NCBI RefSeq assembly: GCF_023330665.1
Contig: NZ_CP097127.1
Coordinates: 930,001 to 994,000 of the forward strand
DNA from: Conexibacter sp. S30A1
GTDB lineage: Bacteria; Actinomycetota; Thermoleophilia; Solirubrobacterales; Solirubrobacteraceae
Direction of reading: 5' to 3'
DNA length: 64,000 nucleotides
The position numbers and the translations under genes were made by a program. Position 1 is the stretch's first letter; the number at the start of each line of letters is the position of its first letter. This document shows, one piece after another, positions 1 to 64,000 of this stretch. Under the pieces are notes generated by a model. The model made no database searches, had not been told where the DNA came from, and was given only the letters and a program-made list of their open reading frames with translations.

Positions 1-1181
1 AGGGCCTCCAGGTCGGCCAGGCTCACCGCGTCGATCCGCGCGACCACCTCGTCCAGCGACAGCAGCGGCGCCTGCGCGAGCGTCTCTGACCCCAGACGGC
101 TCATCCGCGCACCGGTCGACTCCAGCGACAGCAGCACCCTGCCCTTGAGGTTCTCCTTGGCACGAGCCAGCTCGTCGGCGCTGGCCGGCTCGCGGCGCAG
201 GCGGGCGAGCTCGTGGTCCACGACCTGCATGGCCTCGCCGAGGTTCTCTGCGCGGGTGCCGACATAGAGCCCCACCTCGCCGCTGTCCTGGAAGGCGTTG
301 GTGAACGAGTACACCGAGTAGGCGAGCCCACGGCTCTCGCGCACCTCCTGAAAGAGCCGCGAGGACGAGGTGCCACCGAAGATCGTGTCGAGCACCCGCA
401 GCGCGAAGCGACGCTCGTCGTGGCGCGACAGGCCGGGGCCGCCCACGCACAGGTGAAACTGCTCGGTGTCCTTGCGCTCGAAGAGCACCTCGGGCTTCAC
501 GCCCGCAGGCGCGGGAATGACGGCCGGCGGCTTGGCGGGGTGGCTCTCCGCACCGTCCACCGGCAGCGTGGCCTGCGCGAGCGAGACGAGCGCGTCGTGG
601 TCCACCGCGCCGGCGGCGGCGATCACGATGTTGGCGGGCCGGTAGCGCGAGGCGTGGAAGCGGCGGATCTCATCCGCGGAGGTGCCCGCAATCACAGGGG
701 CAAAGCCGATGATTGCCCGCCCCAGGGGGTGCCCGGCGAAGACCGCCTGACCGAGCAGGTCAAAGATCTTCTCCTGCGGGTCGTCCTCATACATGGCGAT
801 CTCCTCGAGGATCACGGCCCGCTCCGCGTCGATCTCGGAAAGCGCCGGGGCGAACACCATGTCGGCGATCACGTCGAAGGCACGCGGCACGTGCTCGTCG
901 ATCACCCTGGCGTAGACGGACGTTGTCTCCTTGCCGGTGCCGGCGTTGATCTCCGCGCCCATGCCGTCGAAGATCTGGTCGATCTCGAGCGACGCGTAGC
1001 GCGCGCTGCCCTTGAACAGGAGATGTTCGAGCAGGTGCGATAGCCCCGCCTGCGCGTCGGTTTCGCCGCGCGACCCGGTGCCGATCCAGAAGCCAAGCGA
1101 CACGGATCGGACGGAGGGCATCGCCTCCGTCACGATCCGCACGCCGCTTGCAAGCGTCGTGACGCGGTGCTGACCAGTCAC
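1..1181 (-). CDS. M16 family zinc peptidase, C-terminus cut by window edge
   Basis: About 393 codons of an insulinase/processing-peptidase-like protein running off the left edge. Near the N-terminus the frame reads HLLEH, the inverted zinc motif HxxEH of M16 peptidases. A conserved glutamate stretch follows (ERAVILEEIAMYEDDP), and the typical GGTSSSRLF and RGLAYSVYSF segments come later. A GTG at 1181 is taken as the start because the protein then begins just before the conserved VTTLASGVRIV strand; no clear Shine-Dalgarno is seen. It lies 34 nt downstream of pnp on the same strand, the common pnp-M16 order of Gram-positive bacteria. It is probably a cytoplasmic peptidase; the substrate is unknown. 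Confidence 0.9.
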   Translation of the reverse strand, partial: MTGQHRVTTLASGVRIVTEAMPSVRSVSLGFWIGTGSRGETDAQAGLSHLLEHLLFKGSARYASLEIDQIFDGMGAEINAGTGKETTSVYARVIDEHVPRAFDVIADMVFAPALSEIDAERAVILEEIAMYEDDPQEKIFDLLGQAVFAGHPLGRAIIGFAPVIAGTSADEIRRFHASRYRPANIVIAAAGAVDHDALVSLAQATLPVDGAESHPAKPPAVIPAPAGVKPEVLFERKDTEQFHLCVGGPGLSRHDERRFALRVLDTIFGGTSSSRLFQEVRESRGLAYSVYSFTNAFQDSGEVGLYVGTRAENLGEAMQVVDHELARLRREPASADELARAKENLKGRVLLSLESTGARMSRLGSETLAQAPLLSLDEVVARIDAVSLADLEA

Positions 1182-1215
1182 TGGCGTCGTGCGCCCGTGA
1201 GCGCTCGGCTCTCGC

Positions 1216-3507
1216 TCAGCCGCGATCGGGGTCGCTGTCGCGGACGCGGCCACCCCTGCCGCCACGGTCGCCACGGTCGCCACGGTCGCCGCGCTCGCCA
1301 CGGTTACGGTCGCGCCCACCGCGCTCACCGCGCTCACGGCGTTCGCCGCCGCCATTGCCAGAGCCGGCGCCGATGGCGGCGATCTCCTCGATCGTCTTGC
1401 CGGCGATCTCCGGGTCATCGGCGAGACGCAGGCCGATCCGGCCACGCTCGCGGTCGACCTCGACCACCCGCACGCTCAGCTCGTCGCCCTTGTTGAGGAC
1501 CTCCTCGACCGTCGCGATGCGCCGGCCTGGAGCGACGTTTGAGATGTGCAGCAGGCCGTCCGTGCCCTTGGCGAGCTCCACGAACGCACCGAAGGTCGTG
1601 GTCTTGACCACCTTGCCGGTGTACTCATCGCCGATCGCGACCTCCTTGGTCATCGAGCGGATGCGGTCGATCAGCGCATCGCCGAGCTCACGGTTTGATG
1701 CGTACACCAGAACCTGCCCCTCGTCATTGACGTCGATCTGGGACTCGAACTCCTCCTGCAGCGCACGGATCGTCTCGCCGCCCTTGCCGATCAGAAGGCC
1801 GATCTTCTCGGGGTCGATCTTGATCGTGGAGATGCCTGGCGCGTAGCGTGAGAGCTCACCTCGCGGCGCATCGATCACCGCCTGCATCTTGCCGAGGATG
1901 AACTGGCGTGCCTCGCGGGCCTGCGCCAGCGCGTCACGCATGATCTCGAAGCTGACGCCGATGATCTTGATGTCCATCTGCAGCGCCGTGATGCCGTCGC
2001 TGGTGCCGGCGACCTTGAAGTCCATGTCGCCGAGGTGGTCCTCGACACCGGCGATGTCGGTGAGCACGATGTAGTCCTCACCCTCCTTGATCAGCCCCAT
2101 CGCGATCCCGGCGACCGGCTTGGCGAGCGGCACACCGGCATCCATCAGGCTCAGCGAGGAGCCGCACACGCTGGCCATCGAGCTTGAACCGTTGGACTCG
2201 AGGACGTCTGAGACCACACGGATCGTGTAGGGGAAGTCATCCTGACTGGGGATCATCGGCACCAGCGCACGCTCAGCAAGCGCACCGTGACCGATGTCAC
2301 GCCGCTTAGGTCCGACCAGACGTCCGGCTTCGCCGACGCTGAACGGCGGGAAGTTGTAGTGGTGGAAGTAGCGCTTGGCGGTCTCCAGGCCGAGCGTGTC
2401 CAGGCGCATCTCCTCGCGCGTCGTGCCCAGCGCGACGGTGCTCAGAACCTGTGTCTGGCCGCGGGTGAAGAGCGCCGAGCCGTGGGTTCGCGGGGTCACG
2501 CCGACCTCAATGTCGATCTTGCGGATCTCGTCCGCACGACGGCCGTCGGGGCGGATCTTCTTGACCGCGATGCGCTCGCGGATCAGCGACTTCTCAAGCT
2601 TGTCGGCGGCGCGCTGGGCGTGCGCGCGAGCCTCCGCGTAACCGTCGTTCTCGGGATCGCCGGCGTAGCGCTCGACGATCTCCGCCTTGACCTCATCGCT
2701 TGCGTTCTGGCGCTCGAGCTTGTCCTCGATCTGGGTGGCCGCGTCGAGCGCAGCCCCGTGGGAGGCAACGACCTGCCGGTAGAGGTCCTCGTGAACACCG
2801 GGCGCCTCGAACTCGATCGTCGGTTTGCCGGCCTGGCTGCGCAACTCCACCTGAGCGGCACACAGCCGCTTGATCGCATCGTGGGCGATGTCCAGGGCAT
2901 CGAGGATCTCGGCCTCCGGAATCTCGTTGGCTCCGGCCTCAACCATTGTGATTCCCTCGGCGGTTCCCGCGACGATCAGGTCGAGGTCGCTGCCGTCGAG
3001 CAGGTCCTCCTCGTTGGGGTTGACCACAAAGTTGCCGTCGACCTTGCCGATGCGCACCGCACCCACGGCGGCGGCAACAGGGGCTCCTGACAGCTGCAGG
3101 GCCGCGGACGCGCCGTTGATCGCGAGGATGTCGTAGGGGTTGATGTGGTCGACGCTGAGCGGCATTGCGACCAGCTGGGTCTCGTAGCGCCAGCCCTTGG
3201 GAAACAGCGGTCGGATCGGACGGTCGATCATGCGCGCGGTGAGCGTCGCCTTCTCGCCGGCACGGCCCTCGCGCTTGAAGAACGATCCGGGGATGCGGCC
3301 GGCCGCGTACATGCGCTCCTCCACATCCACGGTCAGCGGCAGGAAATCGGCGTCGCGGAGATTGCCGATCACGGCGGTGCAGAGCACCATCGTCTCCCCC
3401 GCCTGGACAACCACGGCACCGGTCGCTTGCTTGGCAAGCTTGCCGGTCTCAAAAGAGATCTCCTTACCTGAGATCTCCACACGGGCGCGCTTCACAGCGT
3501 CAGACAT
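1216..3507 (-). CDS. pnp: Polyribonucleotide nucleotidyltransferase (PNPase)
   Basis: Phosphorolytic 3'-5' exoribonuclease and polymerase acting in mRNA decay. The 763-aa protein has two RNase PH-like halves (about 1-230 and 310-550), a KH domain with the GKGGETIR loop near residue 570, and an S1 domain (about 625-695, GDEYTGKVVKTTTFGAFVEL). It ends in a long Arg/Gly/Asp tail (about 712-763) encoded by near-perfect 9-bp DNA repeats around 1260-1300. The ATG is preceded by AGAAGGGA at good spacing. It appears to have its own promoter (TAGGAT at 3582-3587) and a leader of about 70 nt. The RG-rich tail is typical of actinobacterial PNPases and may aid RNA binding. Confidence 0.98.
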   Translation of the reverse strand: MSDAVKRARVEISGKEISFETGKLAKQATGAVVVQAGETMVLCTAVIGNLRDADFLPLTVDVEERMYAAGRIPGSFFKREGRAGEKATLTARMIDRPIRPLFPKGWRYETQLVAMPLSVDHINPYDILAINGASAALQLSGAPVAAAVGAVRIGKVDGNFVVNPNEEDLLDGSDLDLIVAGTAEGITMVEAGANEIPEAEILDALDIAHDAIKRLCAAQVELRSQAGKPTIEFEAPGVHEDLYRQVVASHGAALDAATQIEDKLERQNASDEVKAEIVERYAGDPENDGYAEARAHAQRAADKLEKSLIRERIAVKKIRPDGRRADEIRKIDIEVGVTPRTHGSALFTRGQTQVLSTVALGTTREEMRLDTLGLETAKRYFHHYNFPPFSVGEAGRLVGPKRRDIGHGALAERALVPMIPSQDDFPYTIRVVSDVLESNGSSSMASVCGSSLSLMDAGVPLAKPVAGIAMGLIKEGEDYIVLTDIAGVEDHLGDMDFKVAGTSDGITALQMDIKIIGVSFEIMRDALAQAREARQFILGKMQAVIDAPRGELSRYAPGISTIKIDPEKIGLLIGKGGETIRALQEEFESQIDVNDEGQVLVYASNRELGDALIDRIRSMTKEVAIGDEYTGKVVKTTTFGAFVELAKGTDGLLHISNVAPGRRIATVEEVLNKGDELSVRVVEVDRERGRIGLRLADDPEIAGKTIEEIAAIGAGSGNGGGERRERGERGGRDRNRGERGDRGDRGDRGGRGGRVRDSDPDRG

Positions 3508-3581
3508 ATTCAGTTCCCTTCTGCTCCACCCGTCGGTCGGCGGAGTGCATCTCGTCTTTTTCTCTTTACCGAACTGACGTG

Positions 3582-3587
3582 ATCCTA
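3582..3587 (-). promoter_or_regulatory. Putative -10 box of pnp
   Basis: TAGGAT on the minus strand about 75 nt before the pnp start, giving a short leader with a Shine-Dalgarno. No convincing -35 was identified. Confidence 0.35.
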
Positions 3588-3765
3588 GCGGGTGCAGGCC
3601 CCGCCGCCCAGCCGGGGTTCAGAGTCACCTGCGATCGGGGCGCCTGGGCGCTCAGCCTCGCCGCATCCACACCGAACTCCAGGTCACCATCGAGCCGGCC
3701 GCGCGCGCACCAGCGCAGCGCCGGGCCACTGCTGCGGCGGCGCAGTGTCAAGCGTGAGCTTGCAG

Positions 3766-3791
3766 CCGGGCGCCGCTATCGCGGCGCCCGG
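3766..3791 (-). terminator. Strong hairpin after the rpsO-peroxiredoxin operon
   Basis: A perfect 11-bp stem (CCGGGCGCCGC with GCGGCGCCCGG) and a 4-nt loop, starting 2 nt after the peroxiredoxin stop. No U-tract follows, so it may be a weak intrinsic terminator or a 3' RNA stabiliser. The rest of 3508-3765 holds no gene that I recognise. Confidence 0.55.
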
Positions 3792-3793
3792 GC

Positions 3794-4252
3794 TCAGACT
3801 GCGTCGAGGCCCTCGAAGACGAGCTCCACGCCGGGCAGGTCACCGGGGGAGTCTGCCTGGTAGCTCCAGGCCACGGTCGCGTCGGGCCGCACCACGACAA
3901 GTGCCCGTTGTGGAAACCCGCCGGGGTGATAGACCCCGAACGCGCGGCACGCCGCGCCCTTGGGCTCAAAGTCGGAGAGCTGCTCGATATCCACGCCAAG
4001 CTTCTCTTTGAAGGCGGCCTGCGCCCAGACCGAATCGCAGGAAACGCCGTAGAGCGTCGCCCCGCGCTGCGCAAACTGGTCAAGCGCGCCGTTGTAGATG
4101 CTCAGCTGATCCGTGCAGACCGGGCTGAAGGCAAACGGATAGAAGACGAGAACGGTGGTCTTGCCCTCCAGGTCGGAACGGGTGAACGGGTCGCCGTCGT
4201 GGCGACCCAGGCTGAACTCCGGTGCCGGCGAGCCGGCCGCCAGCGGGCTCAC
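3794..4252 (-). CDS. AhpE/BCP-like peroxiredoxin (AhpC/TSA family)
   Basis: A 152-aa thioredoxin-fold peroxidase that reduces hydroperoxides through a peroxidatic cysteine, C46 in FSPVCTDQL, which matches the PxxxT/SxxC pattern of AhpE-type one-Cys peroxiredoxins. Two other cysteines (near residues 73 and 101) could act as resolving residues, so a two-Cys mechanism is not excluded. The GTG start overlaps the rpsO stop by 4 nt (GTGA), so translation is probably coupled to ribosomal protein S15. A stable hairpin follows the stop. Electron donor unknown. Confidence 0.88.
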
Positions 4253-4518
4253 CTGCGCAGCCCCAGTTCCTTGACGAGCGCACGGTAGCGCTCGAGGTCA
4301 GAGCGCTCCAGATAGCGCAGGAAGCGCCGGCGCTGACCCACCAGCATGAGCAGTCCCCGCCGCGAGTGATGGTCCTTCTTGTGGGTGCGCAGGTGTTCGG
4401 TCAGCTGGTTGATCCGCTCGGTCAGCAACGCCACCTGGACCTCTGTCTTGCCGGTGTCCTGCGGGCCGGCACCAAACCGCTCGATGAGCTGCGCCTTCTT
4501 TTCCTGTGTGAGACTCAT
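4249..4518 (-). CDS. rpsO: 30S ribosomal protein S15
   Basis: 89 aa, the family's normal length, with the diagnostic [20 protein letters not shown] segment that binds 16S rRNA helices 20-22. The ATG overlaps the ribF stop by 4 nt (ATGA) and the gene's own stop overlaps the peroxiredoxin start. It therefore sits in a tightly coupled ribF-rpsO-peroxiredoxin run at the end of the rimP-nusA-infB operon. In many bacteria rpsO lies directly before pnp. Here pnp is the next gene downstream, but a hairpin separates them. Confidence 0.98.
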
Positions 4519-5393
4519 GTGAGCAGGGAGCCTAGCAGTTCGCGTGTGTGCTCCACGTCGCGCCGCATCTGCTCGATGAGCTCCCCGGCGTCCGCGAAAC
4601 GCCGCTCGTCACGCAAGCGCGCAACAAACTCGACGCTCAGCTGCTGGCCGTAGAGGTCACCGTCGAAGTCCAGCACAAACACCTCCACAAGCGTCGCGAG
4701 GCCAGACCCGAACGTCGGCCGTACGCCGACGTTCACAGCCGCCATGTGCTCCCCCACCCGACACGCATAAACGCCGTGCCCCGGGCAGATCAGCTGCGGG
4801 TCGGGGACGATGTTGGCCGTTGGAAAGCCCAATTGGCGTCCGCGCTTATCGCCCGGCACGACCGCGCCCTGCAGGACGAAGTTGTAACCGAGCAGCCGCG
4901 CTGCCGGCTGTACCTCACCGGCGCCGAGCAGCGCGCGGATCCGGCTCGAGGACACCGGCGCCCCGTCGACCTCGACGAGCTCGACCACGCGCGTCTGGAA
5001 TCGCTGGTCTGCGAGCAGAGCGTTAGCGTCGCCGAGCGCGCCGTGACCGAAGCGAAAGTTGACACCGACCGACACGCTGGTGGCCGCCAGGCTGCCGACG
5101 AGCACCCGCTCGATGAACGCGCGCGGCGTGAGCGCGGCGAACTCGGCGTCAAAGGGGACCACCACGAGCTCCTGGACGCCAAGAGACTCGATCAGTTGCG
5201 CCTTGCGAGCGAAGCTGGTGAGGAGCTTCGGGGCCGCGGCGCGCCCCACGACGGTCGCGGGATGCGGCTCGAACGTCAGCACGGTGCCGTTGTCGGCGAT
5301 CACCTCACGGTGCCCGAGGTGCACGCCGTCAAACTGACCCACGGCCACGCGGCGGGGTCGTGGGCGCACTTCGCTCAAGCCAAGGACACGCAT
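4515..5393 (-). CDS. ribF: Bifunctional riboflavin kinase / FAD synthetase
   Basis: Converts riboflavin to FMN and then FAD. The N-terminal FMN adenylyltransferase domain carries [13 protein letters not shown] (nucleotide-binding HxGH). The C-terminal riboflavin kinase domain carries the GFPTANI motif and a VEVFVLDF strand. I chose the ATG at 5393, giving 292 aa, because the protein then begins with a normal RibF N-terminus and does not run into truB, which ends 13 nt upstream. The stop overlaps rpsO. The protein is slightly shorter than the usual 305-315 aa. Confidence 0.95.
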
Positions 5394-5406
5394 CGAAAGA
5401 GCAAGG

Positions 5407-6063
5407 CTAGAGGTTGGGCGCGAGCTGCCGGAGCGCCTGCTCCAGCGGCAGCAGGCGCTCCGGATCGGCGTCCTGCACGTCAAAGTCGCCGATCCGCGTG
5501 CGCCGCAGCGCCGTGCAGTAGGCATCGCCCAGATCCGCGATCAGAGATCTCACATACGTTCCCGAGGAGCACTCGATCACAAAGTCGCGCTCGTCCCCGG
5601 CGCGGCGGGTCTCCTGGAAGCGATGGACGGTCACCTCACGCTCGGCGAGCTCGAAGCTGACGCCGGCGCGGGCCAGCGCGTACGCGCGGCGCCCACCGAC
5701 CTTGACCGCCGAGTAGGCCGGCGGACGCTGGCGTAGCACCCCGGTCGGCAGTGTCAGCTCGCCCTGCGGGATCCTGCCGGTGACGGTGATCTCACCCTCC
5801 GGATCGCCGGTGCTCGACACCGCACCGAAGCGGGCGGTCACCTCGTAGCGCTTGGGCAGGGCCATGACCAGGCTTTGGCTGCGGGTCGCACGCCCAACCA
5901 GCAAGATCAGCAACCCGGTCGCAAACGGATCGAGCGTGCCGGCGTGGCCGACCTTCAGCTGGCGCCCGAGACGCCGGCGGATCTGCAACACCACGTCGTG
6001 CGAGGTGATGCCGGCGGGCTTGTCGAAGAGCAGCAACCCGTCGGTTGAACCGGTCGCGCTCAC
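5407..6063 (-). CDS. truB: tRNA pseudouridine(55) synthase, short form
   Basis: Makes the universally conserved pseudouridine 55 in the tRNA T-loop. The catalytic loop HAGTLDPFATGLL (with the nucleophilic Asp) and the later RPPAYSAVKVGGRRAY and SSGTYVRSL motifs are all present. At 218 aa it is much shorter than E. coli TruB (about 314 aa) and ends soon after the catalytic core, so it lacks a PUA-type C-terminal domain. The GTG start overlaps the upstream DHH phosphoesterase stop by 4 nt. Confidence 0.95.
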   Translation of the reverse strand: MSATGSTDGLLLFDKPAGITSHDVVLQIRRRLGRQLKVGHAGTLDPFATGLLILLVGRATRSQSLVMALPKRYEVTARFGAVSSTGDPEGEITVTGRIPQGELTLPTGVLRQRPPAYSAVKVGGRRAYALARAGVSFELAEREVTVHRFQETRRAGDERDFVIECSSGTYVRSLIADLGDAYCTALRRTRIGDFDVQDADPERLLPLEQALRQLAPNL

Positions 6064-7112
6064 GTCTCGGCGGGCAGATCCCGCAACTGCGCAGCGAGTG
6101 CGTTGCGCAGAAATGTGACCAGATCCTCCCAGCTCAGCGACGTGCTGAAGCCGGCGGCGGCCCGGTGGCCGCCGCCGCCCTGCAGCCGGGCGATCGCCGA
6201 GACATCCAGGCGCGTGTCGGCGGCACGCAGCGAAACCTTGCGCTGGCGCCCACCGTCGGGAGCCGCGGAGCCGCCATCCAGGCGATCCCTGGCAAGCGCC
6301 GCGACGGCGGTCCCGCGTACGGCCCGCAGATGGTCGATCACGCCCTCGGCGTAGCTCTCCTGCGCGCCGGCGGCGGCGAAGTCCTCGGCGCTGAGGTAGG
6401 CGACCGTCAGACGGTCCTCGTCGTAGCGCTGCACGTTGGCCAGCCCGCGGGCCAGGAGCGCCAGCTTCGCGAACGGTATGTCCTCGTAGACCTGCTGATA
6501 GATGGCGTGCACGTCGACGCCCGCCTCGATCAGCTCGGCGGCCATCAGGTGGGCGCGCGGGCTGGTGTTCTCGTACATGAAGCAGCCGGTGTCGGTGATC
6601 AACCCGACATACAGAGCCACCGCCAGCTCCGTGTCGATCGGTACCTCGAGCGCGTGCGCCAGCTCCCAGACCATCTCGGCGGTACAGGAGGCGCTCGGGT
6701 CGACGTAGTTGACGCTGCCGAAGCGGCTGTTGTCGTGATGATGATCGACGTTGATGATCGTGCCCCAGCCCTCGCTTGGCCGCAGCCGCTCGGCGGCCGG
6801 GTTGCGCTCGATGTTGCCGCAGTCGACGAAGATCACCGTCCGGCTCGCGACGTCCGCGGGCGGCTGCGTGATGACACCCTGAAGCGGCAGGAAGCGGTAC
6901 TCGGACGGCAGCGGCAGGTCGCTCTCTGCGACGAACATGACGCTGTCATGACCGAGCGCCAGGAGCAGCTCGTGCATGCCGAGCAGCGAACCGAGCGCGT
7001 CCCCGTCCGGGCGCTCATGGGTAACCACCACTGCGCGCTCGAGCGCTCGCAGCTGCTCGAGCACGGCGGCGCGCCCACTCCGCAACACGGCTGTCTCAGT
7101 CGAGCCGGGCAT
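6060..7112 (-). CDS. DHH/DHHA1 phosphoesterase, NrnA-like
   Basis: 350-aa protein of the bacterial nanoRNase/pAp-phosphatase or c-di-AMP phosphodiesterase type. Visible motifs are HERPDGDALGS, an FVDCGN strand, the DHH signature in VDHHHDNSRF, GLITDTGCF, and the DHHA1 motif GGGHRAAAGF near the C-terminus; together they bind two Mn ions. The gene overlaps rbfA upstream (17 nt) and truB downstream (4 nt), the common rbfA-nrnA-truB order. Whether it prefers nanoRNA, pAp or pApA cannot be read from the sequence. Confidence 0.92.
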   Translation of the reverse strand: MPGSTETAVLRSGRAAVLEQLRALERAVVVTHERPDGDALGSLLGMHELLLALGHDSVMFVAESDLPLPSEYRFLPLQGVITQPPADVASRTVIFVDCGNIERNPAAERLRPSEGWGTIINVDHHHDNSRFGSVNYVDPSASCTAEMVWELAHALEVPIDTELAVALYVGLITDTGCFMYENTSPRAHLMAAELIEAGVDVHAIYQQVYEDIPFAKLALLARGLANVQRYDEDRLTVAYLSAEDFAAAGAQESYAEGVIDHLRAVRGTAVAALARDRLDGGSAAPDGGRQRKVSLRAADTRLDVSAIARLQGGGGHRAAAGFSTSLSWEDLVTFLRNALAAQLRDLPAET

Positions 7113-7467
7113 CTGCTCCGCCGGCGCTCGACACCTCGGCCAGCAGGCGCGTGATGCGCATGCCGCGCTGCACCGACTCGTCGTAGTCGAAGCTCAGCGT
7201 CGGGGTGCGCTTGAGCCGCAGAGCCTGGGCGACGTGCGCCTGCAGAAAGCCGTGCGCGGCCTGCAGGCAGGCGAGGCTTGAGGCGCGCTCGCTCTCGTCA
7301 CCGAGCACGCTCACGTAGACGCGCGCGTGGCGCAGGTCGGGGCTTGTCTTGACACCGGTCACGGTCACGAACCCAAGTCGCGGGTCCTGCAGGTCGGTGG
7401 CGATGGCCTCGCCCAGCACCATCCGCATCGCCTCGTCGACGCGCCGCATTCTCGCACCACCGCTCAT
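7096..7467 (-). CDS. rbfA: Ribosome-binding factor A
   Basis: 123-aa KH-fold factor for late 30S maturation. It has the family start RMRRVDEAMRMVLGEAI and the DPRLGFVTVTGVKTSPDLRHA segment. It sits 30 nt after infB and overlaps the NrnA-like gene. Length is normal. Confidence 0.95.
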   Translation of the reverse strand: MSGGARMRRVDEAMRMVLGEAIATDLQDPRLGFVTVTGVKTSPDLRHARVYVSVLGDESERASSLACLQAAHGFLQAHVAQALRLKRTPTLSFDYDESVQRGMRITRLLAEVSSAGGADARLD

Positions 7468-7497
7468 CTGCCGTCCTCAAGCCACGTGCGTGGTGCC

Positions 7498-9750
7498 TCA
7501 GGCGAGCTCGCGCTCTACCTGCCGTGTCGTGTAAGCCTCCATCACGTCGCCCTCCTTGACGTCGGCGTAGTCCCGCAACACGATGCCGCAGTCGTAGCCA
7601 CTGGCGACCTCACGCACATCGTCATTGAACCGGCGCAGCGAGGCGATGACCCCGTCGTAGACGACGGTGCCGTCGCGCACCAGACGTACCCGGTCGCCGC
7701 GTGAGAGCTTGCCGTCGGTGACGTGCGAGCCGGCGATCGTGCCAACACGGGAGGCTCGGAAGATCTGGCGGACCTCGGCGCTGCCGACGGCCTCCTCAAC
7801 CTCCTCGGGCGCGAGCATGCCCTGCATCGCCGAGCGCAGCTCCTCGATCGCGCGGTAGATGACGGAGTAGTGGCGAATCTCGACACCCTCTCGCTCTGCC
7901 AACGCTCGCGCCTCACCGACGGGCCTGACATTGAACGCGAGCACGACCGCGTCCGATGCGGCGGCAAACATCACGTCGGACTCCGTGACGGCGCCCACGG
8001 CACCGCGGATGACGTTCACGGTGACCTCGTCCTGCGGCAGCTTGGCGATCTCGTCCTGCATCGCCTCGAGCGTGCCGGCAACGTCGGACTTGATCACCAG
8101 GTTCAGCTCCTGCAGGCCGCTGCCGAAGATGTCCTCCAGCGAAATCCGCTTGTTGCGCCTGCGCGCCAGCGACTCGGTCTTGAGGCGGTTGGCATGCTCG
8201 CCGGCGAGCTGCCGCGCCCGCCGATCGTGCTCAACCACCCGGAAGCGTTCGCCCGCCTCGGGGACGCTGTCGAAACCCAACACCTCGACCGGCTCGCCGG
8301 GCAGCGCCTTGCTCACGCGCGTGCCGGTGAAGTCGTGCATCGCCTTGACACGGCCCCAGTGGGCGCCCGCGACGAGTGCATCGCCAACCTCGAGCGTGCC
8401 GCGCATGACGAGGATCGTGACCACGGGACCGCGCCCCGGGTCGAGTTTGGACTCAATCACGGTCCCGGACGCGCTCGTGTCCGGGTTCGCTCGCAGCTCC
8501 ATGATCTCGGCCTGAGCGACGATCGTGTCGAGCAGATCATCGAGCCCCGCCCTGGTCTTGGCGGAAACGTCGACGAAGTCGGTGTCACCGCCCCATTCGA
8601 CCGGTTGCAGACCGAGCGCCGACATCTCCGTACGGACACGTACCGGGTCGGCACCTTCCTTGTCGGTCTTATTGACGGCGACGATCATCGGGACAGACGC
8701 GGCCTTGGCGTGATCCACCGCCTCCTGCGTCTGCGGCTTGACGCCGTCATCAGCGGCAACCACGATCACGGCCAGGTCGGTCACCTTGGCGCCACGGGCA
8801 CGCATCGCCGTGAACGCCTCGTGGCCCGGCGTGTCCAGGAAGGTCACGGTGCGACCGTCGTGGCGCACCTGGTAGGCGCCGATGTGCTGCGTGATACCGC
8901 CCGCCTCACCGGCGGCCACCTGGGTTTCGCGGATCGCGTCCAGCAGCGACGTCTTACCGTGGTCGACGTGGCCCATGATCGTGACCACCGGGGCACGTTC
9001 GACGAGATCTTCATCGCTGTCGTCGAAGCGCTCCTCGGACGCCGTCTCATCCTCGGCGTGGACGACCTCGACCTCCTTGCCGAACTCCGCTCCGAGCAGC
9101 TCGATGGTGTCATCGGAGAGCGTTTGGGTCTGGGTCTTGAGCTCGCCGAGCTCCATCAGCTTCTTGACAATGTCCGGGACGCGCACGCCGAAGTACTCGG
9201 CCACATCCTTGACGGTCGAGCCCGAGATGACGCGGACCAGGTCGTGGGTTGCGGTGGCGCTCTGCGCGGGACGCGACTCAGCCTCCTCGTCGTAGACGCC
9301 GCGGCGGCGGCGGCCGCGGCGCTGGCGGCGCGGCGGCTGGGCGGGCCCGCCACCTGGTGCGCCGGGCCCAGCCGGGCTGCGCCGCGACGCCTGAGCGTCG
9401 ATCACAACTCGCCGACGCCCGCCGGCGTTGCCGGGCGCACGCTCACCCTGCAGGGAGTCTCGTGTCGGACGCTTGTGCGGCGCCTCGGACTCCGTCTGTC
9501 CGGGCCGCTCGGTGGCCACGGCGCCAGCGGTGGGATCGCCGCCAGCGGGCTTATCGGCGGGCGCGGGAGCGCGCGGTGGACTGCTCTGGCGGGAGCGCTG
9601 CGGCGCAGCGCTGCCTGAGGACTGCCGACTCGGCGTGGAGCCGGCCTTGGCGCGAGCGGAGCCGGTGCCCGCCGCAGCGCCCGTCTTCGCTGGCGCGGCC
9701 TGCGGGGCAGAGCTGCGCTGCTTAGGAGCTTCTTCGGTGGACTTGCTCAT
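7498..9750 (-). CDS. infB: Translation initiation factor IF-2
   Basis: GTPase that brings initiator tRNA to the 30S subunit. The first about 150 residues are Pro/Ala/Ser-rich and disordered. An IF2_N-like helical segment with KDVAEYFGV follows, then the G domain with GHVDHGKT near residue 260, DTPGHEAF and NKTDK (usually NKxD), then domains II-IV. I chose the ATG at 9750 (750 aa; [10 protein letters not shown]) rather than a start 12 codons upstream because it has GGAAG just ahead of it. It follows nusA by 110 nt; no ylxR-like gene is present between them. Confidence 0.97.
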
Positions 9751-9860
9751 TTCGCTTCCAGTGTAGATGTGTGGTGTTGGCGCCAAGGACCGTGAGCCAG
9801 CCCGGTCTCAGCGCCACTCGGGTGCGGGCGGGCGGGACGTCAGGCAACGGCTGGCGCGCG

Positions 9861-11138
9861 CTACGCGCCGCCGTCTGGATCCGCCGGCACCTGGTCTGTG
9901 CCGGTGCCCTCAAGCGCCTGGTGAGCCTCGATCCCACAGTAGCGGGAACCGGGAAGCGCGGCGTTCGGGCAGCGCCGGCCGTTGGAGAGGATGGCATGGC
10001 AGCGGCCGCTGGTCTCCTCCTCGTCCTGGTCACCCCGGACTTCCTCGGCTGCGAAATCCGTCTCGGAGCGGATGTCGATGCGCCAGCCTGTCAGCCTCGC
10101 CGCCAGGCGCGCATTCTGGCCCTCACGACCGATCGCCAGCGACAGCTGGTCATCGGGGACGATCACGGTCGCCTGCTTGGCCTCATCGTCGACCAGAACC
10201 TCGCGCACGCGGGCCGGAGACAGCGCCTTGGCGACGAAGCGAGCGGGCTCGTCGTTGTAGGGGATGATGTCGATCTTCTCGCCGCGCAGCTCCGAGACGA
10301 CCATCCGCACACGTGAGCCACGCGGGCCGACGCAGGCGCCGACCGGGTCCACGCCGTCAACGTGCGAGATCACGGCGATCTTCGACCGGTAGCCAGGCTC
10401 ACGCGCGACCCCGGTGATCTCGACGAGGCCGTCGGCGATCTCCGGGACCTCCAGCTCGAACAGCGACTTGATCAACTCGGGGTCACGCCGGGAAACGATG
10501 ATCGAGGGCCCCTTGGTCGAGTTGGAGACATCCTTGATGACGGCCTTGATGCGCTGTGCGTGGTCGTAGCGCTCGCCGTCCACCTGCTCTGACTTCGGCA
10601 GCAGCGCCTCCACCCGCTCGCGCAGCTGCACCAGCGTGTAGCGCGAGTCCGACTGCTGGACGATCCCGGTGATGAGCTCGCCGACGCGGTCACGGTACTC
10701 CTCGAACATCATGTCGCGCTCCGCTTCGCGGATGCGCTGGAGAATGACCTGCTTGGCCGTCTGCGCAGCGATCCTGCCGAAGTCATGGGGCGTCACGTCG
10801 GCGGTCTCGATCTGGTCCTCGTACTGCTTGAGCTTCTCGAGGTCGATCTCGGGAGCCGCCGGCTCGCGCATCTCACCCGTCTCGGGGTCGACGCTGGGCC
10901 CCTCATCGGCCGCGGCCTGCACGAGCAGCTGCTCCTCGAGCTCCGGCGGGATCTTCAGCTCCCAGACCGTGAAGTCGCCCGTCTCACGGTCCATCTCCAC
11001 GCGCGCATACGGCGCCGAGCCCGGGGTTTTCTTGTAGGCGGACAGCAGCGCATCCTCGAGCGCCTCCATCAGCTTCTCGGCGGAAATGTTCTTCTCAGCG
11101 GCCAGACCGCGTACGGCATCAAGGATCTCTTTTGACAT
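9861..11138 (-). CDS. nusA: Transcription factor NusA with C-terminal Cys/His cluster
   Basis: Pausing, termination and antitermination factor that binds RNA polymerase. The 425-aa protein has the N-terminal domain, an S1 domain ([20 protein letters not shown]) and two KH domains ([37 protein letters not shown]). After the usual actinobacterial end near residue 355 there is an acidic linker and a C-x9-C-x10-C-x4-H pattern at C380, C390, C401 and H406, which looks like a small zinc-binding motif. ATG preceded by GAGG. No ylxR gene follows, although YlxR normally sits between nusA and infB. Confidence 0.96.
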
Positions 11139-11149
11139 TGGGGTCCTCT

Positions 11150-11557
11150 TTAGTCACCAGGTACCAGGTTTGAGCGTGTGATCTGCTCGTAGGGAACGGC
11201 GACGACGGCGTCACCGGCGGCGATCGTCACCTCGTCCTCAGACGCCCCGACGAGCTCGCCGGTGAGGCTCTTGTGGCCATCGTGCTGCGTACGCAGGCGC
11301 AGGCGGGCACGATGGCCGAGAAAGCGGCGGAAGTGTTGCGGCTTGGTAAGTGGGCGATCCTCGCCCGGAGACGAGACCTCGATGGTGTAACTCTCGCGAT
11401 ATTCGCTGAGCAGCTCGGTGACCCGCTCGCAGTGCGCGAGGGTGACCCCCTGGGGATGGTCGATGAAGACCCTCAGTGTGTCACCGCTGCACTCGACGAG
11501 CAGCACCTCGATGTCAGGTGCGCTTGCCGCCAGTCGGGTTTCGATCTCAGATTGCAC
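11150..11557 (-). CDS. rimP: Ribosome maturation factor RimP
   Basis: 135-aa 30S assembly factor, first gene of the rimP-nusA-infB-rbfA operon. Recognisable by the VFIDHPQGVTLAHCERVTELLS and YTIEVSSPGEDRPLTKPQHF segments. The GTG start at 11557 is set by an in-frame stop just upstream; no Shine-Dalgarno is obvious. nusA begins 11 nt after its stop. A terminator-like leader precedes it. Confidence 0.95.
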   Translation of the reverse strand: MQSEIETRLAASAPDIEVLLVECSGDTLRVFIDHPQGVTLAHCERVTELLSEYRESYTIEVSSPGEDRPLTKPQHFRRFLGHRARLRLRTQHDGHKSLTGELVGASEDEVTIAAGDAVVAVPYEQITRSNLVPGD

Positions 11558-11592
11558 TTGATTTCACGCGTTCGTTTTTGCCACCAGGTCAT

Positions 11593-11654
11593 AAAAAAAG
11601 CGGGCGAGCGCCCACTTCTTGACCATCCGCCGGTTTCACTCCGGCCTGAAGAAG
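11593..11654 (-). promoter_or_regulatory. Attenuator-like structured leader of the rimP-nusA-infB operon
   Basis: On the minus strand CTTCTT (11654-11649) can pair with AAGAAG (11620-11615), enclosing a CCGG/CCGG hairpin. Directly after it comes a GC-rich hairpin (11615-11600) followed by seven U (11599-11593), a good intrinsic terminator only about 36 nt before rimP. The TACGCT box at 11666-11671 would start transcription around 11658, right at the first stem, so the terminator lies inside the operon's own leader. It could also be the terminator of the upstream TPR gene. Confidence 0.6.
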
Positions 11655-11665
11655 CTGTGCGCGCA

Positions 11666-11671
11666 AGCGTA
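11666..11671 (-). promoter_or_regulatory. Putative -10 box of the rimP operon
   Basis: TACGCT on the minus strand, placed so that transcription would begin at the structured leader. No clear -35. Confidence 0.35.
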
Positions 11672-11707
11672 GCACCGCGCACCATCCGCAGCGCTGTCCC
11701 AGAGCAC

Positions 11708-12112
11708 CTAGTCGGCAGCCGGCTCGCCGTCGCCAGCGCTCATGGCCGCGCGCGCCGCGGCACTGCGCGCGAGATCGCGATAGGTGCGGTAGTCGCGCCG
11801 CTCGGGCTGCAGGCAGGCAGCCAGCGCAAGCGGCCGCCGTGCCTCCGCGTGGCGGCCGAGCATCTGCAGGCTGCGGCCGAGACAGAACAGGGCAAAGTCG
11901 TTGGTCGGTGAGCGCTCGACGAGCGCGCCGAACTCGTCGGCGGCCTCGCTGTAGCGCTGGGCCTGGAACAGGGCGCGGCCGAGCGCCTCGCGGATCGACG
12001 CGCTCTCAGGCGAGAGCCTGCGCGCGCGCTCGAGCGGGACGGTCGCCTGGTGGAAGTGACCGGCTGCCAGCAGCGCCGAGCCGCGCGTGAAGAGCTCGTA
12101 GACGTCCTCCAC
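11708..12112 (-). CDS. TPR-repeat protein
   Basis: 134 aa with about two to three tetratricopeptide repeats (GSALLAAGHFHQATVPLERARRLSP, then GRALFQAQRYSEAADEFGALVERSP, then CLGRSLQMLGRHAEARRPLALAACLQP). Such repeats form a protein-binding superhelix; the partner is unknown. The GTG start lies 2 nt after the coaBC stop, so it is the last gene of the mihF-gmk-rpoZ-coaBC run. Confidence 0.85.
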   Translation of the reverse strand: MEDVYELFTRGSALLAAGHFHQATVPLERARRLSPESASIREALGRALFQAQRYSEAADEFGALVERSPTNDFALFCLGRSLQMLGRHAEARRPLALAACLQPERRDYRTYRDLARSAAARAAMSAGDGEPAAD

Positions 12113-12114
12113 CG

Positions 12115-13458
12115 TCAGCCTCCCGCACCCACGCCGGCGCCCGCGGGCAGCGAGTCCGCGGACAGCTCGGCTGCCGCGGGCAGCTGCGAGACCCGGTCGA
12201 GGATCAGCTCGGCGAGCTCGCGCTTGGCCAGGCGCGGCAGCGGCACGTCGCCGCCCGCACGCGTGATCAACGTCGCCTCGTTGTATTCGGAGTCAAAGCC
12301 GATGTCCTCGCGCGCGACGTCATTGACGACGATCGCGTCCAGCTGTTTGCGCCGGAGCTTCGCGCGCGCCCGTTCGAGCCCGCCCGCGCCGTGCTCAGCT
12401 GCGAAGCCCACCAGCACCTGCCCGGGCGCGCGCAACGAGCTCAATGCCTCGAGGACATCCTCGGTCGCTTCGAGCTCGATCCGGCGCGGCGCCTCGGGAC
12501 CGGTCTTGGTGAGCTTGCCGGTGGCGGCGCCAACCGGCCTGAAGTCGGCGACCGCCGCCGCCATGAGCAGCAGATCGTGTGCCGGGAACTCCTCCCGACA
12601 GGCGGCCGCGAGCTCGGCGGCGGTCTGCACGCGGCGTACCCGTGCCACGGGCGGTGGCTCGAGCGCGACGTTGGCCAAAACGCACGTCACGACCGCTCCG
12701 CGTGCGCCGGCGGCGGCCGCCAGCGCCAGGCCCATACGTCCCGAGGAGCGGTTCCCGATGTAGCGAACGCTGTCAATCGGCTCGCGCGTGCCGCCGGCGG
12801 TTACCAGCACGCGCCGGCCGGCCAGCGTGCCACCGGCACGGCGCTCAGACGAGCGCTCGCCAGACGCTGCCTGAGCGCGCTGCGCGCCCGCGGCCGCCTC
12901 CACCGCGGCAAGCAGCGCGGCCGGCTCCGGTAGGCGGCCGACCCCGTGCTCACCGTGAGATGCGAGCTCACCCTCACCGGGTGCCAGCACGATCAGCCCG
13001 CGCTGCCGAAGCGTCACCAGGTTCGCCTGCGTGGCCGCGTTCAGGTACATCGCCTCGTTCATCGCCGGTGCCACGATCACCGGACAGGTTGCCGCCAGCG
13101 CCGCACTCGTCAGGAGGTTGTCGGCCAGACCGACCGCGAGCTTGGCGATCGTGTCGGCACTGGCCGGCGCAATCAGATATGCATCGGCGTGCTGGACCAG
13201 CGCAAGGTGGCTGATCGGCGCGTGCGCGGGCACGTCATCGCCGGGGTATGCGCCCCGCGCCGGATCTGCCTCGAACTCGGAGCTCAGCACGGGTGCGCCG
13301 GTGATCGCCGCAAACGACGCCTTGCCGACGAAGCGCAGGCTGTTGCGCGTCTGGATCACCCTGACCGCGTGACCGGCGCGTACCGCCAACCTCGCGGTCT
13401 CGAGCGCCTTGTAGGCCGCGATTCCACCACAGACACCGACCAGGAGCCTAATTCTCAA
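12115..13458 (-). CDS. coaBC: Bifunctional phosphopantothenoylcysteine decarboxylase / synthetase
   Basis: Coenzyme A synthesis: CoaB joins cysteine to phosphopantothenate and CoaC decarboxylates it. The N-terminal flavoprotein half has GVCGGIAAYKALE, the HAPISHLALVQHAD helix and the PAMNEAMY loop. An Ala/Arg-rich linker leads to the CoaB half with VTAGGTREPIDSVRYIGNRSSG and the KLKTxG-like KLTKTG. The only start codon that gives the full N-terminus is TTG at 13458, but GGAGG touches it with no spacing. An ATT at 13452 has ideal spacing (6 nt) and would remove only two residues. Confidence 0.93.
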   Translation of the reverse strand: MRIRLLVGVCGGIAAYKALETARLAVRAGHAVRVIQTRNSLRFVGKASFAAITGAPVLSSEFEADPARGAYPGDDVPAHAPISHLALVQHADAYLIAPASADTIAKLAVGLADNLLTSAALAATCPVIVAPAMNEAMYLNAATQANLVTLRQRGLIVLAPGEGELASHGEHGVGRLPEPAALLAAVEAAAGAQRAQAASGERSSERRAGGTLAGRRVLVTAGGTREPIDSVRYIGNRSSGRMGLALAAAAGARGAVVTCVLANVALEPPPVARVRRVQTAAELAAACREEFPAHDLLLMAAAVADFRPVGAATGKLTKTGPEAPRRIELEATEDVLEALSSLRAPGQVLVGFAAEHGAGGLERARAKLRRKQLDAIVVNDVAREDIGFDSEYNEATLITRAGGDVPLPRLAKRELAELILDRVSQLPAAAELSADSLPAGAGVGAGG

Positions 13459-13503
13459 CCTCCGATCGAGTGTTGGTGTCCCGGCACCGCAAGCGCCAGG
13501 ACC

Positions 13504-13731
13504 CTACCGGTAGTGGTACTTGAGCTTGCCCTGGGCCACCTCTTCGAGCGCGATCGTCAGGTAGTTCTTCGAGCGCGTTTCGACCATCGGCGGGGTGAAC
13601 TCGTCGAAGGTGCCCTCGCCGAGGTTGTGGTAGTAGGAGTTGATCTGGCGCGCGCGGCGCGCGGCGACCACGACGCTCGCGTAGTCAGAGTCGACGTGCT
13701 CGAGCAGCTTGTCAATGCGGGGAGAGATCAC
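13504..13731 (-). CDS. rpoZ: RNA polymerase omega subunit
   Basis: 75-aa protein with the omega core (RIDKLLEHVDSDYASVVVAARRARQINSYYHN) and the end NYLTIALEEVAQGKLKYHYR typical of actinobacterial omega. GTG start at 13731. It lies between gmk and coaBC, the standard arrangement. Confidence 0.95.
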   Translation of the reverse strand: MISPRIDKLLEHVDSDYASVVVAARRARQINSYYHNLGEGTFDEFTPPMVETRSKNYLTIALEEVAQGKLKYHYR

Positions 13732-13808
13732 GATCTGTGTCCTTGGGAAGATTGGCTGTTGCCTGCAAAGAGTACCCGGCCCGCGGACGCCGGCCGCGCC
13801 CCAGACGG

Positions 13809-14372
13809 CTAACCGACCGCTGAGAGCTCCGTCTGGACAATGCCAACGAGCTCTTCCAAAGCCTGCTCAAGCCGGTCGTTGACGACCACGTGTGCGAACT
13901 CGCGCTGGGCTGCCATCTCCGCTTCCGCGGTGAGCAGGCGCGCTCTGATCTGATCGGCTGTGTCTGTGCCACGCCCTTCCAGGCGCTCCCTGAGCGCCTG
14001 TACCGAGGGCGGCGCGATGAACACCTGGACGGCTTCCGGCATCGTCTCACGCACCTGACGGGCCCCCTGAACCTCGATCTCCAACACGACCGGGACGCCC
14101 GCGGCGAGCCGGGACTCGAGCTCCGAGCGCAGGGTCCCGTAGCGGTTGCCCGAGTACTGCGCCCACTCGACGAACTCGCCGGCGGCCACCCGCGCGGCGA
14201 ACTGCTCGGGACTCAGGAAGTGATAGGACACACCGTCCCGCTCGCCTGGGCGCGGCCTGCGCGTCGTCGCCGAGACCGACAGCTCGAGCTCCGGCACGCG
14301 CTCCAGCAGGGCGCGGATCAGCGTGCCCTTGCCCACGCCCGAGGGGCCTGTGATCACGAACACCCTGGCCAC
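13809..14372 (-). CDS. gmk: Guanylate kinase
   Basis: 187-aa enzyme phosphorylating GMP to GDP. P-loop GPSGVGKGT at about residues 9-17; the GMP-binding segment SATTRRPRPGERDGVSYHFLS and EIEVQGARQV follow. GTG start. It follows mihF directly, as in mycobacteria. Confidence 0.97.
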   Translation of the reverse strand: MARVFVITGPSGVGKGTLIRALLERVPELELSVSATTRRPRPGERDGVSYHFLSPEQFAARVAAGEFVEWAQYSGNRYGTLRSELESRLAAGVPVVLEIEVQGARQVRETMPEAVQVFIAPPSVQALRERLEGRGTDTADQIRARLLTAEAEMAAQREFAHVVVNDRLEQALEELVGIVQTELSAVG

Positions 14373-14410
14373 CTGCCGGCCCCCGAGCCGCGGACGTGCA
14401 GCGCGCCGTT

Positions 14411-14755
14411 TCAGCGGCGCCGCATGAGCTCGACGAGCTCGGTGCGTTGGCGCTGAGACAGGCCCCCGATCGTCTTCGAAGGCGAGATCCGGCAGGTCGA
14501 GAGGATCTTGTTGACCTTGACGCGTCCGTACTTGGGGACCGCCAGCAGCAGGTCGAACACCTTCGCTGTCTCGAGATATTCGGGCGGGTCCAGGAGCAGC
14601 TCGTGAATCGCCTGGCGACCGGCCTTCAGATCGCGTTTGAGCTGGGCCCGACGGCTACGTATGTCGTTGGCGCGCTGTAGCGCCTCCATCCGTTGCACGA
14701 GCGAGCGCTCGGGTGCAGCGATGGATTTGGTTGGGGAATCACTGACCGGCGGCAT
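14411..14755 (-). CDS. mihF: Integration host factor, actinobacterial type
   Basis: 114-aa nucleoid-associated protein related to mycobacterial mIHF, recognised by the helical segment RANDIRSRRAQLKRDLKAG, the long middle helix and the C-terminal H2TH-like part VPKYGRVKVNKILSTCRISPSKTIGGLSQRQR. It binds and bends DNA and is required for phage L5 integration in mycobacteria, so it is a plausible host cofactor for the integrase at 24823. A TATAGT box lies 8 nt before the ATG and there is no Shine-Dalgarno, so the mRNA may be leaderless. Confidence 0.93.
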   Translation of the reverse strand: MPPVSDSPTKSIAAPERSLVQRMEALQRANDIRSRRAQLKRDLKAGRQAIHELLLDPPEYLETAKVFDLLLAVPKYGRVKVNKILSTCRISPSKTIGGLSQRQRTELVELMRRR

Positions 14756-14763
14756 GGCGGGCG

Positions 14764-14769
14764 ACTATA
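14764..14769 (-). promoter_or_regulatory. -10 box of mihF, leaderless arrangement
   Basis: TATAGT on the minus strand, 8 nt before the ATG; TGTGAT lies 17 nt further upstream in the -35 position. Confidence 0.55.
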
Positions 14770-14927
14770 CATCTTGCGAGCCGCCGATCACACCCCCAGA
14801 GCCAATTTCGTCTAAACCTCAACCTGAGCTTGAGCATTATCGAGGATGGTTGCGACAATCAAGGTGCTTTGCAGGTAGTTTTTCGGCTCAAACAGACCAG
14901 CACACATTCAGCCGCTTTGATCGCTCG

Positions 14928-14946
14928 CCGACACTGCCGGTGTCGG
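14928..14946 (-). terminator. Hairpin after carB
   Basis: CCGACAC/GTGTCGG stem with a 5-nt loop about 20 nt after the carB stop; no U-tract. Probably ends the pyr operon transcript. Confidence 0.4.
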
Positions 14947-14968
14947 GCGCTCAGACCGCGCGACCCAC

Positions 14969-17900
14969 TCAGAGTCCCGCCCGCGGCTGCGCATAGAGCT
15001 CCTGGAGCGAGATGACCTCGGGCTCACCATGCGTCGCGGCCGCGATCGCACGGATCGCGGCGATCGCACCGGACATGGTCGTGATGCACGGAATCCGGTG
15101 GGCCACGGCCGCCGCCCTGATCTCGTAACCGTCAGAACGGGCGCCGGTCCCCACCGGCGTGTTGATGACGAGGTCCACCTCGCCCCGACCAATGGCCTCG
15201 ACCACATGCGGCGAGCCCTCGCTCAGCTTGTTGACCCGCCGGGCCGGTATGCCCATCCGCGCGAGCGCCTTGGCGGTGCCGCTGGTCGCCAGCAGCTCGA
15301 AGCCCATGTCGTGGATCTGTGTGGCGATCGCCGTGGCCGCAGACTTATCTCGGTCAGCCACCGAAACAAACACCGTGCCTGACCGCGGCAGCCTGGCACC
15401 GGCCGCCGCCTGAGCCTTCGCGAACGCCGTCGGAAAGTCTCGGGCGATGCCCATGACCTCCCCGGTCGAGCGCATCTCGGGCCCCAGCAGCGCGTCCGTG
15501 CCGGCGAAGCGATCGAACGGCAGCACCGCCTCCTTGACGCAGACGTGCCCGGTGGCCACCTCGTCGGGCAGGTCGAGCTCGTCGAGCTTGGTGCCGAGCA
15601 TCAGCCGGCAGGCGAGCTTCGCGACGGGCAGCCCGATGGCCTTTGAGACGAACGGCACGGTGCGCGAAGCGCGCGGGTTGGCCTCGATCACGTGCAGGCC
15701 GGACCCGGCGTGGATCGCGAACTGGACATTCAGCAGGCCGACCACGCCGAGCGCCCTGGCGATGCCCGCGGCCTGCTCGCGGATCTGCTCGAGCATCTCG
15801 TCACCGAGCGAGTGCGGCGGCAGCACGCAGGCCGAGTCGCCGGAATGGATGCCGGCCTCCTCCACATGCTGCATGATCCCGGCGATCCACACCCGCTCGC
15901 CGTCACAGAGCGCGTCGACGTCCACCTCCACGGAGTCCTCCAGGAAGCGGTCCAGGTAGATCCGCGGGCCGCCATCGGCCCCGGCCGCGCCGATCACACC
16001 CACCCGGCGCAGGTAGTCGCGCAGGCCGTCGACGCTGTAGACGATCTCCATGGCGCGCCCGCCAAGCACGTAGCTCGGCCTCACGAGCAACGGGAACCCG
16101 ACCTCAGGGGCGCGCTCAAGCGCCTCCTCGGGCGTCGCCACCGCCGCGTAGGGTGGCGCCCTGTAGCCGAGCTCGTCGAGCAGCCGCCCGAAGCGCGCGC
16201 GATCCTCGGCCAGGTCGATCGCATCGGTCGTGGTCCCGAGTATCGGGATCCCGGCGTCGCGCAGCCCGGCCGCCAGCTTGAGCGGCGTCTGGCCGCCGAA
16301 CTGGAGGATCACTCCCTCGGGCCGCTCGATCTCGCACACGCCAAGCACGTCGGGCAGCGTCAACGGCTCGAAGTACAGCCGGTCGGAGGTGTCGTAGTCG
16401 GTCGACACGGTCTCGGGGTTGCAGTTGATCATGACGGCATCACGACCTGACTCCCGCACGGTCTGGGCGGCGTGCACGCAGCAGTAGTCAAACTCGATCC
16501 CCTGGCCGATGCGGTTGGGTCCCGAACCCAGGATCACCACGCTCGGCCGCGATCCGCGCGTGACCTCGCCGGCGGCAAGCGGTCTGCCGTCTGGTCCGGC
16601 CGGCCGCGGTCGCTCCCAGGCGGAATAGAAGTATGGGGTCTGGGCGGCGAACTCGGCGGCGCAGGTGTCCACCGACTTGAACGTGCGCTGCCCGGCAAAG
16701 ACCGCATCCGGATCACGGACGAGAGCCTCGAGCTCACGCAGGAACCAGGGGTTGATCTGCGTCAGCGCCTCGAGCGCCGCGACGCTGTGGCCGCGACGCA
16801 GAGCCTCCAACAGGTGATCGAAGCGCTCGGCCCCGGGCGCCGCCACCAGCTCGAGCAGCTGCTCGTCGTCACTGGGGAAGCTGACCGCGGCGTCAAGCTC
16901 GCGCGAGCGCAGCGCCTTGGCGAACGCCTGACGGAAGGTGCGGCCGATCGCCATCGCCTCGCCGACGGACTTCATGTGGGTCGTCAGCTCCTGCTCGGCT
17001 CCCGGGAACTTCTCGAATGCGAAGCGTGGCCACTTCACCACGCAGTAATCGATCGCCGGCTCGAAGCTGGCGGGCGTGGCGCGGGTGATGTCGTTGGTGA
17101 TCTCCTGCAGCGTGTAGCCGACGGCCAGCCGCGCCGCGATCTTCGCGATCGGAAAGCCCGTTGCTTTGGACGCCAGCGCGCTCGAGCGCGAGACACGCGG
17201 GTTCATCTCGATCACCATGATCTCTTCCGTGGCGGGGTTGACCGCGAACTGAACGTTCGACCCCCCGGTCTCCACACCGATCGCCCGGATCACCGTGATC
17301 GCCTGATCGCGCAGCCGCTGGTAGAGGTGGTCTGGCAGCGTCTGCTGCGGTGCCACGCAGACGCTGTCACCGGTATGAACGCCCATCGGATCGATGTTCT
17401 CGATCGCGCAGACGATCACCACGTTGTCGGTCGAGTCACGCATCACCTCCAGCTCGAACTCGCCCCAGCCGAGCACCGACTCGTCGATCAGGATCTGGCT
17501 GATCGGCGAGGCCTCGAGCCCACGGCCGATGACCGCGTCGAACTGGGCCATGTCGCGCAGCACACCGCCGCCGGCGCCACCGAGCGTGAAGGCCGGGCGG
17601 ATGATCACGGGCAGCCCGATCTCGGCCACCGCGGCGCGTGCCTCCGCGAGCGTGTGCGCGATCGCCGAGCGCGGCACGCGCAGGCCCGCCGCCTGCATCG
17701 TCGCGCGGAACAGGTCGCGGTCCTCGCCGCGCTCGATCGCGTCGATCTTGGCGCCGATCAGCTCCACGCCGAAGCGCTCGAGCACACCGTCCTCGTGCAG
17801 CCGTTTGGCGAGGTTGAGCGCCGTCTGGCCCCCGAGCGTCGCAACCAGGGCGTCTGGCCGCTCGCGCTCGATGATGCGGGTGACCGTCCGCGGGTCGAGC

Positions 17901-18103
17901 GGCTCCACGTAGGTGGTGGTCGCCACCTCAGGGTCGGTCATGATCGTGGCCGGATTCGAGTTCACGAGCACGACCTCGTACCCCTCCTGCATGAGCACGC
18001 GAGCCGCCTGCGTACCCGAATAGTCGAACTCGGCCGCCTGCCCGATCACGATCGGCCCCGAGCCGATCAGCAGGATCTTGTGAAGGTCGTTGCGTCGTGG
18101 CAT
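14969..18103 (-). CDS. carB: Carbamoyl-phosphate synthase large subunit
   Basis: 1044-aa enzyme making carbamoyl phosphate from bicarbonate, ammonia and 2 ATP for pyrimidines and arginine. Two ATP-grasp halves are seen: the first begins [22 protein letters not shown], and the second begins near residue 520 with [21 protein letters not shown]. The C-terminal MGS-like allosteric domain starts with [15 protein letters not shown] and contains [11 protein letters not shown]. The ATG overlaps the carA stop (TGATG). Length is slightly under the usual 1070-1100 aa. Confidence 0.98.
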
Positions 18104-19239
18104 CAGCGGCTGCTCCGGATCTCGTCGACAAAGCGGTCGAACAGGTAGAGAGAGTCGTGCGGGCCGGGACCGGCCTCAGGGTGGTACTGAATCGTCGCGC
18201 CCTGCACATCAAGCAGCGCGAGCCCCTCCACGGTGCGGTCGTAGAGGTTCACGTGGCTGAGCTGCGCGGCGCCGAAGTCGGTCTCCCAGCGCACCGGCTG
18301 ATCGCCGTCGATGCGCCCCTGTCCATCTGGCCCGAGCACCGCGAAGCCATGGTTCTGGCTGGTTATCTCGGTGCGTCCGCTCGCCAGGTCCTTGACCGGG
18401 TGGTTGGCGCCATGATGGCCGAACGGCAGCTTGTAGGTCTGAAGGCCCAGCGCCCGGCAGAGCAGCTGGTGGCCGAGGCAGATCCCGTAGACCGGTTTGC
18501 GCCCGACCAGCCCGCGCACCGTATCGACCACATAGCCAAGCGCCGCCGGGTCACCCGGGCCGTTGGCCAGAAAGATCGCGTCCGGGCCGGCGGCGAGCAG
18601 CGTCTCGGCGCTGACCGTGCAGGGATAAAGGGTGAGCTCGACGCCCCGCTGGGTCAGCTGCTCAACGATCGAGCGCTTCACCCCCGTGTCGATCATCGCG
18701 ACGTGCACTGGTGACTCACTCCCACTGGCCGCAACCTGCCGCGGCGTCGGCGGTGTCACCTCGCGCGCAAGGTCGCGTCCCGCCATCGGCGGCTCGCGTT
18801 CGAGCAGCGCGCGGGCCTCGGCCTCGGCCACGGTCGCGGGAAAGACGCCGCCGCGCATCGCCCCGGCGTCACGGATATGGCGCACCAGCGCGCGTGTGTC
18901 GAGGTCGGTGATGGCGGCGACACCCTGGGCTTTAAGCCATGTCAGCCAGCCGCCCTGTGCGTTCGGCGCGTCGTCGTAATCGACGGCGGCACGCATGATC
19001 GCGGCGCGGGCGTGCGCACGGTCTGACTCCATCGCCCGCGCGCTGACGCCGTAGTTGCCCATCTGCGGGTAGGTGAAGGCGATCAACTGGCCGGCATACG
19101 AGGGGTCGCTCATCGCCTCCTGGTAGCCGGACATCGACGTCGTGAACACAACCTCCCCCACCGCGTGAGTGTCGGCACCGCAGGCCGTCCCGTCGAAGCG
19201 GGCGCCATCCTCCAGCAGCACATATGCCTCGCCGCTCAT
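18103..19239 (-). CDS. carA: Carbamoyl-phosphate synthase small subunit
   Basis: 378-aa glutaminase subunit. N-terminal domain with [25 protein letters not shown]; class I glutamine amidotransferase domain with the nucleophile in GICLGHQ and the catalytic HPE in [10 protein letters not shown]. The start overlaps the pyrC stop by 1 nt (TGATG) and its stop overlaps carB, so carA and carB are translationally coupled. Confidence 0.98.
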
Positions 19240-20591
19240 CAGACCTCCTCCAGTGTCGTCGTACGAACCCCGGGCGCGGCGAAGGCCACGCTGCCGGCGG
19301 CCACCGTCAGCTCCACGACGCCAGCCAGCCTGCGGCCGTGAAAACAGCAGTTCTCGGAGCGGCTGCGGTAACCCCTCTCCCCCACACGCCAGTCACGCGC
19401 AAGGTCAACCAGCACGACGTTCGCCTGTTCGCCTACAGCCACCCGTGGCAGGTTCAGGCCGTACAGTGACCCACCCGCGGTCAGCCGCTCGATCAGCACG
19501 GGCAGCGTCAGCAGCCCCGGCCTGACAAGCTCGGTGTAGAGCGCGGCAAACGCTGTCTCCAGTCCGGTGGTCCCCATCGGCGCCTGCTCGAAGGGCATCT
19601 CCTTCTCGTGGTGCGCGTGGGGCGCATGGTCTGTGGCGATGCACTCGATCACGCCGCTGCGCAGGGCGTCGATCAACGCCTTGCGGTCAGCCTCGCTGCG
19701 CAGCGGCGGGTTCATCTTGAAGTTCGCATCCAGGCCCAGCAGCTCCTCGTCGGTCAGCGTGAGATGGTGGGGTGTCACCTCACCACTGACCCGTGCTCCG
19801 GCGCTGCGCCAGAAGGAGAGCGCCTGCACCGACGCCGCGGCGCTGAGATGCTGGAAGTGCACGCGCGCATCCTCGTATCTGGCGATCGCCGCGTCCCGAT
19901 CGATCATCGTCGACTCACTGATCGACGGGATGCCGGCCACACCCAGCCTGGCCGAGACCGCACCCTCGTGCATCACCCCGTCGGCTGAGAGCGACGGGTC
20001 CTCCTCGTGCAGCGCAACCACGCCGCCGGCCAGCCGCTGATACTGGAGCGCCTTGCGCAGCATCCCGGCGCCCACGACCGGCCGGCCGTCGTCGGTGAAG
20101 CCAAGCGCACCGGCGTCGCGCAGCGCCGCCATCTCGGTGAGCTCCTCGCCCCGGAGCCCAACCGTGATCGCCGCCAGAAAGCCGGTCGGCACCGACGCCT
20201 GCTGGCGTGCGCGGGCGCGCAGGGCCTCGAGCACACTCACCTGGTCCACGGTCGGCACGGTGTTGGGCATCGCGATCAGCTGACAGAAGCCGCCGGCCGC
20301 AGCCGCGTCGGTCCCCGTCGCGATCGTCTCCTTGTACTCCTGTCCGGGTGTGCGCAGGTGCACGTGCGGGTCGGAGAAGGCCGGGAACAGGTGCTTGCCG
20401 GCCGCCTCGATCACGGCCGCCCCGCTGGGCGGCCGTGTCGCCCCGGGCGCTCCCAACTCGGCGATCAGACCGCCGCGGATCAGCACGTCAAGGGGCGCGT
20501 CGAGCCCGCAGCGCGGATCGAGCACGTGGGCCTGCCTGATCAGGATCTCAGCCGGCATGGCACTTCTTGAAAGCAGCGGCTCGGTGGCCAT
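19239..20591 (-). CDS. pyrC: Dihydroorotase, class I
   Basis: Third step of pyrimidine synthesis. Metal ligands are seen in FSDPHVHLRTPG, HFQHLSA, GEVTPHHL and ATDHAPH. The ATG at 20591 (450 aa) is preferred because it lies 2 nt after the pyrB stop; an ATG 11 codons later is also possible. The enzyme acts on carbamoyl aspartate made by the adjacent pyrB product, and class I dihydroorotases often complex with PyrB. Confidence 0.96.
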   Translation of the reverse strand: MATEPLLSRSAMPAEILIRQAHVLDPRCGLDAPLDVLIRGGLIAELGAPGATRPPSGAAVIEAAGKHLFPAFSDPHVHLRTPGQEYKETIATGTDAAAAGGFCQLIAMPNTVPTVDQVSVLEALRARARQQASVPTGFLAAITVGLRGEELTEMAALRDAGALGFTDDGRPVVGAGMLRKALQYQRLAGGVVALHEEDPSLSADGVMHEGAVSARLGVAGIPSISESTMIDRDAAIARYEDARVHFQHLSAAASVQALSFWRSAGARVSGEVTPHHLTLTDEELLGLDANFKMNPPLRSEADRKALIDALRSGVIECIATDHAPHAHHEKEMPFEQAPMGTTGLETAFAALYTELVRPGLLTLPVLIERLTAGGSLYGLNLPRVAVGEQANVVLVDLARDWRVGERGYRSRSENCCFHGRRLAGVVELTVAAGSVAFAAPGVRTTTLEEV

Positions 20592-20593
20592 GC

Positions 20594-21514
20594 TCACGCC
20601 ACCGCCTGTAGCGCGGGCGCGCCGACGAGCAGCTCGTAGAGCACCGCCATGCGCACCGCCACACCCGACTTCACCTGCTCGCCGATCAGCGACGCAGCGC
20701 AGTCGATCGCCGCCCCGCTGCACTCGACACCGCGATTGACGGGCCCGGGGTGCATCAGCAGCTGGCCCTCGCGCAGACGTTCAAGGTTGATCTGGTAGCG
20801 CTGGGCGTACTCGCGCAGACTCGGCACGTAGGCCTCGCGCATCCGCTCGTGCTGCATCCGCAGGACGTAGACCACGTCAGCCTCGCCGAGGCGATCGAGC
20901 GTCGTGCGCTGCGCGCAGCCGAGCGCCTCGATCTGGCGTGGAATCAGGGTCGGTGGCCCGCAGACGGTGACGCTGGCGCCCATCCTCCGAAACGCCAGGA
21001 TGTTTGACCTCGCCACGCGCGAATGCAGCACATCGCCGACGATCCAGATCTCGAGCCCGTCCAGCGAGCCAAGCCTCTGTCTCAGCGTGAAAACGTCAAG
21101 CAGCGCCTGCGTGGGGTGCTCGTGCTTACCGTCACCGGCGTTGATCACACAGGCGTCGGTCCAGCCGGCGACCTGCTGAGCGGCGCCCGCGAACGGCGCG
21201 CGGATCACGATCGCCGCGGGGTCATACGCGCTCAGGGTCTGCACCGTGTCCTTGAGCGACTCGCCCTTCTCGACGCTTGAGCCGACGCTGCGGACGCTCA
21301 CCACATCGGCGCTCAGCCGTTTGGCCGCGAGCTCAAACGACGAGCTGGTCCGGGTCGAGGCCTCGTAGAACAGGTTCACAACCGTGCGGCCCTTGAGCGC
21401 CGGCACCTTCTTGATCTCGCGGCCTGCCACCTCCGCAAACGACCGCGCCCGGTCGAGCACACGCTCGATGCCGGCTCGGTCGAGGTCTTCGATCGACAGC
21501 AGGTGACCCGTCAT
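20594..21514 (-). CDS. pyrB: Aspartate carbamoyltransferase catalytic chain
   Basis: 306-aa enzyme condensing carbamoyl phosphate and aspartate. The carbamoyl-phosphate loop STRTS (residues 53-57), the 80s loop with SSVEKGESLKDT, the HPTQALLD motif and the HPGPVNRGVE end are all present. No regulatory chain (pyrI) is found here. The start overlaps pyrR by 4 nt. Confidence 0.98.
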   Translation of the reverse strand: MTGHLLSIEDLDRAGIERVLDRARSFAEVAGREIKKVPALKGRTVVNLFYEASTRTSSSFELAAKRLSADVVSVRSVGSSVEKGESLKDTVQTLSAYDPAAIVIRAPFAGAAQQVAGWTDACVINAGDGKHEHPTQALLDVFTLRQRLGSLDGLEIWIVGDVLHSRVARSNILAFRRMGASVTVCGPPTLIPRQIEALGCAQRTTLDRLGEADVVYVLRMQHERMREAYVPSLREYAQRYQINLERLREGQLLMHPGPVNRGVECSGAAIDCAASLIGEQVKSGVAVRMAVLYELLVGAPALQAVA

Positions 21515-22077
21515 GCTCTGCCTCCTTCGGTGATCGTCACCGAGTCCTCGCCGTCGATCTCGACGACGTGTACGTTCACGCGCTGCCCGCGCGAGGTCGG
21601 CAGGTTCTTGCCGACGTAGTCGGGCCTGATCGGCAGCTCCCGGTGGCCGCGGTCGGCCAGCACAGCCAGCTGCACCCGGGCCGGACGCCCGTAGTCAAAC
21701 ACCGCCTCGATCGCGGCGCGCACGGTGCGTCCCGTGTACAGCACATCGTCCACGATCACGATCGCGCGTCCATCGACTGGGAAGTCAAGCGCGGTCGCGT
21801 GCACCACCGGGGCCGCCGGCGCCTCGGGTTCGCGACGACCGAGGTCGTCCCGGTAGAAGCTGATGTCAACGCTGCCCAGCGGCACCTGCACTCCGGCCAG
21901 CTCGGAGACGATCGGGGCCAGCCGCGCGCCGAGCACCGCTCCGCGGCGATGTACACCGACAATGGCGAGCGGCGCCTCCGCGCCGACCGAGGCGTTCTTC
22001 TCGACGATCTCGTGCGCGATGCGCACCAGCGTGCGGCGCATGTCGTCACGGTCAAGCACGACCGTCTGATGGTCCAT
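21511..22077 (-). CDS. pyrR: PyrR bifunctional regulator / uracil phosphoribosyltransferase
   Basis: 188-aa RNA-binding regulator of pyr genes with a PRTase fold; the PRPP loop is in IVDDVLYTGRTVRAAIE, and the GVHRRGAVLGARLA segment is also typical. UMP-bound PyrR binds a conserved RNA hairpin to shut off the operon. A near-perfect copy of that hairpin lies directly before the pyrR Shine-Dalgarno, so PyrR probably represses its own translation and that of the coupled pyrB. First gene of the pyrR-pyrB-pyrC-carA-carB run. Confidence 0.96.
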   Translation of the reverse strand: MDHQTVVLDRDDMRRTLVRIAHEIVEKNASVGAEAPLAIVGVHRRGAVLGARLAPIVSELAGVQVPLGSVDISFYRDDLGRREPEAPAAPVVHATALDFPVDGRAIVIVDDVLYTGRTVRAAIEAVFDYGRPARVQLAVLADRGHRELPIRPDYVGKNLPTSRGQRVNVHVVEIDGEDSVTITEGGRA

Positions 22078-22084
22078 CGATACG

Positions 22085-22106
22085 TCCTTCCTGGCCTCGC
22101 GGGACC
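22085..22106 (-). promoter_or_regulatory. PyrR-binding RNA hairpin abutting the pyrR Shine-Dalgarno
   Basis: The transcript reads GGUCCCGCGAGGCC at 22106-22093, matching the PyrR consensus ARUCCNGNGAGGYU at 12 of 14 positions. The two exceptions (first and last base) change together from A-U to G-C, keeping the pair. The U bulge and the NGNGA loop are kept. The next eight bases, AGGAAGGA (22092-22085), are the Shine-Dalgarno of pyrR, so bound PyrR would block ribosome entry. A wider TGGCCU/AGGCCA stem can also form around it. Confidence 0.75.
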
Positions 22107-22121
22107 GGGTTAAAGGGACAG

Positions 22122-23141
22122 TCAGGCCACAGTATCAGGCGCGTCGGCGGGCGGGACGGCGGCCGCTGCCGCTCGGTCGCTGCCGCCGGCCAGCGGGCCG
22201 GCGGCAGCACTGTCACGCTCTGACCAGCGCAGCAGACGCGGCGCGCCACGCTCCGGGAAGGGAATCTCAATCGTGTCGAAGTCGCGTGGAACCACCGTGT
22301 TGGCGAAGATCTCGCGCGCCTGATCGCGGATCAGCGAGGCGGGATAGCGGATCGAGATGTGGTTGAGCGCGAGCATCCGGACCTCCGCGTCACGGGCCAC
22401 GCCGGCCGCCTGTGTGGCTGTCGAATGGCCGGTCTGGTGGGCGCGCTCGGCATCCTCGATCGCAAATGTCGCCTCGTGGATCAGCAGATCGCTTCCGTGC
22501 GCAGCCTCCGCCAGCGCCGGGCACGGTCGCGTGTCCCCGGAGATCGCCAACTTGCGGCCCAGTCGCGGCGGCCCCATCACCATCTCCGGCGTGACGCCCG
22601 CAACGACCTCGCCGCGCTGGACGCGGCCAAAGTCCGGCCCCTCCTGCAGACCAGCCTGACGCGCCCTCTCCGGGTCGAAGACGCCGGGACGGTCGTGTTC
22701 ATGCAGCACATACCCGAGCGCGGGGCCGCGGTGGGAAACCGCCACCGCCTCGATCTCATATCCGTCACGCTCGAGGATCTCACCGTCAGTGAGCTCGATC
22801 ACGTGCAGCTCATAGGTGGTCGCGCCGGCGTAGCGCATCAGGTTCGCCACCAGGTCGCGCAGGCCACGCGGACCGTGAATGGCCAGCGGCCGCGAGCGGT
22901 CGCGCATGTCGAAGGTCTTCAACAGGCCCGGCAGGCCCAGCCAGTGGTCGGCGTGCAGGTGCGTGATCAGCACCTCGTCGACGTCGGTCAGCCCGATCGA
23001 GCGCAGGAGCTGGCGCTGGGTGCCTTCACCGCAATCGACCAGCAGGGTCTGGCCGCCGCGGCGGACCAGCAGGCTCGGTAGGCCGCGTCGCTGGGTCGGC
23101 AGCGAGCCGCCCGTGCCGGCGAAGAAGACCGAGAGCTCCAT
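22122..23141 (-). CDS. rnz: Ribonuclease Z
   Basis: 339-aa beta-lactamase-fold endonuclease that matures tRNA 3' ends. Zinc ligands are seen in THLHADHWLGLPG, ISGDTRPC and LLIHEATF, with the later TGHSTA and LNHISIRY. The N-terminus MELSVFFAGTGGSLPTQ is complete. The last about 30 residues are Ala/Gly-rich and unlikely to be catalytic. Divergent from the gene at 23179, with 37 bp between them; pyrR follows 44 nt downstream. Confidence 0.96.
   Translation of the reverse strand: MELSVFFAGTGGSLPTQRRGLPSLLVRRGGQTLLVDCGEGTQRQLLRSIGLTDVDEVLITHLHADHWLGLPGLLKTFDMRDRSRPLAIHGPRGLRDLVANLMRYAGATTYELHVIELTDGEILERDGYEIEAVAVSHRGPALGYVLHEHDRPGVFDPERARQAGLQEGPDFGRVQRGEVVAGVTPEMVMGPPRLGRKLAISGDTRPCPALAEAAHGSDLLIHEATFAIEDAERAHQTGHSTATQAAGVARDAEVRMLALNHISIRYPASLIRDQAREIFANTVVPRDFDTIEIPFPERGAPRLLRWSERDSAAAGPLAGGSDRAAAAAVPPADAPDTVA
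22129..22134 (-). promoter_or_regulatory. Possible -10 box for pyrR inside the rnz 3' end
   Basis: TACTGT on the minus strand would start transcription near 22122, giving a leader of about 45 nt that contains the PyrR hairpin. Co-transcription with rnz is equally possible. Confidence 0.25.
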
Positions 23142-23166
23142 CGGCGTGAGTCTGCCAGGACCGCGG

Positions 23167-23172
23167 TAGCCT
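23167..23172 (+). promoter_or_regulatory. -10 box of the 23179 gene, leaderless arrangement
   Basis: TAGCCT ends 6 nt before the GTG start; no Shine-Dalgarno. Confidence 0.5.
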
Positions 23173-23178
23173 GGGTGT

Positions 23179-23727
23179 GTGCAAGTTGTGAACCCGCCAG
23201 ACGCCGGGCGGCCGCGGCGCCGCAGCCCCTACCGCTCGCTGCCGCCGTGGCTGCAGTGGGCGCTGCCGTTCGCGGTGGCGGGCGTCCTGGTTGGCGGCCT
23301 CGTCTGGTACGTCAACCACCAGACCTACGACGTGCCGCAGATCGCCAACGTGACCAAGCCCAGCGCGATCGCCGCCCAGAACCAGCAGGGGACGGTGATC
23401 GTCAAACAGCAGCAGGCCCCGCACGAGAGCAGGATCACGGCCGGCCAAACACCGATCGCCGGCGTGCACGCGGCGGTGCTGCACTACATGCACCATGAGA
23501 TCGCACTCGGGGTCTTCGACGGGCCGGTCACCCGCTCCGCCTGCACGCAGACCGGTGGCTCGGGCAGCAGGCTGGTGTTCCACTGCACGGTGACCGCCAC
23601 CTCGCAGGTGGTCACCTACCCGTTTGACGCGGTCGCCGACCCGGCGAGCGGCGTGGTCACCTACTGCCAGCGCGTCGAGCCGCCGATCCCGAGCATGAAC
23701 ATCCCGGTCAGCAAACGCTGCACCTGA
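23179..23727 (+). CDS. Single-pass membrane protein of unknown function
   Basis: 182 aa: a short Pro/Arg-rich cytoplasmic start, one transmembrane helix (about 28-48, WALPFAVAGVLVGGLVWYV), then an extracytoplasmic domain of about 130 residues with cysteines near 123, 137, 163 and 181 that could form disulfides. The outer part (RLVFHCTVTATSQVVTYPFDAVADP) resembles small actinobacterial secreted beta domains of the DUF4333 kind, but I cannot assign a family. The GTG at 23179 is 6 nt from a TAGCCT box. Divergent from rnz. Confidence 0.75.
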   Translation: MQVVNPPDAGRPRRRSPYRSLPPWLQWALPFAVAGVLVGGLVWYVNHQTYDVPQIANVTKPSAIAAQNQQGTVIVKQQQAPHESRITAGQTPIAGVHAAVLHYMHHEIALGVFDGPVTRSACTQTGGSGSRLVFHCTVTATSQVVTYPFDAVADPASGVVTYCQRVEPPIPSMNIPVSKRCT

Positions 23728-23775
23728 AGCGGCCGTCCGCCCGGCCAGCCGCCACCCGACCGCGTCAGCCGCCGC

Positions 23776-24621
23776 TCAGGCGCCCGGCACGAGCAGCTCT
23801 GCAGCCAGCGCGCGCCACGCCAGCTCGGGCACTCCCGCGGCCCCGACCACCTGCACGCAGACGTGGTCAGCGCCTGAGTCCAGGTGCGCCGTGGCGGCTG
23901 CCGCCAGCACCGTTGGCGGCCCTTGCGGGACGAGCTCCCCGACCAGCCTCGGGCTGCCCCCGTCTGCCAGATCCTGATCGGTGTAGCCCAGGCGTCTGAG
24001 GTTGTTGGCGTAGTTGCTCAGCCGCAGGTAGAAGGCGGCGTACTCCCGCGCGCTGGCAAGCGCCGCCTGATGGTCGCCGTCGTCGAGCACCACCGCCTGC
24101 TCGGGGGCGATGAGCGCCTGGTGCCCGAGAAGCTCGCGCGCCATCCGCGTGTGCGCAGGCGGTGTGAAGTAGGGGTGGGTGCCGAGCGTGCGCTGCGCGC
24201 TCAGCTCGAGCATCCGCGGCCCCAACGCAGCCAGCACCATGCGCTCGGGTGGAATCGGCGTCGACGCGGAGGCGATCCCGTCCAGAAACGCGCGCATCTT
24301 CGCCAGTGGCTGCTGGTACTCCTGCGTTGCCTCCCGGTGACCGATTCCGATGCCAACCAGCAGGCGACCCGGGTGAGCTTCCTCCAGCTCGGCGAACTCA
24401 CGGGCGAGCACGTCGGGCTCGTACTGCCAGACGTTCACGATCCCGGTGGCGATCACGATCGCTCGGCTCGCCTCGAGCATCGGCCGCAGCGACTCCAGGC
24501 GCGGCGAGCTGCCGAGCCACAGCGTCCCGAAGCCGAGCTCCTCTGCCAGCGCCGCGGCCTGACCGTAGTCGCGCGGTTCAAGCGCGCGCCCCACCCAGAG
24601 ACCATAACGGCCAAGTTCCAT
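23776..24621 (-). CDS. LLM-class (F420-type) oxidoreductase
   Basis: 281-aa TIM-barrel protein of the bacterial luciferase-like superfamily. It starts MELGRYGLWVGRALEP and contains LAEELGFGTLWLGSSP, IATGIVNVW and GRLLVGIGIGHRE, matching the short actinobacterial group usually annotated as F420-dependent. The ATG at 24621 is chosen because an upstream extension would run over the tRNA-Arg gene. Cofactor (F420 or FMN) and substrate cannot be read from the sequence. Confidence 0.85.
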   Translation of the reverse strand: MELGRYGLWVGRALEPRDYGQAAALAEELGFGTLWLGSSPRLESLRPMLEASRAIVIATGIVNVWQYEPDVLAREFAELEEAHPGRLLVGIGIGHREATQEYQQPLAKMRAFLDGIASASTPIPPERMVLAALGPRMLELSAQRTLGTHPYFTPPAHTRMARELLGHQALIAPEQAVVLDDGDHQAALASAREYAAFYLRLSNYANNLRRLGYTDQDLADGGSPRLVGELVPQGPPTVLAAAATAHLDSGADHVCVQVVGAAGVPELAWRALAAELLVPGA

Positions 24622-24713
24622 GGTGGAAGCGTTGCACAGTCGCTGCAGCGAGCGTGCAGATGGCGGCCGACATCCGCCGGCGCTAAGCTCGCCACTGGCA
24701 ACCCCGCCAACGA

Positions 24714-24786
24714 GCGCCCGTAGCTCAGGGGATAGAGCGTTCGCCTCCGGAGCGAAAGGCCGCAGGTTCAAATCCTGCCGGGCGCG
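24714..24786 (+). tRNA. tRNA-Arg(CCG)
   Basis: Complete cloverleaf: acceptor GCGCCCG/CGGGCGC, D-arm GCTC/GAGC, anticodon stem TTCGC/GCGAA with loop CTCCGGA (anticodon CCG), T-arm GCAGG TTCAAAT CCTGC, discriminator G, no encoded CCA. Its 3' half is the attachment site of the element that follows, and the integrated copy of the 3' half keeps the gene whole. Confidence 0.97.
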
Positions 24787-24787
24787 T
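24744..24787 (+). repeat. attL: 44-bp tRNA-Arg 3' half, identical to attR
   Basis: Covers the anticodon loop to one base past the tRNA end. The identical 44 bp recurs at 39988-40031; sequences diverge on both sides. Confidence 0.95.
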
Positions 24788-24791
24788 CACA

Positions 24792-24817
24792 AAAGCCCTC
24801 CAAATGGAGGGTTTTTT
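24792..24817 (+). terminator. Bidirectional terminator between tRNA-Arg and the integrase
   Basis: CCCTCC/GGAGGG stem with AAAT loop and six T after it on the plus strand; AAAAG on the other side gives some U after it on the minus strand too. It ends the tRNA transcript and probably the integrase transcript. It lies inside the element, 4 nt past attL. Confidence 0.85.
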
Positions 24818-24822
24818 CATGC

Positions 24823-26184
24823 TCAGACCGCGCCGCTATCACCGCGTAGAGCCGTCTGAGCGCCGCTGGTGCCCAATGGTGCCCAATCAACGGGCGCCGG
24901 CACGGCACCGACGAGCGCCCGCAGACGCTCCCGCTCGCCTTCGTCGGCGCTCATCACGTGCGCGTAAATCCGCAACGTGACCGCCGAATCGGCGTGCCCA
25001 AGCGTCCGCATCACACGCGGCAGCTCATACCCACAGACAAACAGCAGCGAGCAGCACGTATGCCGCAGCTTGTGCGGGCTCAAGCCTTCGGGCAGCGGTG
25101 GCAGCCCCGCCGCCTCGCGGCGCTCGTTGGCGACCTCGACGGCGCGGGCGAACACACGTTGCCGGAATCCGTCGCGGCTGAACTTGCGCCGGTTGGTGGT
25201 CGCAAAGACAAGATCATCCGGCCCGGTGTTCATGCACCCCGCCTTGTAGGTCGTCAGCGCCTCTCTGAGCGCCGGCAGTAGCTCCACGTGCCGGACGCCC
25301 GCGTCTGTCTTTGCCTCGCCCACGTAGAGCCTGCCTGCCGCAAGGTCGATATCGCGCCAGCGCAGCGCGAGCAGCTCGCCCATGCGCAGACCACCGAACA
25401 CGAGCACCGAGAGCATCGCCCGACGCGGCACGTGGCGCCGGTCGGGGCGCGCCGCGAGGTCAAGCTCGCCCGCGGCGTCGAGCAGGGACTCGATCTGCTC
25501 CGCCCGGTCAAGCCAGACCGCGGGCGGCTTCGGCGCTCTGAGCTTGCGGTTGCGAGGATTCACGCGCAGCGGGTTGCGCTGGATCATCCCGTATTCGTCG
25601 GCCTGGTCGAGGATCTGCCCGAGCCTGGTGAGCGTCTTGTTGATCGAGGCGGCTGAGAGCGGCTTAGGTGGCCTCTGGCGGCGTAGCTCGCGCAGCTTCG
25701 CGCGGTCGGTCTCGACGTCGAGGCGTGCTCGCCACTGTCTCAGCGCTTCGGCCCGCGCTTCGGACTCGCGCACCTTCGCCGCCCGGTAGCGGTCAACCTC
25801 GGCCACCGTGATCTCTGAGAGCCGATGCTCGGCGAAGAACGGCAGCAGGTGGCTTGAGAGCTGCCAGCCGTAGTCTGTCTGCGTGCTCTCGTCAAGCTCG
25901 CGGCGCTTGGCCTCGAACCACTGCGACGCGAACACGTGAAAGGTCGGATCGGGCGCCTGCGCCTCGACGTGCTCGGGCTCGGCGCGCACTGGCCGCCACA
26001 CGCCGGCCCGCACCTTCGCCAGCTCGTCGGCGAGCGCCTCGGCGGCGCGGAGGTCGTTCCAGCCCTCGGCGTCGGTCCCTAGCGTCAGATATTGGCGCTC
26101 GCCGTTGGCGCGGAACCGGAGCGCGTACACCTTGCCACCTTTGCGGTCCTTGACAACCACCTGGCCCGTCGCCTCGCGCGGCAT
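24823..26184 (-). CDS. int: Tyrosine site-specific recombinase (integrase)
   Basis: 453 aa. N-terminal arm-binding region with a KVYALRFRANGERQYLTLG strand, a SAM-like core-binding domain (about 85-215) with a charged insertion, and a catalytic domain with Arg in GGLRMGELLALRW, His-Lys-Leu-Arg at 371-374, His397 in TLGHADS and the nucleophile Tyr407 in TLRIYAHV. It faces attL and should cut within the tRNA-Arg 3' half. The gene's 3' end contains two tandem TGGTGCCCAA repeats that look like its own arm sites. The start overlaps the upstream HTH gene stop by 1 nt. Confidence 0.95.
   Translation of the reverse strand: MPREATGQVVVKDRKGGKVYALRFRANGERQYLTLGTDAEGWNDLRAAEALADELAKVRAGVWRPVRAEPEHVEAQAPDPTFHVFASQWFEAKRRELDESTQTDYGWQLSSHLLPFFAEHRLSEITVAEVDRYRAAKVRESEARAEALRQWRARLDVETDRAKLRELRRQRPPKPLSAASINKTLTRLGQILDQADEYGMIQRNPLRVNPRNRKLRAPKPPAVWLDRAEQIESLLDAAGELDLAARPDRRHVPRRAMLSVLVFGGLRMGELLALRWRDIDLAAGRLYVGEAKTDAGVRHVELLPALREALTTYKAGCMNTGPDDLVFATTNRRKFSRDGFRQRVFARAVEVANERREAAGLPPLPEGLSPHKLRHTCCSLLFVCGYELPRVMRTLGHADSAVTLRIYAHVMSADEGERERLRALVGAVPAPVDWAPLGTSGAQTALRGDSGAV
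24867..24886. repeat. Tandem 10-bp arm-type repeats, left end
   Basis: Two perfect adjacent copies of TGGTGCCCAA inside the 3' end of int. The same decamer occurs at the other end of the element (39871-39880), with an inverted 9/10 copy at 39852-39861. Confidence 0.7.
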
Positions 26185-26408
26185 CAGTTACCCCCCTCTG
26201 GTGAGCCGTTGTCTGCCGCCTGCTCACGCTTGCCGAACCGCTCCCACGCCGACTGGCGCGTGATCCCGAGCGCGTCGCCTATCCCCTGCCAGGATGCGCC
26301 CTGCGCGCGAGCCTCGGCGACTAGTGCGCTGATCGCGGTCTGCGTGTTGTCGAGCTGCTCGCGGGCTCTGCGAAGCGCGGCGAGCGTGTCTGATTCGGTA
26401 GCGGTCAT
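26184..26408 (-). CDS. Small helix-turn-helix protein upstream of int
   Basis: 74 aa with a C-terminal HTH (AEARAQGASWQGIGDALGITRQSAWERFGKR) preceded by a helix of the kind in many small actinobacterial DNA-binding proteins. The ATG at 26408 lies 6 nt after a TATCCT box, so translation is probably leaderless; a TTG seven codons upstream lies before that box. Its stop overlaps the int start, so the two are co-expressed. It may control int or act as a directionality factor; this is inferred from position only. Confidence 0.75.
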   Translation of the reverse strand: MTATESDTLAALRRAREQLDNTQTAISALVAEARAQGASWQGIGDALGITRQSAWERFGKREQAADNGSPEGGN

Positions 26409-26414
26409 GCTGTG

Positions 26415-26420
26415 AGGATA
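26415..26420 (-). promoter_or_regulatory. -10 box of the HTH-int operon, leaderless arrangement
   Basis: TATCCT ends 6 nt before the ATG; TGTGAT occurs about 17 nt further upstream, as at mihF. Confidence 0.5.
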
Positions 26421-26579
26421 CCCTGACAAGCGGCGGAATCACAGCGACCCACCGCGAGCCCGTCGAGAACGCGCTGCGAGCAGCCCCGAGCACGTCACCC
26501 GAGGCCGTCGAGACCATCCTGCGCCAGCTCGAAGGCCTCGGCCTTGACACGGCCCAGCGCCGTCGAGAGGATCGCCACC

Positions 26580-26840
26580 ATGACCACGGCCATCAGCACC
26601 GCCAACGCCCACGACGACGGCTACGACCTCGTGCGCGGCACCGACATCACCGGCCCGCGCATCGGCAAGATCTACATGAGCGAAGGCGAGCCTTACCTCG
26701 TCCTCGACGAAGGCGACGAGTACGCGCCCGACACGCTCGCAGACGCCTCGGCGTGGCTGGCAGAGCACGGCTACGTGATCGGCGACGATCCCGACTTCGC
26801 GGCGATGTTCACCACCCCGAGCGCGTCGAGCGTCGCCTGA
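26580..26840 (+). CDS. Small acidic protein of unknown function
   Basis: 86 aa, divergent from int/HTH. Contains GYDLVRGTDITGPRIGKIYMSEGEPYLVLDEGDEY and a helical segment TLADASAWLAEHGYVIGDDPDF. ATG at 26580 chosen over a TTG 12 codons upstream; GAGAGG lies ahead of it. No family recognised. Acidic small proteins in such elements often act as regulators or anti-defence factors, but nothing here shows that. Confidence 0.55.
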   Translation: MTTAISTANAHDDGYDLVRGTDITGPRIGKIYMSEGEPYLVLDEGDEYAPDTLADASAWLAEHGYVIGDDPDFAAMFTTPSASSVA

Positions 26841-26928
26841 CCGAGCGCACCTGCGCCTACCGCACGCCCCAGCAGGCGCAGAGAGCGGCTGAGAGCGTCG
26901 CGCGGCTGGCGCTGAGACCTTCGCGCGT

Positions 26929-27366
26929 CTAACTAAGCGGCGGCTCGGTCGGCTTCGGCTGCCGTGGCGACGTGCTGTGATACACCGACCAGCCCGTGCC
27001 GTTGCACTGGTGGCACGGGAACCAATCCGACGCCTGACGTGGTGCCGTTAGAGCTGGCGGCCGCCAAACCCAGCCACGGCCCGCGCAGTACCGGCAACCC
27101 TCAGCGGGCATATGCACGAGCCACTCGGCACCCTCGGGCACGTCCGCTATGCGCGCGTCATTCGGCGCCAGCTCCACCGGATCACGGCCCTCGAGGCTGA
27201 GACGCTTGTAGCGCGGCGCGAGCCACGCCCGCTCGCCCACCGCCTCAAGCGACATCGCCGCAAGTACGCGCTGGCGCGCCTGCTCGAGCGCGTCGGCCTT
27301 GACGATCACGTAGGAGTCCTGCCGGCGCGTCTGGCCGTCCCACTCGTAGGCGATCCACCAAGACAC
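26929..27366 (-). CDS. Small zinc-finger-like protein with DnaJ-type CxxCxGxG repeats
   Basis: 145 aa. The first half is a compact alpha/beta part (MSWWIAYEWDGQTRRQDSYVIVK). The second half carries CRYCAGRGW and CHQCNGTGW, two halves of a DnaJ-type zinc site. The GTG start is 6 nt after a TAGGCT box. Function unknown; a second element gene (28629-28913) has the same type of motif. Confidence 0.65.
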   Translation of the reverse strand: MSWWIAYEWDGQTRRQDSYVIVKADALEQARQRVLAAMSLEAVGERAWLAPRYKRLSLEGRDPVELAPNDARIADVPEGAEWLVHMPAEGCRYCAGRGWVWRPPALTAPRQASDWFPCHQCNGTGWSVYHSTSPRQPKPTEPPLS

Positions 27367-27372
27367 GGGCGC

Positions 27373-27378
27373 AGCCTA
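27373..27378 (-). promoter_or_regulatory. -10 box of the 27366 gene, leaderless arrangement
   Basis: TAGGCT ends 6 nt before the GTG start. Confidence 0.4.
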
Positions 27379-27448
27379 CGCGCTCCGAGCGCTCGCGTGG
27401 GATCTTCTAGCCGAAGCGCCCCGACCGCGCTCGCCGGCCAGGGCGCTC

Positions 27449-27799
27449 CTAGACGGGGGTGATCGCGAAGTGCTGAGAACTCTCCATGATCGAGACCGTG
27501 AACCGACGCATAAAGTCCCGCCGTCCCCACAGAACTGTGCGCGCCCCGGGAAGGAATATGGGGGCGAACTCAACCACATGCTGCGGGATTTCGGGCACAA
27601 CCGCCGTCGACGCGCGGCTCGCGACGTGCATCGTGAACTCGCCGTTTGCGCCCGTTCCAGTCTCCATTGTTAGGTCTTCGACGCCGTAGCCCATCAACGT
27701 CGCGTACCCAAGTGGCAGCGACGTGCGATCGGCCCCGGAGTCGACCAGGCCCCAGAGGGGGCCGGACTCGCCGTTGATTCCCGTGACTCGCATGACCAA
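27449..27799 (-). CDS. Retropepsin-like (clan AA) aspartic protease
   Basis: 116 aa from a TTG. Shows GLVDSGADRTSLP with the catalytic D20-S-G-A motif and the second family strand near the C-terminus (VLWGRRDFMRRFTVSIMESSQHFAITPV, normally LGRxDFFxRFxVxFD). Retropepsins work as homodimers, so one D-S-G-A is expected. The frame stays open and family-like upstream (IPYRDFGQGGPRP) to about 27871 but has no ATG, GTG or TTG there, so the true start may be a CTG (27871 or 27847). The small gene just upstream is its probable partner. Role in the element unknown; capsid or toxin processing are guesses. Confidence 0.75.
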   Translation of the reverse strand: MVMRVTGINGESGPLWGLVDSGADRTSLPLGYATLMGYGVEDLTMETGTGANGEFTMHVASRASTAVVPEIPQHVVEFAPIFLPGARTVLWGRRDFMRRFTVSIMESSQHFAITPV

Positions 27800-27873
27800 G
27801 TACGGCCGCGGACCACCTTGACCGAAGTCCCGGTAAGGAATCAGGAACGGCTGTGAGGGGAGCGCGGACAGGG

Positions 27874-28074
27874 CTAAAGGATGAACGTCGCGTCGGCCGC
27901 CCGCGGGACGGGAATCAGCGCATCCGTGTCCTGAACCTGCGGATCGTCACGCAATTCTACCGGCGTCAACGCGCTCGCAACGATCCTTCCGTCGCGTACG
28001 GCTACCCAGGCACCCTCGTACGGCGCCAAATCATCCGTTACGAGAGGCTCAGTCTGGATCTCTGTTGCAGACAT
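27874..28074 (-). CDS. DUF5678-like small protein, partner of the protease
   Basis: 66 aa. The core DLAPYEGAWVAVRDGRIVASALTPVEL matches the DUF5678 pattern (L.PY.GKWVAV.DG.VVASG). ATG preceded by GGAGG. It sits directly before the retropepsin-like gene, a pairing I recall from other bacterial genomes but cannot check here. It may be a substrate, inhibitor or adaptor of the protease. Confidence 0.65.
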   Translation of the reverse strand: MSATEIQTEPLVTDDLAPYEGAWVAVRDGRIVASALTPVELRDDPQVQDTDALIPVPRAADATFIL

Positions 28075-28080
28075 TCCATA

Positions 28081-28093
28081 CCTCCATTAGATA
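28081..28093 (-). promoter_or_regulatory. Shared TATCTA-N2-GGAGG start motif, copy 1
   Basis: TATCTA, two bases, then GGAGG just before the 28074 gene. The same 13-bp arrangement precedes the 28913 gene (28922-28934). Confidence 0.35.
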
Positions 28094-28198
28094 CTTGCAG
28101 TCGCGATCAAGCTTCATCCGTTGTTACGGCGCTCGGCCACTGTGCTGCAAACTTTACGCCGCAGCGGCGACTCCGCGTCGCTTCCTAACACTCCCCGC

Positions 28199-28363
28199 CT
28201 ACTTCCAGAGCTTGCGCCACACCCCGGCACGCCCGAGCGCACGGCCCAGCGCCACGTTCTTCGCGCGCCTCGCGGCCCTGGTCGGGCTGCTCAGCGAGCC
28301 GAGGTTGTTTGAGATCCGCGCGGCCCCGTAGAGCTGCGAGGTCAGAGACCGCCTGCGCGCCAT
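28199..28363 (-). CDS. Small basic conserved actinobacterial protein
   Basis: 54 aa, very basic: it begins MARRRSLTSQLYGAARISNN and ends GRALGRAGVWRKLWK. I recognise this as a short family common in actinobacterial genomes and mobile elements, with no known function. ATG preceded by GGAAGGTGA. The 28364-28628 stretch upstream holds no gene that I recognise. Confidence 0.65.
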   Translation of the reverse strand: MARRRSLTSQLYGAARISNNLGSLSSPTRAARRAKNVALGRALGRAGVWRKLWK

Positions 28364-28628
28364 CGTCGTCACCTTCCCGCTTGCATGATGTAGGTGATCT
28401 TCTACCCGATCACAGAGACCACCGCAAGCGCCTCGACGCCGACGGGCCCGGTCCTGCGTGCGCGCCCTGGTGAACGTCCTCGACGGCCTCGGCGCCGCGA
28501 GCGCTGCCCTACCTCGACGGCCTCGACGAACGCAGAGAGCCGACGCCCGCAGGTGACGCCGGCCCTCTACCTTCCGCAACCTCTACCGGCTACACGGTAC
28601 GCGCGAGCCCGGACGCAACCGGATAGCG

Positions 28629-28913
28629 CTACCACACCCCTGCGATAACGCCCGTCGCAAAGATCACGACCGCGAACGCCGCAGCCCCCACGAGCAGCCA
28701 CGCGAGCGCCGCACCGAGCGCAAGCGCCGTGGCCAGCACCCGGACAAAGAGTTGCACGAGTGCCACGCCTCGATGCGTCGAGAGCACCTGCACGCCGCTG
28801 CCGTGGCATCTGCCGCACCTGCCGCCGAGCCGGTTACGCCCCGAGCCGCGGCACCGCAAGCACTCCACCGCGAGCCGTGCGCTTCGCGCATCCGCCTGCA
28901 CCTGTACCGCCAT
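28629..28913 (-). CDS. Zinc-motif membrane protein
   Basis: 95 aa. Residues about 18-42 hold CLRCRGSGRNRLGGRCGRCHGSG, a DnaJ-like two-CxxC site. The rest is hydrophobic (LFVRVLATALALGAALAWLL and AAAFAVVIFATGVIAGVW), giving two likely membrane helices. ATG with AGGAGG ahead. A small membrane protein in a phage element could be a holin-like or exclusion protein, but the zinc motif argues against a plain holin. Confidence 0.6.
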   Translation of the reverse strand: MAVQVQADARSARLAVECLRCRGSGRNRLGGRCGRCHGSGVQVLSTHRGVALVQLFVRVLATALALGAALAWLLVGAAAFAVVIFATGVIAGVW

Positions 28914-28921
28914 GTTGCCCA

Positions 28922-28934
28922 CCTCCTGTAGATA
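28922..28934 (-). promoter_or_regulatory. Shared TATCTA-N2-GGAGG start motif, copy 2
   Basis: Second copy of the motif described at 28081-28093, here before the zinc-motif membrane protein. Confidence 0.35.
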
Positions 28935-28958
28935 GTTGACCTTCAGAGCCTCTGTGCG

Positions 28959-28982
28959 CCCTTCTCCCTTCCCCCTCCCCCC
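28959..28982 (-). other. G-quadruplex-type G-tract
   Basis: The minus strand reads six G, A, five G, AA, three G, AGAA, three G: four G-runs with loops of 1-4 nt, about 45 nt before the 28913 gene on its sense strand. Confidence 0.5.
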
Positions 28983-29050
28983 GGCAAGGCAGACCATCGC
29001 GTCACGCCGTCGAGGGCGCCAGCGAGCCGCTCATGCGCTCAGACGGGCGA

Positions 29051-29740
29051 TCACGTGACCGTCACGACGAGCGTGTCTGACGTGTCGGTGTAGTCCTCGT
29101 CGTAGCTCATGTAGGAGACCGCGATTTCGTAGGTGCCGGCGCTCGGGAACGTCGCCCCGAAGTAGGCCACCGCCTGAAAGCCGCTATTGCTCATCGCCTG
29201 CCCGTCGCCGACGTTCAGAGCGCCCGTCTGGTCGTAGTTCCAGTCCGTCACGGTCACGCCCGCGCTCGGCGTCACGGCGGCCGACAACGTGCCATACGGG
29301 TACTGATCGACGGCCAGCAAGCTCGCCGCGAGCGTCGAGGTCGCGGGCTGCGAGTACACCCAGGGAGTCGTAGGCATCGCTGGCGACCACCCGCCGCCGA
29401 GCAGCACCGAACCGGACGCAGGCTGATCGACGCCCACGATCTGAAGCCCATTGGGCACCACGTCCGGCGCGCTGACCACCATCCCGGCCTTGAGCGGCGT
29501 CAGCCCGCTCGTGACCTGGAAGTTGTCAGAGCCCGCCGAGCACACGACATCGAACGGATAAGTCACGCTCGCCGACCCGAGCGTCAGCACCACCGCCCGG
29601 AGCTGATAGACGTGCGACATTGTAACCCCGCTGGGCGCGCCCGCCAGCAGCGTCACGTTATTCCACATGCGCTCCACGGCCACGCTGCCATCGACGGCGG
29701 TGATCGTCTGCCACACGATGCCCGGAGTGACGCTCACCAC
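29051..29740 (-). CDS. Putative phage structural (Ig-like, beta-rich) protein
   Basis: 229 aa, few charged residues, rich in Ser/Thr/Val. It contains TYPFDVVCSAGSDNFQVT and a C-terminal Ig-like repeat (GTYEIAVSYMSYDEDYTDTSDTLVVTVT). This composition fits a decoration, tail-tip or head-fibre protein, but no family is recognised. The GTG start overlaps the 29734-30042 gene. Downstream, 28914-29050 holds no gene apart from the G-tract. Confidence 0.6.
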   Translation of the reverse strand: MVSVTPGIVWQTITAVDGSVAVERMWNNVTLLAGAPSGVTMSHVYQLRAVVLTLGSASVTYPFDVVCSAGSDNFQVTSGLTPLKAGMVVSAPDVVPNGLQIVGVDQPASGSVLLGGGWSPAMPTTPWVYSQPATSTLAASLLAVDQYPYGTLSAAVTPSAGVTVTDWNYDQTGALNVGDGQAMSNSGFQAVAYFGATFPSAGTYEIAVSYMSYDEDYTDTSDTLVVTVT

Positions 29741-30042
29741 TCACCACCGCCCACGCCGCTGAGCACCAGCGCCGCGTTCACAGCATCGCTCAACCGGCGC
29801 TGAGCGGTTGCCAGCCGTGTTTCCCACCGGGTGACACACTCATCAGCTTCGACGCCCTCTACGGCCAGCGCGGTCGCCTCCTGCGTGGCGTCGTGAACGG
29901 CCCGCGCGTAGTCCTGAAGCGCCCCCGCCACGTACAGATACGCGCTCGGGTCGAGCGCCTCGACGGCCGGGCCCGTGACCTCGTGGCGCGCCTGCTCTGC
30001 GAGCTGCGTGAGCGCCTGGCGTGCGTCCTGGTAACTGCTCAC
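29734..30042 (-). CDS. Small helical protein
   Basis: 102 aa, mostly amphipathic helices (ARQALTQLAEQARHEV, GALQDYARAVHDATQEATALAV, TRWETRLATAQRRLSDAVNAAL). The GTG overlaps the upstream stop by 4 nt, so it belongs to a three-gene operon (30039, 29734, 29051). Possibly a head-assembly or scaffold-type partner; no family match. Confidence 0.55.
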   Translation of the reverse strand: MSSYQDARQALTQLAEQARHEVTGPAVEALDPSAYLYVAGALQDYARAVHDATQEATALAVEGVEADECVTRWETRLATAQRRLSDAVNAALVLSGVGGGEW

Positions 30043-30494
30043 GAGTCACCGCCTTCCATGTCGAAGTTGCCCGGACGGGCGAACACGTCGAGCAGCCATG
30101 CGCGGTCAGCGCGGCCAGCCTGCTCCACCGCTTCGAGCGCCTTGCGAAGCTCAGCCGCGGCAGCCGTGGCGGCCATCGCCGCCGCCGCGGTCGAGCTGGC
30201 CGAGGAGCGATCGACTACACGCGCAAGCGCCACGAGAATCGAGGCCTTGACCCTGGTAGTCGGATCATTCCCCCACCCCTGCACCAGCTCCGCGACATGG
30301 CGCTCAGTCTCGCCGCGCCGGTCAGCGCCAGCCGCGAGAATCCGTTGCACCTTCTGCCTTGAGAGACCGAAATGCGCTGCCGCCTGGTGCTGCGTGCGCC
30401 CTGCGTCCATGAACCGGCGCAGCTCGGCATAACCCGGCTCTGCTCGGCGCTGCTCAGCCTGCGCCCGCTCGACCTGCGTGGCCTCGACGGTCAC
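30039..30494 (-). CDS. HTH protein, possible terminase small subunit
   Basis: About 151 aa. A clear HTH (ELRRFMDAGRTQHQAAAHFGLSRQKVQRILA) is followed by a helical C-terminal part. The arrangement HTH + helices at the start of a structural-gene operon is typical of terminase small subunits, but no large subunit is found. GTG at 30494 chosen because a G-rich Shine-Dalgarno-like tract precedes it; a TTG at 30509 is also possible. Confidence 0.5.
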   Translation of the reverse strand: MTVEATQVERAQAEQRRAEPGYAELRRFMDAGRTQHQAAAHFGLSRQKVQRILAAGADRRGETERHVAELVQGWGNDPTTRVKASILVALARVVDRSSASSTAAAAMAATAAAAELRKALEAVEQAGRADRAWLLDVFARPGNFDMEGGDS

Positions 30495-30669
30495 GCCGAC
30501 CACCCCCAAGCGCAGACCAGACGGGCGCTTGCGCCTGGGCGCACGCGATTGCGTAGGCTCCGGCCCAAGCTTTCGCCTTTATGGCAAAACAGAGAAAGAT
30601 TGATTAGGGCTCGAGTTTCGGGCTTTTCGAGGTCGCTGGGTGAGGGTTGGCGCAGTCCGATGTGCGGTG

Positions 30670-31665
30670 TCAGCTGGCGCGTAGACAGCACTTCTTGTAC
30701 TTGCGTTCGCTTCCGCACCAGCAGGGCTGGTTGCGCTCTGGTGGCCAGGGATGTGTTGTGGTTGTTTTGAGGAGTTCGGTGGCGTAGCTCGCGCGGGTGT
30801 CTGATTGCTCGGGATCGCGGTCGTGCTCGGCGGACCAGGCGAGGTAGCTGTCGATCGTGATTGGCACAAGCGCGAGCCGCGCGACGCCCTGGGCTCTGAG
30901 CTGTCGGAGGAGCAGTTCGAGCCGGGCGCAGTATGCGTCGTAGGGTCCGTGCTCGTAGTCCTCGGCGAAGCTTGGCCAGGTCTCGAGCGCTCGCTGGTAC
31001 TCCTGGGCCGGGAACCAGGCAAGACCGACCGACGCGTGCTTTGGCGGGACCGTCCGCGTGCTCTGGTCTCGGTAGAACGCGTCAACGCGTGCTCGTTCGG
31101 CTCGTTCTTCGCGATCGACGAGTTCTTCAGCTTGGAGTTGCAGTTCGTCGGGTGGTTGGCTGAGCGCGTCGAGGGTTTCGGCTCGCTCGCTGGTGAGCAT
31201 CCAGAGCATGTCGCTGTCGACGTTGGTGGCGAGCGCGAGCGTGAGGCCTTTGGTCTGCCACGGCAACGCCTTGTTGTGCAGTCCGACGTCCGCGTAGGCG
31301 AGGCCCGCTGTTTGGTGCAGCCACGGGTTGCCGGGGTCCTCGCGCTCGGCGTTTAGCCAGGCGATATCGGCCTGGTCTGTGTGTCCTGCGTGCAGCAGCA
31401 GATCGGCGATCAGTGCTTGTGCGCTGGGGTGCTCATCAAGGTCGCCGTCCCATCCAGCGGCGACGGCTTGGCGCATCGCGTCGACCGCTTCGTCGAACCG
31501 GCCGAGCTGCTGGTAGGCATACGCTAGCTCGTCGAGGTACTCCGCGCGGTGCCGCTGCGTCTCGGTTAGTTCGAGCGCGCGCGCGATCAAGCGAACGCGC
31601 GCCGTGTTGTCATCACGCTCGCGGGCGACATCGAGTTCCCGCTCGATCGCTGCGAGGTCAGACAC
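30670..31665 (-). CDS. TPR protein with C-terminal SEC-C zinc motif
   Basis: 332 aa. TPR-like helices (ELAYAYQQLGRFDEAVDAMRQAVAAGWD and neighbours) fill the first half. The last 25 residues hold NQPCWCGSERKYKKCCLR, a SEC-C zinc-binding motif (CxCx8CC). The GTG at 31665 lies 7 nt after a TAGCCT box; upstream codons in the same frame overlap non-coding sequence beside the IS. SEC-C domains occur in SecA and many stand-alone regulators; function here unknown. Likely cargo. Confidence 0.7.
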   Translation of the reverse strand: MSDLAAIERELDVARERDDNTARVRLIARALELTETQRHRAEYLDELAYAYQQLGRFDEAVDAMRQAVAAGWDGDLDEHPSAQALIADLLLHAGHTDQADIAWLNAEREDPGNPWLHQTAGLAYADVGLHNKALPWQTKGLTLALATNVDSDMLWMLTSERAETLDALSQPPDELQLQAEELVDREERAERARVDAFYRDQSTRTVPPKHASVGLAWFPAQEYQRALETWPSFAEDYEHGPYDAYCARLELLLRQLRAQGVARLALVPITIDSYLAWSAEHDRDPEQSDTRASYATELLKTTTTHPWPPERNQPCWCGSERKYKKCCLRAS

Positions 31666-31672
31666 AAGCGGA

Positions 31673-31678
31673 AGGCTA
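31673..31678 (-). promoter_or_regulatory. -10 box of the TPR/SEC-C gene, leaderless arrangement
   Basis: TAGCCT ends 7 nt before the GTG. Confidence 0.45.
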
Positions 31679-31844
31679 GCCTGCGCGTCAGGCGCGGCGA
31701 CCTTGGCGCCGCGCGACGGATCATCCCGCGCCTGGAGCACGGCAAGGAGAAGGTCGCGGCGACCCGAATCTGGTGCGCGACAAGCCGATCTGGCCACGAG
31801 ACGCTGACACGTTCCCGCGGCCCTTTGCACCAGGAGTCGCCGCT

Positions 31845-33164
31845 ATGCCAAGTTCGCTCGCCGGGCTGTTGTCCCTGCTCGCGCCATCCTTCACGCAACC
31901 AACGTTTCAGACGTTCAGCATGCTGGTGGTCGGGATGGTCGGCCGGGTGCGGGACTGCACCGTGACGGGGATGCTGCAGTCCGCCGGGCTCGCGGGCGAG
32001 TGGCATCACAGCCGCGCGCACGACTTCTTCGCCCGCCGACGCTGGGAGCCTGACGAGCTCGGCGTTCGGCTGTTGGACTTCCTCATCACGATGTTCGTCA
32101 AGCCCGACGGCCCGATCCGGTTCGCCGTTGATGACACGCTCTTCGGCCGCTCCGGACGCAAGGTGTTCGGCGCGCACTACCTCCACGACGGCGCGCAACC
32201 CGAGGGATCCGGGCAGCGGACCAGATGGGGGAACTGCTGGGTCGTGCTCGTGCTCGTCGTGGAGCTTCCGTGCCTCGACGGCCGGCAGGTTGGGCTGCCG
32301 GTCCTGTTCCGGCTGTTCCGCCCGAAGGACGAGCAGCATCCGGACCGCCCGTCACAACCCGAGCTCGCGAGGCGGCTGATCGACATGATCCTGAAGCGTT
32401 TCCCGGGCCGGGTCGTGGAGCTGGTGATGGACGGCGCGTACGCCAGCAAGGCGTGGCAAGGGCTACCAGACCGCGTGACGCTCACGACCAGAATGCGCGC
32501 CAACGCGGCCGTGTTCGCGTTCGCGCCGGAACCAACCGGCAAGCGGGGACGCCCAGCGCTGAAGGGCGCCCGGCTCGCGAGTCTCGCCAAGCTCGCCGCC
32601 GCTGCGGCGTTCACGCCGGTCACGGTCACCACCCCCGGCGGCCGCGAGCGGACCGCGCACATCCACGCGTTCACGTGCCTGTGGTACGGGCCGTTACACA
32701 CACGGGCGGTAAAGGTGATCCTGATCCGCAACCCCGGCACCAGCGAAGGGTTCGACATCGCACTCGCGTCAACCGACACGACCGCGACCGCCGCGGTGCT
32801 GATCGCCCGCTACGACAGCCGCTGGACGATCGAGACCTGCCATCAAGAAGCGAAAGCACACGGCGTCGGCGACCCGCGCAACCGCGTCCAGAAAGCCGTC
32901 GAGCGGACCGTCCCGTTCGGGTTCCTCACCCAGACGATCACGATCGCCTGGTACCAACTGCACGGCAACCCCGAAGCCGACCTCAAAGCCCGACGGCGCG
33001 CCGCCCCGTGGTACCGCCAGAAAACCAGCGTCAGCTACACCGACATGCTCGCCACGCTCCGCCGCGAGCTGATCCGACACGAATACTGGGCACAAGCACC
33101 CCAGACAACCACCGAACCACAAATCACGCCCGCCCTGTCACCGTCAGCCCAAGCCGCCGCCTGA
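31845..33164 (+). mobile_element. IS701-like insertion sequence, transposase gene
   Basis: 439-aa DDE transposase (start ATG 31845 with GGAG ahead; a GTG 24 codons upstream is less likely). Catalytic candidates: Asp in RFAVDDTLFGRSG, Asp in LVMDGAYASKAW and Glu in RYDSRWTIETCHQEAKAHGVGD, a layout of the DDE_5/IS701 type. It is the only transposase in the element and runs opposite to its neighbours. A probable right end lies about 33170-33190, but the matching left inverted repeat was not found within 31666-31844, so the IS may be truncated on the left. Confidence 0.85.
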
Positions 33165-33280
33165 GATCACGAAAGTCGAGTTAGGGGCGAGCCGTCCACA
33201 AACAGTAACCGCTTTGGATACCCTGCGCCCCCTTCATGCGTACTGACCATGACACTTACCTGTCAGTGTGACTGTGACTG

Positions 33281-34864
33281 TTAGGCGAAGTTGCCTGCGT
33301 CGTATCCTGCTCCGGTTATGCTGGCGATGCCTTGCGGCCAGATCGGGAAGCAAGCGACGTACTGACGCACGGTAACCCATGCTTCGAGGTTGCCTGCGAC
33401 GCCGCCGGATGGCATGAGTGAGAAGATCGGCTGGCCTGCCATCCACAGCACGTTACTTGGATCGCAGACAATGATCTGATACTGCGATCCTGTGCCGACC
33501 GTTGGAATGTTCAGGTCTGCGAACGCTCGGAGTCCTGCGAAGTTGAGCCCTGAGTAACCAAGCCCGCCTATCTTCTTGGCGTTCTGATCGAGGCTCGGCA
33601 GCGCGACGGGCCTGCCGCTCGCGTCTGCCCACGCGCTCGCGTAGTCAAGCAGCGGGTCTGGAGCGAAGTACGCCGTAGGCCTGATGTAGATACCCGGTGT
33701 CGTGGTCAGTGCCTTGCGAGCCTTCGCCAAGTCACCATACAGACCGCCAACGCCTGACGTGCCGGTCAGAGTGAACGTGCTTATACCTGCGACCGTCTGA
33801 GCTCCTGCGAGCGCCGTAGTGACTGCATACGTGTCATTGTTGGCGTCGAGCTGTGCCCTGAGCTGCCGCATCACAAACTGATCGCCAGTGATTCCGACAC
33901 CGCCAGCACGATCGAGCCAAGCCTGCGAGAGTGTCACCTTGCCCGAGGTCGAGTTGACTGCGACCGTGTTCAGCGTAGCCGTTGGATCAGTGTCGCTGAC
34001 CGAGTTACCTTCGCTCGTGGCGGCCACATCGGTTGCACTCGTGAACGCTGGCACCGCGACTTCCAAGCCGTACTGTGGCAGCGTGAGCGTATCGTTGAGC
34101 TGTGACACGAACGCCGCGAACGGACTGCGGAACGTGGCGAACTGCCGGACGAGCGTGATCGGCGGCACGAACGCAGCCGCGCCGCCCGGCGCGGTCGCCG
34201 AGATGCCGCCGTCGGTGGTCAGTGCTCGCAATTCGTCAGCGATCCGCTGGCGCGCGCCCACCGCTTCAGGATGGCTCGGATTGCTCACGGTCGGGCGATA
34301 CCGAGCCTCGATCCCGCGGGCGATGAACTTGCCGTAGCCGGTCTGGCGCTCGACCGCGCGCATGACGCGCGCGCCGTGGCGCTGTAGACGATCCTGGCGG
34401 TCTCGCGCCTCGTCGTCGCGCCCGAGAACCTGCTGACCACTCGCCTCGCGCAAGGCGTCGCTCAGCCAGCTATGCGGGCTGCCGTCCGCGTAAGGATTGA
34501 CCTCGCGCTCGACCCGGACACGCGAGCGGTACTGCCGCTCGACTTGGCGCAGGTCCGCGTCGGCGCGCAATGCCTCGCGGGCGGCCGTGATCGCGCCCTT
34601 GAAGGTGCGGTAGCTCTGGTCGTCCATGCGGCCGTGCAGTCCGCCTGACCCGAGGAGCACGTCTGCCGCGCGCGCAATGTGCCCGTCGCTGCTCGACGCC
34701 AGCTTCGACCGGATCGCCGAGATCTCGTCGGCACGCACCCGCGCACGCTCCTCGAGCACCAGCTCGGCGCTCACATGCTCCATGACGGCGTTGTCGTTGG
34801 CACTCGGCGCGGCGAGCGCGATGTCGGTGGAAGCGATGACCTTCTTGTCGCTGGTCTTGCTCAT
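33281..34864 (-). CDS. HK97-fold phage major capsid protein
   Basis: 527 aa. The first about 215 residues are charged and helical, as in a delta/scaffold domain. The rest has the HK97-type order: FVPPITLVRQFATFRSPFAAFV, the beta-rich P-domain (EVAVPAFTSATDVAATSEGNSVSDTDPT), the VTLSQAWLDRAG E-loop region, and the end SNVLWMAGQPIFSLMP ... AWVTVRQYVACF. The codon third positions are visibly less GC-rich than in the chromosome. No maturation protease or portal gene is adjacent, which is unusual. The 33165-33280 stretch after it has short inverted and direct repeats (TGACTG, ACTGAC/GTCAGT) and no gene. Confidence 0.88.
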   Translation of the reverse strand: MSKTSDKKVIASTDIALAAPSANDNAVMEHVSAELVLEERARVRADEISAIRSKLASSSDGHIARAADVLLGSGGLHGRMDDQSYRTFKGAITAAREALRADADLRQVERQYRSRVRVEREVNPYADGSPHSWLSDALREASGQQVLGRDDEARDRQDRLQRHGARVMRAVERQTGYGKFIARGIEARYRPTVSNPSHPEAVGARQRIADELRALTTDGGISATAPGGAAAFVPPITLVRQFATFRSPFAAFVSQLNDTLTLPQYGLEVAVPAFTSATDVAATSEGNSVSDTDPTATLNTVAVNSTSGKVTLSQAWLDRAGGVGITGDQFVMRQLRAQLDANNDTYAVTTALAGAQTVAGISTFTLTGTSGVGGLYGDLAKARKALTTTPGIYIRPTAYFAPDPLLDYASAWADASGRPVALPSLDQNAKKIGGLGYSGLNFAGLRAFADLNIPTVGTGSQYQIIVCDPSNVLWMAGQPIFSLMPSGGVAGNLEAWVTVRQYVACFPIWPQGIASITGAGYDAGNFA

Positions 34865-34893
34865 GGTGGTGTCTCCTTGGCCTCTATGGCCGG

Positions 34894-35535
34894 TCAGTGC
34901 CCGCGCCGACCGAAGCGCCGCGGCTCGTTGGTCTGTGAGCGGAGCTGGCCCAGCTCCTCGATGGCGGCGGCAAGCTGCTCGCTCAGTTCGGCGACTTGGC
35001 GGCTGAGCGGCTCGATGGCGGCGTGGACGGCCGCAGACGTGACCTGCTCGACGCCGCTCTTGTCGATCACGTTCAAGCGCCGAAGCGCTGAGCTGATCTG
35101 GCCTATTGCCGGATCAAGCGCGGCCCACTGCTCTGCCAAGTTGCGGGCGAACCGGGCTTGCTCGTCGAGCATCTGGCGCTCGCGCTTCGCAGCATCGTCG
35201 AGCTGCGCCTGCTCTTTCTCGGTGAAGCTGCGTCGGTCCGGCTCGGGCGCGGTCTCGGCCTTTGTGAACACGGTCAGCCGCGGGCGGTCGGCGTCCTTGC
35301 GGGCGGTCAGAAAGCCGCACGAGACCAAGTGCTGAATCCAGATTGACGCCGCGGCGAGGTCCTTGACCGTCGCGCCCGGATAGCGGATCGCAAGGATCTC
35401 CCGCGCAAGCTCGTGGTCAGGATCGGCGCCCTGAGCCGTCCACGGTCCGGGCGGCAGCGCGCGCCAAATCTTCACGAGATCGCTGTGCAGCCGGTCCTCG
35501 GTCGCTGCCTGTGGTCTTGCCTGCGTGATGCTCAT
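34894..35535 (-). CDS. Winged-helix/coiled-coil protein upstream of capsid
   Basis: 213 aa. The N-terminal part (about 15-85) looks like a winged helix (IWIQHLVSCGFLTARKDADRPRLTVFTKAE). The remainder is coiled coil (FTEKEQAQLDDAAKRERQMLDE ... LSRQVAELSEQLAAAIEELGQL). ATG with AGAAGGGC ahead. It could be a regulator or a scaffold for the capsid 30 nt downstream; the sequence does not decide. Confidence 0.6.
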   Translation of the reverse strand: MSITQARPQAATEDRLHSDLVKIWRALPPGPWTAQGADPDHELAREILAIRYPGATVKDLAAASIWIQHLVSCGFLTARKDADRPRLTVFTKAETAPEPDRRSFTEKEQAQLDDAAKRERQMLDEQARFARNLAEQWAALDPAIGQISSALRRLNVIDKSGVEQVTSAAVHAAIEPLSRQVAELSEQLAAAIEELGQLRSQTNEPRRFGRRGH

Positions 35536-35604
35536 GTGCTGCCCTTCTGCGGCTCGTCGCCGCGGTCGCTTGCTCGCTCCCCAGCGGAGCTGTAACGGTC
35601 AAGT

Positions 35605-36168
35605 TCAGTCTGAGGTCGGTTCCGGCGAATGGCATGTTTCGTCACGGGCAGCGATTCGCACGCCCTCGACCCACACGCGCGGCCCGGCCTGCCGAACGCT
35701 CAGACCACGTGCTCGAAGCTGGCGCGCAAGCTGGCGAGCGGTCGGCAGGTCGAGGCGTTCAGCGTCGTCGGTCACGTAGGCGTGCAGCTCAGACGCGAAG
35801 GTGCTCAGAGCCACGCGCGAGCCCGGTGCGCAGGCGATGCGGTCGAGCAAGAACCGTGAGAGCGCGCAGTCTCGGCCGTGGTACCGGCGGTCTGTGATCG
35901 TGATGCGGCGCTCGGGTCGCCGGTGCTCTGCCGGCGGTTTGTCAGGGCTCAGCATCGCCCGCGCCGCTCGCAAGTCCTGCCAAGCGGTCTCCAGCCGTGC
36001 TGTGAGGTCTCTCGTTGGCTCGCGTCGGCACCACGCCCTCGACCGAGCTTCGGCCAACCGCTGCACACGCCCGAGCGCCTGAGCGACCTCCGAAGTCTGA
36101 CTCTCAGGCTGAGGCTTAGTCTTGGCGAAGCTGACGCCCGCGCTAGGTTGGCGCATCGTCGCGGTCAT
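35605..36168 (-). CDS. Protein with phage primase-type C-terminal winged helix
   Basis: 187 aa. The C-terminal 80 residues (LSRFLLDRIACAPGSRVALSTFASELHAYVTDD ... QLARQLRARGLSVRQAGPRVWVEGVRI) resemble the winged-helix domain at the end of phage/plasmid D5-type primase-helicases. The N-terminal half is helical with a conserved-looking RAWCRREPTRDLTARLETAW stretch. Stop overlaps nothing downstream; start overlaps the next gene's stop (ATGA). Probably part of the replication module. Confidence 0.55.
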   Translation of the reverse strand: MTATMRQPSAGVSFAKTKPQPESQTSEVAQALGRVQRLAEARSRAWCRREPTRDLTARLETAWQDLRAARAMLSPDKPPAEHRRPERRITITDRRYHGRDCALSRFLLDRIACAPGSRVALSTFASELHAYVTDDAERLDLPTARQLARQLRARGLSVRQAGPRVWVEGVRIAARDETCHSPEPTSD

Positions 36169-36374
36169 CGGTCGGCCTCGATCTGGTCGAGCGCCTTGAG
36201 CAGCGCGTCGGCGCCGTCGTCGTCAGCGTTGACGGTCAGCCGGCGCTCGTCGAGCGCGATCACGAGCCGCGCGGCGACTGGCACCGACTCGGCAGGCAGC
36301 CCGCGCTGCACCAACTCACTCAGCAGGCGCTCGGCGCCTCGGGAAAACGCCGGCAGCTCGCCCGGATCGCTCAT
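36165..36374 (-). CDS. Small protein of unknown function
   Basis: 69 aa, one predicted helix-strand-helix unit (LLSELVQRGLPAESVPVAARLVIALDERRLTVNADDD). Overlaps both neighbours by 4 nt, so it is a real part of the replication operon. No family recognised. Confidence 0.55.
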   Translation of the reverse strand: MSDPGELPAFSRGAERLLSELVQRGLPAESVPVAARLVIALDERRLTVNADDDGADALLKALDQIEADR

Positions 36375-36718
36375 CGCGCAGCCCCCGACTTGATCGGCAG
36401 CAGCGGCGCCGTCTGCGGCAGTTGCTCACGTCGCCGGCGTCGAGGCGCAACCGGCGCAGGCTGGCGCTGACGCTCGGTGCCGTCGAGCTTGTCGAGCACC
36501 TGCGGCCAGCGGAACGCCAACCGTGGACGGTCGCCGTCGCCGAGTCGCACGGCGCCCAGGCGCTCGCCGTGCGCGTAAACGAAGTCGCGCGAGCGTCCGA
36601 GGCGCCGCGCCAGCTCTGAGGCGTCGATCAGCTCGCCAGCAGCGCGAGCCGCGAGGCGGTCAGCGATCAAGTCCGCGAGGCGCTCAAGCTGCTCGCTGGA
36701 GAGGTCGAGCGCGCTCAC
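36371..36718 (-). CDS. Excisionase-like DNA-binding protein (MerR-type wHTH)
   Basis: 115 aa with LIDASELARRLGRSRDFVYAHGERLGAVRLGDGDRPRLAFRWPQVLDKL, the HTH_17/excisionase pattern common in actinobacterial integrative elements. A basic Pro/Arg-rich tail follows. Overlaps both neighbours (ATGA). It could be the recombination directionality factor or an operon regulator; its place in the replication operon, 10 kb from int, fits either. Confidence 0.7.
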   Translation of the reverse strand: MSALDLSSEQLERLADLIADRLAARAAGELIDASELARRLGRSRDFVYAHGERLGAVRLGDGDRPRLAFRWPQVLDKLDGTERQRQPAPVAPRRRRREQLPQTAPLLPIKSGAAR

Positions 36719-37056
36719 GGCCGCTCCAGTTCAGCCGCGGCCTCGGTGAGCAGGCGATGGCTGGCCGCACCCAGGCTTGCGACCCGCCTGAGCACCTGCC
36801 GCACCCGCTCCCGTTCATCAGTGCCGAGTGCGTGCTCATGATCTAGGGCTTGGTCTGCCAGCGCCGACCACGCGCCCAGATCCGCCGCCTCCTCGGCCAA
36901 CTCGGCCACATGGCGCCGGACACCGATCCACGCCCAGGAATCGCCGTACTCTGCCTGTCCAGCGTCGAGGCGCGCGAGCGCCTGCTCGACGAAGGCAAGA
37001 TGGCCGCACGACGCCTCAGCCAAGAACCGCCGCCCACGGACGCTGTCACGGCTCAC
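36715..37056 (-). CDS. Small all-helical protein, possibly MazG/dATP-pyrophosphohydrolase-like
   Basis: About 113 aa. YGDSWAWIGVRRHVAELAEEAADLGAWSALA shows the E-x2-EE-x2-D spacing of all-alpha NTP pyrophosphohydrolases, frequent in phage genomes. GTG at 37056 chosen because it overlaps the RepA-like gene stop by 4 nt (GTGA) and has GGTGGAG ahead. Assignment rests on a short motif only. Confidence 0.5.
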   Translation of the reverse strand: MSRDSVRGRRFLAEASCGHLAFVEQALARLDAGQAEYGDSWAWIGVRRHVAELAEEAADLGAWSALADQALDHEHALGTDERERVRQVLRRVASLGAASHRLLTEAAAELERP

Positions 37057-38456
37057 AGCTCCACCTGCCATCCGAGGCACCGCTCGCAGCGGTAGCCGTC
37101 ACCCAGTCCGCCGTCCTGGCAGCTACAGACCTTCACGTCCCGAGCCGGAACACGCTCACGCTCTAGCGTGCTCGCGGGCTCCGTGTCCCGTGTCTGTTCG
37201 CTCCTAAAGGAGCGGAACACGGGAACACGGTCGCCCGGTAGCGTGTTCCCCTCGGCAGGAACACGGTCGGAACACGCTTGGAACACGGGAACACGGTCGC
37301 CGTCGTAAGGCGCGACGAGCACGTGCAGATTCGCGGTCCCGGAACGCTCAACACGGACGTGGCCCTCGGTAATCAGCAGGTCAAGCGCAAGGTCTACGTA
37401 CTGTGCCTTGGCGCCTGCCGCGGCCCGAATGGCGCGCTTGGACAGACCGCCTGGTGCCTCCTCAAGCGCCCGGCAGATCCGCTCCATGATGTGCGTCGGC
37501 CGGAAGCTCGCGCCCCTGGCGTGCGCCTCGGGCGGCTCTAGCGACAAGCTCACGCGCCCGCCGTCGAGACTCGCTGCGCGCAGCGTGGCGACCACCCCGT
37601 CCTGCGCGAACTCGCGCACACCACCTGGTCGATCCTTTTGGACCTTGACCGTGGCAACCCCGTCGTGTCCGCGCCCGAAGGGCTCGACCACTTCTAGCGT
37701 GTACGCGACATCGACGCCGGCGAGCTTGTGCTGCGCCCCGATCGCGTAACGCCCGCGCTGCTCCTTGTCCTTGACAACATGATCGAGCGCCAGCGACGGG
37801 CTGCCCGCCCGCAGGACCCTGCGCGGCAGCAGGTCGAGCCAGGCGGCAGCGTCGGAGTTGTCGAGCGGACTGAGCCCCTGGAGCGCGAAGCTCTCCGTTA
37901 CGCCGTCCACGATCGAGAGGACCGGCTTGTGCGCCAGAGCCGCATCGAGCGCCGCGACCGCACCGCCCGCGAGCGGCTCGTCTGGCCGGATGTAGACAAA
38001 GCCCTGCCGGATGGCTCCTGGCTCGACGCCGAGCGCGCGGAGCCGCCCGACGATCTCCGTGGCGCCAGCCTCGAAGTCGAGGTAGAGCACCGTGCGGCCG
38101 GCGTCGAGCTGCTCTGCGCACGCGAGTAACGCGAACCACGTTTTCAACGCCTCCGGCTCGGCGCTGACCCAGTGCGAGCGCCCCACGTACATCAGGCAGC
38201 GGCCGTCCTCGCGGGCCAGCATCGTCGGCGCTGGTGCCACGTAGTCACCAGCGAGCACGTCTGCGAGGTCTACGGGCGCCCAGCTCGTTAACCCGTCGGC
38301 GCTGGGCGCCTGGATTACCTCAGGCGCGGGCGCTGCGCTCGACGGTCCGTGCTTGCGCTCCGCGAGCCATGCATCAGCACACTGGGGATGCATGGTGCCG
38401 GTCTCCCCCTCGTTGAGCGGCCCGCCGCACCTGTAGCACTCGGACGCGGCGCTCAC
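37053..38456 (-). CDS. RepA-like AAA ATPase (helicase-type replication protein)
   Basis: 467 aa. N-terminal Cys/His cluster (C7, C10, H23, C26), then an AAA_25/RepA-like core: AEPEALKTW at 99-107 stands where GEPxxGKTW is expected, followed by VLYLDFEAGATEIVGRLRALG, the Walker B VLSIVDGVT and the sensor-like SLALDHVVKDKEQRGRYAIGAQHK. A winged helix (about 325-380) and a C-terminal CxC..CxxC zinc motif complete it. The conserved glycine of the P-loop is Leu here. The 3' part of the gene carries seven GGAACACG repeats, which may be the element's replication origin. GTG start overlaps the previous gene. Confidence 0.8.
   Translation of the reverse strand: MSAASECYRCGGPLNEGETGTMHPQCADAWLAERKHGPSSAAPAPEVIQAPSADGLTSWAPVDLADVLAGDYVAPAPTMLAREDGRCLMYVGRSHWVSAEPEALKTWFALLACAEQLDAGRTVLYLDFEAGATEIVGRLRALGVEPGAIRQGFVYIRPDEPLAGGAVAALDAALAHKPVLSIVDGVTESFALQGLSPLDNSDAAAWLDLLPRRVLRAGSPSLALDHVVKDKEQRGRYAIGAQHKLAGVDVAYTLEVVEPFGRGHDGVATVKVQKDRPGGVREFAQDGVVATLRAASLDGGRVSLSLEPPEAHARGASFRPTHIMERICRALEEAPGGLSKRAIRAAAGAKAQYVDLALDLLITEGHVRVERSGTANLHVLVAPYDGDRVPVFQACSDRVPAEGNTLPGDRVPVFRSFRSEQTRDTEPASTLERERVPARDVKVCSCQDGGLGDGYRCERCLGWQVEL
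37147..37295. repeat. Iteron-like array of GGAACACG octamers
   Basis: Direct copies start at 37147, 37214, 37222, 37258, 37269, 37280 and 37288; one inverted copy CGTGTTCC is at 37242. Three are spaced exactly 11 bp apart and two pairs are adjacent. A longer 22-bp block (37213-37234) recurs at 37279-37300. All lie inside the RepA-like coding region. Confidence 0.75.
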
Positions 38457-38689
38457 GTCGTCACCTGCGCGCGCTCGGGCCGAATCTCACGAACCTCGCG
38501 CAGGTTGAGAAGGCGGTCGCCCATCGGCACGGCTAGGCCGTTGACCGTCCGCTCACACCGCGAGCACCAGATGAGCCCTTGCGAGACCGACACGTCAGCC
38601 GTGAACGCGCCCCCTGAGCGCGGGATCACCAGCGACCGGCCGACATGGCGGGCGCCGTCAGCGTGTGCGCTAGCCGCTGTAGGATTCAT
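38453..38689 (-). CDS. Small CxxC protein of unknown function
   Basis: 78 aa from ATG 38689 (GGAG 9 nt ahead; an ATG five codons upstream is possible). One CSRC pair in a beta-rich part (GLIWCSRCERTVNGLAVPMGDRLLNLREVREI). Overlaps the repressor gene upstream and the RepA-like gene downstream. Confidence 0.5.
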   Translation of the reverse strand: MNPTAASAHADGARHVGRSLVIPRSGGAFTADVSVSQGLIWCSRCERTVNGLAVPMGDRLLNLREVREIRPERAQVTT

Positions 38690-38966
38690 GGTGACCGGCT
38701 CCATCGGTCAGCTTCTCGGCGTCAGCGTTGCCCGCGCTGGCGCCGTTTTCGTTGGCACTACGTCGCTGCTCGCCGTCGTCGCCCGCGAGCGCGGCCAGCA
38801 GTCGCGGCAGCACGTTGCTTCGTGCGGGCGCGTAGCCCTTTTCCAGAACCGCCACGTAGCCGACCGAGCAGCAGGCTCGACTGGCGAGCGCCTGCTGACT
38901 GAGCCCGGCAGCGTGGCGCGCCTCAGCTAGGAGGCGTCCGAGGTCACTGCTTTGATTTCTTTTCAT
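38670..38966 (-). CDS. XRE-family HTH regulator
   Basis: 98 aa: SSDLGRLLAEARHAAGLSQQALASRACCSVGYVAVLEKGYAPARSNVLPRLLAAL is a Cro/C1-type HTH; the tail is disordered. It heads the replication operon and faces a divergent gene whose ATG overlaps its own (CATG at 38964-38967), so it probably acts as the element's control switch. Confidence 0.75.
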   Translation of the reverse strand: MKRNQSSDLGRLLAEARHAAGLSQQALASRACCSVGYVAVLEKGYAPARSNVLPRLLAALAGDDGEQRRSANENGASAGNADAEKLTDGAGHHESYSG

Positions 38967-39774
38967 GACAATCCACCAGGGCCGAAGTGGGGTCGAACTT
39001 CGCACGCGAGCGCTGCGAAGCGACGGCGCGACGGTCCTTGTGCCGGCGCCCGACAGCCCCGCATGGATGCGCCTTAGAGCGGAAACTCGCTCGCGCATCG
39101 CCACCGTGGCGCTGCTGGCGTCAGAGCGGTTTTCTGTCACTGACATGCGGCGACTCGTCACCCGTGGCGCCCAACAGCCCGACGGCAGCGTCAAGCAGTG
39201 GCTCCGGCAGGCGCGCGCCGTCGGCTTGCTTCACGAGCCAGCGGCCAGCAGCGACCTGCAAGCGGCGGCCTACGCGCAGCGGCGTGCTGAGCAGGCATGG
39301 CACGCGCTGCATAACACGCTTGCGCGCTTCGTCGAGGCCAACGGCGGCCCGAACAGGTCTCCGGCTGACCTACGCCGGCTGGCCGAGCGGGCGCCGGCCA
39401 TCCTCAACGCCCAAGCCACGTACCACGCGACGCTGGCAGACGCCCTCGAAGCCAGCACCGTAGAGCCCCGCCCGTCAGCCGCCGAAGTCGAGGCCTGCCG
39501 CCAGCGTGCCCGCGACCTCAAGACACGGGCACGCGAGGTCGGGCTCGACAATCTGCGCCGCGAGCTTGACGCCCGCGCCAGACGGCCCCCCGCCGTCCGG
39601 TCAGGGTCCGATAGCGCCCTGGAACGGGCCGCGGCGGAGTGGGCGCGACTGCATGGCGAGCACCTGGAGCCCGTCGCTCGCCTGGACGTCGATCACGGCA
39701 AGGCCATCGCCCGAGGCGACGCGACGGCCGGAGCTGACCGACACGCGCACCGCGGCTGGCTCGACGCCGCGTAG
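38965..39774 (+). CDS. Winged-helix-like protein, divergent from the repressor
   Basis: 269 aa from ATG 38965; ATG 39067 or GTG 39040 would remove an N-terminal stretch without clear structure. RSRIATVALLASERFSVTDMRRLVTRGAQQPDGSVKQWLRQARAVGLLHE is a winged-helix-like domain; long helices follow (AQRRAEQAWHALHNTLARFVEANGG; ACRQRARDLKTRAREVGLDNLRREL). Last gene before attR. Possibly a replication or transfer initiator; no family recognised. Confidence 0.6.
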   Translation: MTIHQGRSGVELRTRALRSDGATVLVPAPDSPAWMRLRAETRSRIATVALLASERFSVTDMRRLVTRGAQQPDGSVKQWLRQARAVGLLHEPAASSDLQAAAYAQRRAEQAWHALHNTLARFVEANGGPNRSPADLRRLAERAPAILNAQATYHATLADALEASTVEPRPSAAEVEACRQRARDLKTRAREVGLDNLRRELDARARRPPAVRSGSDSALERAAAEWARLHGEHLEPVARLDVDHGKAIARGDATAGADRHAHRGWLDAA

Positions 39775-39987
39775 ACGCCGACCGTCCACTACGGGCCTGT
39801 AGCCGCGACAGGCGCCAGGCTTCGCGCCGGCCCGGATTCGCCTCGGATTGATTGGGCACTAGAGCGATTCTGGTGCCCAAACGCCGCCGAATCCGGGCCT
39901 AATCGCGCCTAATCCGCGACGGGCGAAAACGTCGAATCGCCTGCAAAAGCTAGGTTTTACGGGCATTTTCGGTAGTCCGGTGAGTGT
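39775..39987. other. Non-coding right arm of the element
   Basis: No gene seen. Holds an inverted arm repeat TTGGGCACTA (39852-39861), a direct TGGTGCCCAA (39871-39880) and two GCCTAATC octamers ten bp apart (39897-39904, 39907-39914). Likely integrase and accessory-factor binding sites. Confidence 0.6.
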
Positions 39988-40031
39988 CCTCCGGAGCGAA
40001 AGGCCGCAGGTTCAAATCCTGCCGGGCGCGT
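39988..40031 (+). repeat. attR: 44-bp copy of tRNA-Arg 3' half
   Basis: Identical to 24744-24787. The 5' half of the tRNA is absent, so this is a non-functional tRNA remnant. Confidence 0.95.
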
Positions 40032-40041
40032 TAGCGAAAGC

Positions 40042-40061
40042 CCCGCAAATCGCGGGTTTCT
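40042..40061 (+). terminator. Displaced original terminator of tRNA-Arg
   Basis: CCCGC/GCGGG stem with a 5-nt loop followed by TTTCT, 10 nt after the attR tRNA remnant, mirroring the position of the terminator after the intact tRNA at 24792. Confidence 0.6.
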
Positions 40062-40126
40062 CGCGCGCGATGGTCGTGCTGTCGTGGACGTCAGCACGTG
40101 ACCGTGGGCGTCAGCGGCCAGAAAGT

Positions 40127-40916
40127 TCACGATCCCAGATCGTTGTAGAGGTCGAGCCCGTGAGGCTCCTGAATCGAGTTGCCGCCGTCGACGACGATCG
40201 ACTGGCCGGTCAGGTAGCTCGCTTCTGGCGAGGCGAGGAACGCCACGAGGTCGGCCACCTCTTCTGGCCTGCCTGGCCGCCCGACGGGCGTGCTCCGGCC
40301 CGCGGTCAGCTCGTCGTCAGTCGAGGACTCGGTGTGTATCCACCCGGGCGCAACCGCGTTGGCGGTGATCCCGACGCGCCCGTACTCGATCGCAAGGCTG
40401 CGCATCAGGCCTTCCATGCCAGCCTTGGCCGTGCTGTAGCCGGCCTCGCGCGGTGCCGTGACGAGCGGGCCGGTCACCGACGAGATGAAGATCACCCTCC
40501 CATACCGTCGGGAAACCATGCCCGCGATTGCGGGTTTTGTGGTGAAGATGCACGTCATCAGGTTGACCCCGAGCTCGGCGACCCACTGCTCAGAGGTCAT
40601 CTCCGCGAAGAGAGCCTGCGTGGGAGCTTTGCCGCCCGCGGCGATCCCGGCGGCGTTGACGAGAATGTCCACACGCCCAAACTCCGCTTCGACGGATCGC
40701 ACGAGCTCGATCGCCTCGTCTTCGACGGTGAGGTCGGCCGGCTGGGCCATCACTGTGGCTCCACCCGAGCGCAGCTGCTCGGCGCGGTCCTCGATTCGGG
40801 TCGTGGTCGAGGTGATCGCAACCTTCGCGCCGAGCACACGCGAAGCCGATGCCGCGCTCGCTGCCGCAGCCCGTCACGAGCGCCACATAGGGTCTGAGAT
40901 CGCAGAAGTCAGCCAT
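40127..40916 (-). pseudogene. SDR-family oxidoreductase, frameshifted
   Basis: From ATG 40916 the frame reads [21 protein letters not shown], the Rossmann TGxxxxxGIG motif. The continuation [22 protein letters not shown] lies in another frame (from 40837). The rest is intact: [10 protein letters not shown], the ISSV serine, YSTAK with catalytic Tyr/Lys, and VDGGNS. The shift near 40837 fits a small deletion of about 8 nt or a sequencing error. Without the first frame the protein lacks its cofactor loop. It lies just outside attR. Confidence 0.75.
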
Positions 40917-41035
40917 TCGCTTCCCTGGAGACGGCGGTGGCACTCTACTGGCAGGTGGTCTATCGCGCTCCGAGGTGCGGCCGCGGCAGGTGCCCAGCGC
41001 TCAAGCGCTCGCCACCTCGCGCCGATGCCCACCAA

Positions 41036-42376
41036 ATGGAGCAGATCGCGCTGTCGCAGGTGATCGGCTCGCTGTCCTATGCGCTGGACATCGTCGAAGG
41101 CCAGCCGCCCGGGCACGCGCTGCGCTCCTGCCTGATCGGGATGCGGATCGCCGAGGAGATCGAGCTGTCCGAAACCGACCGCTCGGACCTCTTCTACGCG
41201 CTGCTGCTCAAGGACGCCGGCTGCTCGGCGAACTCAAGCCGCATGGCCTCGGTGCTCGCGGCCGACGACTTCGCAGCCAAGGCCTCCTCCAAGCTGACGG
41301 ACTGGAGCAACCCGCGTGCGTCGCTGCTGTGGGCGGTCCGTAACGCTGCACAGGGAAGCGGGCTGCGCAGGCGGCTCGGCGTGCTCGGCGCGATGCGCGG
41401 CGAGGGTGAGCTCACGCGCGAGTTCATGGAGGCACGCTGTGACCGTGGTGCGGAGATCGCGCGCATGCTGTTTCTCTCCGAGCAGACAGCCAGGGCGATC
41501 CGCAGTCTGGACGAGCACTGGGACGGCCAGGGGATGCCCGATGGCCTGCGCGGCGAGCAGATCCCGCTGGCGGCGCGCATCCTCTGTCTCTCGCAGACGG
41601 TCGAGGTCTTCCATCGCGAGGGCGGGGTGCGAGCGGCTCGGGCCGTGGCCCGCCGCCGTCGCAGCCGCTGGTTTGACCCGCATCTGGTCGACGCGTTCCT
41701 GCGCTCCTCCCGCGACAGCGATTTCTGGGCGGCGCTCGACACGCCCGACATCTCGGACTGGGAGCCGGCCGGGCTCGCGCTCACGGCCGACGAGCAGCGA
41801 CTGGAGCGCATCGCCGAGGCGTTCGCACGCGTGATCGACGCTAAGTCCCCGTTCACCGCTCGCCACTCCGAACGCGTCGCTGAGCTGGCGGTCGGCACCG
41901 CCGCGCAGCTCGGCTTTGACGCCGACGCCCAGCGGACGCTGCGCCGTGCCGGCCTGCTGCACGACATCGGCAAGCTCGCGGTCTCAAACCGGATCCTCGA
42001 TAAGCCCGGGAAGTTGACCGCTGCCGAGTTTGAGGCGGTCAAGGCGCATCCGACCCACACGCTGCGCATCCTCGAGCGTGCGCCGTGCTTCGCGCCGTTC
42101 GCGGAGCTGGCCGCCAACCATCACGAGAAGCTCGACGGCAGTGGCTATCCGCGCGGCCTGGGTGCCGAGCAACTCGACCTGCCGATGCGCGTGCTGGCCG
42201 TCTCAGACATCTACGAGGCGCTCACCGCCAGACGCCCGTACCGCGACCCGCTGACACCGGCAGAGGCGCTCGCGATCATCGACCGCGACATCCCCCACAG
42301 GCTCGACTCGCAGGCACGCGCAGGCCTCGCGGAGCATCTCTCGGCAGCACCCGCGACCAGCGACCTCGCGGCCTGA
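41036..42376 (+). CDS. HD-GYP domain protein
   Basis: 446 aa from ATG 41036. The C-terminal HD-GYP domain is complete: RHSERVAELAVG, GLLHDIGKLAVSNRILDKPGKLT, HPTHTLRILE, NHHEKLDGSGYPRGL. This suggests cyclic-di-GMP or related phosphodiesterase activity. The N-terminal half (HALRSCLIGMRIAEEIEL ... LLKDAGCSANSSRMA ... DEHWDGQGMPDGLRG) is a second, degenerate HD domain with KDAG in place of HDIG, probably regulatory. No sensor or membrane segment is seen. Upstream starts (40937) give no recognisable sequence. Confidence 0.88.
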   Translation: MEQIALSQVIGSLSYALDIVEGQPPGHALRSCLIGMRIAEEIELSETDRSDLFYALLLKDAGCSANSSRMASVLAADDFAAKASSKLTDWSNPRASLLWAVRNAAQGSGLRRRLGVLGAMRGEGELTREFMEARCDRGAEIARMLFLSEQTARAIRSLDEHWDGQGMPDGLRGEQIPLAARILCLSQTVEVFHREGGVRAARAVARRRRSRWFDPHLVDAFLRSSRDSDFWAALDTPDISDWEPAGLALTADEQRLERIAEAFARVIDAKSPFTARHSERVAELAVGTAAQLGFDADAQRTLRRAGLLHDIGKLAVSNRILDKPGKLTAAEFEAVKAHPTHTLRILERAPCFAPFAELAANHHEKLDGSGYPRGLGAEQLDLPMRVLAVSDIYEALTARRPYRDPLTPAEALAIIDRDIPHRLDSQARAGLAEHLSAAPATSDLAA

Positions 42377-42482
42377 GCGCCACGCGCTCGCCGGCGCCGC
42401 GCCACAGTGGCCTCGTGCCCCGCGAAACTTACGCGCGGCGGCGGTGTCTATGCGGACAGAGAACGAGCAGCAGACCACACTG

Positions 42483-43322
42483 ATGAAGCACGTCATAGCC
42501 ATCGCCATCGTTGCCGCGCTGGCGGCCCCGGCGGGCGCGTCCGCGGCGCCGGTGCTCGCCGAGCCGCTTCCCGCCGCCGCGCCGACCGGGTCGACGACGA
42601 CCACCGTGCAGCAGCCGCAGCCTCCCCAGCGGCAGCCTCCACAGACGCAGCCTCCACAACCGCCGCTCCACGCGCCTGCCGATCTGCGCACTGACCGGCG
42701 CGCGCTCGGCGGCTACGCGATCTACCTGGACACCCTGCTGGCGGCGACCTCATCTGCCCGTACGGCCGTGGCCACCTACACGACGACGATCGTGTCGCAA
42801 TGCCGCAGCGCGCTCCAGCCTCTGACACAGCCGAGCACACCGATCGGCGCCGCCGCGCGACGCACGCTCACCGCGATCGGCAACGAGATCGGCGATGACC
42901 TCACGATCAGCTACGACAGCGCCCTGGTGCCGCAGTTCAGCAGGTTCTCGCAGCTGCTCCTGCGCCTGCGCTGGACACGCGACAGCGCCGGCAGGCTGAT
43001 CGTGCACCGCTACGTCGCCGCGGAGTCGCGGGTGCTTGGACTGGCGCCCAGCAACCTCTGCCAGGACGCCGGCCTTGCGGGCGTCTCGCCGCAACTTCTG
43101 CCGCCCGGCACGGCCAGCTTCCTGCTCGCCTACGACCGGGCCTCGGCCGCCGCCAACCGCACGTTCGCCATCCTGACAAGACTGATGGGCACCTACACCC
43201 GCCCCGGCGAGAGCGTGCTGCTTCAGCGCATCGCGACCCTGGCCGTCGACTTTGAGGCCGCCAGCAGGAGCGACCTGCTCGCGGCCGGCTCGCACCTCGC
43301 CACGGCGCTGCAGAGTGCCTGA
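42483..43322 (+). CDS. Secreted protein of unknown function with Pro/Gln spacer
   Basis: 279 aa. Signal peptide (MKHVIAIAIVAALAAPAGASAA, cleavage near 22), a spacer rich in Pro/Gln/Thr (about 38-70), then a helical domain with YAIYLDTLLAATSSARTAVA and a C-terminal SFLLAYDRASAAANRTFAILTRL. Two cysteines (near 106 and 193) may form a disulfide. Start chosen at the ATG that gives a normal signal peptide. No family recognised. Confidence 0.75.
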   Translation: MKHVIAIAIVAALAAPAGASAAPVLAEPLPAAAPTGSTTTTVQQPQPPQRQPPQTQPPQPPLHAPADLRTDRRALGGYAIYLDTLLAATSSARTAVATYTTTIVSQCRSALQPLTQPSTPIGAAARRTLTAIGNEIGDDLTISYDSALVPQFSRFSQLLLRLRWTRDSAGRLIVHRYVAAESRVLGLAPSNLCQDAGLAGVSPQLLPPGTASFLLAYDRASAAANRTFAILTRLMGTYTRPGESVLLQRIATLAVDFEAASRSDLLAAGSHLATALQSA

Positions 43323-43357
43323 CCTGGCGCCTCGTCCGCACCGCGCGCGCGAGCGCC

Positions 43358-43363
43358 TATCCT
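43358..43363 (+). promoter_or_regulatory. -10 box of msrA, leaderless arrangement
   Basis: TATCCT ends 7 nt before the ATG. Confidence 0.5.
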
Positions 43364-43370
43364 TCTGAGC

Positions 43371-44030
43371 ATGTTTGGGCTCTGGAATGAGAAAACGAAG
43401 ATGATTGACCCCACCAGGGCCCTGCGCGGCCGTGACCAACGCATGCCGGTGGCTCCTGCCCACACGGTTCTGGGCACGCCGCTTGAACCGCCGTTCCCCG
43501 ACGGGCTCGAGCAGGCGATCCTCGCGCTCGGTTGCTTCTGGGGGGCCGAGCGGGCGTTCTGGAAGCTGCCCGGCGTCTACAGCACAGCGGTCGGCTACAG
43601 CGGCGGTTACACCCCCAATCCAACCTACGAAGAGGTCTGCAGCGGCAGCACCGGCCACGCCGAATGTGTGCTTGTCGTCTTTGATCCGGAGCAGATCTCC
43701 TACGCCGAGGTGCTGCGGAACTTCTGGGAGAGCCACGACCCGACCCAGGGCATGCGCCAGGGTAACGATGTCGGTACCCAGTACCGCTCCGCGATCTACC
43801 ACGCCAGCGAGTCGCAGCGCGCGGTGGCGGAGGCGTCCAAGCGAGCCTACGCCGAGCAGCTCGCGCACGCCGGCTTCGGCGAGATCACCACGGAGATCGC
43901 AGCTGCGGGCCCGTTCTACTACGCCGAGGACTATCACCAGCAGTACCTCGACAAGAACCCCGGCGGCTACTGCGGGCTGGGCGGCACCGGCGTGAGCTGC
44001 CCGGTCGGCCTGGTCGCGCTCAGCGATTGA
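43371..44030 (+). CDS. msrA: Peptide methionine sulfoxide reductase A
   Basis: 219 aa. Reduces the S-epimer of methionine sulfoxide. Catalytic Cys55 in [11 protein letters not shown], substrate-binding [17 protein letters not shown], and [10 protein letters not shown]201 and C210 near the C-terminus ([11 protein letters not shown]) are the likely resolving cysteines. The first 40 residues are an N-terminal extension as in E. coli MsrA. A TATCCT box lies 7 nt before the ATG. The HAD gene follows with overlapping stop and start. Confidence 0.96.
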
Positions 44031-44683
44031 CCGACTCAGGCTCGCGCGGCGCGCCCGGCGGCGCACACGCCCCCGACCCAGACGTCGAGGCGGTGCTCTT
44101 CGACATCGGTGGCGTGATCGCGCCGTTCACGGGTCTCTCCTCACTGCGCCGGTTGACCGGGGGCTCGGAGCTCGACGCCGCCACGCAGTGGCTGCGCAGC
44201 CCGATCGTGCGCCGCTTCGAGGCGGGCGCCATCGACGAGTGGGAGTTCGCAAGCGGAGTGATCGAAGAGTGGCGCTTTGAGCTCACCCCCGCACAGTTCC
44301 TGACACAGTTCGCCGACTGGCTCGATGACCCCTACCCCGGGGCCGAGGACCTGGTGCGCGAGACCGCCGGGCGTGTGCGCGTCGGCTGTCTGTCCAACAC
44401 CAACGCCCTGCAGTGGCGGGGACGGATCTCGCACTGGCCGGTGAGCGCCCTCTTCACCGAGCGGCTGCTCTCCTTCGAGCTCGGTGCCGTCAAGCCCGAC
44501 CGGGAGATCTTTGACCTTGCGATCACGCGCTTGGCCCTCCCGTCAAGGGCGGTGCTGCTGCTCGACGACAACGCGCTCAACGTGGCGGGCGCGCGCGCCG
44601 CCGGCCTGCGCGCCGAGCAGGCCCTGGGGGTTGACGGCGCTCGTGCGGCGCTCTCGCGCTACGGGATCGTGGCGCCCGCGTAG
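44027..44683 (+). CDS. HAD-superfamily hydrolase (subfamily IA, YihX-like)
   Basis: 218 aa. Motif [11 protein letters not shown] with nucleophile D26 (the usual Asp at +2 is Gly, as in FDxGxV-type members), motif [13 protein letters not shown], motif III Lys in [10 protein letters not shown], motif [12 protein letters not shown]. Probably a sugar-phosphate or nucleotide phosphatase. The TTG start overlaps the msrA stop; it is the only start that gives the full N-terminus with coupling, but a later start before VEAVLFD cannot be excluded. Confidence 0.85.
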
Positions 44684-44699
44684 CGACCCGGCGACGGAC

Positions 44700-44731
44700 G
44701 TCGGGGGCTGCACTGTGCAGCAGCCCCCGAC
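44700..44731. terminator. Hairpin between convergent HAD gene and thrC
   Basis: 12-bp perfect stem (GTCGGGGGCTGC with GCAGCCCCCGAC), 8-nt loop. No U-tract on either side. Serves both converging transcripts. Confidence 0.7.
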
Positions 44732-44743
44732 GGCAGCACGCTC

Positions 44744-45985
44744 TCAGCCACGTCCGGCCAGCGCCAGACGCTCTTCGTGGGCCCGCTCGAACGCGTCGGC
44801 GTTCGCGTCGATCTGCCACGCCTCGAAGGTGCCACGGGCGCACTCGAGCGTCTTGAGGCCCTCGCCGGTGATGACCGCCACGACGCGCTCGTCGGCGCCG
44901 ATGTCGCCCCGCTGCGCGAGCTTGCGCAGAACAGCCGTGGTGACACCCCCGGCGGTCTCGGTGAAGATGCCGGTGGTCTGGGCGAGCAACCTGATCCCGT
45001 CACGGATCTCGTCGTCTGAGACCGCGTCGATCGCGCCGCCGCTGCGACGGGCGAGGTCGAGCGCGTACGGTCCGTCAGCCGGGTTGCCAATCGCCAACGA
45101 CTTGGCGATCGTCTCCGGTCTCACTGGCCGGCAGAAGTCGCGGCCCTCGGCGTAGGCCTGGGCCACGGGTGAGCAGCCCTCAGCCTGGGCGCCGTTGAAC
45201 ACGGGCAGTCGGCCGGCCACCAGCCCGACCTCAAGCCACTCCTCGAAGGCGCGCGCGAGCTTGGTGTAGAGCGAGCCGGAGGCGATCGGCGCGACGACGC
45301 GGTCGGGCAGCTCGAAGCCGAGCTGCTCGGCGATCTCAAAGGCGAGCGTCTTTGAGCCCTCGGCGTAGTAGGGGCGCATGTTGATGTTCACAAACGCCCA
45401 CTCGTGCTCGCCGGAGAGCTCCGTGCACAGGCGGTTGACGTCGTCATAGTTGCCGTGCACCGCGACCAGGTTGGTGCCGTAGATGCCGGTGGCGAGCACC
45501 TTCTGCTCTTCCAGATCGTCGGGGATGAACACGAACGACTCAAGGCCCGCCGCGGAGGCGTGGGCGGCCACCGCGTTGGCGAGGTTGCCGGTCGATGCGC
45601 AGGCGATCGTCGTGAAGCCGAGCTCCTGGGCGCGGGCCAGCGCGACCGACACCACGCGATCCTTGAAGGAGTGCGTCGGGTTGGCGGCGTCGTTTTTGAT
45701 CCACAGCTCCCCGATGCCGAGCTCGCGGGCCAGCCGGTCGGCCCGTACGAGCGGCGTCCAGCCGGCCCCCAGCGCCGACTGGGGGTGCTCCACCGGCAGA
45801 AAGTCGGCGTAGCGCCACAGCGAGTAGGGACCCGCCTGGATCCGGCGTCTGAGCTCAGCCGGGTCGGCGCTGGAGCGGTCGCCGTAGCTGACCTCCAGCG
45901 GACCGAAGCAGCGCTCGCACACGTAGCGCGCTTCCAGCGGATACTCGGTCTTGCATTCCTTACATCTGAGTGCTTCTGGCGGCAT
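44744..45985 (-). CDS. thrC: Threonine synthase, with N-terminal zinc ribbon
   Basis: 413-aa PLP enzyme converting O-phosphohomoserine to threonine. N-terminal CxxC pairs (C8, C11, C23, C26) in a small zinc ribbon, then WTPLVRADRL, the PLP lysine K108 in NPTHSFKDR, the ASTGNLANAVAAHA phosphate loop and TAGGVTTAVL. ATG 45985 chosen; GGAGG lies 9 nt ahead and is part of the riboswitch terminator. A SAM-I riboswitch precedes it, linking threonine output to methionine/SAM status. Related PLP enzymes such as cysteate synthase share the fold, so the exact reaction is inferred. Confidence 0.85.
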   Translation of the reverse strand: MPPEALRCKECKTEYPLEARYVCERCFGPLEVSYGDRSSADPAELRRRIQAGPYSLWRYADFLPVEHPQSALGAGWTPLVRADRLARELGIGELWIKNDAANPTHSFKDRVVSVALARAQELGFTTIACASTGNLANAVAAHASAAGLESFVFIPDDLEEQKVLATGIYGTNLVAVHGNYDDVNRLCTELSGEHEWAFVNINMRPYYAEGSKTLAFEIAEQLGFELPDRVVAPIASGSLYTKLARAFEEWLEVGLVAGRLPVFNGAQAEGCSPVAQAYAEGRDFCRPVRPETIAKSLAIGNPADGPYALDLARRSGGAIDAVSDDEIRDGIRLLAQTTGIFTETAGGVTTAVLRKLAQRGDIGADERVVAVITGEGLKTLECARGTFEAWQIDANADAFERAHEERLALAGRG

Positions 45986-45987
45986 AT

Positions 45988-46021
45988 GAAAAAACCTCCG
46001 CCGGGTTTCAGTGGTCGGAGG
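45988..46021 (-). terminator. Riboswitch expression platform: terminator that also hides the thrC Shine-Dalgarno
   Basis: CCUCCG pairs with CGGAGG followed by six U. The 3' arm contains GGAGG, the thrC ribosome-binding site, so the hairpin can block both transcription and translation. Confidence 0.85.
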
Positions 46022-46039
46022 CCCGATGACCGCCCTACC

Positions 46040-46145
46040 CACATCTCCCAGGCTTGTCGTTGGAGCCTGATGGAATTGGCACCGTTTCCTTGCGGTCGGT
46101 TGCCGGGGCTTCGTAGGGCCATTTCCCTCCACCCCTCTGGATGCG
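46040..46145 (-). ncRNA. SAM-I (S-box) riboswitch
   Basis: The transcript matches the S-box core: CAGAGGGGUGGAGGGA, UGGCCCUACGAAGCCCCGG then CAACC, ACGGUGCCAAUUCC, and the closing GGGAGAUGUG. P1 pairs CGCAUC (46145-46140) with GAUGUG (46045-46040). P2 kink-turn, P3 with the pseudoknot and P4 can all be drawn. Positioned for control of thrC. Confidence 0.95.
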
Positions 46146-46163
46146 TACTGCTATGTGGCTCAA

Positions 46164-46169
46164 ATGCTA
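46164..46169 (-). promoter_or_regulatory. Putative -10 box for the riboswitch-thrC transcript
   Basis: TAGCAT on the minus strand with TTTGGG 17 nt upstream; transcription would begin about 12 nt before P1 of the riboswitch. Confidence 0.4.
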
Positions 46170-46234
46170 CATGATCGCCAGACAGACCCAAAGCGAGAAG
46201 CCCGCCCACACGGGTCGATCGGCCCGTCGGCACG

Positions 46235-47275
46235 ATGGCTCGGCGCGTGCCGGTTTGCGACACTGGCTCTCTGGTGAGCGCGATCGACTTTGACCTCATA
46301 TCCGTCGCCGACCCAGGGTCGGAGGGAGTCCAGCAGCCACGCCGGCGGCTGCTGATGATCGCCAACCCGTTCGCCTCGAGCTTCTCAGACCGGCTGCGGC
46401 ACCTGGTGATCTCGGCGCTGCGCGGCAGCTACGTGGTCGATGCGGTCGACACCGAACGCCGTGACCATGCCACGGAGCTGTGCCGCGAGGCGGCCCAGGA
46501 GGGTTATGACGCAGTCGTGGCCTTCGGTGGCGACGGCACCGCCAACGAGGCCGCCAACGGCCTCGTCGGCACCCGCACACCACTCACCTGCCTGCCGGGC
46601 GGCCGCGCGAACGTCTACTGCCGAATGCTCGGCATACCGCCGGACGTGATCGATGCGACCGAGCATCTCCTGGCCCTGGCGCGCGACTGGCGCACGCGCG
46701 AGGTTGACCTCGGACGGGTGGGCGAGCGCTATTTCCTGTTCTCCGCCGGCGTCGGGCTGGACGCCGATGTCGTCGGGCGCGTGGACGCGCACCCACGCTT
46801 GAAGGCAAGGCTCGGCGAGTACTACTACGCCTGGGTGGCAACCAGCACGTTCGCGCGACGCTACCTGGTGTCACCACCGCAACTGGAGGCGGAGCTCGAG
46901 CACCCGCAGGCGGGCGTCGCCAGGCGTCCCCGGGGAGTGACTCTGCTGGTGCAGAACGCTTCGCCCTACACCTACTTCGGCGACCGCGGAGTCGAGATGG
47001 CGCGCGGTGCTTCGCTTATCAGCGGCGACCTCGCGGCCCTGCTCTTGGAACGCACAAACCCCCTTGACATCCCGTCGATCGCCTGGCGGGCGCTGTCCTC
47101 CCGCGCGCATGTCGCCGCGCACCGGCGCATCGCCGAGTTCCCCGCCCAGCACTGGCTGCGGGTCCGCTCTCTGGACGACCGACCGCTGCCGCTGCAGGTT
47201 GACGGGGACTACATCGGCTCAGGCCATGAGCACCGCTTCTCGGTGGTTCCCGGGGCGCTCAGCGTGTTGGCCTGA
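46235..47275 (+). CDS. Diacylglycerol/sphingosine-kinase-like lipid kinase
   Basis: 346 aa with LLMIANPFASSFSD, the nucleotide motif FGGDGTANEAANGL, LPGGRANVYCRMLGIP and LDLGRVGERYFLFSAGVGLDA, the order of the DAGK_cat/YegS family. The C-terminal part LPLQVDGDYIGSGHEHRFSVVPGALSVLA is also typical. Likely phosphorylates diacylglycerol or a related lipid. ATG 46235 is taken; a GTG at 46274 would also leave the whole domain. Divergent from the thrC riboswitch. Confidence 0.88.
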   Translation: MARRVPVCDTGSLVSAIDFDLISVADPGSEGVQQPRRRLLMIANPFASSFSDRLRHLVISALRGSYVVDAVDTERRDHATELCREAAQEGYDAVVAFGGDGTANEAANGLVGTRTPLTCLPGGRANVYCRMLGIPPDVIDATEHLLALARDWRTREVDLGRVGERYFLFSAGVGLDADVVGRVDAHPRLKARLGEYYYAWVATSTFARRYLVSPPQLEAELEHPQAGVARRPRGVTLLVQNASPYTYFGDRGVEMARGASLISGDLAALLLERTNPLDIPSIAWRALSSRAHVAAHRRIAEFPAQHWLRVRSLDDRPLPLQVDGDYIGSGHEHRFSVVPGALSVLA

Positions 47276-47398
47276 GATCCCACCGCTCGCTCACCGCCGC
47301 CGCCACGCCAGGCTCGCCGGAAACGAAGTCCGCAAAGAGCGCCGAAAACCTTCGGCTTGGGGGGGGTCGATTCAGGCGCGCCGCAGCCTCCATTGCGC

Positions 47399-48217
47399 AT
47401 GCCGCAAAACCCGCTGCCCCAGTTGACCTCGGCAGAGCTCTCGCTGCTCGGCCCGCTGGCCGAGCACCGGTTCCTGACCGTACCCCAGCTCGCCGTGCTG
47501 CTCGGTGTCGGTGAGACGACCGCCATGCGGCGCTGCCGGTCCCTGGCTGACGCCCGACTGCTGAGGGTGGAGCGGATCTTCCACAGGCTGCCGGCTGCGG
47601 CCATGATCACCGCCGCCGGCCTGGCGGCGGTCGGCTCACGGCTGGGGCCTCCCGCCCTGAACCTGTCCGAGTACCGGCACGACGTCGGTGTCGGCTGGCT
47701 GTGGCTGGCGGCTCGAGCTGGCCGCTTCGGCAAGGTGCGGGCGCTGTTCTCAGAGCGCGTGCTGCAGGGCCGCGACGACGCGCCGGCGGCCGCTGGCGAG
47801 CCTCGCGCCGGCGGTGAGCCTCGCGCCGGCGGTATCGGCGTCGGGATCTTCGGCGCCGACGGGCGCGCACGCCGACACTACCCCGACCTGCTGGTCGCGC
47901 TGCACGGCGGCGGGCACGTTGCCGTCGAGCTCGAGCTGACCGCCAAGAGCGCGCCGCGCATGGCGGCGATCATGTCGGCCTACGCGAGCGACGCACGCAT
48001 CACCAGGATCCTCTACGTGGCGGGCAGCGAGACGGTCGCCCGCGGCGTGGCGCGCGCAGCCGCAGGCGCCGAGATCGCCGAGCGCGTGCAAATCCGTCTG
48101 CTGGCCATTGACGGCATCGCTGGCGCAAGCATCGCCGCCACCCAATCGGGGCGCCGGCACGCGCGTCCTCACCGTGTGACCGCCTCCAGAGCGTCGGTGG
48201 GCGCGATCGCGCGATGA
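47399..48217 (+). CDS. Replication-relaxation family protein
   Basis: 272 aa. Winged-helix N-terminus (SAELSLLGPLAEHRFLTVPQLAVLLGVGETTAMRRCRSLADARLL) followed by a nuclease-like alpha/beta domain (HYPDLLVALHGGGHVAVELELTAKSAPRMAAIMSAYA), the pattern of actinobacterial replication-relaxation proteins (MobC/relaxase-associated). ATG 47399 chosen. The stop overlaps the TraG-like ATPase start (ATGA), so the two form one unit. Confidence 0.78.
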   Translation: MPQNPLPQLTSAELSLLGPLAEHRFLTVPQLAVLLGVGETTAMRRCRSLADARLLRVERIFHRLPAAAMITAAGLAAVGSRLGPPALNLSEYRHDVGVGWLWLAARAGRFGKVRALFSERVLQGRDDAPAAAGEPRAGGEPRAGGIGVGIFGADGRARRHYPDLLVALHGGGHVAVELELTAKSAPRMAAIMSAYASDARITRILYVAGSETVARGVARAAAGAEIAERVQIRLLAIDGIAGASIAATQSGRRHARPHRVTASRASVGAIAR

Positions 48218-49680
48218 GTGCGCTTCCTGACCGCCCACCACCGCCACCGCCCGGCCCGCTCGCCCGCAGCCTGCTGTGGCCGCTCGCCGGGGCTGCGGCG
48301 CTGGCCACGCTGCCAGCGGGTGCGGCGCTCGCGCTGATCCTCGTCGCCTTCGGCCTGCGCAGCGTCTGGCGGCTGGTGATGCGCATGCAGGAGCGCGAGC
48401 GCCGTAGCACGGAGCGGCTGCGCGCTGGGCGCATGATCCTGATCGGCCACGACGCCGACGGCAGACCGGTGGAGGTGCCCGAGCGCACGCTCGCAGCGCA
48501 CGGGCTGATCCTCGGCGCCACCGGCGCCGGCAAGACCACGACGATGCTGACGTTGTTGCGCGACCAGATCGCGCAGGGACGGGGCATCGTCGCGATCGAT
48601 CTGAAGGGCAGCCCGGCGTTCGCCACCGAGTTGCGGGCCGCTGCCGAGGCGGCCGGCCGACCCTTCCGGGAGTGGTCCCCGGACGGGCGGACGCACTGGA
48701 ACCCGCTTGCCAACGGCAACGCCACCGAGCTCAAGGACAAGTTGCTTGACACCGAGCGCTTCACGGAGCCCCACTACCGGCGAGCGGCGGAGCGCTACCT
48801 GCAGATCGCGATCACGACCGCGCAGGAGGCAGAGCCAGACCGGACGCTGACGCTCGCGCGAGTCGTTACGCTGATGAACCCGGCGCGGCTGGCGGCGCTC
48901 GCGCGCCGTGCCGGTCCGCAGCGGCTGGCGCACGTGCAGGAGTATGTGGCCAGCCTCACCTCCGACCAGGTGAGCGCGGTGCGGGGCCTCGGCTCGCGCC
49001 TGGCGGTGCTGACCGAGTCCCACACCGGTCCGCTGCTCGAGCCCGGCACGGCCGACGGCACGCTTGACCTGCGCGCGTCACTGGAGGGCGGCGAGGTCGT
49101 GCTCTTCAGCCTCAACTCGAGCACCTACGGGGGGTTGGCGGCGATGCTCGGCACGCTGGCCGTGGCGGACCTGACCGCCGCCTCGGGCGCGCGCCTGTCC
49201 ACCTCACCGGCGGGTCGCCGTCAGGCGCTGGTGGCGATCGACGAGTTCTCGGCGCTGCGCTCCGACAACGTGCTTTCGCTGCTTGTGCGCGGCCGCGAGG
49301 CGGGTGTCGGCGTGCTGCTGGCGACACAGGAGCTGGCCGATTTGAACCGCGCCGGACCGGCTGTGCGCGAGGAGATCCTCGGCAACACGGCGCTCAAGGT
49401 CGCCCACCGCCAGGACGTGCCGGAGTCCGCGCGAGCGGTGGCCGAACTGACCGGCACCGTGCAGGCCTGGGAGCGCAGTTACCAGCACCGGCCCGGCCTC
49501 CGGGGAGCACGGGGCGCCACCTCGGTGAGTGACCGGCTGGTGACGCGCACGCGCATCGACGCCGACCGGATCGGCTCGATGGCCACCGGCGAAGCGGTGG
49601 TGGTGGTCAAGGCGCCCTACACGAGCAGCGCTCTGGCGCGCATCCGCCGCTCAGGGCAGACCCGCGCCGCCGGCCGCTAG
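48214..49680 (+). CDS. TraG/TraD/VirD4-like membrane ATPase
   Basis: 488 aa. Two hydrophobic stretches (about 18-32 and 35-55), Walker A GATGAGKTT (101-109), Walker B ALVAIDEFSALRS, and the downstream GVLLATQELADL and LGNTALKVAHRQ motifs of type IV coupling proteins with a TraM-recognition-like part. It should drive DNA or protein transfer, yet no relaxase, VirB4 or other T4SS gene lies nearby. Either a remnant of an old conjugative element or a chromosomal system. Confidence 0.85.
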   Translation: MSALPDRPPPPPPGPLARSLLWPLAGAAALATLPAGAALALILVAFGLRSVWRLVMRMQERERRSTERLRAGRMILIGHDADGRPVEVPERTLAAHGLILGATGAGKTTTMLTLLRDQIAQGRGIVAIDLKGSPAFATELRAAAEAAGRPFREWSPDGRTHWNPLANGNATELKDKLLDTERFTEPHYRRAAERYLQIAITTAQEAEPDRTLTLARVVTLMNPARLAALARRAGPQRLAHVQEYVASLTSDQVSAVRGLGSRLAVLTESHTGPLLEPGTADGTLDLRASLEGGEVVLFSLNSSTYGGLAAMLGTLAVADLTAASGARLSTSPAGRRQALVAIDEFSALRSDNVLSLLVRGREAGVGVLLATQELADLNRAGPAVREEILGNTALKVAHRQDVPESARAVAELTGTVQAWERSYQHRPGLRGARGATSVSDRLVTRTRIDADRIGSMATGEAVVVVKAPYTSSALARIRRSGQTRAAGR

Positions 49681-49687
49681 GCGCCGG

Positions 49688-51979
49688 TCAGCCGGCCGCG
49701 CCCGGGGTTCGTCGGTAGGCGTCAAAGACATTGTCGATGTTGCGCAGGCGCGAGATCGCCTGGTCCAGCGTGCGTGTGTCTCCAACCTCGACCACGAACT
49801 GGTTGCGGATCATCGGGTGGTTGACCGTGCAGCGGGCTTCGAGGATGTTGATACCGGCCTCGGCGAAGGTCCGCGACATGTCCTCCAACAGACGGTGGCG
49901 ATCCCAGCCCTGAACCTCGATCTCGACCTGGAAGGAGGTCTCGGCGTCACCGTCCCAGGAGACCTGGGTGAAGCGATCGGGATCCTTGCGCAGCACCTCT
50001 ACGTTCGGGCAATCCGCCCGGTGGATGGTGATCCCGCGCCCCAGCGAGATGTAGCCAACGATCTCGTCCCCCGGCACCGGGTGGCAGCACTTGGCCATGC
50101 GCAGCATCACCTCGTCGATCCCGTCGACGTTGATCCCGTAGCGGTTGGAGGAGGTCGTCGAGCGCGTGCGGCGACGGCCCGACGACATCAGATCGGCGGC
50201 GGCGGTCGGGACCGTCTCAGCGGCCTCCCCCGCCTTCAGCCGCGCCATCAGCTTGTTGATCACCGCCTGCGATGAAACCTTGCCGGCCCCCAGGGCTATG
50301 TAGAAGTCATCGCCCTTGCGGAAGCCCAGCTCGCGGATCACCTCCGCCATCAGGGGCGAGGAGACGATTTTCTGTGACGGCAGCCCCTGCTTGCGCAGGT
50401 GCTCCTGCAAAAGCTCACGGCCGGAGTGCTCGGCGTCCTTACGGTTCTCCGCCTTGTACCAGGCCTTGATCTTGTTGCGGGCACGCGAGGTCTTGACGAG
50501 CGCCAGCCAGTCGCGGGAGGGGCCGCGCTCACGCTTCGAGGTGAGCACCTCCACGATGTCTCCGGAGCGCAGCTGGTAGGAGAGCGGCACGATCTTGCCG
50601 TTGACCTTTGCACCGACGCAGCGGTGGCCGACATCGGTGTGGATCTCGTAGGCGAAGTCAAGCGGCGTCGCGCCCGCCGCCAGCGACTTGACCTCGCCCT
50701 TGGGCGTGAACACGAAGACGTCGTCCTCGAACAGGTCAACCTTGAGCGTCTCGACGAACTCCCGCGGGTCGGAGACGTCCTTCTGCCAGTCGACCAGCGA
50801 CCGCAGCCACTTGAGCTTGCCCTCGGGGTCGCGCAGCGCCGCGTCGCCGCCAGCCTTGCCGGGGGTTCGGCCGGCCGGGGTCGAGCCCTCCTTGTACATC
50901 CAGTGAGCGGCGATCCCGTACTCCGCCAGGTCGTGCATCGCCCGGGTGCGGATCTGGATCTCGAGCGGACGGCCCTCAGGCCCGATCACGGTCGTGTGCA
51001 GCGACTGGTACATGTTGAACTTCGGCATCGCGATGAAGTCCTTGAAACGGCCCGGCAGCGGCTTCCACAGCGAGTGGATAACACCCACGGCGCCGTAGCA
51101 GTCCTTCACCGAGCCGACGATCACGCGCATCGCCGTGAGGTCGTAGATCTCGTTGAACTCACGGCCCTTGCGGGTCATCTTGGAGTAGATCGAATAGAAG
51201 TGCTTCGCGCGCCCTGCGATCTCGACGTCGATCCCGAGCTCCGCCAGTTCGCGCGACAGGTAGGCCCCGGCCTCGTTGACGTAGCGTTCGCGGTCGTCGC
51301 GTTGCTGGGCGACGAGCATCTTGATCTCGTTGTACTTGCGGGGATGGAGGGTCTGGAAGGCGAGATCCTCGAGCTCCCACTTGATCGCGTGAATGCCGAG
51401 CCGGTGGGCGATCGGGGCGTAGATGTCGAGCGTCTCACGCGCCTTGTCAATCTGCTTCTGCTTGGGCATCGCGTCGATCGTGCGCATGTTGTGCAGGCGA
51501 TCGGCGAGCTTGATCAGGATCACCCGGATGTCCGAGGCCATCGCCACCACCATCTTGCGGTAGTTCTCGGCCTGGGCCTCATCGCGGGACTGGAAGGTGA
51601 GCTCGGTGAGCTTCGTCACGCCATCGACCAGGCCGGCCACCTCGGCGCCGAAGCGCCGGTTGATGTCCTCGAGCGAAGCCTGCGTGTCCTCGACCGTGTC
51701 GTGCAGCAGCGCGGCGCAGAGCGTCTCCGTGTCCAGGCGCATGCCGGCGCAGATCTTGGCGACGCTGACCGGGTGCACGATGAACTCCTCACCCGATCGC
51801 CGCCGTTGGTTGGCGTGGTGCTCGCAGGCGTAGATGAACGCCTCCTGCACGCGCTCGCGGTCGACGGCCACCGCCGCCTCGTCCGCGTGCTCCTCGACCA
51901 CCGCAAAGAGGTCCTGCAGCAGGCCGGCGCCGGGCTCGCAGAGCACAGCATCCACGGCCGGCGTGGCCGCCGGGCTCAT
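49688..51979 (-). CDS. rel: Bifunctional (p)ppGpp synthetase/hydrolase
   Basis: 763-aa RelA/SpoT homologue. HD hydrolase domain (FIVHPVSVAKICAGMRLD, LLHDTVEDT), synthetase domain (KDFIAMPKFNMYQSLHTTVIGP, EIQIRTRAMHDLAEYG), TGS domain (VFTPKGEVKSLAAGATPLDFAYEIH), zinc-finger/RIS part (MAKCCHPVPGDEIVGYI with RGITIHRADCPN) and ACT domain. Both catalytic centres look intact, so it is bifunctional. ATG overlaps the recJ stop. Confidence 0.97.
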   Translation of the reverse strand: MSPAATPAVDAVLCEPGAGLLQDLFAVVEEHADEAAVAVDRERVQEAFIYACEHHANQRRRSGEEFIVHPVSVAKICAGMRLDTETLCAALLHDTVEDTQASLEDINRRFGAEVAGLVDGVTKLTELTFQSRDEAQAENYRKMVVAMASDIRVILIKLADRLHNMRTIDAMPKQKQIDKARETLDIYAPIAHRLGIHAIKWELEDLAFQTLHPRKYNEIKMLVAQQRDDRERYVNEAGAYLSRELAELGIDVEIAGRAKHFYSIYSKMTRKGREFNEIYDLTAMRVIVGSVKDCYGAVGVIHSLWKPLPGRFKDFIAMPKFNMYQSLHTTVIGPEGRPLEIQIRTRAMHDLAEYGIAAHWMYKEGSTPAGRTPGKAGGDAALRDPEGKLKWLRSLVDWQKDVSDPREFVETLKVDLFEDDVFVFTPKGEVKSLAAGATPLDFAYEIHTDVGHRCVGAKVNGKIVPLSYQLRSGDIVEVLTSKRERGPSRDWLALVKTSRARNKIKAWYKAENRKDAEHSGRELLQEHLRKQGLPSQKIVSSPLMAEVIRELGFRKGDDFYIALGAGKVSSQAVINKLMARLKAGEAAETVPTAAADLMSSGRRRTRSTTSSNRYGINVDGIDEVMLRMAKCCHPVPGDEIVGYISLGRGITIHRADCPNVEVLRKDPDRFTQVSWDGDAETSFQVEIEVQGWDRHRLLEDMSRTFAEAGINILEARCTVNHPMIRNQFVVEVGDTRTLDQAISRLRNIDNVFDAYRRTPGAAG

Positions 51980-54465
51980 GCTGGCCTTGCTGCTTGTAAC
52001 CGGTTCAGGAATCGCTGGCCGTCCTCGTTGATCTTGGTGTATGTCCGGTAGGCCGCGGAACGATCGAGCGCGGTTGGGTTCGCCTCGACCAGCTCCAGTG
52101 CCGGCGGTTCCCGGTCGAGGCTGACGAGCTCAAGCTCCGTGAGGACTCTCAGCAGTCGCCCGGCCAGGCTTGCCGTGCGGGCGTGCTTACCGTCGCCTCG
52201 GAGCAGGTGCTCGAACTCCCCGCCGGTGACCCTCCCCCGGCCGCGCAGCGCCCGGTAGAGGGGCACAAGCGATGTACGCAGGTCGTACTCCAGCTCGTGC
52301 ATCCGCCTTGTAAAGCGTAGCTCAGCCTCACCCCAAGCCAGATACCTGTAGCCACGCCCAGCGAGCGTCGCCTCGTCCTGCGCAGCCGAGGTGGGCGGGT
52401 CGATCACAACCACGTGCTCGAAATCGGCAGCCAGCGCCGGGTCCTTGACCAGGCTCGCGTGGCTGACCAGCGCAAAGCGGCCGCGGCGCCCGGCAAATCC
52501 CTCAAGGCGCCGAGAGACCTCGGCGCAGACGACCAGCACAGGCCGCTGTGGCCCGGCCACCGACTGCAGGTCGACGATCGTCGCCAGCACGGGACGGCCG
52601 CGGCGATCGATCGTCTGGCGCTGATCGCCGGAGAACCCCTTGGCCGCGGAATCCAGCATCTGATCGAGCTCACTCAGCGCCGCCGCCAGGTAGTCCTCCG
52701 GCTGCCCGATCACCGCCACCGCCTGCGGCTCACACGGCAGCGCCCGGCCGAGCAGCAGCCGCGGCTCGACCACCCCACGCCAGGCGTTTCGCTCAAGCCT
52801 GAAGCTCGCGTCGACAAACCCGCCGTCGGTGCCCGCCAGCGGCGCCTCGCAGCCGAAGGCGACGGCGCTCGCGCGCGCCGTGCCACAGACGACATCAAAG
52901 CGCCGATGCTGGCCGTGCTCCCCCATGCGCCGCACGGCCTCGAACCTGGCGGCCGGCACGTAGAGCCGGACGGCCGGGTTGCCGTTGCCGAATGGGCCCA
53001 GACTACCCAGCTCGTCGGCCAGCTCGAGTGTCATCTCAGCGGCGCTGACCACGGCATCCACCCGTTCGACCGACTCCAGCAGGTCGGGGGTGAGCAGCTT
53101 TTGGGCGTGGCGCTCGAAGGCTTCTGCGAAGTCCTCGATCTGCTCCGGGGCGATCGTCAGGCCGGCGGCCGCGCGATGGCCGCCAAAAGTGATCAGGTGC
53201 GCCCCGGTGGCCTCGAGCGCGGCCAGCAGATCGAAGCCGGGGATGCTGCGCCCGGAGCCGTGTGCGGGCGCCTGCGGATCCTCCCGGTCGAGTGTGAGGA
53301 CGATCGTGGGCCGGTGGTGGCGCTCGACGATCCTGGAGGCCACGATGCCGATCACACCAGCGTGCCAGCCGGGGGCCGCCAGTACGTAGGCAGCGCGCTC
53401 GCCCATCTGCGCCACCATCGCCTCTGCCTCCCAGCTGATGCGCTCCTCGGTGCCGCGGCGCTGTGCGTTTACGCCGTCGAGCTCGGCGGCGATCGTCGCG
53501 GCGCGCTGCGGGTCGCTGGTGAGCAGTAGCTCCAGAGCCCCGTCGGCCCGTCCCATGCGACCCGCGGCGTTGATCCGCGGCGCCAGCCGGAAGCCCAGAC
53601 ACGAGGCGTCAAGCGCGCTGGGGTCGGTGCGCGAAACCTGCATGAGCGCGCGCAGCCCCGGTCGTGGCGTACCAGCCATCTGCTCCAGTCCCTCGCGCAC
53701 CAGTCGGCGGTTCTCGCCCACCAGCGGCACGAGGTCAGCGACCGTCGCGAGCGCCACGAGCTCGACATCCTCGGCCACGCTCGGCGCCTGCAGCGCCTGG
53801 GCTAGCTTGTGGGCCACGGCGCTGCCGCACAGATCTGTGGCCGGGTAGCCGCAGACACGTGGGTGCACGATTGGACAGTCGGGAAGCTCGCCGTCGGCAC
53901 GGGGCGTGTGGTGGTCGCTGACCAGCGCGTCCAGGCCGCTGGCCCGCGCGAGCGCCACCTCCTCCACGGCGGTGATACCGCAATCGACGCTGATCAGCAG
54001 CCCCACGCCGGCGCTGGCCAGGCGGCTGACGGTGGCGGCAGCCAGGCCATAGCCGTCCTCGTGGCGGCTTGGCAGATACCAGCCGACGTCGGCACCCAGC
54101 GCCGTGAGCGCTCTCACCATGATCGCTGTGGCGCAGACACCATCAACGTCGTAGTCACCGTGCACCACGATCCGCGAGCCGGCGCGCAGATGCCGGTTTA
54201 CCAGCTCAACAGCCACCTCGAGCCCTTCAAAGCAGCCTGGATCGTGGCGCTCGTCGGCGGCCAGGAAGGCGCGTGCGGCGGCGGGGTCGGCGAACCCTCG
54301 TCTGACCAGGACCTGTGCCAGCACCTGGCTGACGCCCAGCTCGCGTTCGAGGCGGAGCGCGTCGGCAAGCGCATAGCCGGGCACCTCGATCCTCGTGGCA
54401 GCACGCTGGGCTTCCGCCCCAGGCAGCGCTGAGGTGGTGGGATCAAGGAGCGCCGGGGCGGTCAT
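51976..54465 (-). CDS. recJ: Single-stranded-DNA exonuclease RecJ, long form
   Basis: 829 aa. DHH motifs: VVHGDYDVDGVCATA, VDCGITAVEE, VSDHHTPRADG, and DHHA1 TFGGHRAAAGLTIAPEQ; an OB domain follows. About 200 extra C-terminal residues (from VLVVCAEVSRRLEGFAGRRG) form the extra domain of long RecJ proteins found in Deinococcus, Firmicutes and Actinobacteria. The ATG lies 6 nt after a TAAGCT box, so the transcript may be leaderless. rel overlaps downstream. Confidence 0.96.
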   Translation of the reverse strand: MTAPALLDPTTSALPGAEAQRAATRIEVPGYALADALRLERELGVSQVLAQVLVRRGFADPAAARAFLAADERHDPGCFEGLEVAVELVNRHLRAGSRIVVHGDYDVDGVCATAIMVRALTALGADVGWYLPSRHEDGYGLAAATVSRLASAGVGLLISVDCGITAVEEVALARASGLDALVSDHHTPRADGELPDCPIVHPRVCGYPATDLCGSAVAHKLAQALQAPSVAEDVELVALATVADLVPLVGENRRLVREGLEQMAGTPRPGLRALMQVSRTDPSALDASCLGFRLAPRINAAGRMGRADGALELLLTSDPQRAATIAAELDGVNAQRRGTEERISWEAEAMVAQMGERAAYVLAAPGWHAGVIGIVASRIVERHHRPTIVLTLDREDPQAPAHGSGRSIPGFDLLAALEATGAHLITFGGHRAAAGLTIAPEQIEDFAEAFERHAQKLLTPDLLESVERVDAVVSAAEMTLELADELGSLGPFGNGNPAVRLYVPAARFEAVRRMGEHGQHRRFDVVCGTARASAVAFGCEAPLAGTDGGFVDASFRLERNAWRGVVEPRLLLGRALPCEPQAVAVIGQPEDYLAAALSELDQMLDSAAKGFSGDQRQTIDRRGRPVLATIVDLQSVAGPQRPVLVVCAEVSRRLEGFAGRRGRFALVSHASLVKDPALAADFEHVVVIDPPTSAAQDEATLAGRGYRYLAWGEAELRFTRRMHELEYDLRTSLVPLYRALRGRGRVTGGEFEHLLRGDGKHARTASLAGRLLRVLTELELVSLDREPPALELVEANPTALDRSAAYRTYTKINEDGQRFLNRLQAARPA

Positions 54466-54471
54466 CTGACG

Positions 54472-54477
54472 AGCTTA
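54472..54477 (-). promoter_or_regulatory. -10 box of recJ-rel, leaderless arrangement
   Basis: TAAGCT ends 6 nt before the recJ ATG. Confidence 0.5.
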
Positions 54478-54528
54478 GGCCCACGCTCCGACGGAATCAG
54501 CAGCTCGCGTCGATGCGGGGCGGGCTAC

Positions 54529-54819
54529 TCAGCGCAGGACTGGCTCGGCTTCGGCTTGGCCGAGGCGCTCGCGCCTGCTGCCCTCGGCGTAGATCAGCCC
54601 GATGCCGACCAGCGCCCCGGGCACCCCCTCGATCGCGGTGATCAGGTGCGTGCCGTGCGGGCCGGGAATCGAGAAGCCGTGGATGATCAAACCGACCAGC
54701 ACGGCGCCGAAGATCGCGCCGAGAAAGGCGCCGACGATCCCGCCCCAGTAACGGTCCGGCAGCCAGATCGTGAAGTGCCAGATGGCCAGCCCCATCATCG
54801 CCCAGGCGAGCAGCCCCAT
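54529..54819 (-). CDS. GlsB/YeaQ/YmgE-family small membrane protein
   Basis: 96 aa with three hydrophobic helices (WAMMGLAIWHFTIWL; GGIVGAFLGAIFGAVLVGLII; HLITAIEGVPGALVGIGLIYA), the transglycosylase-associated/stress membrane family. The ATG overlaps the secDF stop (TGATG), so it is translated with secDF. Function uncertain. Confidence 0.75.
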   Translation of the reverse strand: MGLLAWAMMGLAIWHFTIWLPDRYWGGIVGAFLGAIFGAVLVGLIIHGFSIPGPHGTHLITAIEGVPGALVGIGLIYAEGSRRERLGQAEAEPVLR

Positions 54820-57800
54820 CAGCGTGGTCTCCCGTGCCGACGGTTGCGCTGCTTGGCGCGCCTCGGCGCGCCCGGTTCGGGCTGCTTGGCAACGACGCCG
54901 TCGTTCTCGGCCAGGTCAGGGGCGGGCGCGTACGGGCGTGGGCCATCGTCGGTCGCGGCGTCCTCGTGCGGCGTGGATCCGCCGTCCGGATCGGACGACG
55001 ACGCAGGCGTCGGGGGCACGCCCAGCGGGGTCGGCGTGCCAAGCGGTGCCGGCGGGGTCAGGGTGCTGCCCGCCGCCCGCGGCGCACGTGGCGCGCGCGG
55101 CGTGTCCTCCTCCGAAGTGTGAGCCGTATGCTCCGCCAAGCGCGAGGGACGCCTACGCGGTTGCTGGTCCTCGTCGAGCCCGAGGTCACGTTTCATCTGC
55201 TCGAACTCGGCCGCCGACACCGTCTCCTCGGCGGGGAGAGTGAGCCGCGCGGTCGGGCGCGTGCGGCGCGGCGTCGGGTCGACGTCACCGCCGTCCGCGT
55301 ACGCGGGTACATAGCCGAACTCGGCGGTGATCCGTTGGCGCCGGGCCTTATAGGTGTGCTCGCGCTCCTTCCAGTGCGTCAGCACCGGGGAGGCGATGAA
55401 GATCGACGAATAGGCGCCGGAGGCGACACCGACCAGCAGCGCGAAGGCGAAGTCCTGCAGTGTGGCGCCGCCGAAGATCAGCAGCGCAACGACCGGCAGC
55501 AGCGTGCAGGAGGTCGTGATCAGCGACCGCGTCAGCACCTCGGACATCGAGCGGTTTACAACCTGCGAGAAGGCCGCACGCGGCATCCGCGGGATGTTCT
55601 CGCGGATACGGTCAAAGACGATGATCGTGTCATAGAGCGAGTAGCCGAGGATCGTCAAAAGCGCCGCCACCGTGTCGGCCGTCACGGTCCTGCCGACGAG
55701 CGCGTAGACGCCCGCGGTGATCAGCAGGTCGTGCATCAGGGCGATCAGCACCGGCACCGTGAACTTCCACTCGAAGCGCAGCGCGACGTAGAGCGAGATC
55801 ACGACCAGCGAGACGATGATCGCCACCACGGCGCTGTGCGCCACCGTAGAGCCGAAGGTCGGCCCAACGGAGGTGGCGTTGAAGCCGGCGATGCCGCCAC
55901 GGATCCCGTAGCGGGAGGAGAGCAGCGAGCGAAGGTGCTCGTAGCGGGTCTGCGAGAGGTACTTGGTCGCGATCTGGAAGCCGTGGTTGCCGAGCGTCTT
56001 GCTATGGCTGACGGCCTGCACGGTCACGTCGTGACCGCCGATGCTGGCCACCAGAGCCTTGATCTTGGACACGCTCACGGCGCGCAGCAGTCCGACGGAC
56101 ACCTGGGTGCCGCCGGTGAAGTCGATCCCGAGCTTCAGTCCGCGGCCACCGATCGCCAGCGCACCGATCAACAGGATCATCCCCGACATCGAGAAGAAGT
56201 AGCGGCTGGCCCCCATGAAGTCAAAGCGCCAGTGGCGTTTATTACCGCCGGCACCAAGCGCTGATGGGCTCTGGATGGTGCGCGAATCGCCCATCGTCGT
56301 GAGGATCGCCTGGGTGGCGAGCACCGCGGTGAACAGCGACACGAACGTGCCGATGCCCAGCGTGAAGGCAAAGCCCTTGACGTTGGAGGTGGCCAGCACG
56401 AACAGGATGAACGCCGTCATCACCGTCACCACGTTGGCGTCGATGATCGCCGTTATGCCCTTGCGATAGCCCGTGATGATGCCCTGACGGATCGAACGTC
56501 CGCCACGGATCTCCTCCTTGACGCGCTCGAAGATGACGACGTTTGCATCCGCGGCGACGCCGATCGTGAGGATCAGACCGGCGATGCCCGCGAGCGTCAT
56601 CGTCACCGGGATCACCTTGATCAGCGCATACAGGTAGAGGCCGTAGGCGATCAGACCGGCAACCGCGATCACGCCGAGCACGCGGTAGTATCCGATCAAC
56701 AGCAGCACGACGATCGCCAGACCGACCGCGCCGGCGATCAGGCCCTGATGGAGCGCCTGCGAGCCCAGCGTGGCCGAAACCTGCTGCTCGGAGATCTGCT
56801 CGAGCTTCACCGGCAACGCGCCGAGCCTCAGCTGTGTGGCGAGCTGGTCGGCCGTGGTGGTGGTGAAGCCGCCGTAGATCTCGCTGCCACCGGAAGCCGG
56901 GATGCCGTCCGGGAACTGCTTGTAGTCGATCGATGGAACGCTGACCAGCTGGTTGTCCAGGGCGATCGCGAAGTGCTGGTTGAGCGTCTGACCGGGCGGG
57001 CTCTCGAGCGACGCGCGCTGCGCGATCTTGCCGGTCACGTTCTGGAAGGCGTTTGCACCGCCGCTCTTGAAGCCGAAGGTGACATCCGGCGAGCCGGTCT
57101 GGGTGGTGCTCGCCAGCGGGTTTGCGATCTGGTTTCCGGTGAGCGCGACCCGGTCGCGGACCACGTAGTAGCCGGCGTTCGGCGAGCCGTACTTGGGCCA
57201 GTGCGAGTAGCTGGCGGGAACCGCCTGCAGCACCTGCGTACCCTGCTTGACCTCCAGCACCTGGGTGCCGTTGACCTCGGCGGGCGTCAGGCCCGATTCA
57301 AGCGACTTCACAGCGCTCTTGGTCGGGGTTCCCGCCGGCACTCCGACCGGCCCTGCGATCAGGCAGTGCACGCCCTGCTGAACCTTGGTGCCCGTGACGG
57401 CGGCAAACGCCTTGCACGCCGAGCTGCCCGGGGCGCCAAACAGGAAATACTGGTTGCCGGAGCCCGAGGTCTGCTTGGCATCGGCGTAGAACGGCTGCTT
57501 TGAGGCCAGCTTGACCGCCTGATAGAAGCCCATCGCGCCCGCGATGCTGCTGTCCGAGCCGGGCGCGATGTTGGCCCCGTTGCCCTGGCTGAGGGCGAGC
57601 GACGTGGAGTTCCCGCTCAGAATCCCGTTTGCGGCCGGCTGGCCGCTCGGGGTCAGAACGTCGCCCTCCCAGTCGTAGAAGTACAGCTGTGAGGTCTTCC
57701 CGACGAGCGCCTCGGCCTGCGCGACGTTGGTCACGTCGGGCAGCTGCACGTTGATCAGGTCCTTGCCCTCGGTCGCGATCTGCGGCTGGGTTACGCCCAG

Positions 57801-58019
57801 CTGGTTGACGCGGTTGTTGAGCACGGCCACCGCCCGCGTCATCGCGGACTGGTTGATGACAGGCGTCTGCGCTGTCGGCGTGGCCTTGTAGGTCAGCTCG
57901 ACACCGCCCTTCAGGTCCAGGCCAAGCCGCGTCTTCTGCGTGGCGATGAACACCACGGAGGCGGCCATCAACCCGGCCACGAGCAGCAGAATCAGTCCGT
58001 GACGTTGGCGGTCAGTCAT
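54819..58019 (-). CDS. secDF: Fused protein-export membrane proteins SecD-SecF
   Basis: 1066 aa. SecD half: first helix (LILLLVAGLMAASVVFIAT), LGLDLKGGVELTYKA, a large periplasmic P1 region, then five helices with GVAADANVVIFERVKEE. SecF half begins near 600 with a helix, then LGIDFTGGTQVSVGLL and the helix bundle with LTILGYSLYDTIIVFDRIRENI. Both conserved D5/F10-type motifs are seen. A proton-driven accessory of the Sec translocon. The last about 170 residues are Pro/Arg/Asp-rich and disordered, cytoplasmic. ATG 58019 used; a TTG three codons upstream is less likely. Confidence 0.96.
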   Translation of the reverse strand: MTDRQRHGLILLLVAGLMAASVVFIATQKTRLGLDLKGGVELTYKATPTAQTPVINQSAMTRAVAVLNNRVNQLGVTQPQIATEGKDLINVQLPDVTNVAQAEALVGKTSQLYFYDWEGDVLTPSGQPAANGILSGNSTSLALSQGNGANIAPGSDSSIAGAMGFYQAVKLASKQPFYADAKQTSGSGNQYFLFGAPGSSACKAFAAVTGTKVQQGVHCLIAGPVGVPAGTPTKSAVKSLESGLTPAEVNGTQVLEVKQGTQVLQAVPASYSHWPKYGSPNAGYYVVRDRVALTGNQIANPLASTTQTGSPDVTFGFKSGGANAFQNVTGKIAQRASLESPPGQTLNQHFAIALDNQLVSVPSIDYKQFPDGIPASGGSEIYGGFTTTTADQLATQLRLGALPVKLEQISEQQVSATLGSQALHQGLIAGAVGLAIVVLLLIGYYRVLGVIAVAGLIAYGLYLYALIKVIPVTMTLAGIAGLILTIGVAADANVVIFERVKEEIRGGRSIRQGIITGYRKGITAIIDANVVTVMTAFILFVLATSNVKGFAFTLGIGTFVSLFTAVLATQAILTTMGDSRTIQSPSALGAGGNKRHWRFDFMGASRYFFSMSGMILLIGALAIGGRGLKLGIDFTGGTQVSVGLLRAVSVSKIKALVASIGGHDVTVQAVSHSKTLGNHGFQIATKYLSQTRYEHLRSLLSSRYGIRGGIAGFNATSVGPTFGSTVAHSAVVAIIVSLVVISLYVALRFEWKFTVPVLIALMHDLLITAGVYALVGRTVTADTVAALLTILGYSLYDTIIVFDRIRENIPRMPRAAFSQVVNRSMSEVLTRSLITTSCTLLPVVALLIFGGATLQDFAFALLVGVASGAYSSIFIASPVLTHWKEREHTYKARRQRITAEFGYVPAYADGGDVDPTPRRTRPTARLTLPAEETVSAAEFEQMKRDLGLDEDQQPRRRPSRLAEHTAHTSEEDTPRAPRAPRAAGSTLTPPAPLGTPTPLGVPPTPASSSDPDGGSTPHEDAATDDGPRPYAPAPDLAENDGVVAKQPEPGAPRRAKQRNRRHGRPR

Positions 58020-58074
58020 CGCTCGCAACCTGATGCTAGAAGAGGATCGCCGCAGGCGCTGTTAGGGCTCTGCG

Positions 58075-58536
58075 TCAATGCCCGTTTGAGGGCGTGAGCA
58101 CCACCAGCAGGCCGCCCTCCTCGTCGTCGTAGGCGGGAAAGAGGTCGGCCACCGCACGGGCCCGCTCGGGACCTGCGTTGACCGTGAGCTCTTTGCCGCT
58201 CACACGCACCTCCCACTCGAGCGCGGTGGCGATGTGATCGGTGCCGTCACTGAAGCTGATCCCGAGCGCCTCGGCGATCGGCTGGCCGATGACGGCCTCG
58301 GTGCGCAGGCCCGTCAGTTCGAAGGATCCGCGCCCGCAGTCGACGATCCGCCCGTCCGCGTCACAGGCGAAGAACGCCGCCGCCGGCGCCGGGTAGTAGT
58401 CATCCAGGAGCTCGAACAGGTAGGCAAAGCCGCACTTCTCGCAGCCACGGTCCTCCTGCCGGAAGCCGTTTTTGCGGTCCACGCCCATCGAACGGTTACC
58501 GCAGTGCGGGCAGATGAAGTAGTGCTCGTGCGCCAT
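58075..58536 (-). CDS. Zinc-ribbon plus PAS-like domain protein
   Basis: 153 aa. N-terminal CPHCGN and CEKCGF pairs form a zinc ribbon; the rest is PAS-like (AAFFACDADGRIVDCGRGSFELTGLRTEAVIGQPIAEALG). No output domain is present. ATG 58536 chosen; TATCCT lies 9 nt ahead. It sits between ruvB and secDF on the same strand. Probably a small sensor or adaptor; role unknown. Confidence 0.75.
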   Translation of the reverse strand: MAHEHYFICPHCGNRSMGVDRKNGFRQEDRGCEKCGFAYLFELLDDYYPAPAAAFFACDADGRIVDCGRGSFELTGLRTEAVIGQPIAEALGISFSDGTDHIATALEWEVRVSGKELTVNAGPERARAVADLFPAYDDEEGGLLVVLTPSNGH

Positions 58537-58545
58537 CAGGCGCCC

Positions 58546-58551
58546 AGGATA
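58546..58551 (-). promoter_or_regulatory. -10 box of the Zn-ribbon/PAS gene
   Basis: TATCCT ends 9 nt before the ATG. Confidence 0.4.
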
Positions 58552-58593
58552 GTCAGTCTCATGAAGCAACAGAGCTAAGCCGCCCGGCGCCCG

Positions 58594-59601
58594 TCACAAC
58601 AGCCCCAGCTGGGCCCGCGGCGGCTCCAGCCCGAGGTGGGCGTACGCCCGCACGGTCGCGGCACGCCCGCGCGGCGTGCGTTCGATCAGGCCGAGCTGGA
58701 TCAGATAGGGCTCATAGACGTCCTCGAGCGTGTCCTGCTCCTCGCCGATCGCCGCCGCCAGCGTCGAGAGACCGACCGGCCCGCCACCGAACTTCTCACA
58801 GATCGTGCGCAGGATCTCGCGGTCCAGCCGGTCCAGGCCAACCCCGTCCACCTCGAGCAGGTCAAGCGCCTCCGCCGCAGCCTGAGCCGTGACCACACCA
58901 CTGCCGCGGACCTGCGCATAGTCGCGCACCCGCCGCAGCAGCCGGTTGGCGACGCGCGGCGTGCCGCGGGAGCGCGAAGCCACGGCGAGCGCTCCCTCAG
59001 TTTCGATCTCAACGCCCAACAGGCGTGCCGAGCGCCGCACGATCAGTGCGAGCTCCTGCGGCTGGTAGTGGTCGAGACGATGGTGGATGCCGAAGCGGTC
59101 GCGCAGCGGTGTGCTGAGCAGCCCCGTGCGGGTGGTCGCACCGATCAGCGTGAACGGTGGCAGGTCGATCGTCACGACCCGCGCGCCGGCGCCCTGACCG
59201 ACGGTGATCGGCAGGCAGCGATCCTCCATCGCCGGGTAGAACGTCTCCTCAAGCGCCCGCGGCAGACGGTGGATCTCGTCGACGAAGAAGACCGAGCGGG
59301 GCTCTAGCGCCGTCAGGAAGGCGGCGATGTCGCCCTTGCGCTCGAGCGCCGGGCCCGCGGTTTGCACGAACGCGACCTCAAGCTCGGCGGCGACGATCTG
59401 CGCGAGCGAGGTCTTGCCCAGACCGGGCGGGCCGGCGAGCAGCACGTGATCCAGCGCCTCCCCACGGCTGCCGGCGGCGGCGATCGCGACCGCCAGCTGA
59501 TCCTTGAGCGTCTCCTGGCCGATGAAGTCCGCAAGCCGCCGCGGGCGCAGCGAGCGCTCAACCTCGTCCTCGGGCAGCTCCTCGGCGCTCAGGATCGTCA
59601 T
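58594..59601 (-). CDS. ruvB: Holliday junction DNA helicase RuvB
   Basis: 335-aa AAA+ motor for branch migration with Ruv[19 protein letters not shown] start, Walker A GPPGLGKT, Walker [12 protein letters not shown], sensor [18 protein letters not shown], and the winged-helix end [21 protein letters not shown]. The ATG overlaps the ruvA stop by 4 nt. Confidence 0.98.
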
Positions 59602-60176
59602 CGCCGCGCCGCCCGCAGCGCCTCGGCGATCAGCGTCTCAGCCGTTGCACCCTCCACGCCGTCCAGCAGCGCCTCTGCCTCCTGCAGGCTGTAGCCAAGC
59701 CCGACGAGACCTTCGCGCGCGATCGCCTGTGGCTCGTCGGGAACGCTGGTCCGCTGCAGCTGATCGGGCACGGTCGCCCCGACCTTCTCGCGCAGCTCCA
59801 CGATGATCCGCTCAGCCGTACGCTTGCCGACACCCTTGACCGCCTGGAAGCGGGCGCTGTCGCCGGCCGCGATCGCGCTGCGCAGCTCGCGTGCCGACGC
59901 CCCGGAGAGCACCTCGAGCGCCAGCTTGGGACCGACCGACTGCACGCCCAGGAGCAGCAGGAAGAGGTCGCGCTCCTCCTCCGTCGCAAAGCCGTAGAGC
60001 ACCAGCGCGTCCTCGCGAGTGATCAGATGGGTGTGGAGCACGACCTGGTGCCCGACCGCCGGCACCTGCCTGAGCGTCTCCGAGGAGACCGACAGGCGGT
60101 AGCCCACACCGCCGCAATCGATGATCACGTGGTCGGAGCGGCGCACCGCAACGGCGCCACTGACCAGCGCGATCAC
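59598..60176 (-). CDS. ruvA: Holliday junction DNA helicase subunit RuvA
   Basis: 192 aa; binds four-way junctions. N-terminal OB domain ([21 protein letters not shown]), two helix-hairpin-helix motifs ([40 protein letters not shown]) and the C-terminal UBA-like RuvB-binding domain. GTG start, 16 nt after ruvC. Confidence 0.97.
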
Positions 60177-60192
60177 GACCCCACCGCCGTCA

Positions 60193-60756
60193 TCACAAGC
60201 TCACCTCGGCAGCCGGGAACTCGCCTTCGCGCCCGTGCGCCACCACCGCCGGCCCCCTGACCCCCACCTTCGCGATCGCAGAGGCCAGCGGCGCGCGGTT
60301 GATCGCACAGAGCGCCACCGCCAGCGCATCGGCCGCATGGTCGGGGCGCGGTGGCGCTGAGAGCCCGAGCAGCCGCGCGACCATGCGCGCCACCTGGTCC
60401 TTGCCGGCGCGGCCGCTGCCGCAGACCGCCGACTTGACCGCCTGCGGCGTGTGCGCCTGAACGGGCACACCATGCTGCCCGGCTGCCAGCATCACGACGC
60501 CGCGCGCCTGGCCGACGGCCATCGCGCTGACCACGTTGGCGCCGAAGTAGAGGTCCTCAACCGCCACCTCCTCGACGCCGTGTCCGGCGATCAGCTGACC
60601 CACATCGGCATGAATCTCGGCGAGCCTCGCCTCCGGCGCAAGCTCCGCCGCGGTTTCGATCACGCCAAAGGCGAGCGCCCGCAGCCGGGAGCCGCTGGAG
60701 GCGACCACCCCATAGCCGGTGTTGGCGATTCCCGGATCGATTCCCAAGACGATCAT
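60193..60756 (-). CDS. ruvC: Holliday junction resolvase RuvC
   Basis: 187-aa junction-specific endonuclease. Acidic residues in LGIDPGIANTGYG, VEDLYFGANV and DHAADALAVALC; TPQAVKSAVCGSGRAGKDQV binds DNA. First gene of ruvC-ruvA-ruvB, the usual actinobacterial order. Slightly extended C-terminus. Confidence 0.97.
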   Translation of the reverse strand: MIVLGIDPGIANTGYGVVASSGSRLRALAFGVIETAAELAPEARLAEIHADVGQLIAGHGVEEVAVEDLYFGANVVSAMAVGQARGVVMLAAGQHGVPVQAHTPQAVKSAVCGSGRAGKDQVARMVARLLGLSAPPRPDHAADALAVALCAINRAPLASAIAKVGVRGPAVVAHGREGEFPAAEVSL

Positions 60757-60871
60757 GTGTTCGCCTATTCAACGCGCCCGGTCGGACGCCTCCACGAAAG
60801 ATCGCGCAAGCTGCGCACGACTCTGATTCCCAAGGGGGGTCAATACGCTCCGTTTCAGGCCTCCGTTGCCC

Positions 60872-61771
60872 GTGAGCATCACGCCAAACGGGGCCGCCGA
60901 GCGCGCTGGGGTGCTGGCAGCCGGACAACACGGCCTCGTGACGGCCGCCCAGCTGCAGGCGATCGGCGTCCCGCGCCGCACGCGTGAGAACTGGCTGCGC
61001 CGGGGCGTGCTGCTGCGCGCCGCACGCCGTGTCTACGTGTTCGCCCACCACACCTGAACCGTCGAGCAGACGCTGCTGGCAGCGATCCTGTTCGCGGGCC
61101 CCGGGGCGATGCTCAGCCACGTCACCGCGACCTGGTGGCACGGCCTGCTCGACTTCCCGGCCGCCCTGCGGGTCGTCCAGGTCAGCACGCCCCGCCAGAT
61201 CCAGGGGCCAGCGGGCATCCAGGTCTTCTCCCGCCGACATCTCGATCGCAGGCTTCATCGCGGACTTCCCGTCACCACGGTGACCCAGACCGTGCTGGAC
61301 CTGGCGGCGGTGGCAGACAGCCGCCTGTTGCGCAGGGCGCTTGCCAACCTCGATTACCGTGGAATCCTGGACGTGGAGGCGCTCAACGCCCTCTGCGGCA
61401 GGGGCATACCCGGCAGTGCCCACCTGGGGTGGGCACTGCGCGAGCACCAACCGCTGCTCGCGCGCGCCAACGGTCGCCTGGAGGAGGACTTCCTCGCGTG
61501 GTGTGAGCGCTTCCAGGTGCCGCTGCCGCGCGTCAACGTGCGTGTCCACGGGGTGCTCGTGGACGCATACTGGCCCGCGGCGCGGCTCGTGGTCGAACTC
61601 GACGGCGTCGCCAACCACTCAAGCCCCGCGCAGCTGCGCCGCGACAAGCGCAACGAGCTCACGCTGCGCGAGCACGGTCTCGTGGTGGTCCGCTACGACT
61701 GGGCGCTGCTGCACCGCGAGCCGGCGCGGATGTACCGGGACCTCACGAGCCACCTGCGACGAACTCTGTGA
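60872..61771 (+). pseudogene. AbiEi-antitoxin/DUF559-type protein, broken by an in-frame TGA
   Basis: One reading frame from GTG 60872 to 61771 is interrupted once by TGA at 61055-61057. Before it: AAGQHGLVTAAQLQAIGVPRRTRENWLRRGVLLRAARRVYVFA, an AbiEi-type N-terminal winged helix. After it: QTLLAAILFAGPGAMLSHVTATWW, and a DUF559 vsr-like nuclease part (VNVRVHGVLVDAYWPAARLVVELDGVANH ... RDKRNELTLREHGLVVVRYDW). The frame is the same on both sides, so it is a nonsense mutation (TGG to TGA would fit) or an error. The family is common as orphan genes in actinobacteria. Confidence 0.8.
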
Positions 61772-61775
61772 GCCT

Positions 61776-61795
61776 GACCACCGGATCTGGTGGTC
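61776..61795. terminator. Hairpin between convergent AbiEi-like gene and FKBP gene
   Basis: GACCACC/GGTGGTC stem with a 6-nt loop; no U-tract. Confidence 0.4.
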
Positions 61796-61857
61796 GCGCT
61801 CACAAAGAATCGGGACGACCGGCCCCGCGCTGGCCCGCACCCCAGCCCGGCGGAGCG

Positions 61858-62445
61858 CTACTTGACGACCTTGAGCAGGTCGACGTCGAAGATCAGCGTG
61901 GAGTTCGGCGGGATCGTCGAGCCGCTGCCTGCCTTGCCGTAGGCGAGCGCCGGCGGGATGATCAGTTCGCGTCTGCCGCCCACCTTCATGCCCACAAGCC
62001 CCTTGACCCAGCCAGGAATAACCGAGCCGGTGCTGAGCGGGAAGGAGATCGCCTTGCCGGGCGTGTCGCGCCAGGAGGCGTCGAAGATCTTGCCGTTCTT
62101 GTAGAGGACGCCGACGTAGTTGACGTAGACCGTGTCCCCGTCCTTGGCGGTTGCGCCGGTGCCGGTGATCAGGTTGCGGATCTCCAGCTTCTTTGGCGGC
62201 GGTCCGGACGGAACCTTGATCACCGGCTCCTTGGAGAGCGGGCCGGTCTTGGGGGTCGTCACCGTCAGCGCCGTGGGCGTCGTCGTGGTGGCCGCGGTGG
62301 GCGGCGCCTTGAGCGTCGTCGATGTGGGCCCACCGCTCGGTGCGAGCATGACGCCGGCGGCGCGCGTGCTGCTCGAGCCGCAGGCCGACACGCCCAGGCC
62401 GATGCCCGCGGCTGCGATCAACGCTGTCAGCGACTTGAAGTTCAT
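61858..62445 (-). CDS. Lipoprotein FKBP-type peptidyl-prolyl isomerase
   Basis: 195 aa. Signal with lipobox VSAC (lipidated C22), a Thr/Pro/Ala spacer (about 28-85), then an FKBP domain: VYVNYVGVLYKNGKIFDASW, VIPGWVKGLVGMKVGGRRELIIPPALAYG, IPPNSTLIFDVDLLKV. Active-site aromatic residues are kept. It should fold exported proteins at the membrane outer face. ATG 62445 chosen for the signal peptide; TACGCT lies 9 nt ahead. Confidence 0.93.
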   Translation of the reverse strand: MNFKSLTALIAAAGIGLGVSACGSSSTRAAGVMLAPSGGPTSTTLKAPPTAATTTTPTALTVTTPKTGPLSKEPVIKVPSGPPPKKLEIRNLITGTGATAKDGDTVYVNYVGVLYKNGKIFDASWRDTPGKAISFPLSTGSVIPGWVKGLVGMKVGGRRELIIPPALAYGKAGSGSTIPPNSTLIFDVDLLKVVK

Positions 62446-62454
62446 CGGGGTGCG

Positions 62455-62460
62455 AGCGTA
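62455..62460 (-). promoter_or_regulatory. -10 box of the FKBP gene
   Basis: TACGCT ends 9 nt before the ATG, in the short gap after yebC. Confidence 0.4.
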
Positions 62461-62488
62461 GCGGGAGCGAGACGCAGGCGCGTCGCGC

Positions 62489-63238
62489 TCACCCCGCGAT
62501 CCGCTCAAGGACATCGGCGTCCACGTCGTAGTTGGCGTGCACAGCCCCGATGTCATCGGACTCCTCGAGCGCGTCGATGAGTTTCATAAGTTTCGCCGCG
62601 TCCTCCTCCGCGAGCGGTACCCGGGACTTGGGGCGCTGCGTCACATCTGCGCCCTCGATCTCAACGCCGGCGGCTACCAGCGCCTCCTGGACCACGCCCA
62701 GCTCGCCGGGGGCAGTGATGATCTCGTACACATCGTCGTCCATCACGATGTCCTGCGCGCCGGCGTCGATCGCGACGATCAGATCGTCCTCGTCGTAGCG
62801 CTCGCCATCAACCACGATCACCCCCTGCTTTTCAAACAGGTAGGCGACCGACCCGGGCTCGCCGAGCGACCCGCCGTGCTTGCCCATGATGTGGCGCACG
62901 TCCGCGGCCGTGCGGTTGCGGTTGTCGGTGAGCGCCTCGATCAGCATCGCCACGCCGCCCGGGCCGTAGCCCTCGTAGAGCACGGTCTCCCAGCTCTCGG
63001 CGTCAGCGCCGGCCCCGGTCCCCTTGACGATGGCCCGCTCGATGTTGTCCTTCGGCATCGAGGCGTCCCGTGCCTTCTGCACGGCGAGCGCCAGTGCCGC
63101 GTTGCCGGCGGGGTCACCGCCACCCTCCTTGGCCGCGACCGTGATCGCCCGCGCGAGCTTGGTGAAATGCTGGCCGCGACGCGCGTCGACGACCGCCTTC
63201 TTGTGCTTGATGGAAGCCCATTTGGAATGCCCTGACAT
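62489..63238 (-). CDS. yebC: YebC/PmpR family protein
   Basis: 249 aa, full length, starting MSGHSKWASIKHKKAVVDARRG with RKIFTKLARAI replaced by QHFTKLARAI; the ALAVQKARDASMPKDNIERAI and YEGYGPGGVAMLIEALTDNRNRT segments are diagnostic. Recent work on the family links it to translation of proline-rich stretches; older work to transcription control. Close to ruvCAB as in many bacteria. TAGACT lies 8 nt before the ATG. Confidence 0.96.
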   Translation of the reverse strand: MSGHSKWASIKHKKAVVDARRGQHFTKLARAITVAAKEGGGDPAGNAALALAVQKARDASMPKDNIERAIVKGTGAGADAESWETVLYEGYGPGGVAMLIEALTDNRNRTAADVRHIMGKHGGSLGEPGSVAYLFEKQGVIVVDGERYDEDDLIVAIDAGAQDIVMDDDVYEIITAPGELGVVQEALVAAGVEIEGADVTQRPKSRVPLAEEDAAKLMKLIDALEESDDIGAVHANYDVDADVLERIAG

Positions 63239-63246
63239 GAGGATCT

Positions 63247-63252
63247 AGTCTA
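63247..63252 (-). promoter_or_regulatory. -10 box of yebC, leaderless arrangement
   Basis: TAGACT ends 8 nt before the yebC ATG. Confidence 0.45.
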
Positions 63253-63365
63253 CGTCGCAGAGTCCATTTTCAGCCTCGCGCGAGCTTCCGGCCTCCGGCG
63301 CGGTGGTGCGGCGGGCGCAGCGACGCCGATGGACAGCCGCGAGCATGGCCGACCAGTCCGCTGGA

Positions 63366-63371
63366 TAGGAT
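63366..63371 (+). promoter_or_regulatory. -10 box of the phosphohexomutase gene, leaderless arrangement
   Basis: TAGGAT ends 8 nt before the ATG at 63380. Confidence 0.45.
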
Positions 63372-63379
63372 CAGGGGCG

Positions 63380-64000
63380 ATGAACCTCTCTCCCTCGATC
63401 TTCAAGGCCTACGACATCCGCGGCATCCACGGCAGCGACCTGGACGAAGAAGGGGCGCGGCTGATCGGGCGCGCCTTCGCACGTGTGATCGCCGCGATGG
63501 AGCAGCGCCCCACCAGCCAACTGAACCTGGCGCTCGGGCGTGACATGCGCCTCAGCGCGCCGGCAATGGCGGCCGCCTACGGCGAGGGCATGGCGGCCGA
63601 GGGCGCACATGTGATCGACGCCGGCCAGATCGGCACCGAGATGCTCTACTTCCTGGTCGGCTCTCGCGACCTGGATGGCGGCCTGATGTGCACCGCCTCG
63701 CACAACCCCAAGGCCTACACGGGCGCGAAGCTCGTCCGGCGCGGAGCGGTCGCCCTCTCGGGCGACGAGGGCATCCGCGAGATCCGCGAACTCACCGCCG
63801 CGGGGCTGGGCCCACCGCCGGGTGGCGGCAGCGTCGAGCAGGTCGAGATCTCAGGCGAGTTCCAGCGGCACGTGCTCGGCTTCATCGACCCCAAGCAGGT
63901 GCGGCCGCTGAAGGTCGTGGTGGACGGCGGTAACGGTATGGCCGGCCCGATGGTGGGCCCGCTGCTCGAGCAGCTCGGCCTTCAGCTGAGCACCTTCTAC
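63380..64000 (+). CDS. Phosphomannomutase/phosphoglucomutase, C-terminus cut by window edge
   Basis: 207 codons present. Starts SIFKAYDIRGIHGSDLDEEGA, with LALGRDMRLSAPAMAAA and the phosphoserine loop CTASHNPKAYTGAK, then VVVDGGNGMAGP of domain 2. Interconverts mannose- or glucose-6-phosphate and the 1-phosphates for GDP-mannose or glucan synthesis. Which sugar is preferred cannot be told from this part. Divergent from yebC with a 141-bp shared promoter region. Confidence 0.93.
   Translation, partial: MNLSPSIFKAYDIRGIHGSDLDEEGARLIGRAFARVIAAMEQRPTSQLNLALGRDMRLSAPAMAAAYGEGMAAEGAHVIDAGQIGTEMLYFLVGSRDLDGGLMCTASHNPKAYTGAKLVRRGAVALSGDEGIREIRELTAAGLGPPPGGGSVEQVEISGEFQRHVLGFIDPKQVRPLKVVVDGGNGMAGPMVGPLLEQLGLQLSTFY

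What the first reader, a model, noticed from the sequence alone, without database searches (positions are those of the whole stretch)
37147..37295. Iteron-like GGAACACG array inside the RepA-like gene
Seven direct and one inverted octamer within 149 bp, three phased at exactly 11 bp, is far beyond chance and is not forced by the protein sequence. Iterons inside or next to rep genes are typical origins of phage and plasmid replication, so this may be the element's ori.
Basis: partly seen in the sequence, partly recalled or inferred. Interest (0 to 1): 0.6.

Follow-up and report, generated by a model that had tools for sequence, protein, structure and literature searches.

The report
Phage helicase gene carrying its origin
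The repeated eight-letter DNA words inside this phage-like replication gene are most likely the docking sites of the element's replication origin, recognised by the helicase that the same gene encodes; well over a hundred relatives carry the same layout at the same place, with words that differ and track a few amino acids in the helicase's DNA-reading domain.

Summary
The array is real: 7 direct and 1 inverted GGAACACG in 37147-37295, the only copies in the window, not forced by the protein (8 versus at most 3 in 500 synonymous shuffles). It lies at the 3' end of a RecA-fold (AAA_25) helicase-like gene in a 15.3-kb element bounded by 44-bp att repeats at a tRNA-Arg gene. Homologues in Actinobacteria and phages carry an octamer array at the same place (76 of 88, then 77 of 87 further loci), usually just past the stop codon, with different octamers but a recurring layout: ~11-bp-phased direct copies, an inverted copy, two copies 7-8 bp apart, then often a small palindrome. 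AlphaFold shows a C-terminal winged helix directly upstream; the array-encoded tail is disordered. Octamer sequence covaries with winged-helix residues 344, 351, 355 (Glu344+Arg355 with central CG in 24/25 dereplicated loci, 8/30 otherwise). In five relative lineages a DnaA box lies beside the array. Best reading: an initiator helicase binds iterons 3' of its own winged-helix sequence, as in PICI/SCCmec/P4 systems, but with a RecA-fold rather than SF3/AAA+ motor and no AT-rich region in the window. Binding and origin activity are untested.

The parts
24744..24787 (+). attachment-site repeat (3' part of tRNA-Arg CCG), left end of the element
   Evidence: 44-bp exact direct repeat with 39988-40031; tRNA 24714-24786
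39988..40031 (+). attachment-site repeat, right end of the element
   Evidence: 44-bp exact copy of the tRNA 3' part
24823..26184 (-). integrase
   Evidence: PHROG_1 integrase, E 2.4e-60
37053..38456 (-). RepA/DnaB-like initiator-helicase gene (467 aa): RecA-fold ATPase, C-terminal winged helix, disordered tail
   Evidence: AAA_25; PHROG_695 DNA polymerase/primase; AlphaFold model and PDB fold match KaiC/RecA fold
37317..37496 (-). winged-helix DNA-binding domain, residues 321-380; putative base-reading residues 344 (37425-37427), 351 (37404-37406), 355 (37392-37394)
   Evidence: AlphaFold H321-332, H340-347, H351-363, E367-372, E375-380, pLDDT about 95; covariation with octamer
37147..37154 (+). 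iteron GGAACACG
37182..37189 (-). degenerate inverted iteron (one mismatch)
   Evidence: layout -106*
37199..37214 (.). palindrome CGCTCCTAAAGGAGCG (coding strand core CTTTAG)
   Evidence: sequence; such AT-core palindromes in 78 of 147 arrays versus 36 of 1284 control windows
37214..37221 (+). iteron GGAACACG (paired with the next at 8 bp, abutting the palindrome)
37222..37229 (+). iteron GGAACACG
37242..37249 (-). inverted iteron
37258..37265 (+). iteron GGAACACG (11-bp phased series)
37269..37276 (+). iteron GGAACACG (11-bp phased series)
37280..37287 (+). iteron GGAACACG (11-bp phased series)
37288..37295 (+). iteron GGAACACG (8 bp from the previous)

Best explanation
The array is the binding-site cluster of the element's replication origin. 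After excision or induction, the RepA/DnaB-like protein binds the octamers (extended form CCGTGTTCC on the coding strand) with its C-terminal winged helix, probably one monomer per octamer. The roughly 11-bp phasing places monomers on one face of the helix, the inverted and paired copies help nucleate the hexamer, and opening occurs at or near the palindrome, so the same polypeptide is initiator and replicative helicase. Shown here: the array, its conserved position and layout in relatives, the winged helix encoded next to it, covariation of three helix residues with the octamer, and DnaA boxes beside some relatives' arrays. Inferred: protein-DNA binding, stoichiometry, helicase activity, site of melting, origin activity.
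For: Octamer arrays near the rep stop codon outscore everything else within about 3 kb in 76 of 88 non-redundant homologues and everything else within 2 kb in 77 of 87 further unique loci. Recurring layout with divergent octamers; same-orientation spacings peak at 10-11 and 7-8 bp. Inspected apparent exceptions have degenerate arrays or one displaced 2.8 kb. Columns 344, 355 and 351 of the winged helix lead all variable protein columns in covariation with the octamer (68 loci, r 0.54/0.42/0.41; permutation maximum 0.40); 344 and 355 remain family-wise significant in 39 dereplicated loci. Glu344+Arg355 give central CG in 24/25 versus 8/30 (p 8e-8), and 12/13 versus 2/19 below 55% identity. Arg351 gives C7 in 4/4, Ala351 gives T7 in 13/13. 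Several loci outside the training set agree, e.g. L007, L009, L166, L205. RecA fold plus winged helix, tail disordered. DnaB-N or Prim-Pol domains fused in relatives. Strict DnaA boxes about 40-fold denser beside arrays, five lineages. Palindromes enriched.
Against: No binding, melting or replication experiment. No DnaA box and no AT-rich stretch in the window's own array. GC skew was uninformative in phage MinS1, only roughly agrees and is confounded in phage Dagobah, and shows no minimum at the array in the element. The column-wise covariation test loses significance at 23-28 very divergent loci, and single-position leave-out prediction is no better than the majority base. The window protein has Leu in place of the second P-loop glycine, and the element carries an IS, so this copy may be inactive.
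Confidence: 0.85

Rival explanations
1. The octamers are operator sites through which the protein, or another regulator, represses transcription of rep or of the genes downstream; no origin function.
For: Phased short repeats next to a winged-helix gene could be autoregulatory; in most relatives the array lies between rep and the next gene.
Against: The array lies at the 3' end of the gene, not at its promoter; no sigma-70-like promoter was found in 36600-39300 (weak test in this host). The partner is a helicase-like protein, and DnaA boxes sit beside the arrays of relatives.
Confidence: 0.06
2. The array is an origin, but it is bound by another initiator (for example the HTH protein at 38670-39194) and the helicase is recruited indirectly, as with lambda O and P.
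For: Lambda ori lies inside its initiator gene (PMC7466680); the element encodes an HTH regulator.
Against: Octamer sequence covaries with recognition-helix residues of the helicase-fused winged helix itself, and array and helicase co-occur across fusions with DnaB-N and Prim-Pol domains.
Confidence: 0.05
3. The array is a partition or incompatibility site (parS-like centromere); mycobacteriophage parS sites also have eight 8-bp direct repeats.
For: [quoted passage not shown]
Against: No ParA or ParB hit among the element proteins scanned; the element has an integrase and att sites; the repeats track the helicase's own DNA-binding domain.
Confidence: 0.03
4. Neutral or protein-driven short-repeat expansion in a disordered C-terminal tail.
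For: The tail is predicted disordered.
Against: Copies lie in all three frames and both orientations; synonymous shuffles never reproduce them; in most relatives the array is outside the ORF with a recurring layout.
Confidence: 0.01

Closest known systems
PICI/SaPI rep-ori (initiator helicase with iterons immediately 3' of rep)
   Same: Initiator helicase whose C-terminal domain recognises short iterons lying directly 3' of its gene; integrative phage-related elements (PMC6092414, PMC7581432).
   Different: PICI origins have two iteron sets flanking an AT-rich region; the window array has no AT-rich stretch but a small palindrome. The motor here is RecA-fold (AAA_25/DnaB-like), not the AAA+ type of SaPI Rep (the latter from general knowledge).
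SCCmec Cch2 helicase and its origin
   Same: Isolated C-terminal domain binds direct repeats just downstream of the gene (PMC7581432).
   Different: Cch2 is a 3'-5' helicase and its iterons are 5 nt (AAGTG); here octamers in a more elaborate layout and a RecA-fold motor.
Phage P4 alpha protein with ori/crr
   Same: One protein combines helicase and a winged helix that binds origin repeats (PMC4234260; octamer length from general knowledge).
   Different: P4 alpha has a Toprim-type primase (PMC4234260) and an SF3 helicase (general knowledge); here RecA-fold, with DnaB-N or Prim-Pol fusions in relatives.
Lambda O gene / ori-lambda and lactococcal TP901-1/Tuc2009 replisome organisers
   Same: Iterons lie inside the coding sequence of the protein that binds them (PMC7466680, PMC8965321).
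   Different: O and the organisers are initiators that recruit a separate helicase; lambda has an AT-rich region next to the iterons.
pRN1 orf904 and its 100-bp stem-loop
   Same: Replication protein with C-terminal winged helix; origin candidate directly 3' of the gene; extended hairpin potential (PMC4234260; window array folds at z -4.7).
   Different: pRN1 has a stem-loop without iterons and a prim-pol/SF3 protein.

Membership tests
Initiator-helicase origin (functional class: PICI/SCC/P4-like) | Hexameric-type helicase or ATPase core in the initiator | tested here: met
   AAA_25 Pfam hit, RecA/KaiC fold, DnaB-N or Prim-Pol fusions in relatives; helicase activity itself not tested
Initiator-helicase origin (functional class: PICI/SCC/P4-like) | C-terminal winged-helix DNA-binding domain | tested here: met
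   AlphaFold residues 321-380, three helices and a beta wing, pLDDT about 95
Initiator-helicase origin (functional class: PICI/SCC/P4-like) | Short iterons directly 3' of (or in the 3' end of) the initiator gene | tested here: met
Initiator-helicase origin (functional class: PICI/SCC/P4-like) | The initiator binds the iterons and replication starts there | not testable with these tools
   only indirect support: covariation and DnaA boxes beside relatives' arrays
PICI (phage-inducible chromosomal island) | Two iteron sets flanking an AT-rich region | tested here: not met
   two groups of octamers are present, but AT content of the array is 32-36%
PICI (phage-inducible chromosomal island) | Integrase, att sites and rep module in a roughly 15-kb island | tested here: met
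   element 24744-40031
PICI (phage-inducible chromosomal island) | Induction by helper phage and packaging interference | not testable with these tools
   no data
Lambda-type origin in the initiator gene | AT-rich region beside the iterons | tested here: not met
RepA-like helicase of RSF1010 type | RecA-fold hexameric helicase acting with separate RepC initiator and RepB primase | tested here: inconclusive
   RecA fold supported; no separate RepC or RepB found among scanned element proteins, and the window protein itself carries a winged helix

The most novel reading that the evidence does not exclude
A large, previously undescribed class of phage replicons in which a RecA-fold (DnaB/AAA_25-type) replicative helicase carries its own winged-helix origin-recognition domain, and the DNA specificity of origin and protein co-evolves through a small residue code (344, 355 and 351 reading octamer positions 5, 6 and 7). 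This would give a natural collection of dozens of probably orthogonal self-initiating helicase/origin pairs that open GC-rich origins at a palindrome without an AT-rich element.
Probability: 0.5. Interest if true: 0.75.

Novelty: new variant of a known kind. Interest (0 to 1): 0.63.

Why it matters
A 2022 study of a related phage helicase stated that AAA_25 proteins have no described function (PMC8965321). These data give one branch of that family a concrete, testable role as self-recruiting initiator helicases and locate the probable origin in many sequenced actinobacterial phages whose origins were unannotated. The covariation suggests a partly readable protein-DNA code, useful for predicting origins, explaining replicon compatibility among phages, and building orthogonal replicons for laboratory actinobacteria.

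Tried and rejected
Whole-domain Mantel tests: motif distance correlates with both winged-helix and ATPase distance (partial r 0.19 and 0.26), so they do not isolate the winged helix; column-wise tests were needed. Leave-out prediction of single bases from single residues was no better than the majority base. Column covariation is lost in the 23-28 most divergent loci. GC skew: MinS1 is monotonic; Dagobah has its minimum about 2 kb from the array but at a switch of gene strand; the element shows no minimum at the array. Concerted replacement of an octamer in an array, suspected for a clade of closely related phages, was rejected: the two variants are mixed within each array, a degenerate position. 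AT-rich unwinding element in the window: absent. DnaA box in the window element: absent. Rfam found only the tRNA. Mycobacteriophage RepA (PMC7157519) has an N-terminal HTH and is a different kind of protein. Eight paper searches found no description of this origin class, but only open-licence papers were searchable.

Full report
Observation. The eight GGAACACG octamers exist exactly as described, at 37147-37295, seven direct and one inverted, with three copies phased at 11 bp. They are the only copies in the window and 8 of 117 in the 3.46-Mb genome. They sit in the last part of a 467-codon gene on the minus strand (37053-38456) and fall in all three reading frames. With the protein kept and synonymous codons shuffled, no clustered octamer exceeds 4 copies and this octamer never exceeds 3, against 8 observed. 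The array is therefore a DNA-level feature.

Setting. The gene lies in a 15.3-kb element bounded by 44-bp direct repeats, one being the 3' part of a tRNA-Arg gene (24744-24787 and 39988-40031). A phage-type integrase (PHROG_1, 24823-26184) lies at the left end, and one protein has a weak virion-structural match (34894-35535). The nearest named relatives of the rep gene in genomes are Thermoleophilaceae and Solirubrobacterales, matching loci found in the same order and family as the host.

The protein. Pfam gives AAA_25. AlphaFold on a 75-sequence alignment gives a confident RecA-fold ATPase and a winged-helix domain at 321-380 (helices 321-332, 340-347, 351-363; wing strands 367-372 and 375-380), followed by a disordered tail from 390 that contains most of the array-encoded sequence. 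The PDB fold search returns KaiC and the profile search RecA, KaiC and RAD51. Homologues carry a DnaB N-terminal domain or a Prim-Pol domain in front of the same ATPase, which supports a replicative-helicase role. The window protein has Leu instead of the second P-loop Gly, as has L016; the P-loop Lys and the other invariant residues are kept.

Relatives. Homologues were collected from relatives of the host, GTDB genomes, IMG/VR and isolated phages. In 76 of 88 usable non-redundant loci the best octamer array within about 450 bp of the rep stop codon outscores everything else from -3.5 to +3 kb (median score 7.5 against 4.0). In a further 87 unique loci the figure is 77 against +-2 kb. Among high-scoring arrays of the first set, 62 lie past the stop and 12 inside the ORF, so the window's arrangement, with the reading frame running through the array, is the minority state. 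Several apparent exceptions inspected by eye (L014, L028, L039, L046, L057, L068, L102) have degenerate versions of the layout, and in L038 it lies 2.8 kb downstream.

Layout. Although octamers differ (CCTCGTCC, CGTGTCCC, CCCTTTCC, GTGGTTCC, CCGATCCC, CCGTTCCG and others), an arrangement on the coding strand recurs: direct copies at about 0, +11, +22, an inverted copy near +30 to +37, two direct copies 7-8 bp apart near +47 to +65, a small palindrome, an inverted copy near +76 to +85, and often one more copy further on. The window reads +0 +8 +19 +30 -46 +66 +74, palindrome CGCTCCTTTAGGAGCG, -106 (one mismatch), +141. AT-core palindromes were found in 78 of 147 arrays but only 36 of 1284 control windows. 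The window array folds as single-stranded DNA with z -4.7.

Recognition. Of about 270 variable columns, the three whose residue best tracks octamer sequence, after regression on ATPase distance, are 344, 355 and 351 (68 loci, r 0.54, 0.42, 0.41; 95% of the permutation maximum 0.27, largest 0.40). 344 and 355 stay family-wise significant with 39 dereplicated loci (p 0.017 and 0.044) but not with 23-28. In a dereplicated set of 55 loci, Glu344 with Arg355 goes with central CG in 24 of 25 and otherwise 8 of 30 (p 8e-8); below 55% identity the counts are 12 of 13 and 2 of 19. Within the Glu344 group, Ala351 goes with T at position 7 (13/13) and Arg351 with C (4/4). Loci outside the original set agree in several cases: L007 and L166 (EAR, EGR: CCTCGTCC), L205 (ERR: CCTCGCCC), L009 (RAD like the window: CGTGTCCC). 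Single-position leave-out prediction, however, is no better than guessing the commonest base, so the code is partial. The E/R-CG association was noticed on the first set and then counted on the enlarged set, so its p-value is not that of a pre-registered test. All motifs were fitted to a common register seeded from CCTCGTCC, which may misplace some.

Origin evidence. Strict DnaA boxes TTATCCACA lie within 150 bp of arrays 32 times in 64 kb, against 12 times in 998 kb elsewhere in the loci. They occur in five of 50 lineages (0.18 expected from one locus per lineage; the count takes any member of a lineage, so the comparison favours the claim somewhat). The window element has none. GC skew did not help. 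No experiment was possible.

Comparison. SaPI, PICI and SCCmec initiator helicases recognise iterons directly 3' of their genes with a C-terminal domain; P4 alpha and pRN1 proteins combine helicase and winged helix; lambda and lactococcal P335 phages place iterons inside the initiator gene. The present system works like the first group. It differs in the RecA-fold motor, in DnaB-N or Prim-Pol fusions in relatives, in the elaborate octamer layout with a palindrome, and in lacking an AT-rich region in the window; the PICI and lambda AT-rich criterion was tested and not met. It is therefore filed as a new variant of a known kind, not as a member of PICI.

Verdict.

Noticed in passing
24744-40031: 15.3-kb integrated phage-like element between 44-bp att repeats at tRNA-Arg(CCG), with integrase at the left end; 33281-34864 looks capsid-like to the eye but has no Pfam or PHROG match.
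   Followed up: partly
31773-33164: Transposase gene (DDE_5) inside the element, apparently an IS insertion; the element may not be intact.
   Followed up: no
37077-37127: After the array the ORF ends in a Cys-rich motif (CSCQDGGLGDGYRCERC); similar C-x-C...C-x2-C ends follow the arrays in L002 and L009, which may explain why the frame runs through the array in this lineage.
   Followed up: no
38136-38162: P-loop of the helicase has Leu where most of the family has the second Gly (AEPEALKTW versus GESESGKTW); L016 has the same, other relatives Ala or Met.
   Followed up: no
L038, about 2.8 kb past the rep stop: Canonical array (CGTGCCCC x10 with palindrome) displaced from its rep gene by other sequence; a natural test of whether the array works at a distance.
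   Followed up: partly
L109, L194-L240, L018, L048, L079, L205 and relatives: DnaA box TTATCCACA next to the iteron array, about 40-fold denser than elsewhere in the loci.
   Followed up: yes
L046, about 2.2-2.4 kb before the rep stop: Unrelated dense array of GCGACAGC (14 copies in about 200 bp); not explained.
   Followed up: no
L030 and L031 (Janibacter terrae NZ_BCUV01000006.1): Two rep loci with the same match statistics about 44 kb apart on one contig, perhaps tandem prophages.
   Followed up: no
L021, Streptomyces phage Dagobah: ACCGGTTC array at the very end of the RadB-like gene, running into the stop codon, in an isolated phage; a convenient laboratory system.
   Followed up: partly
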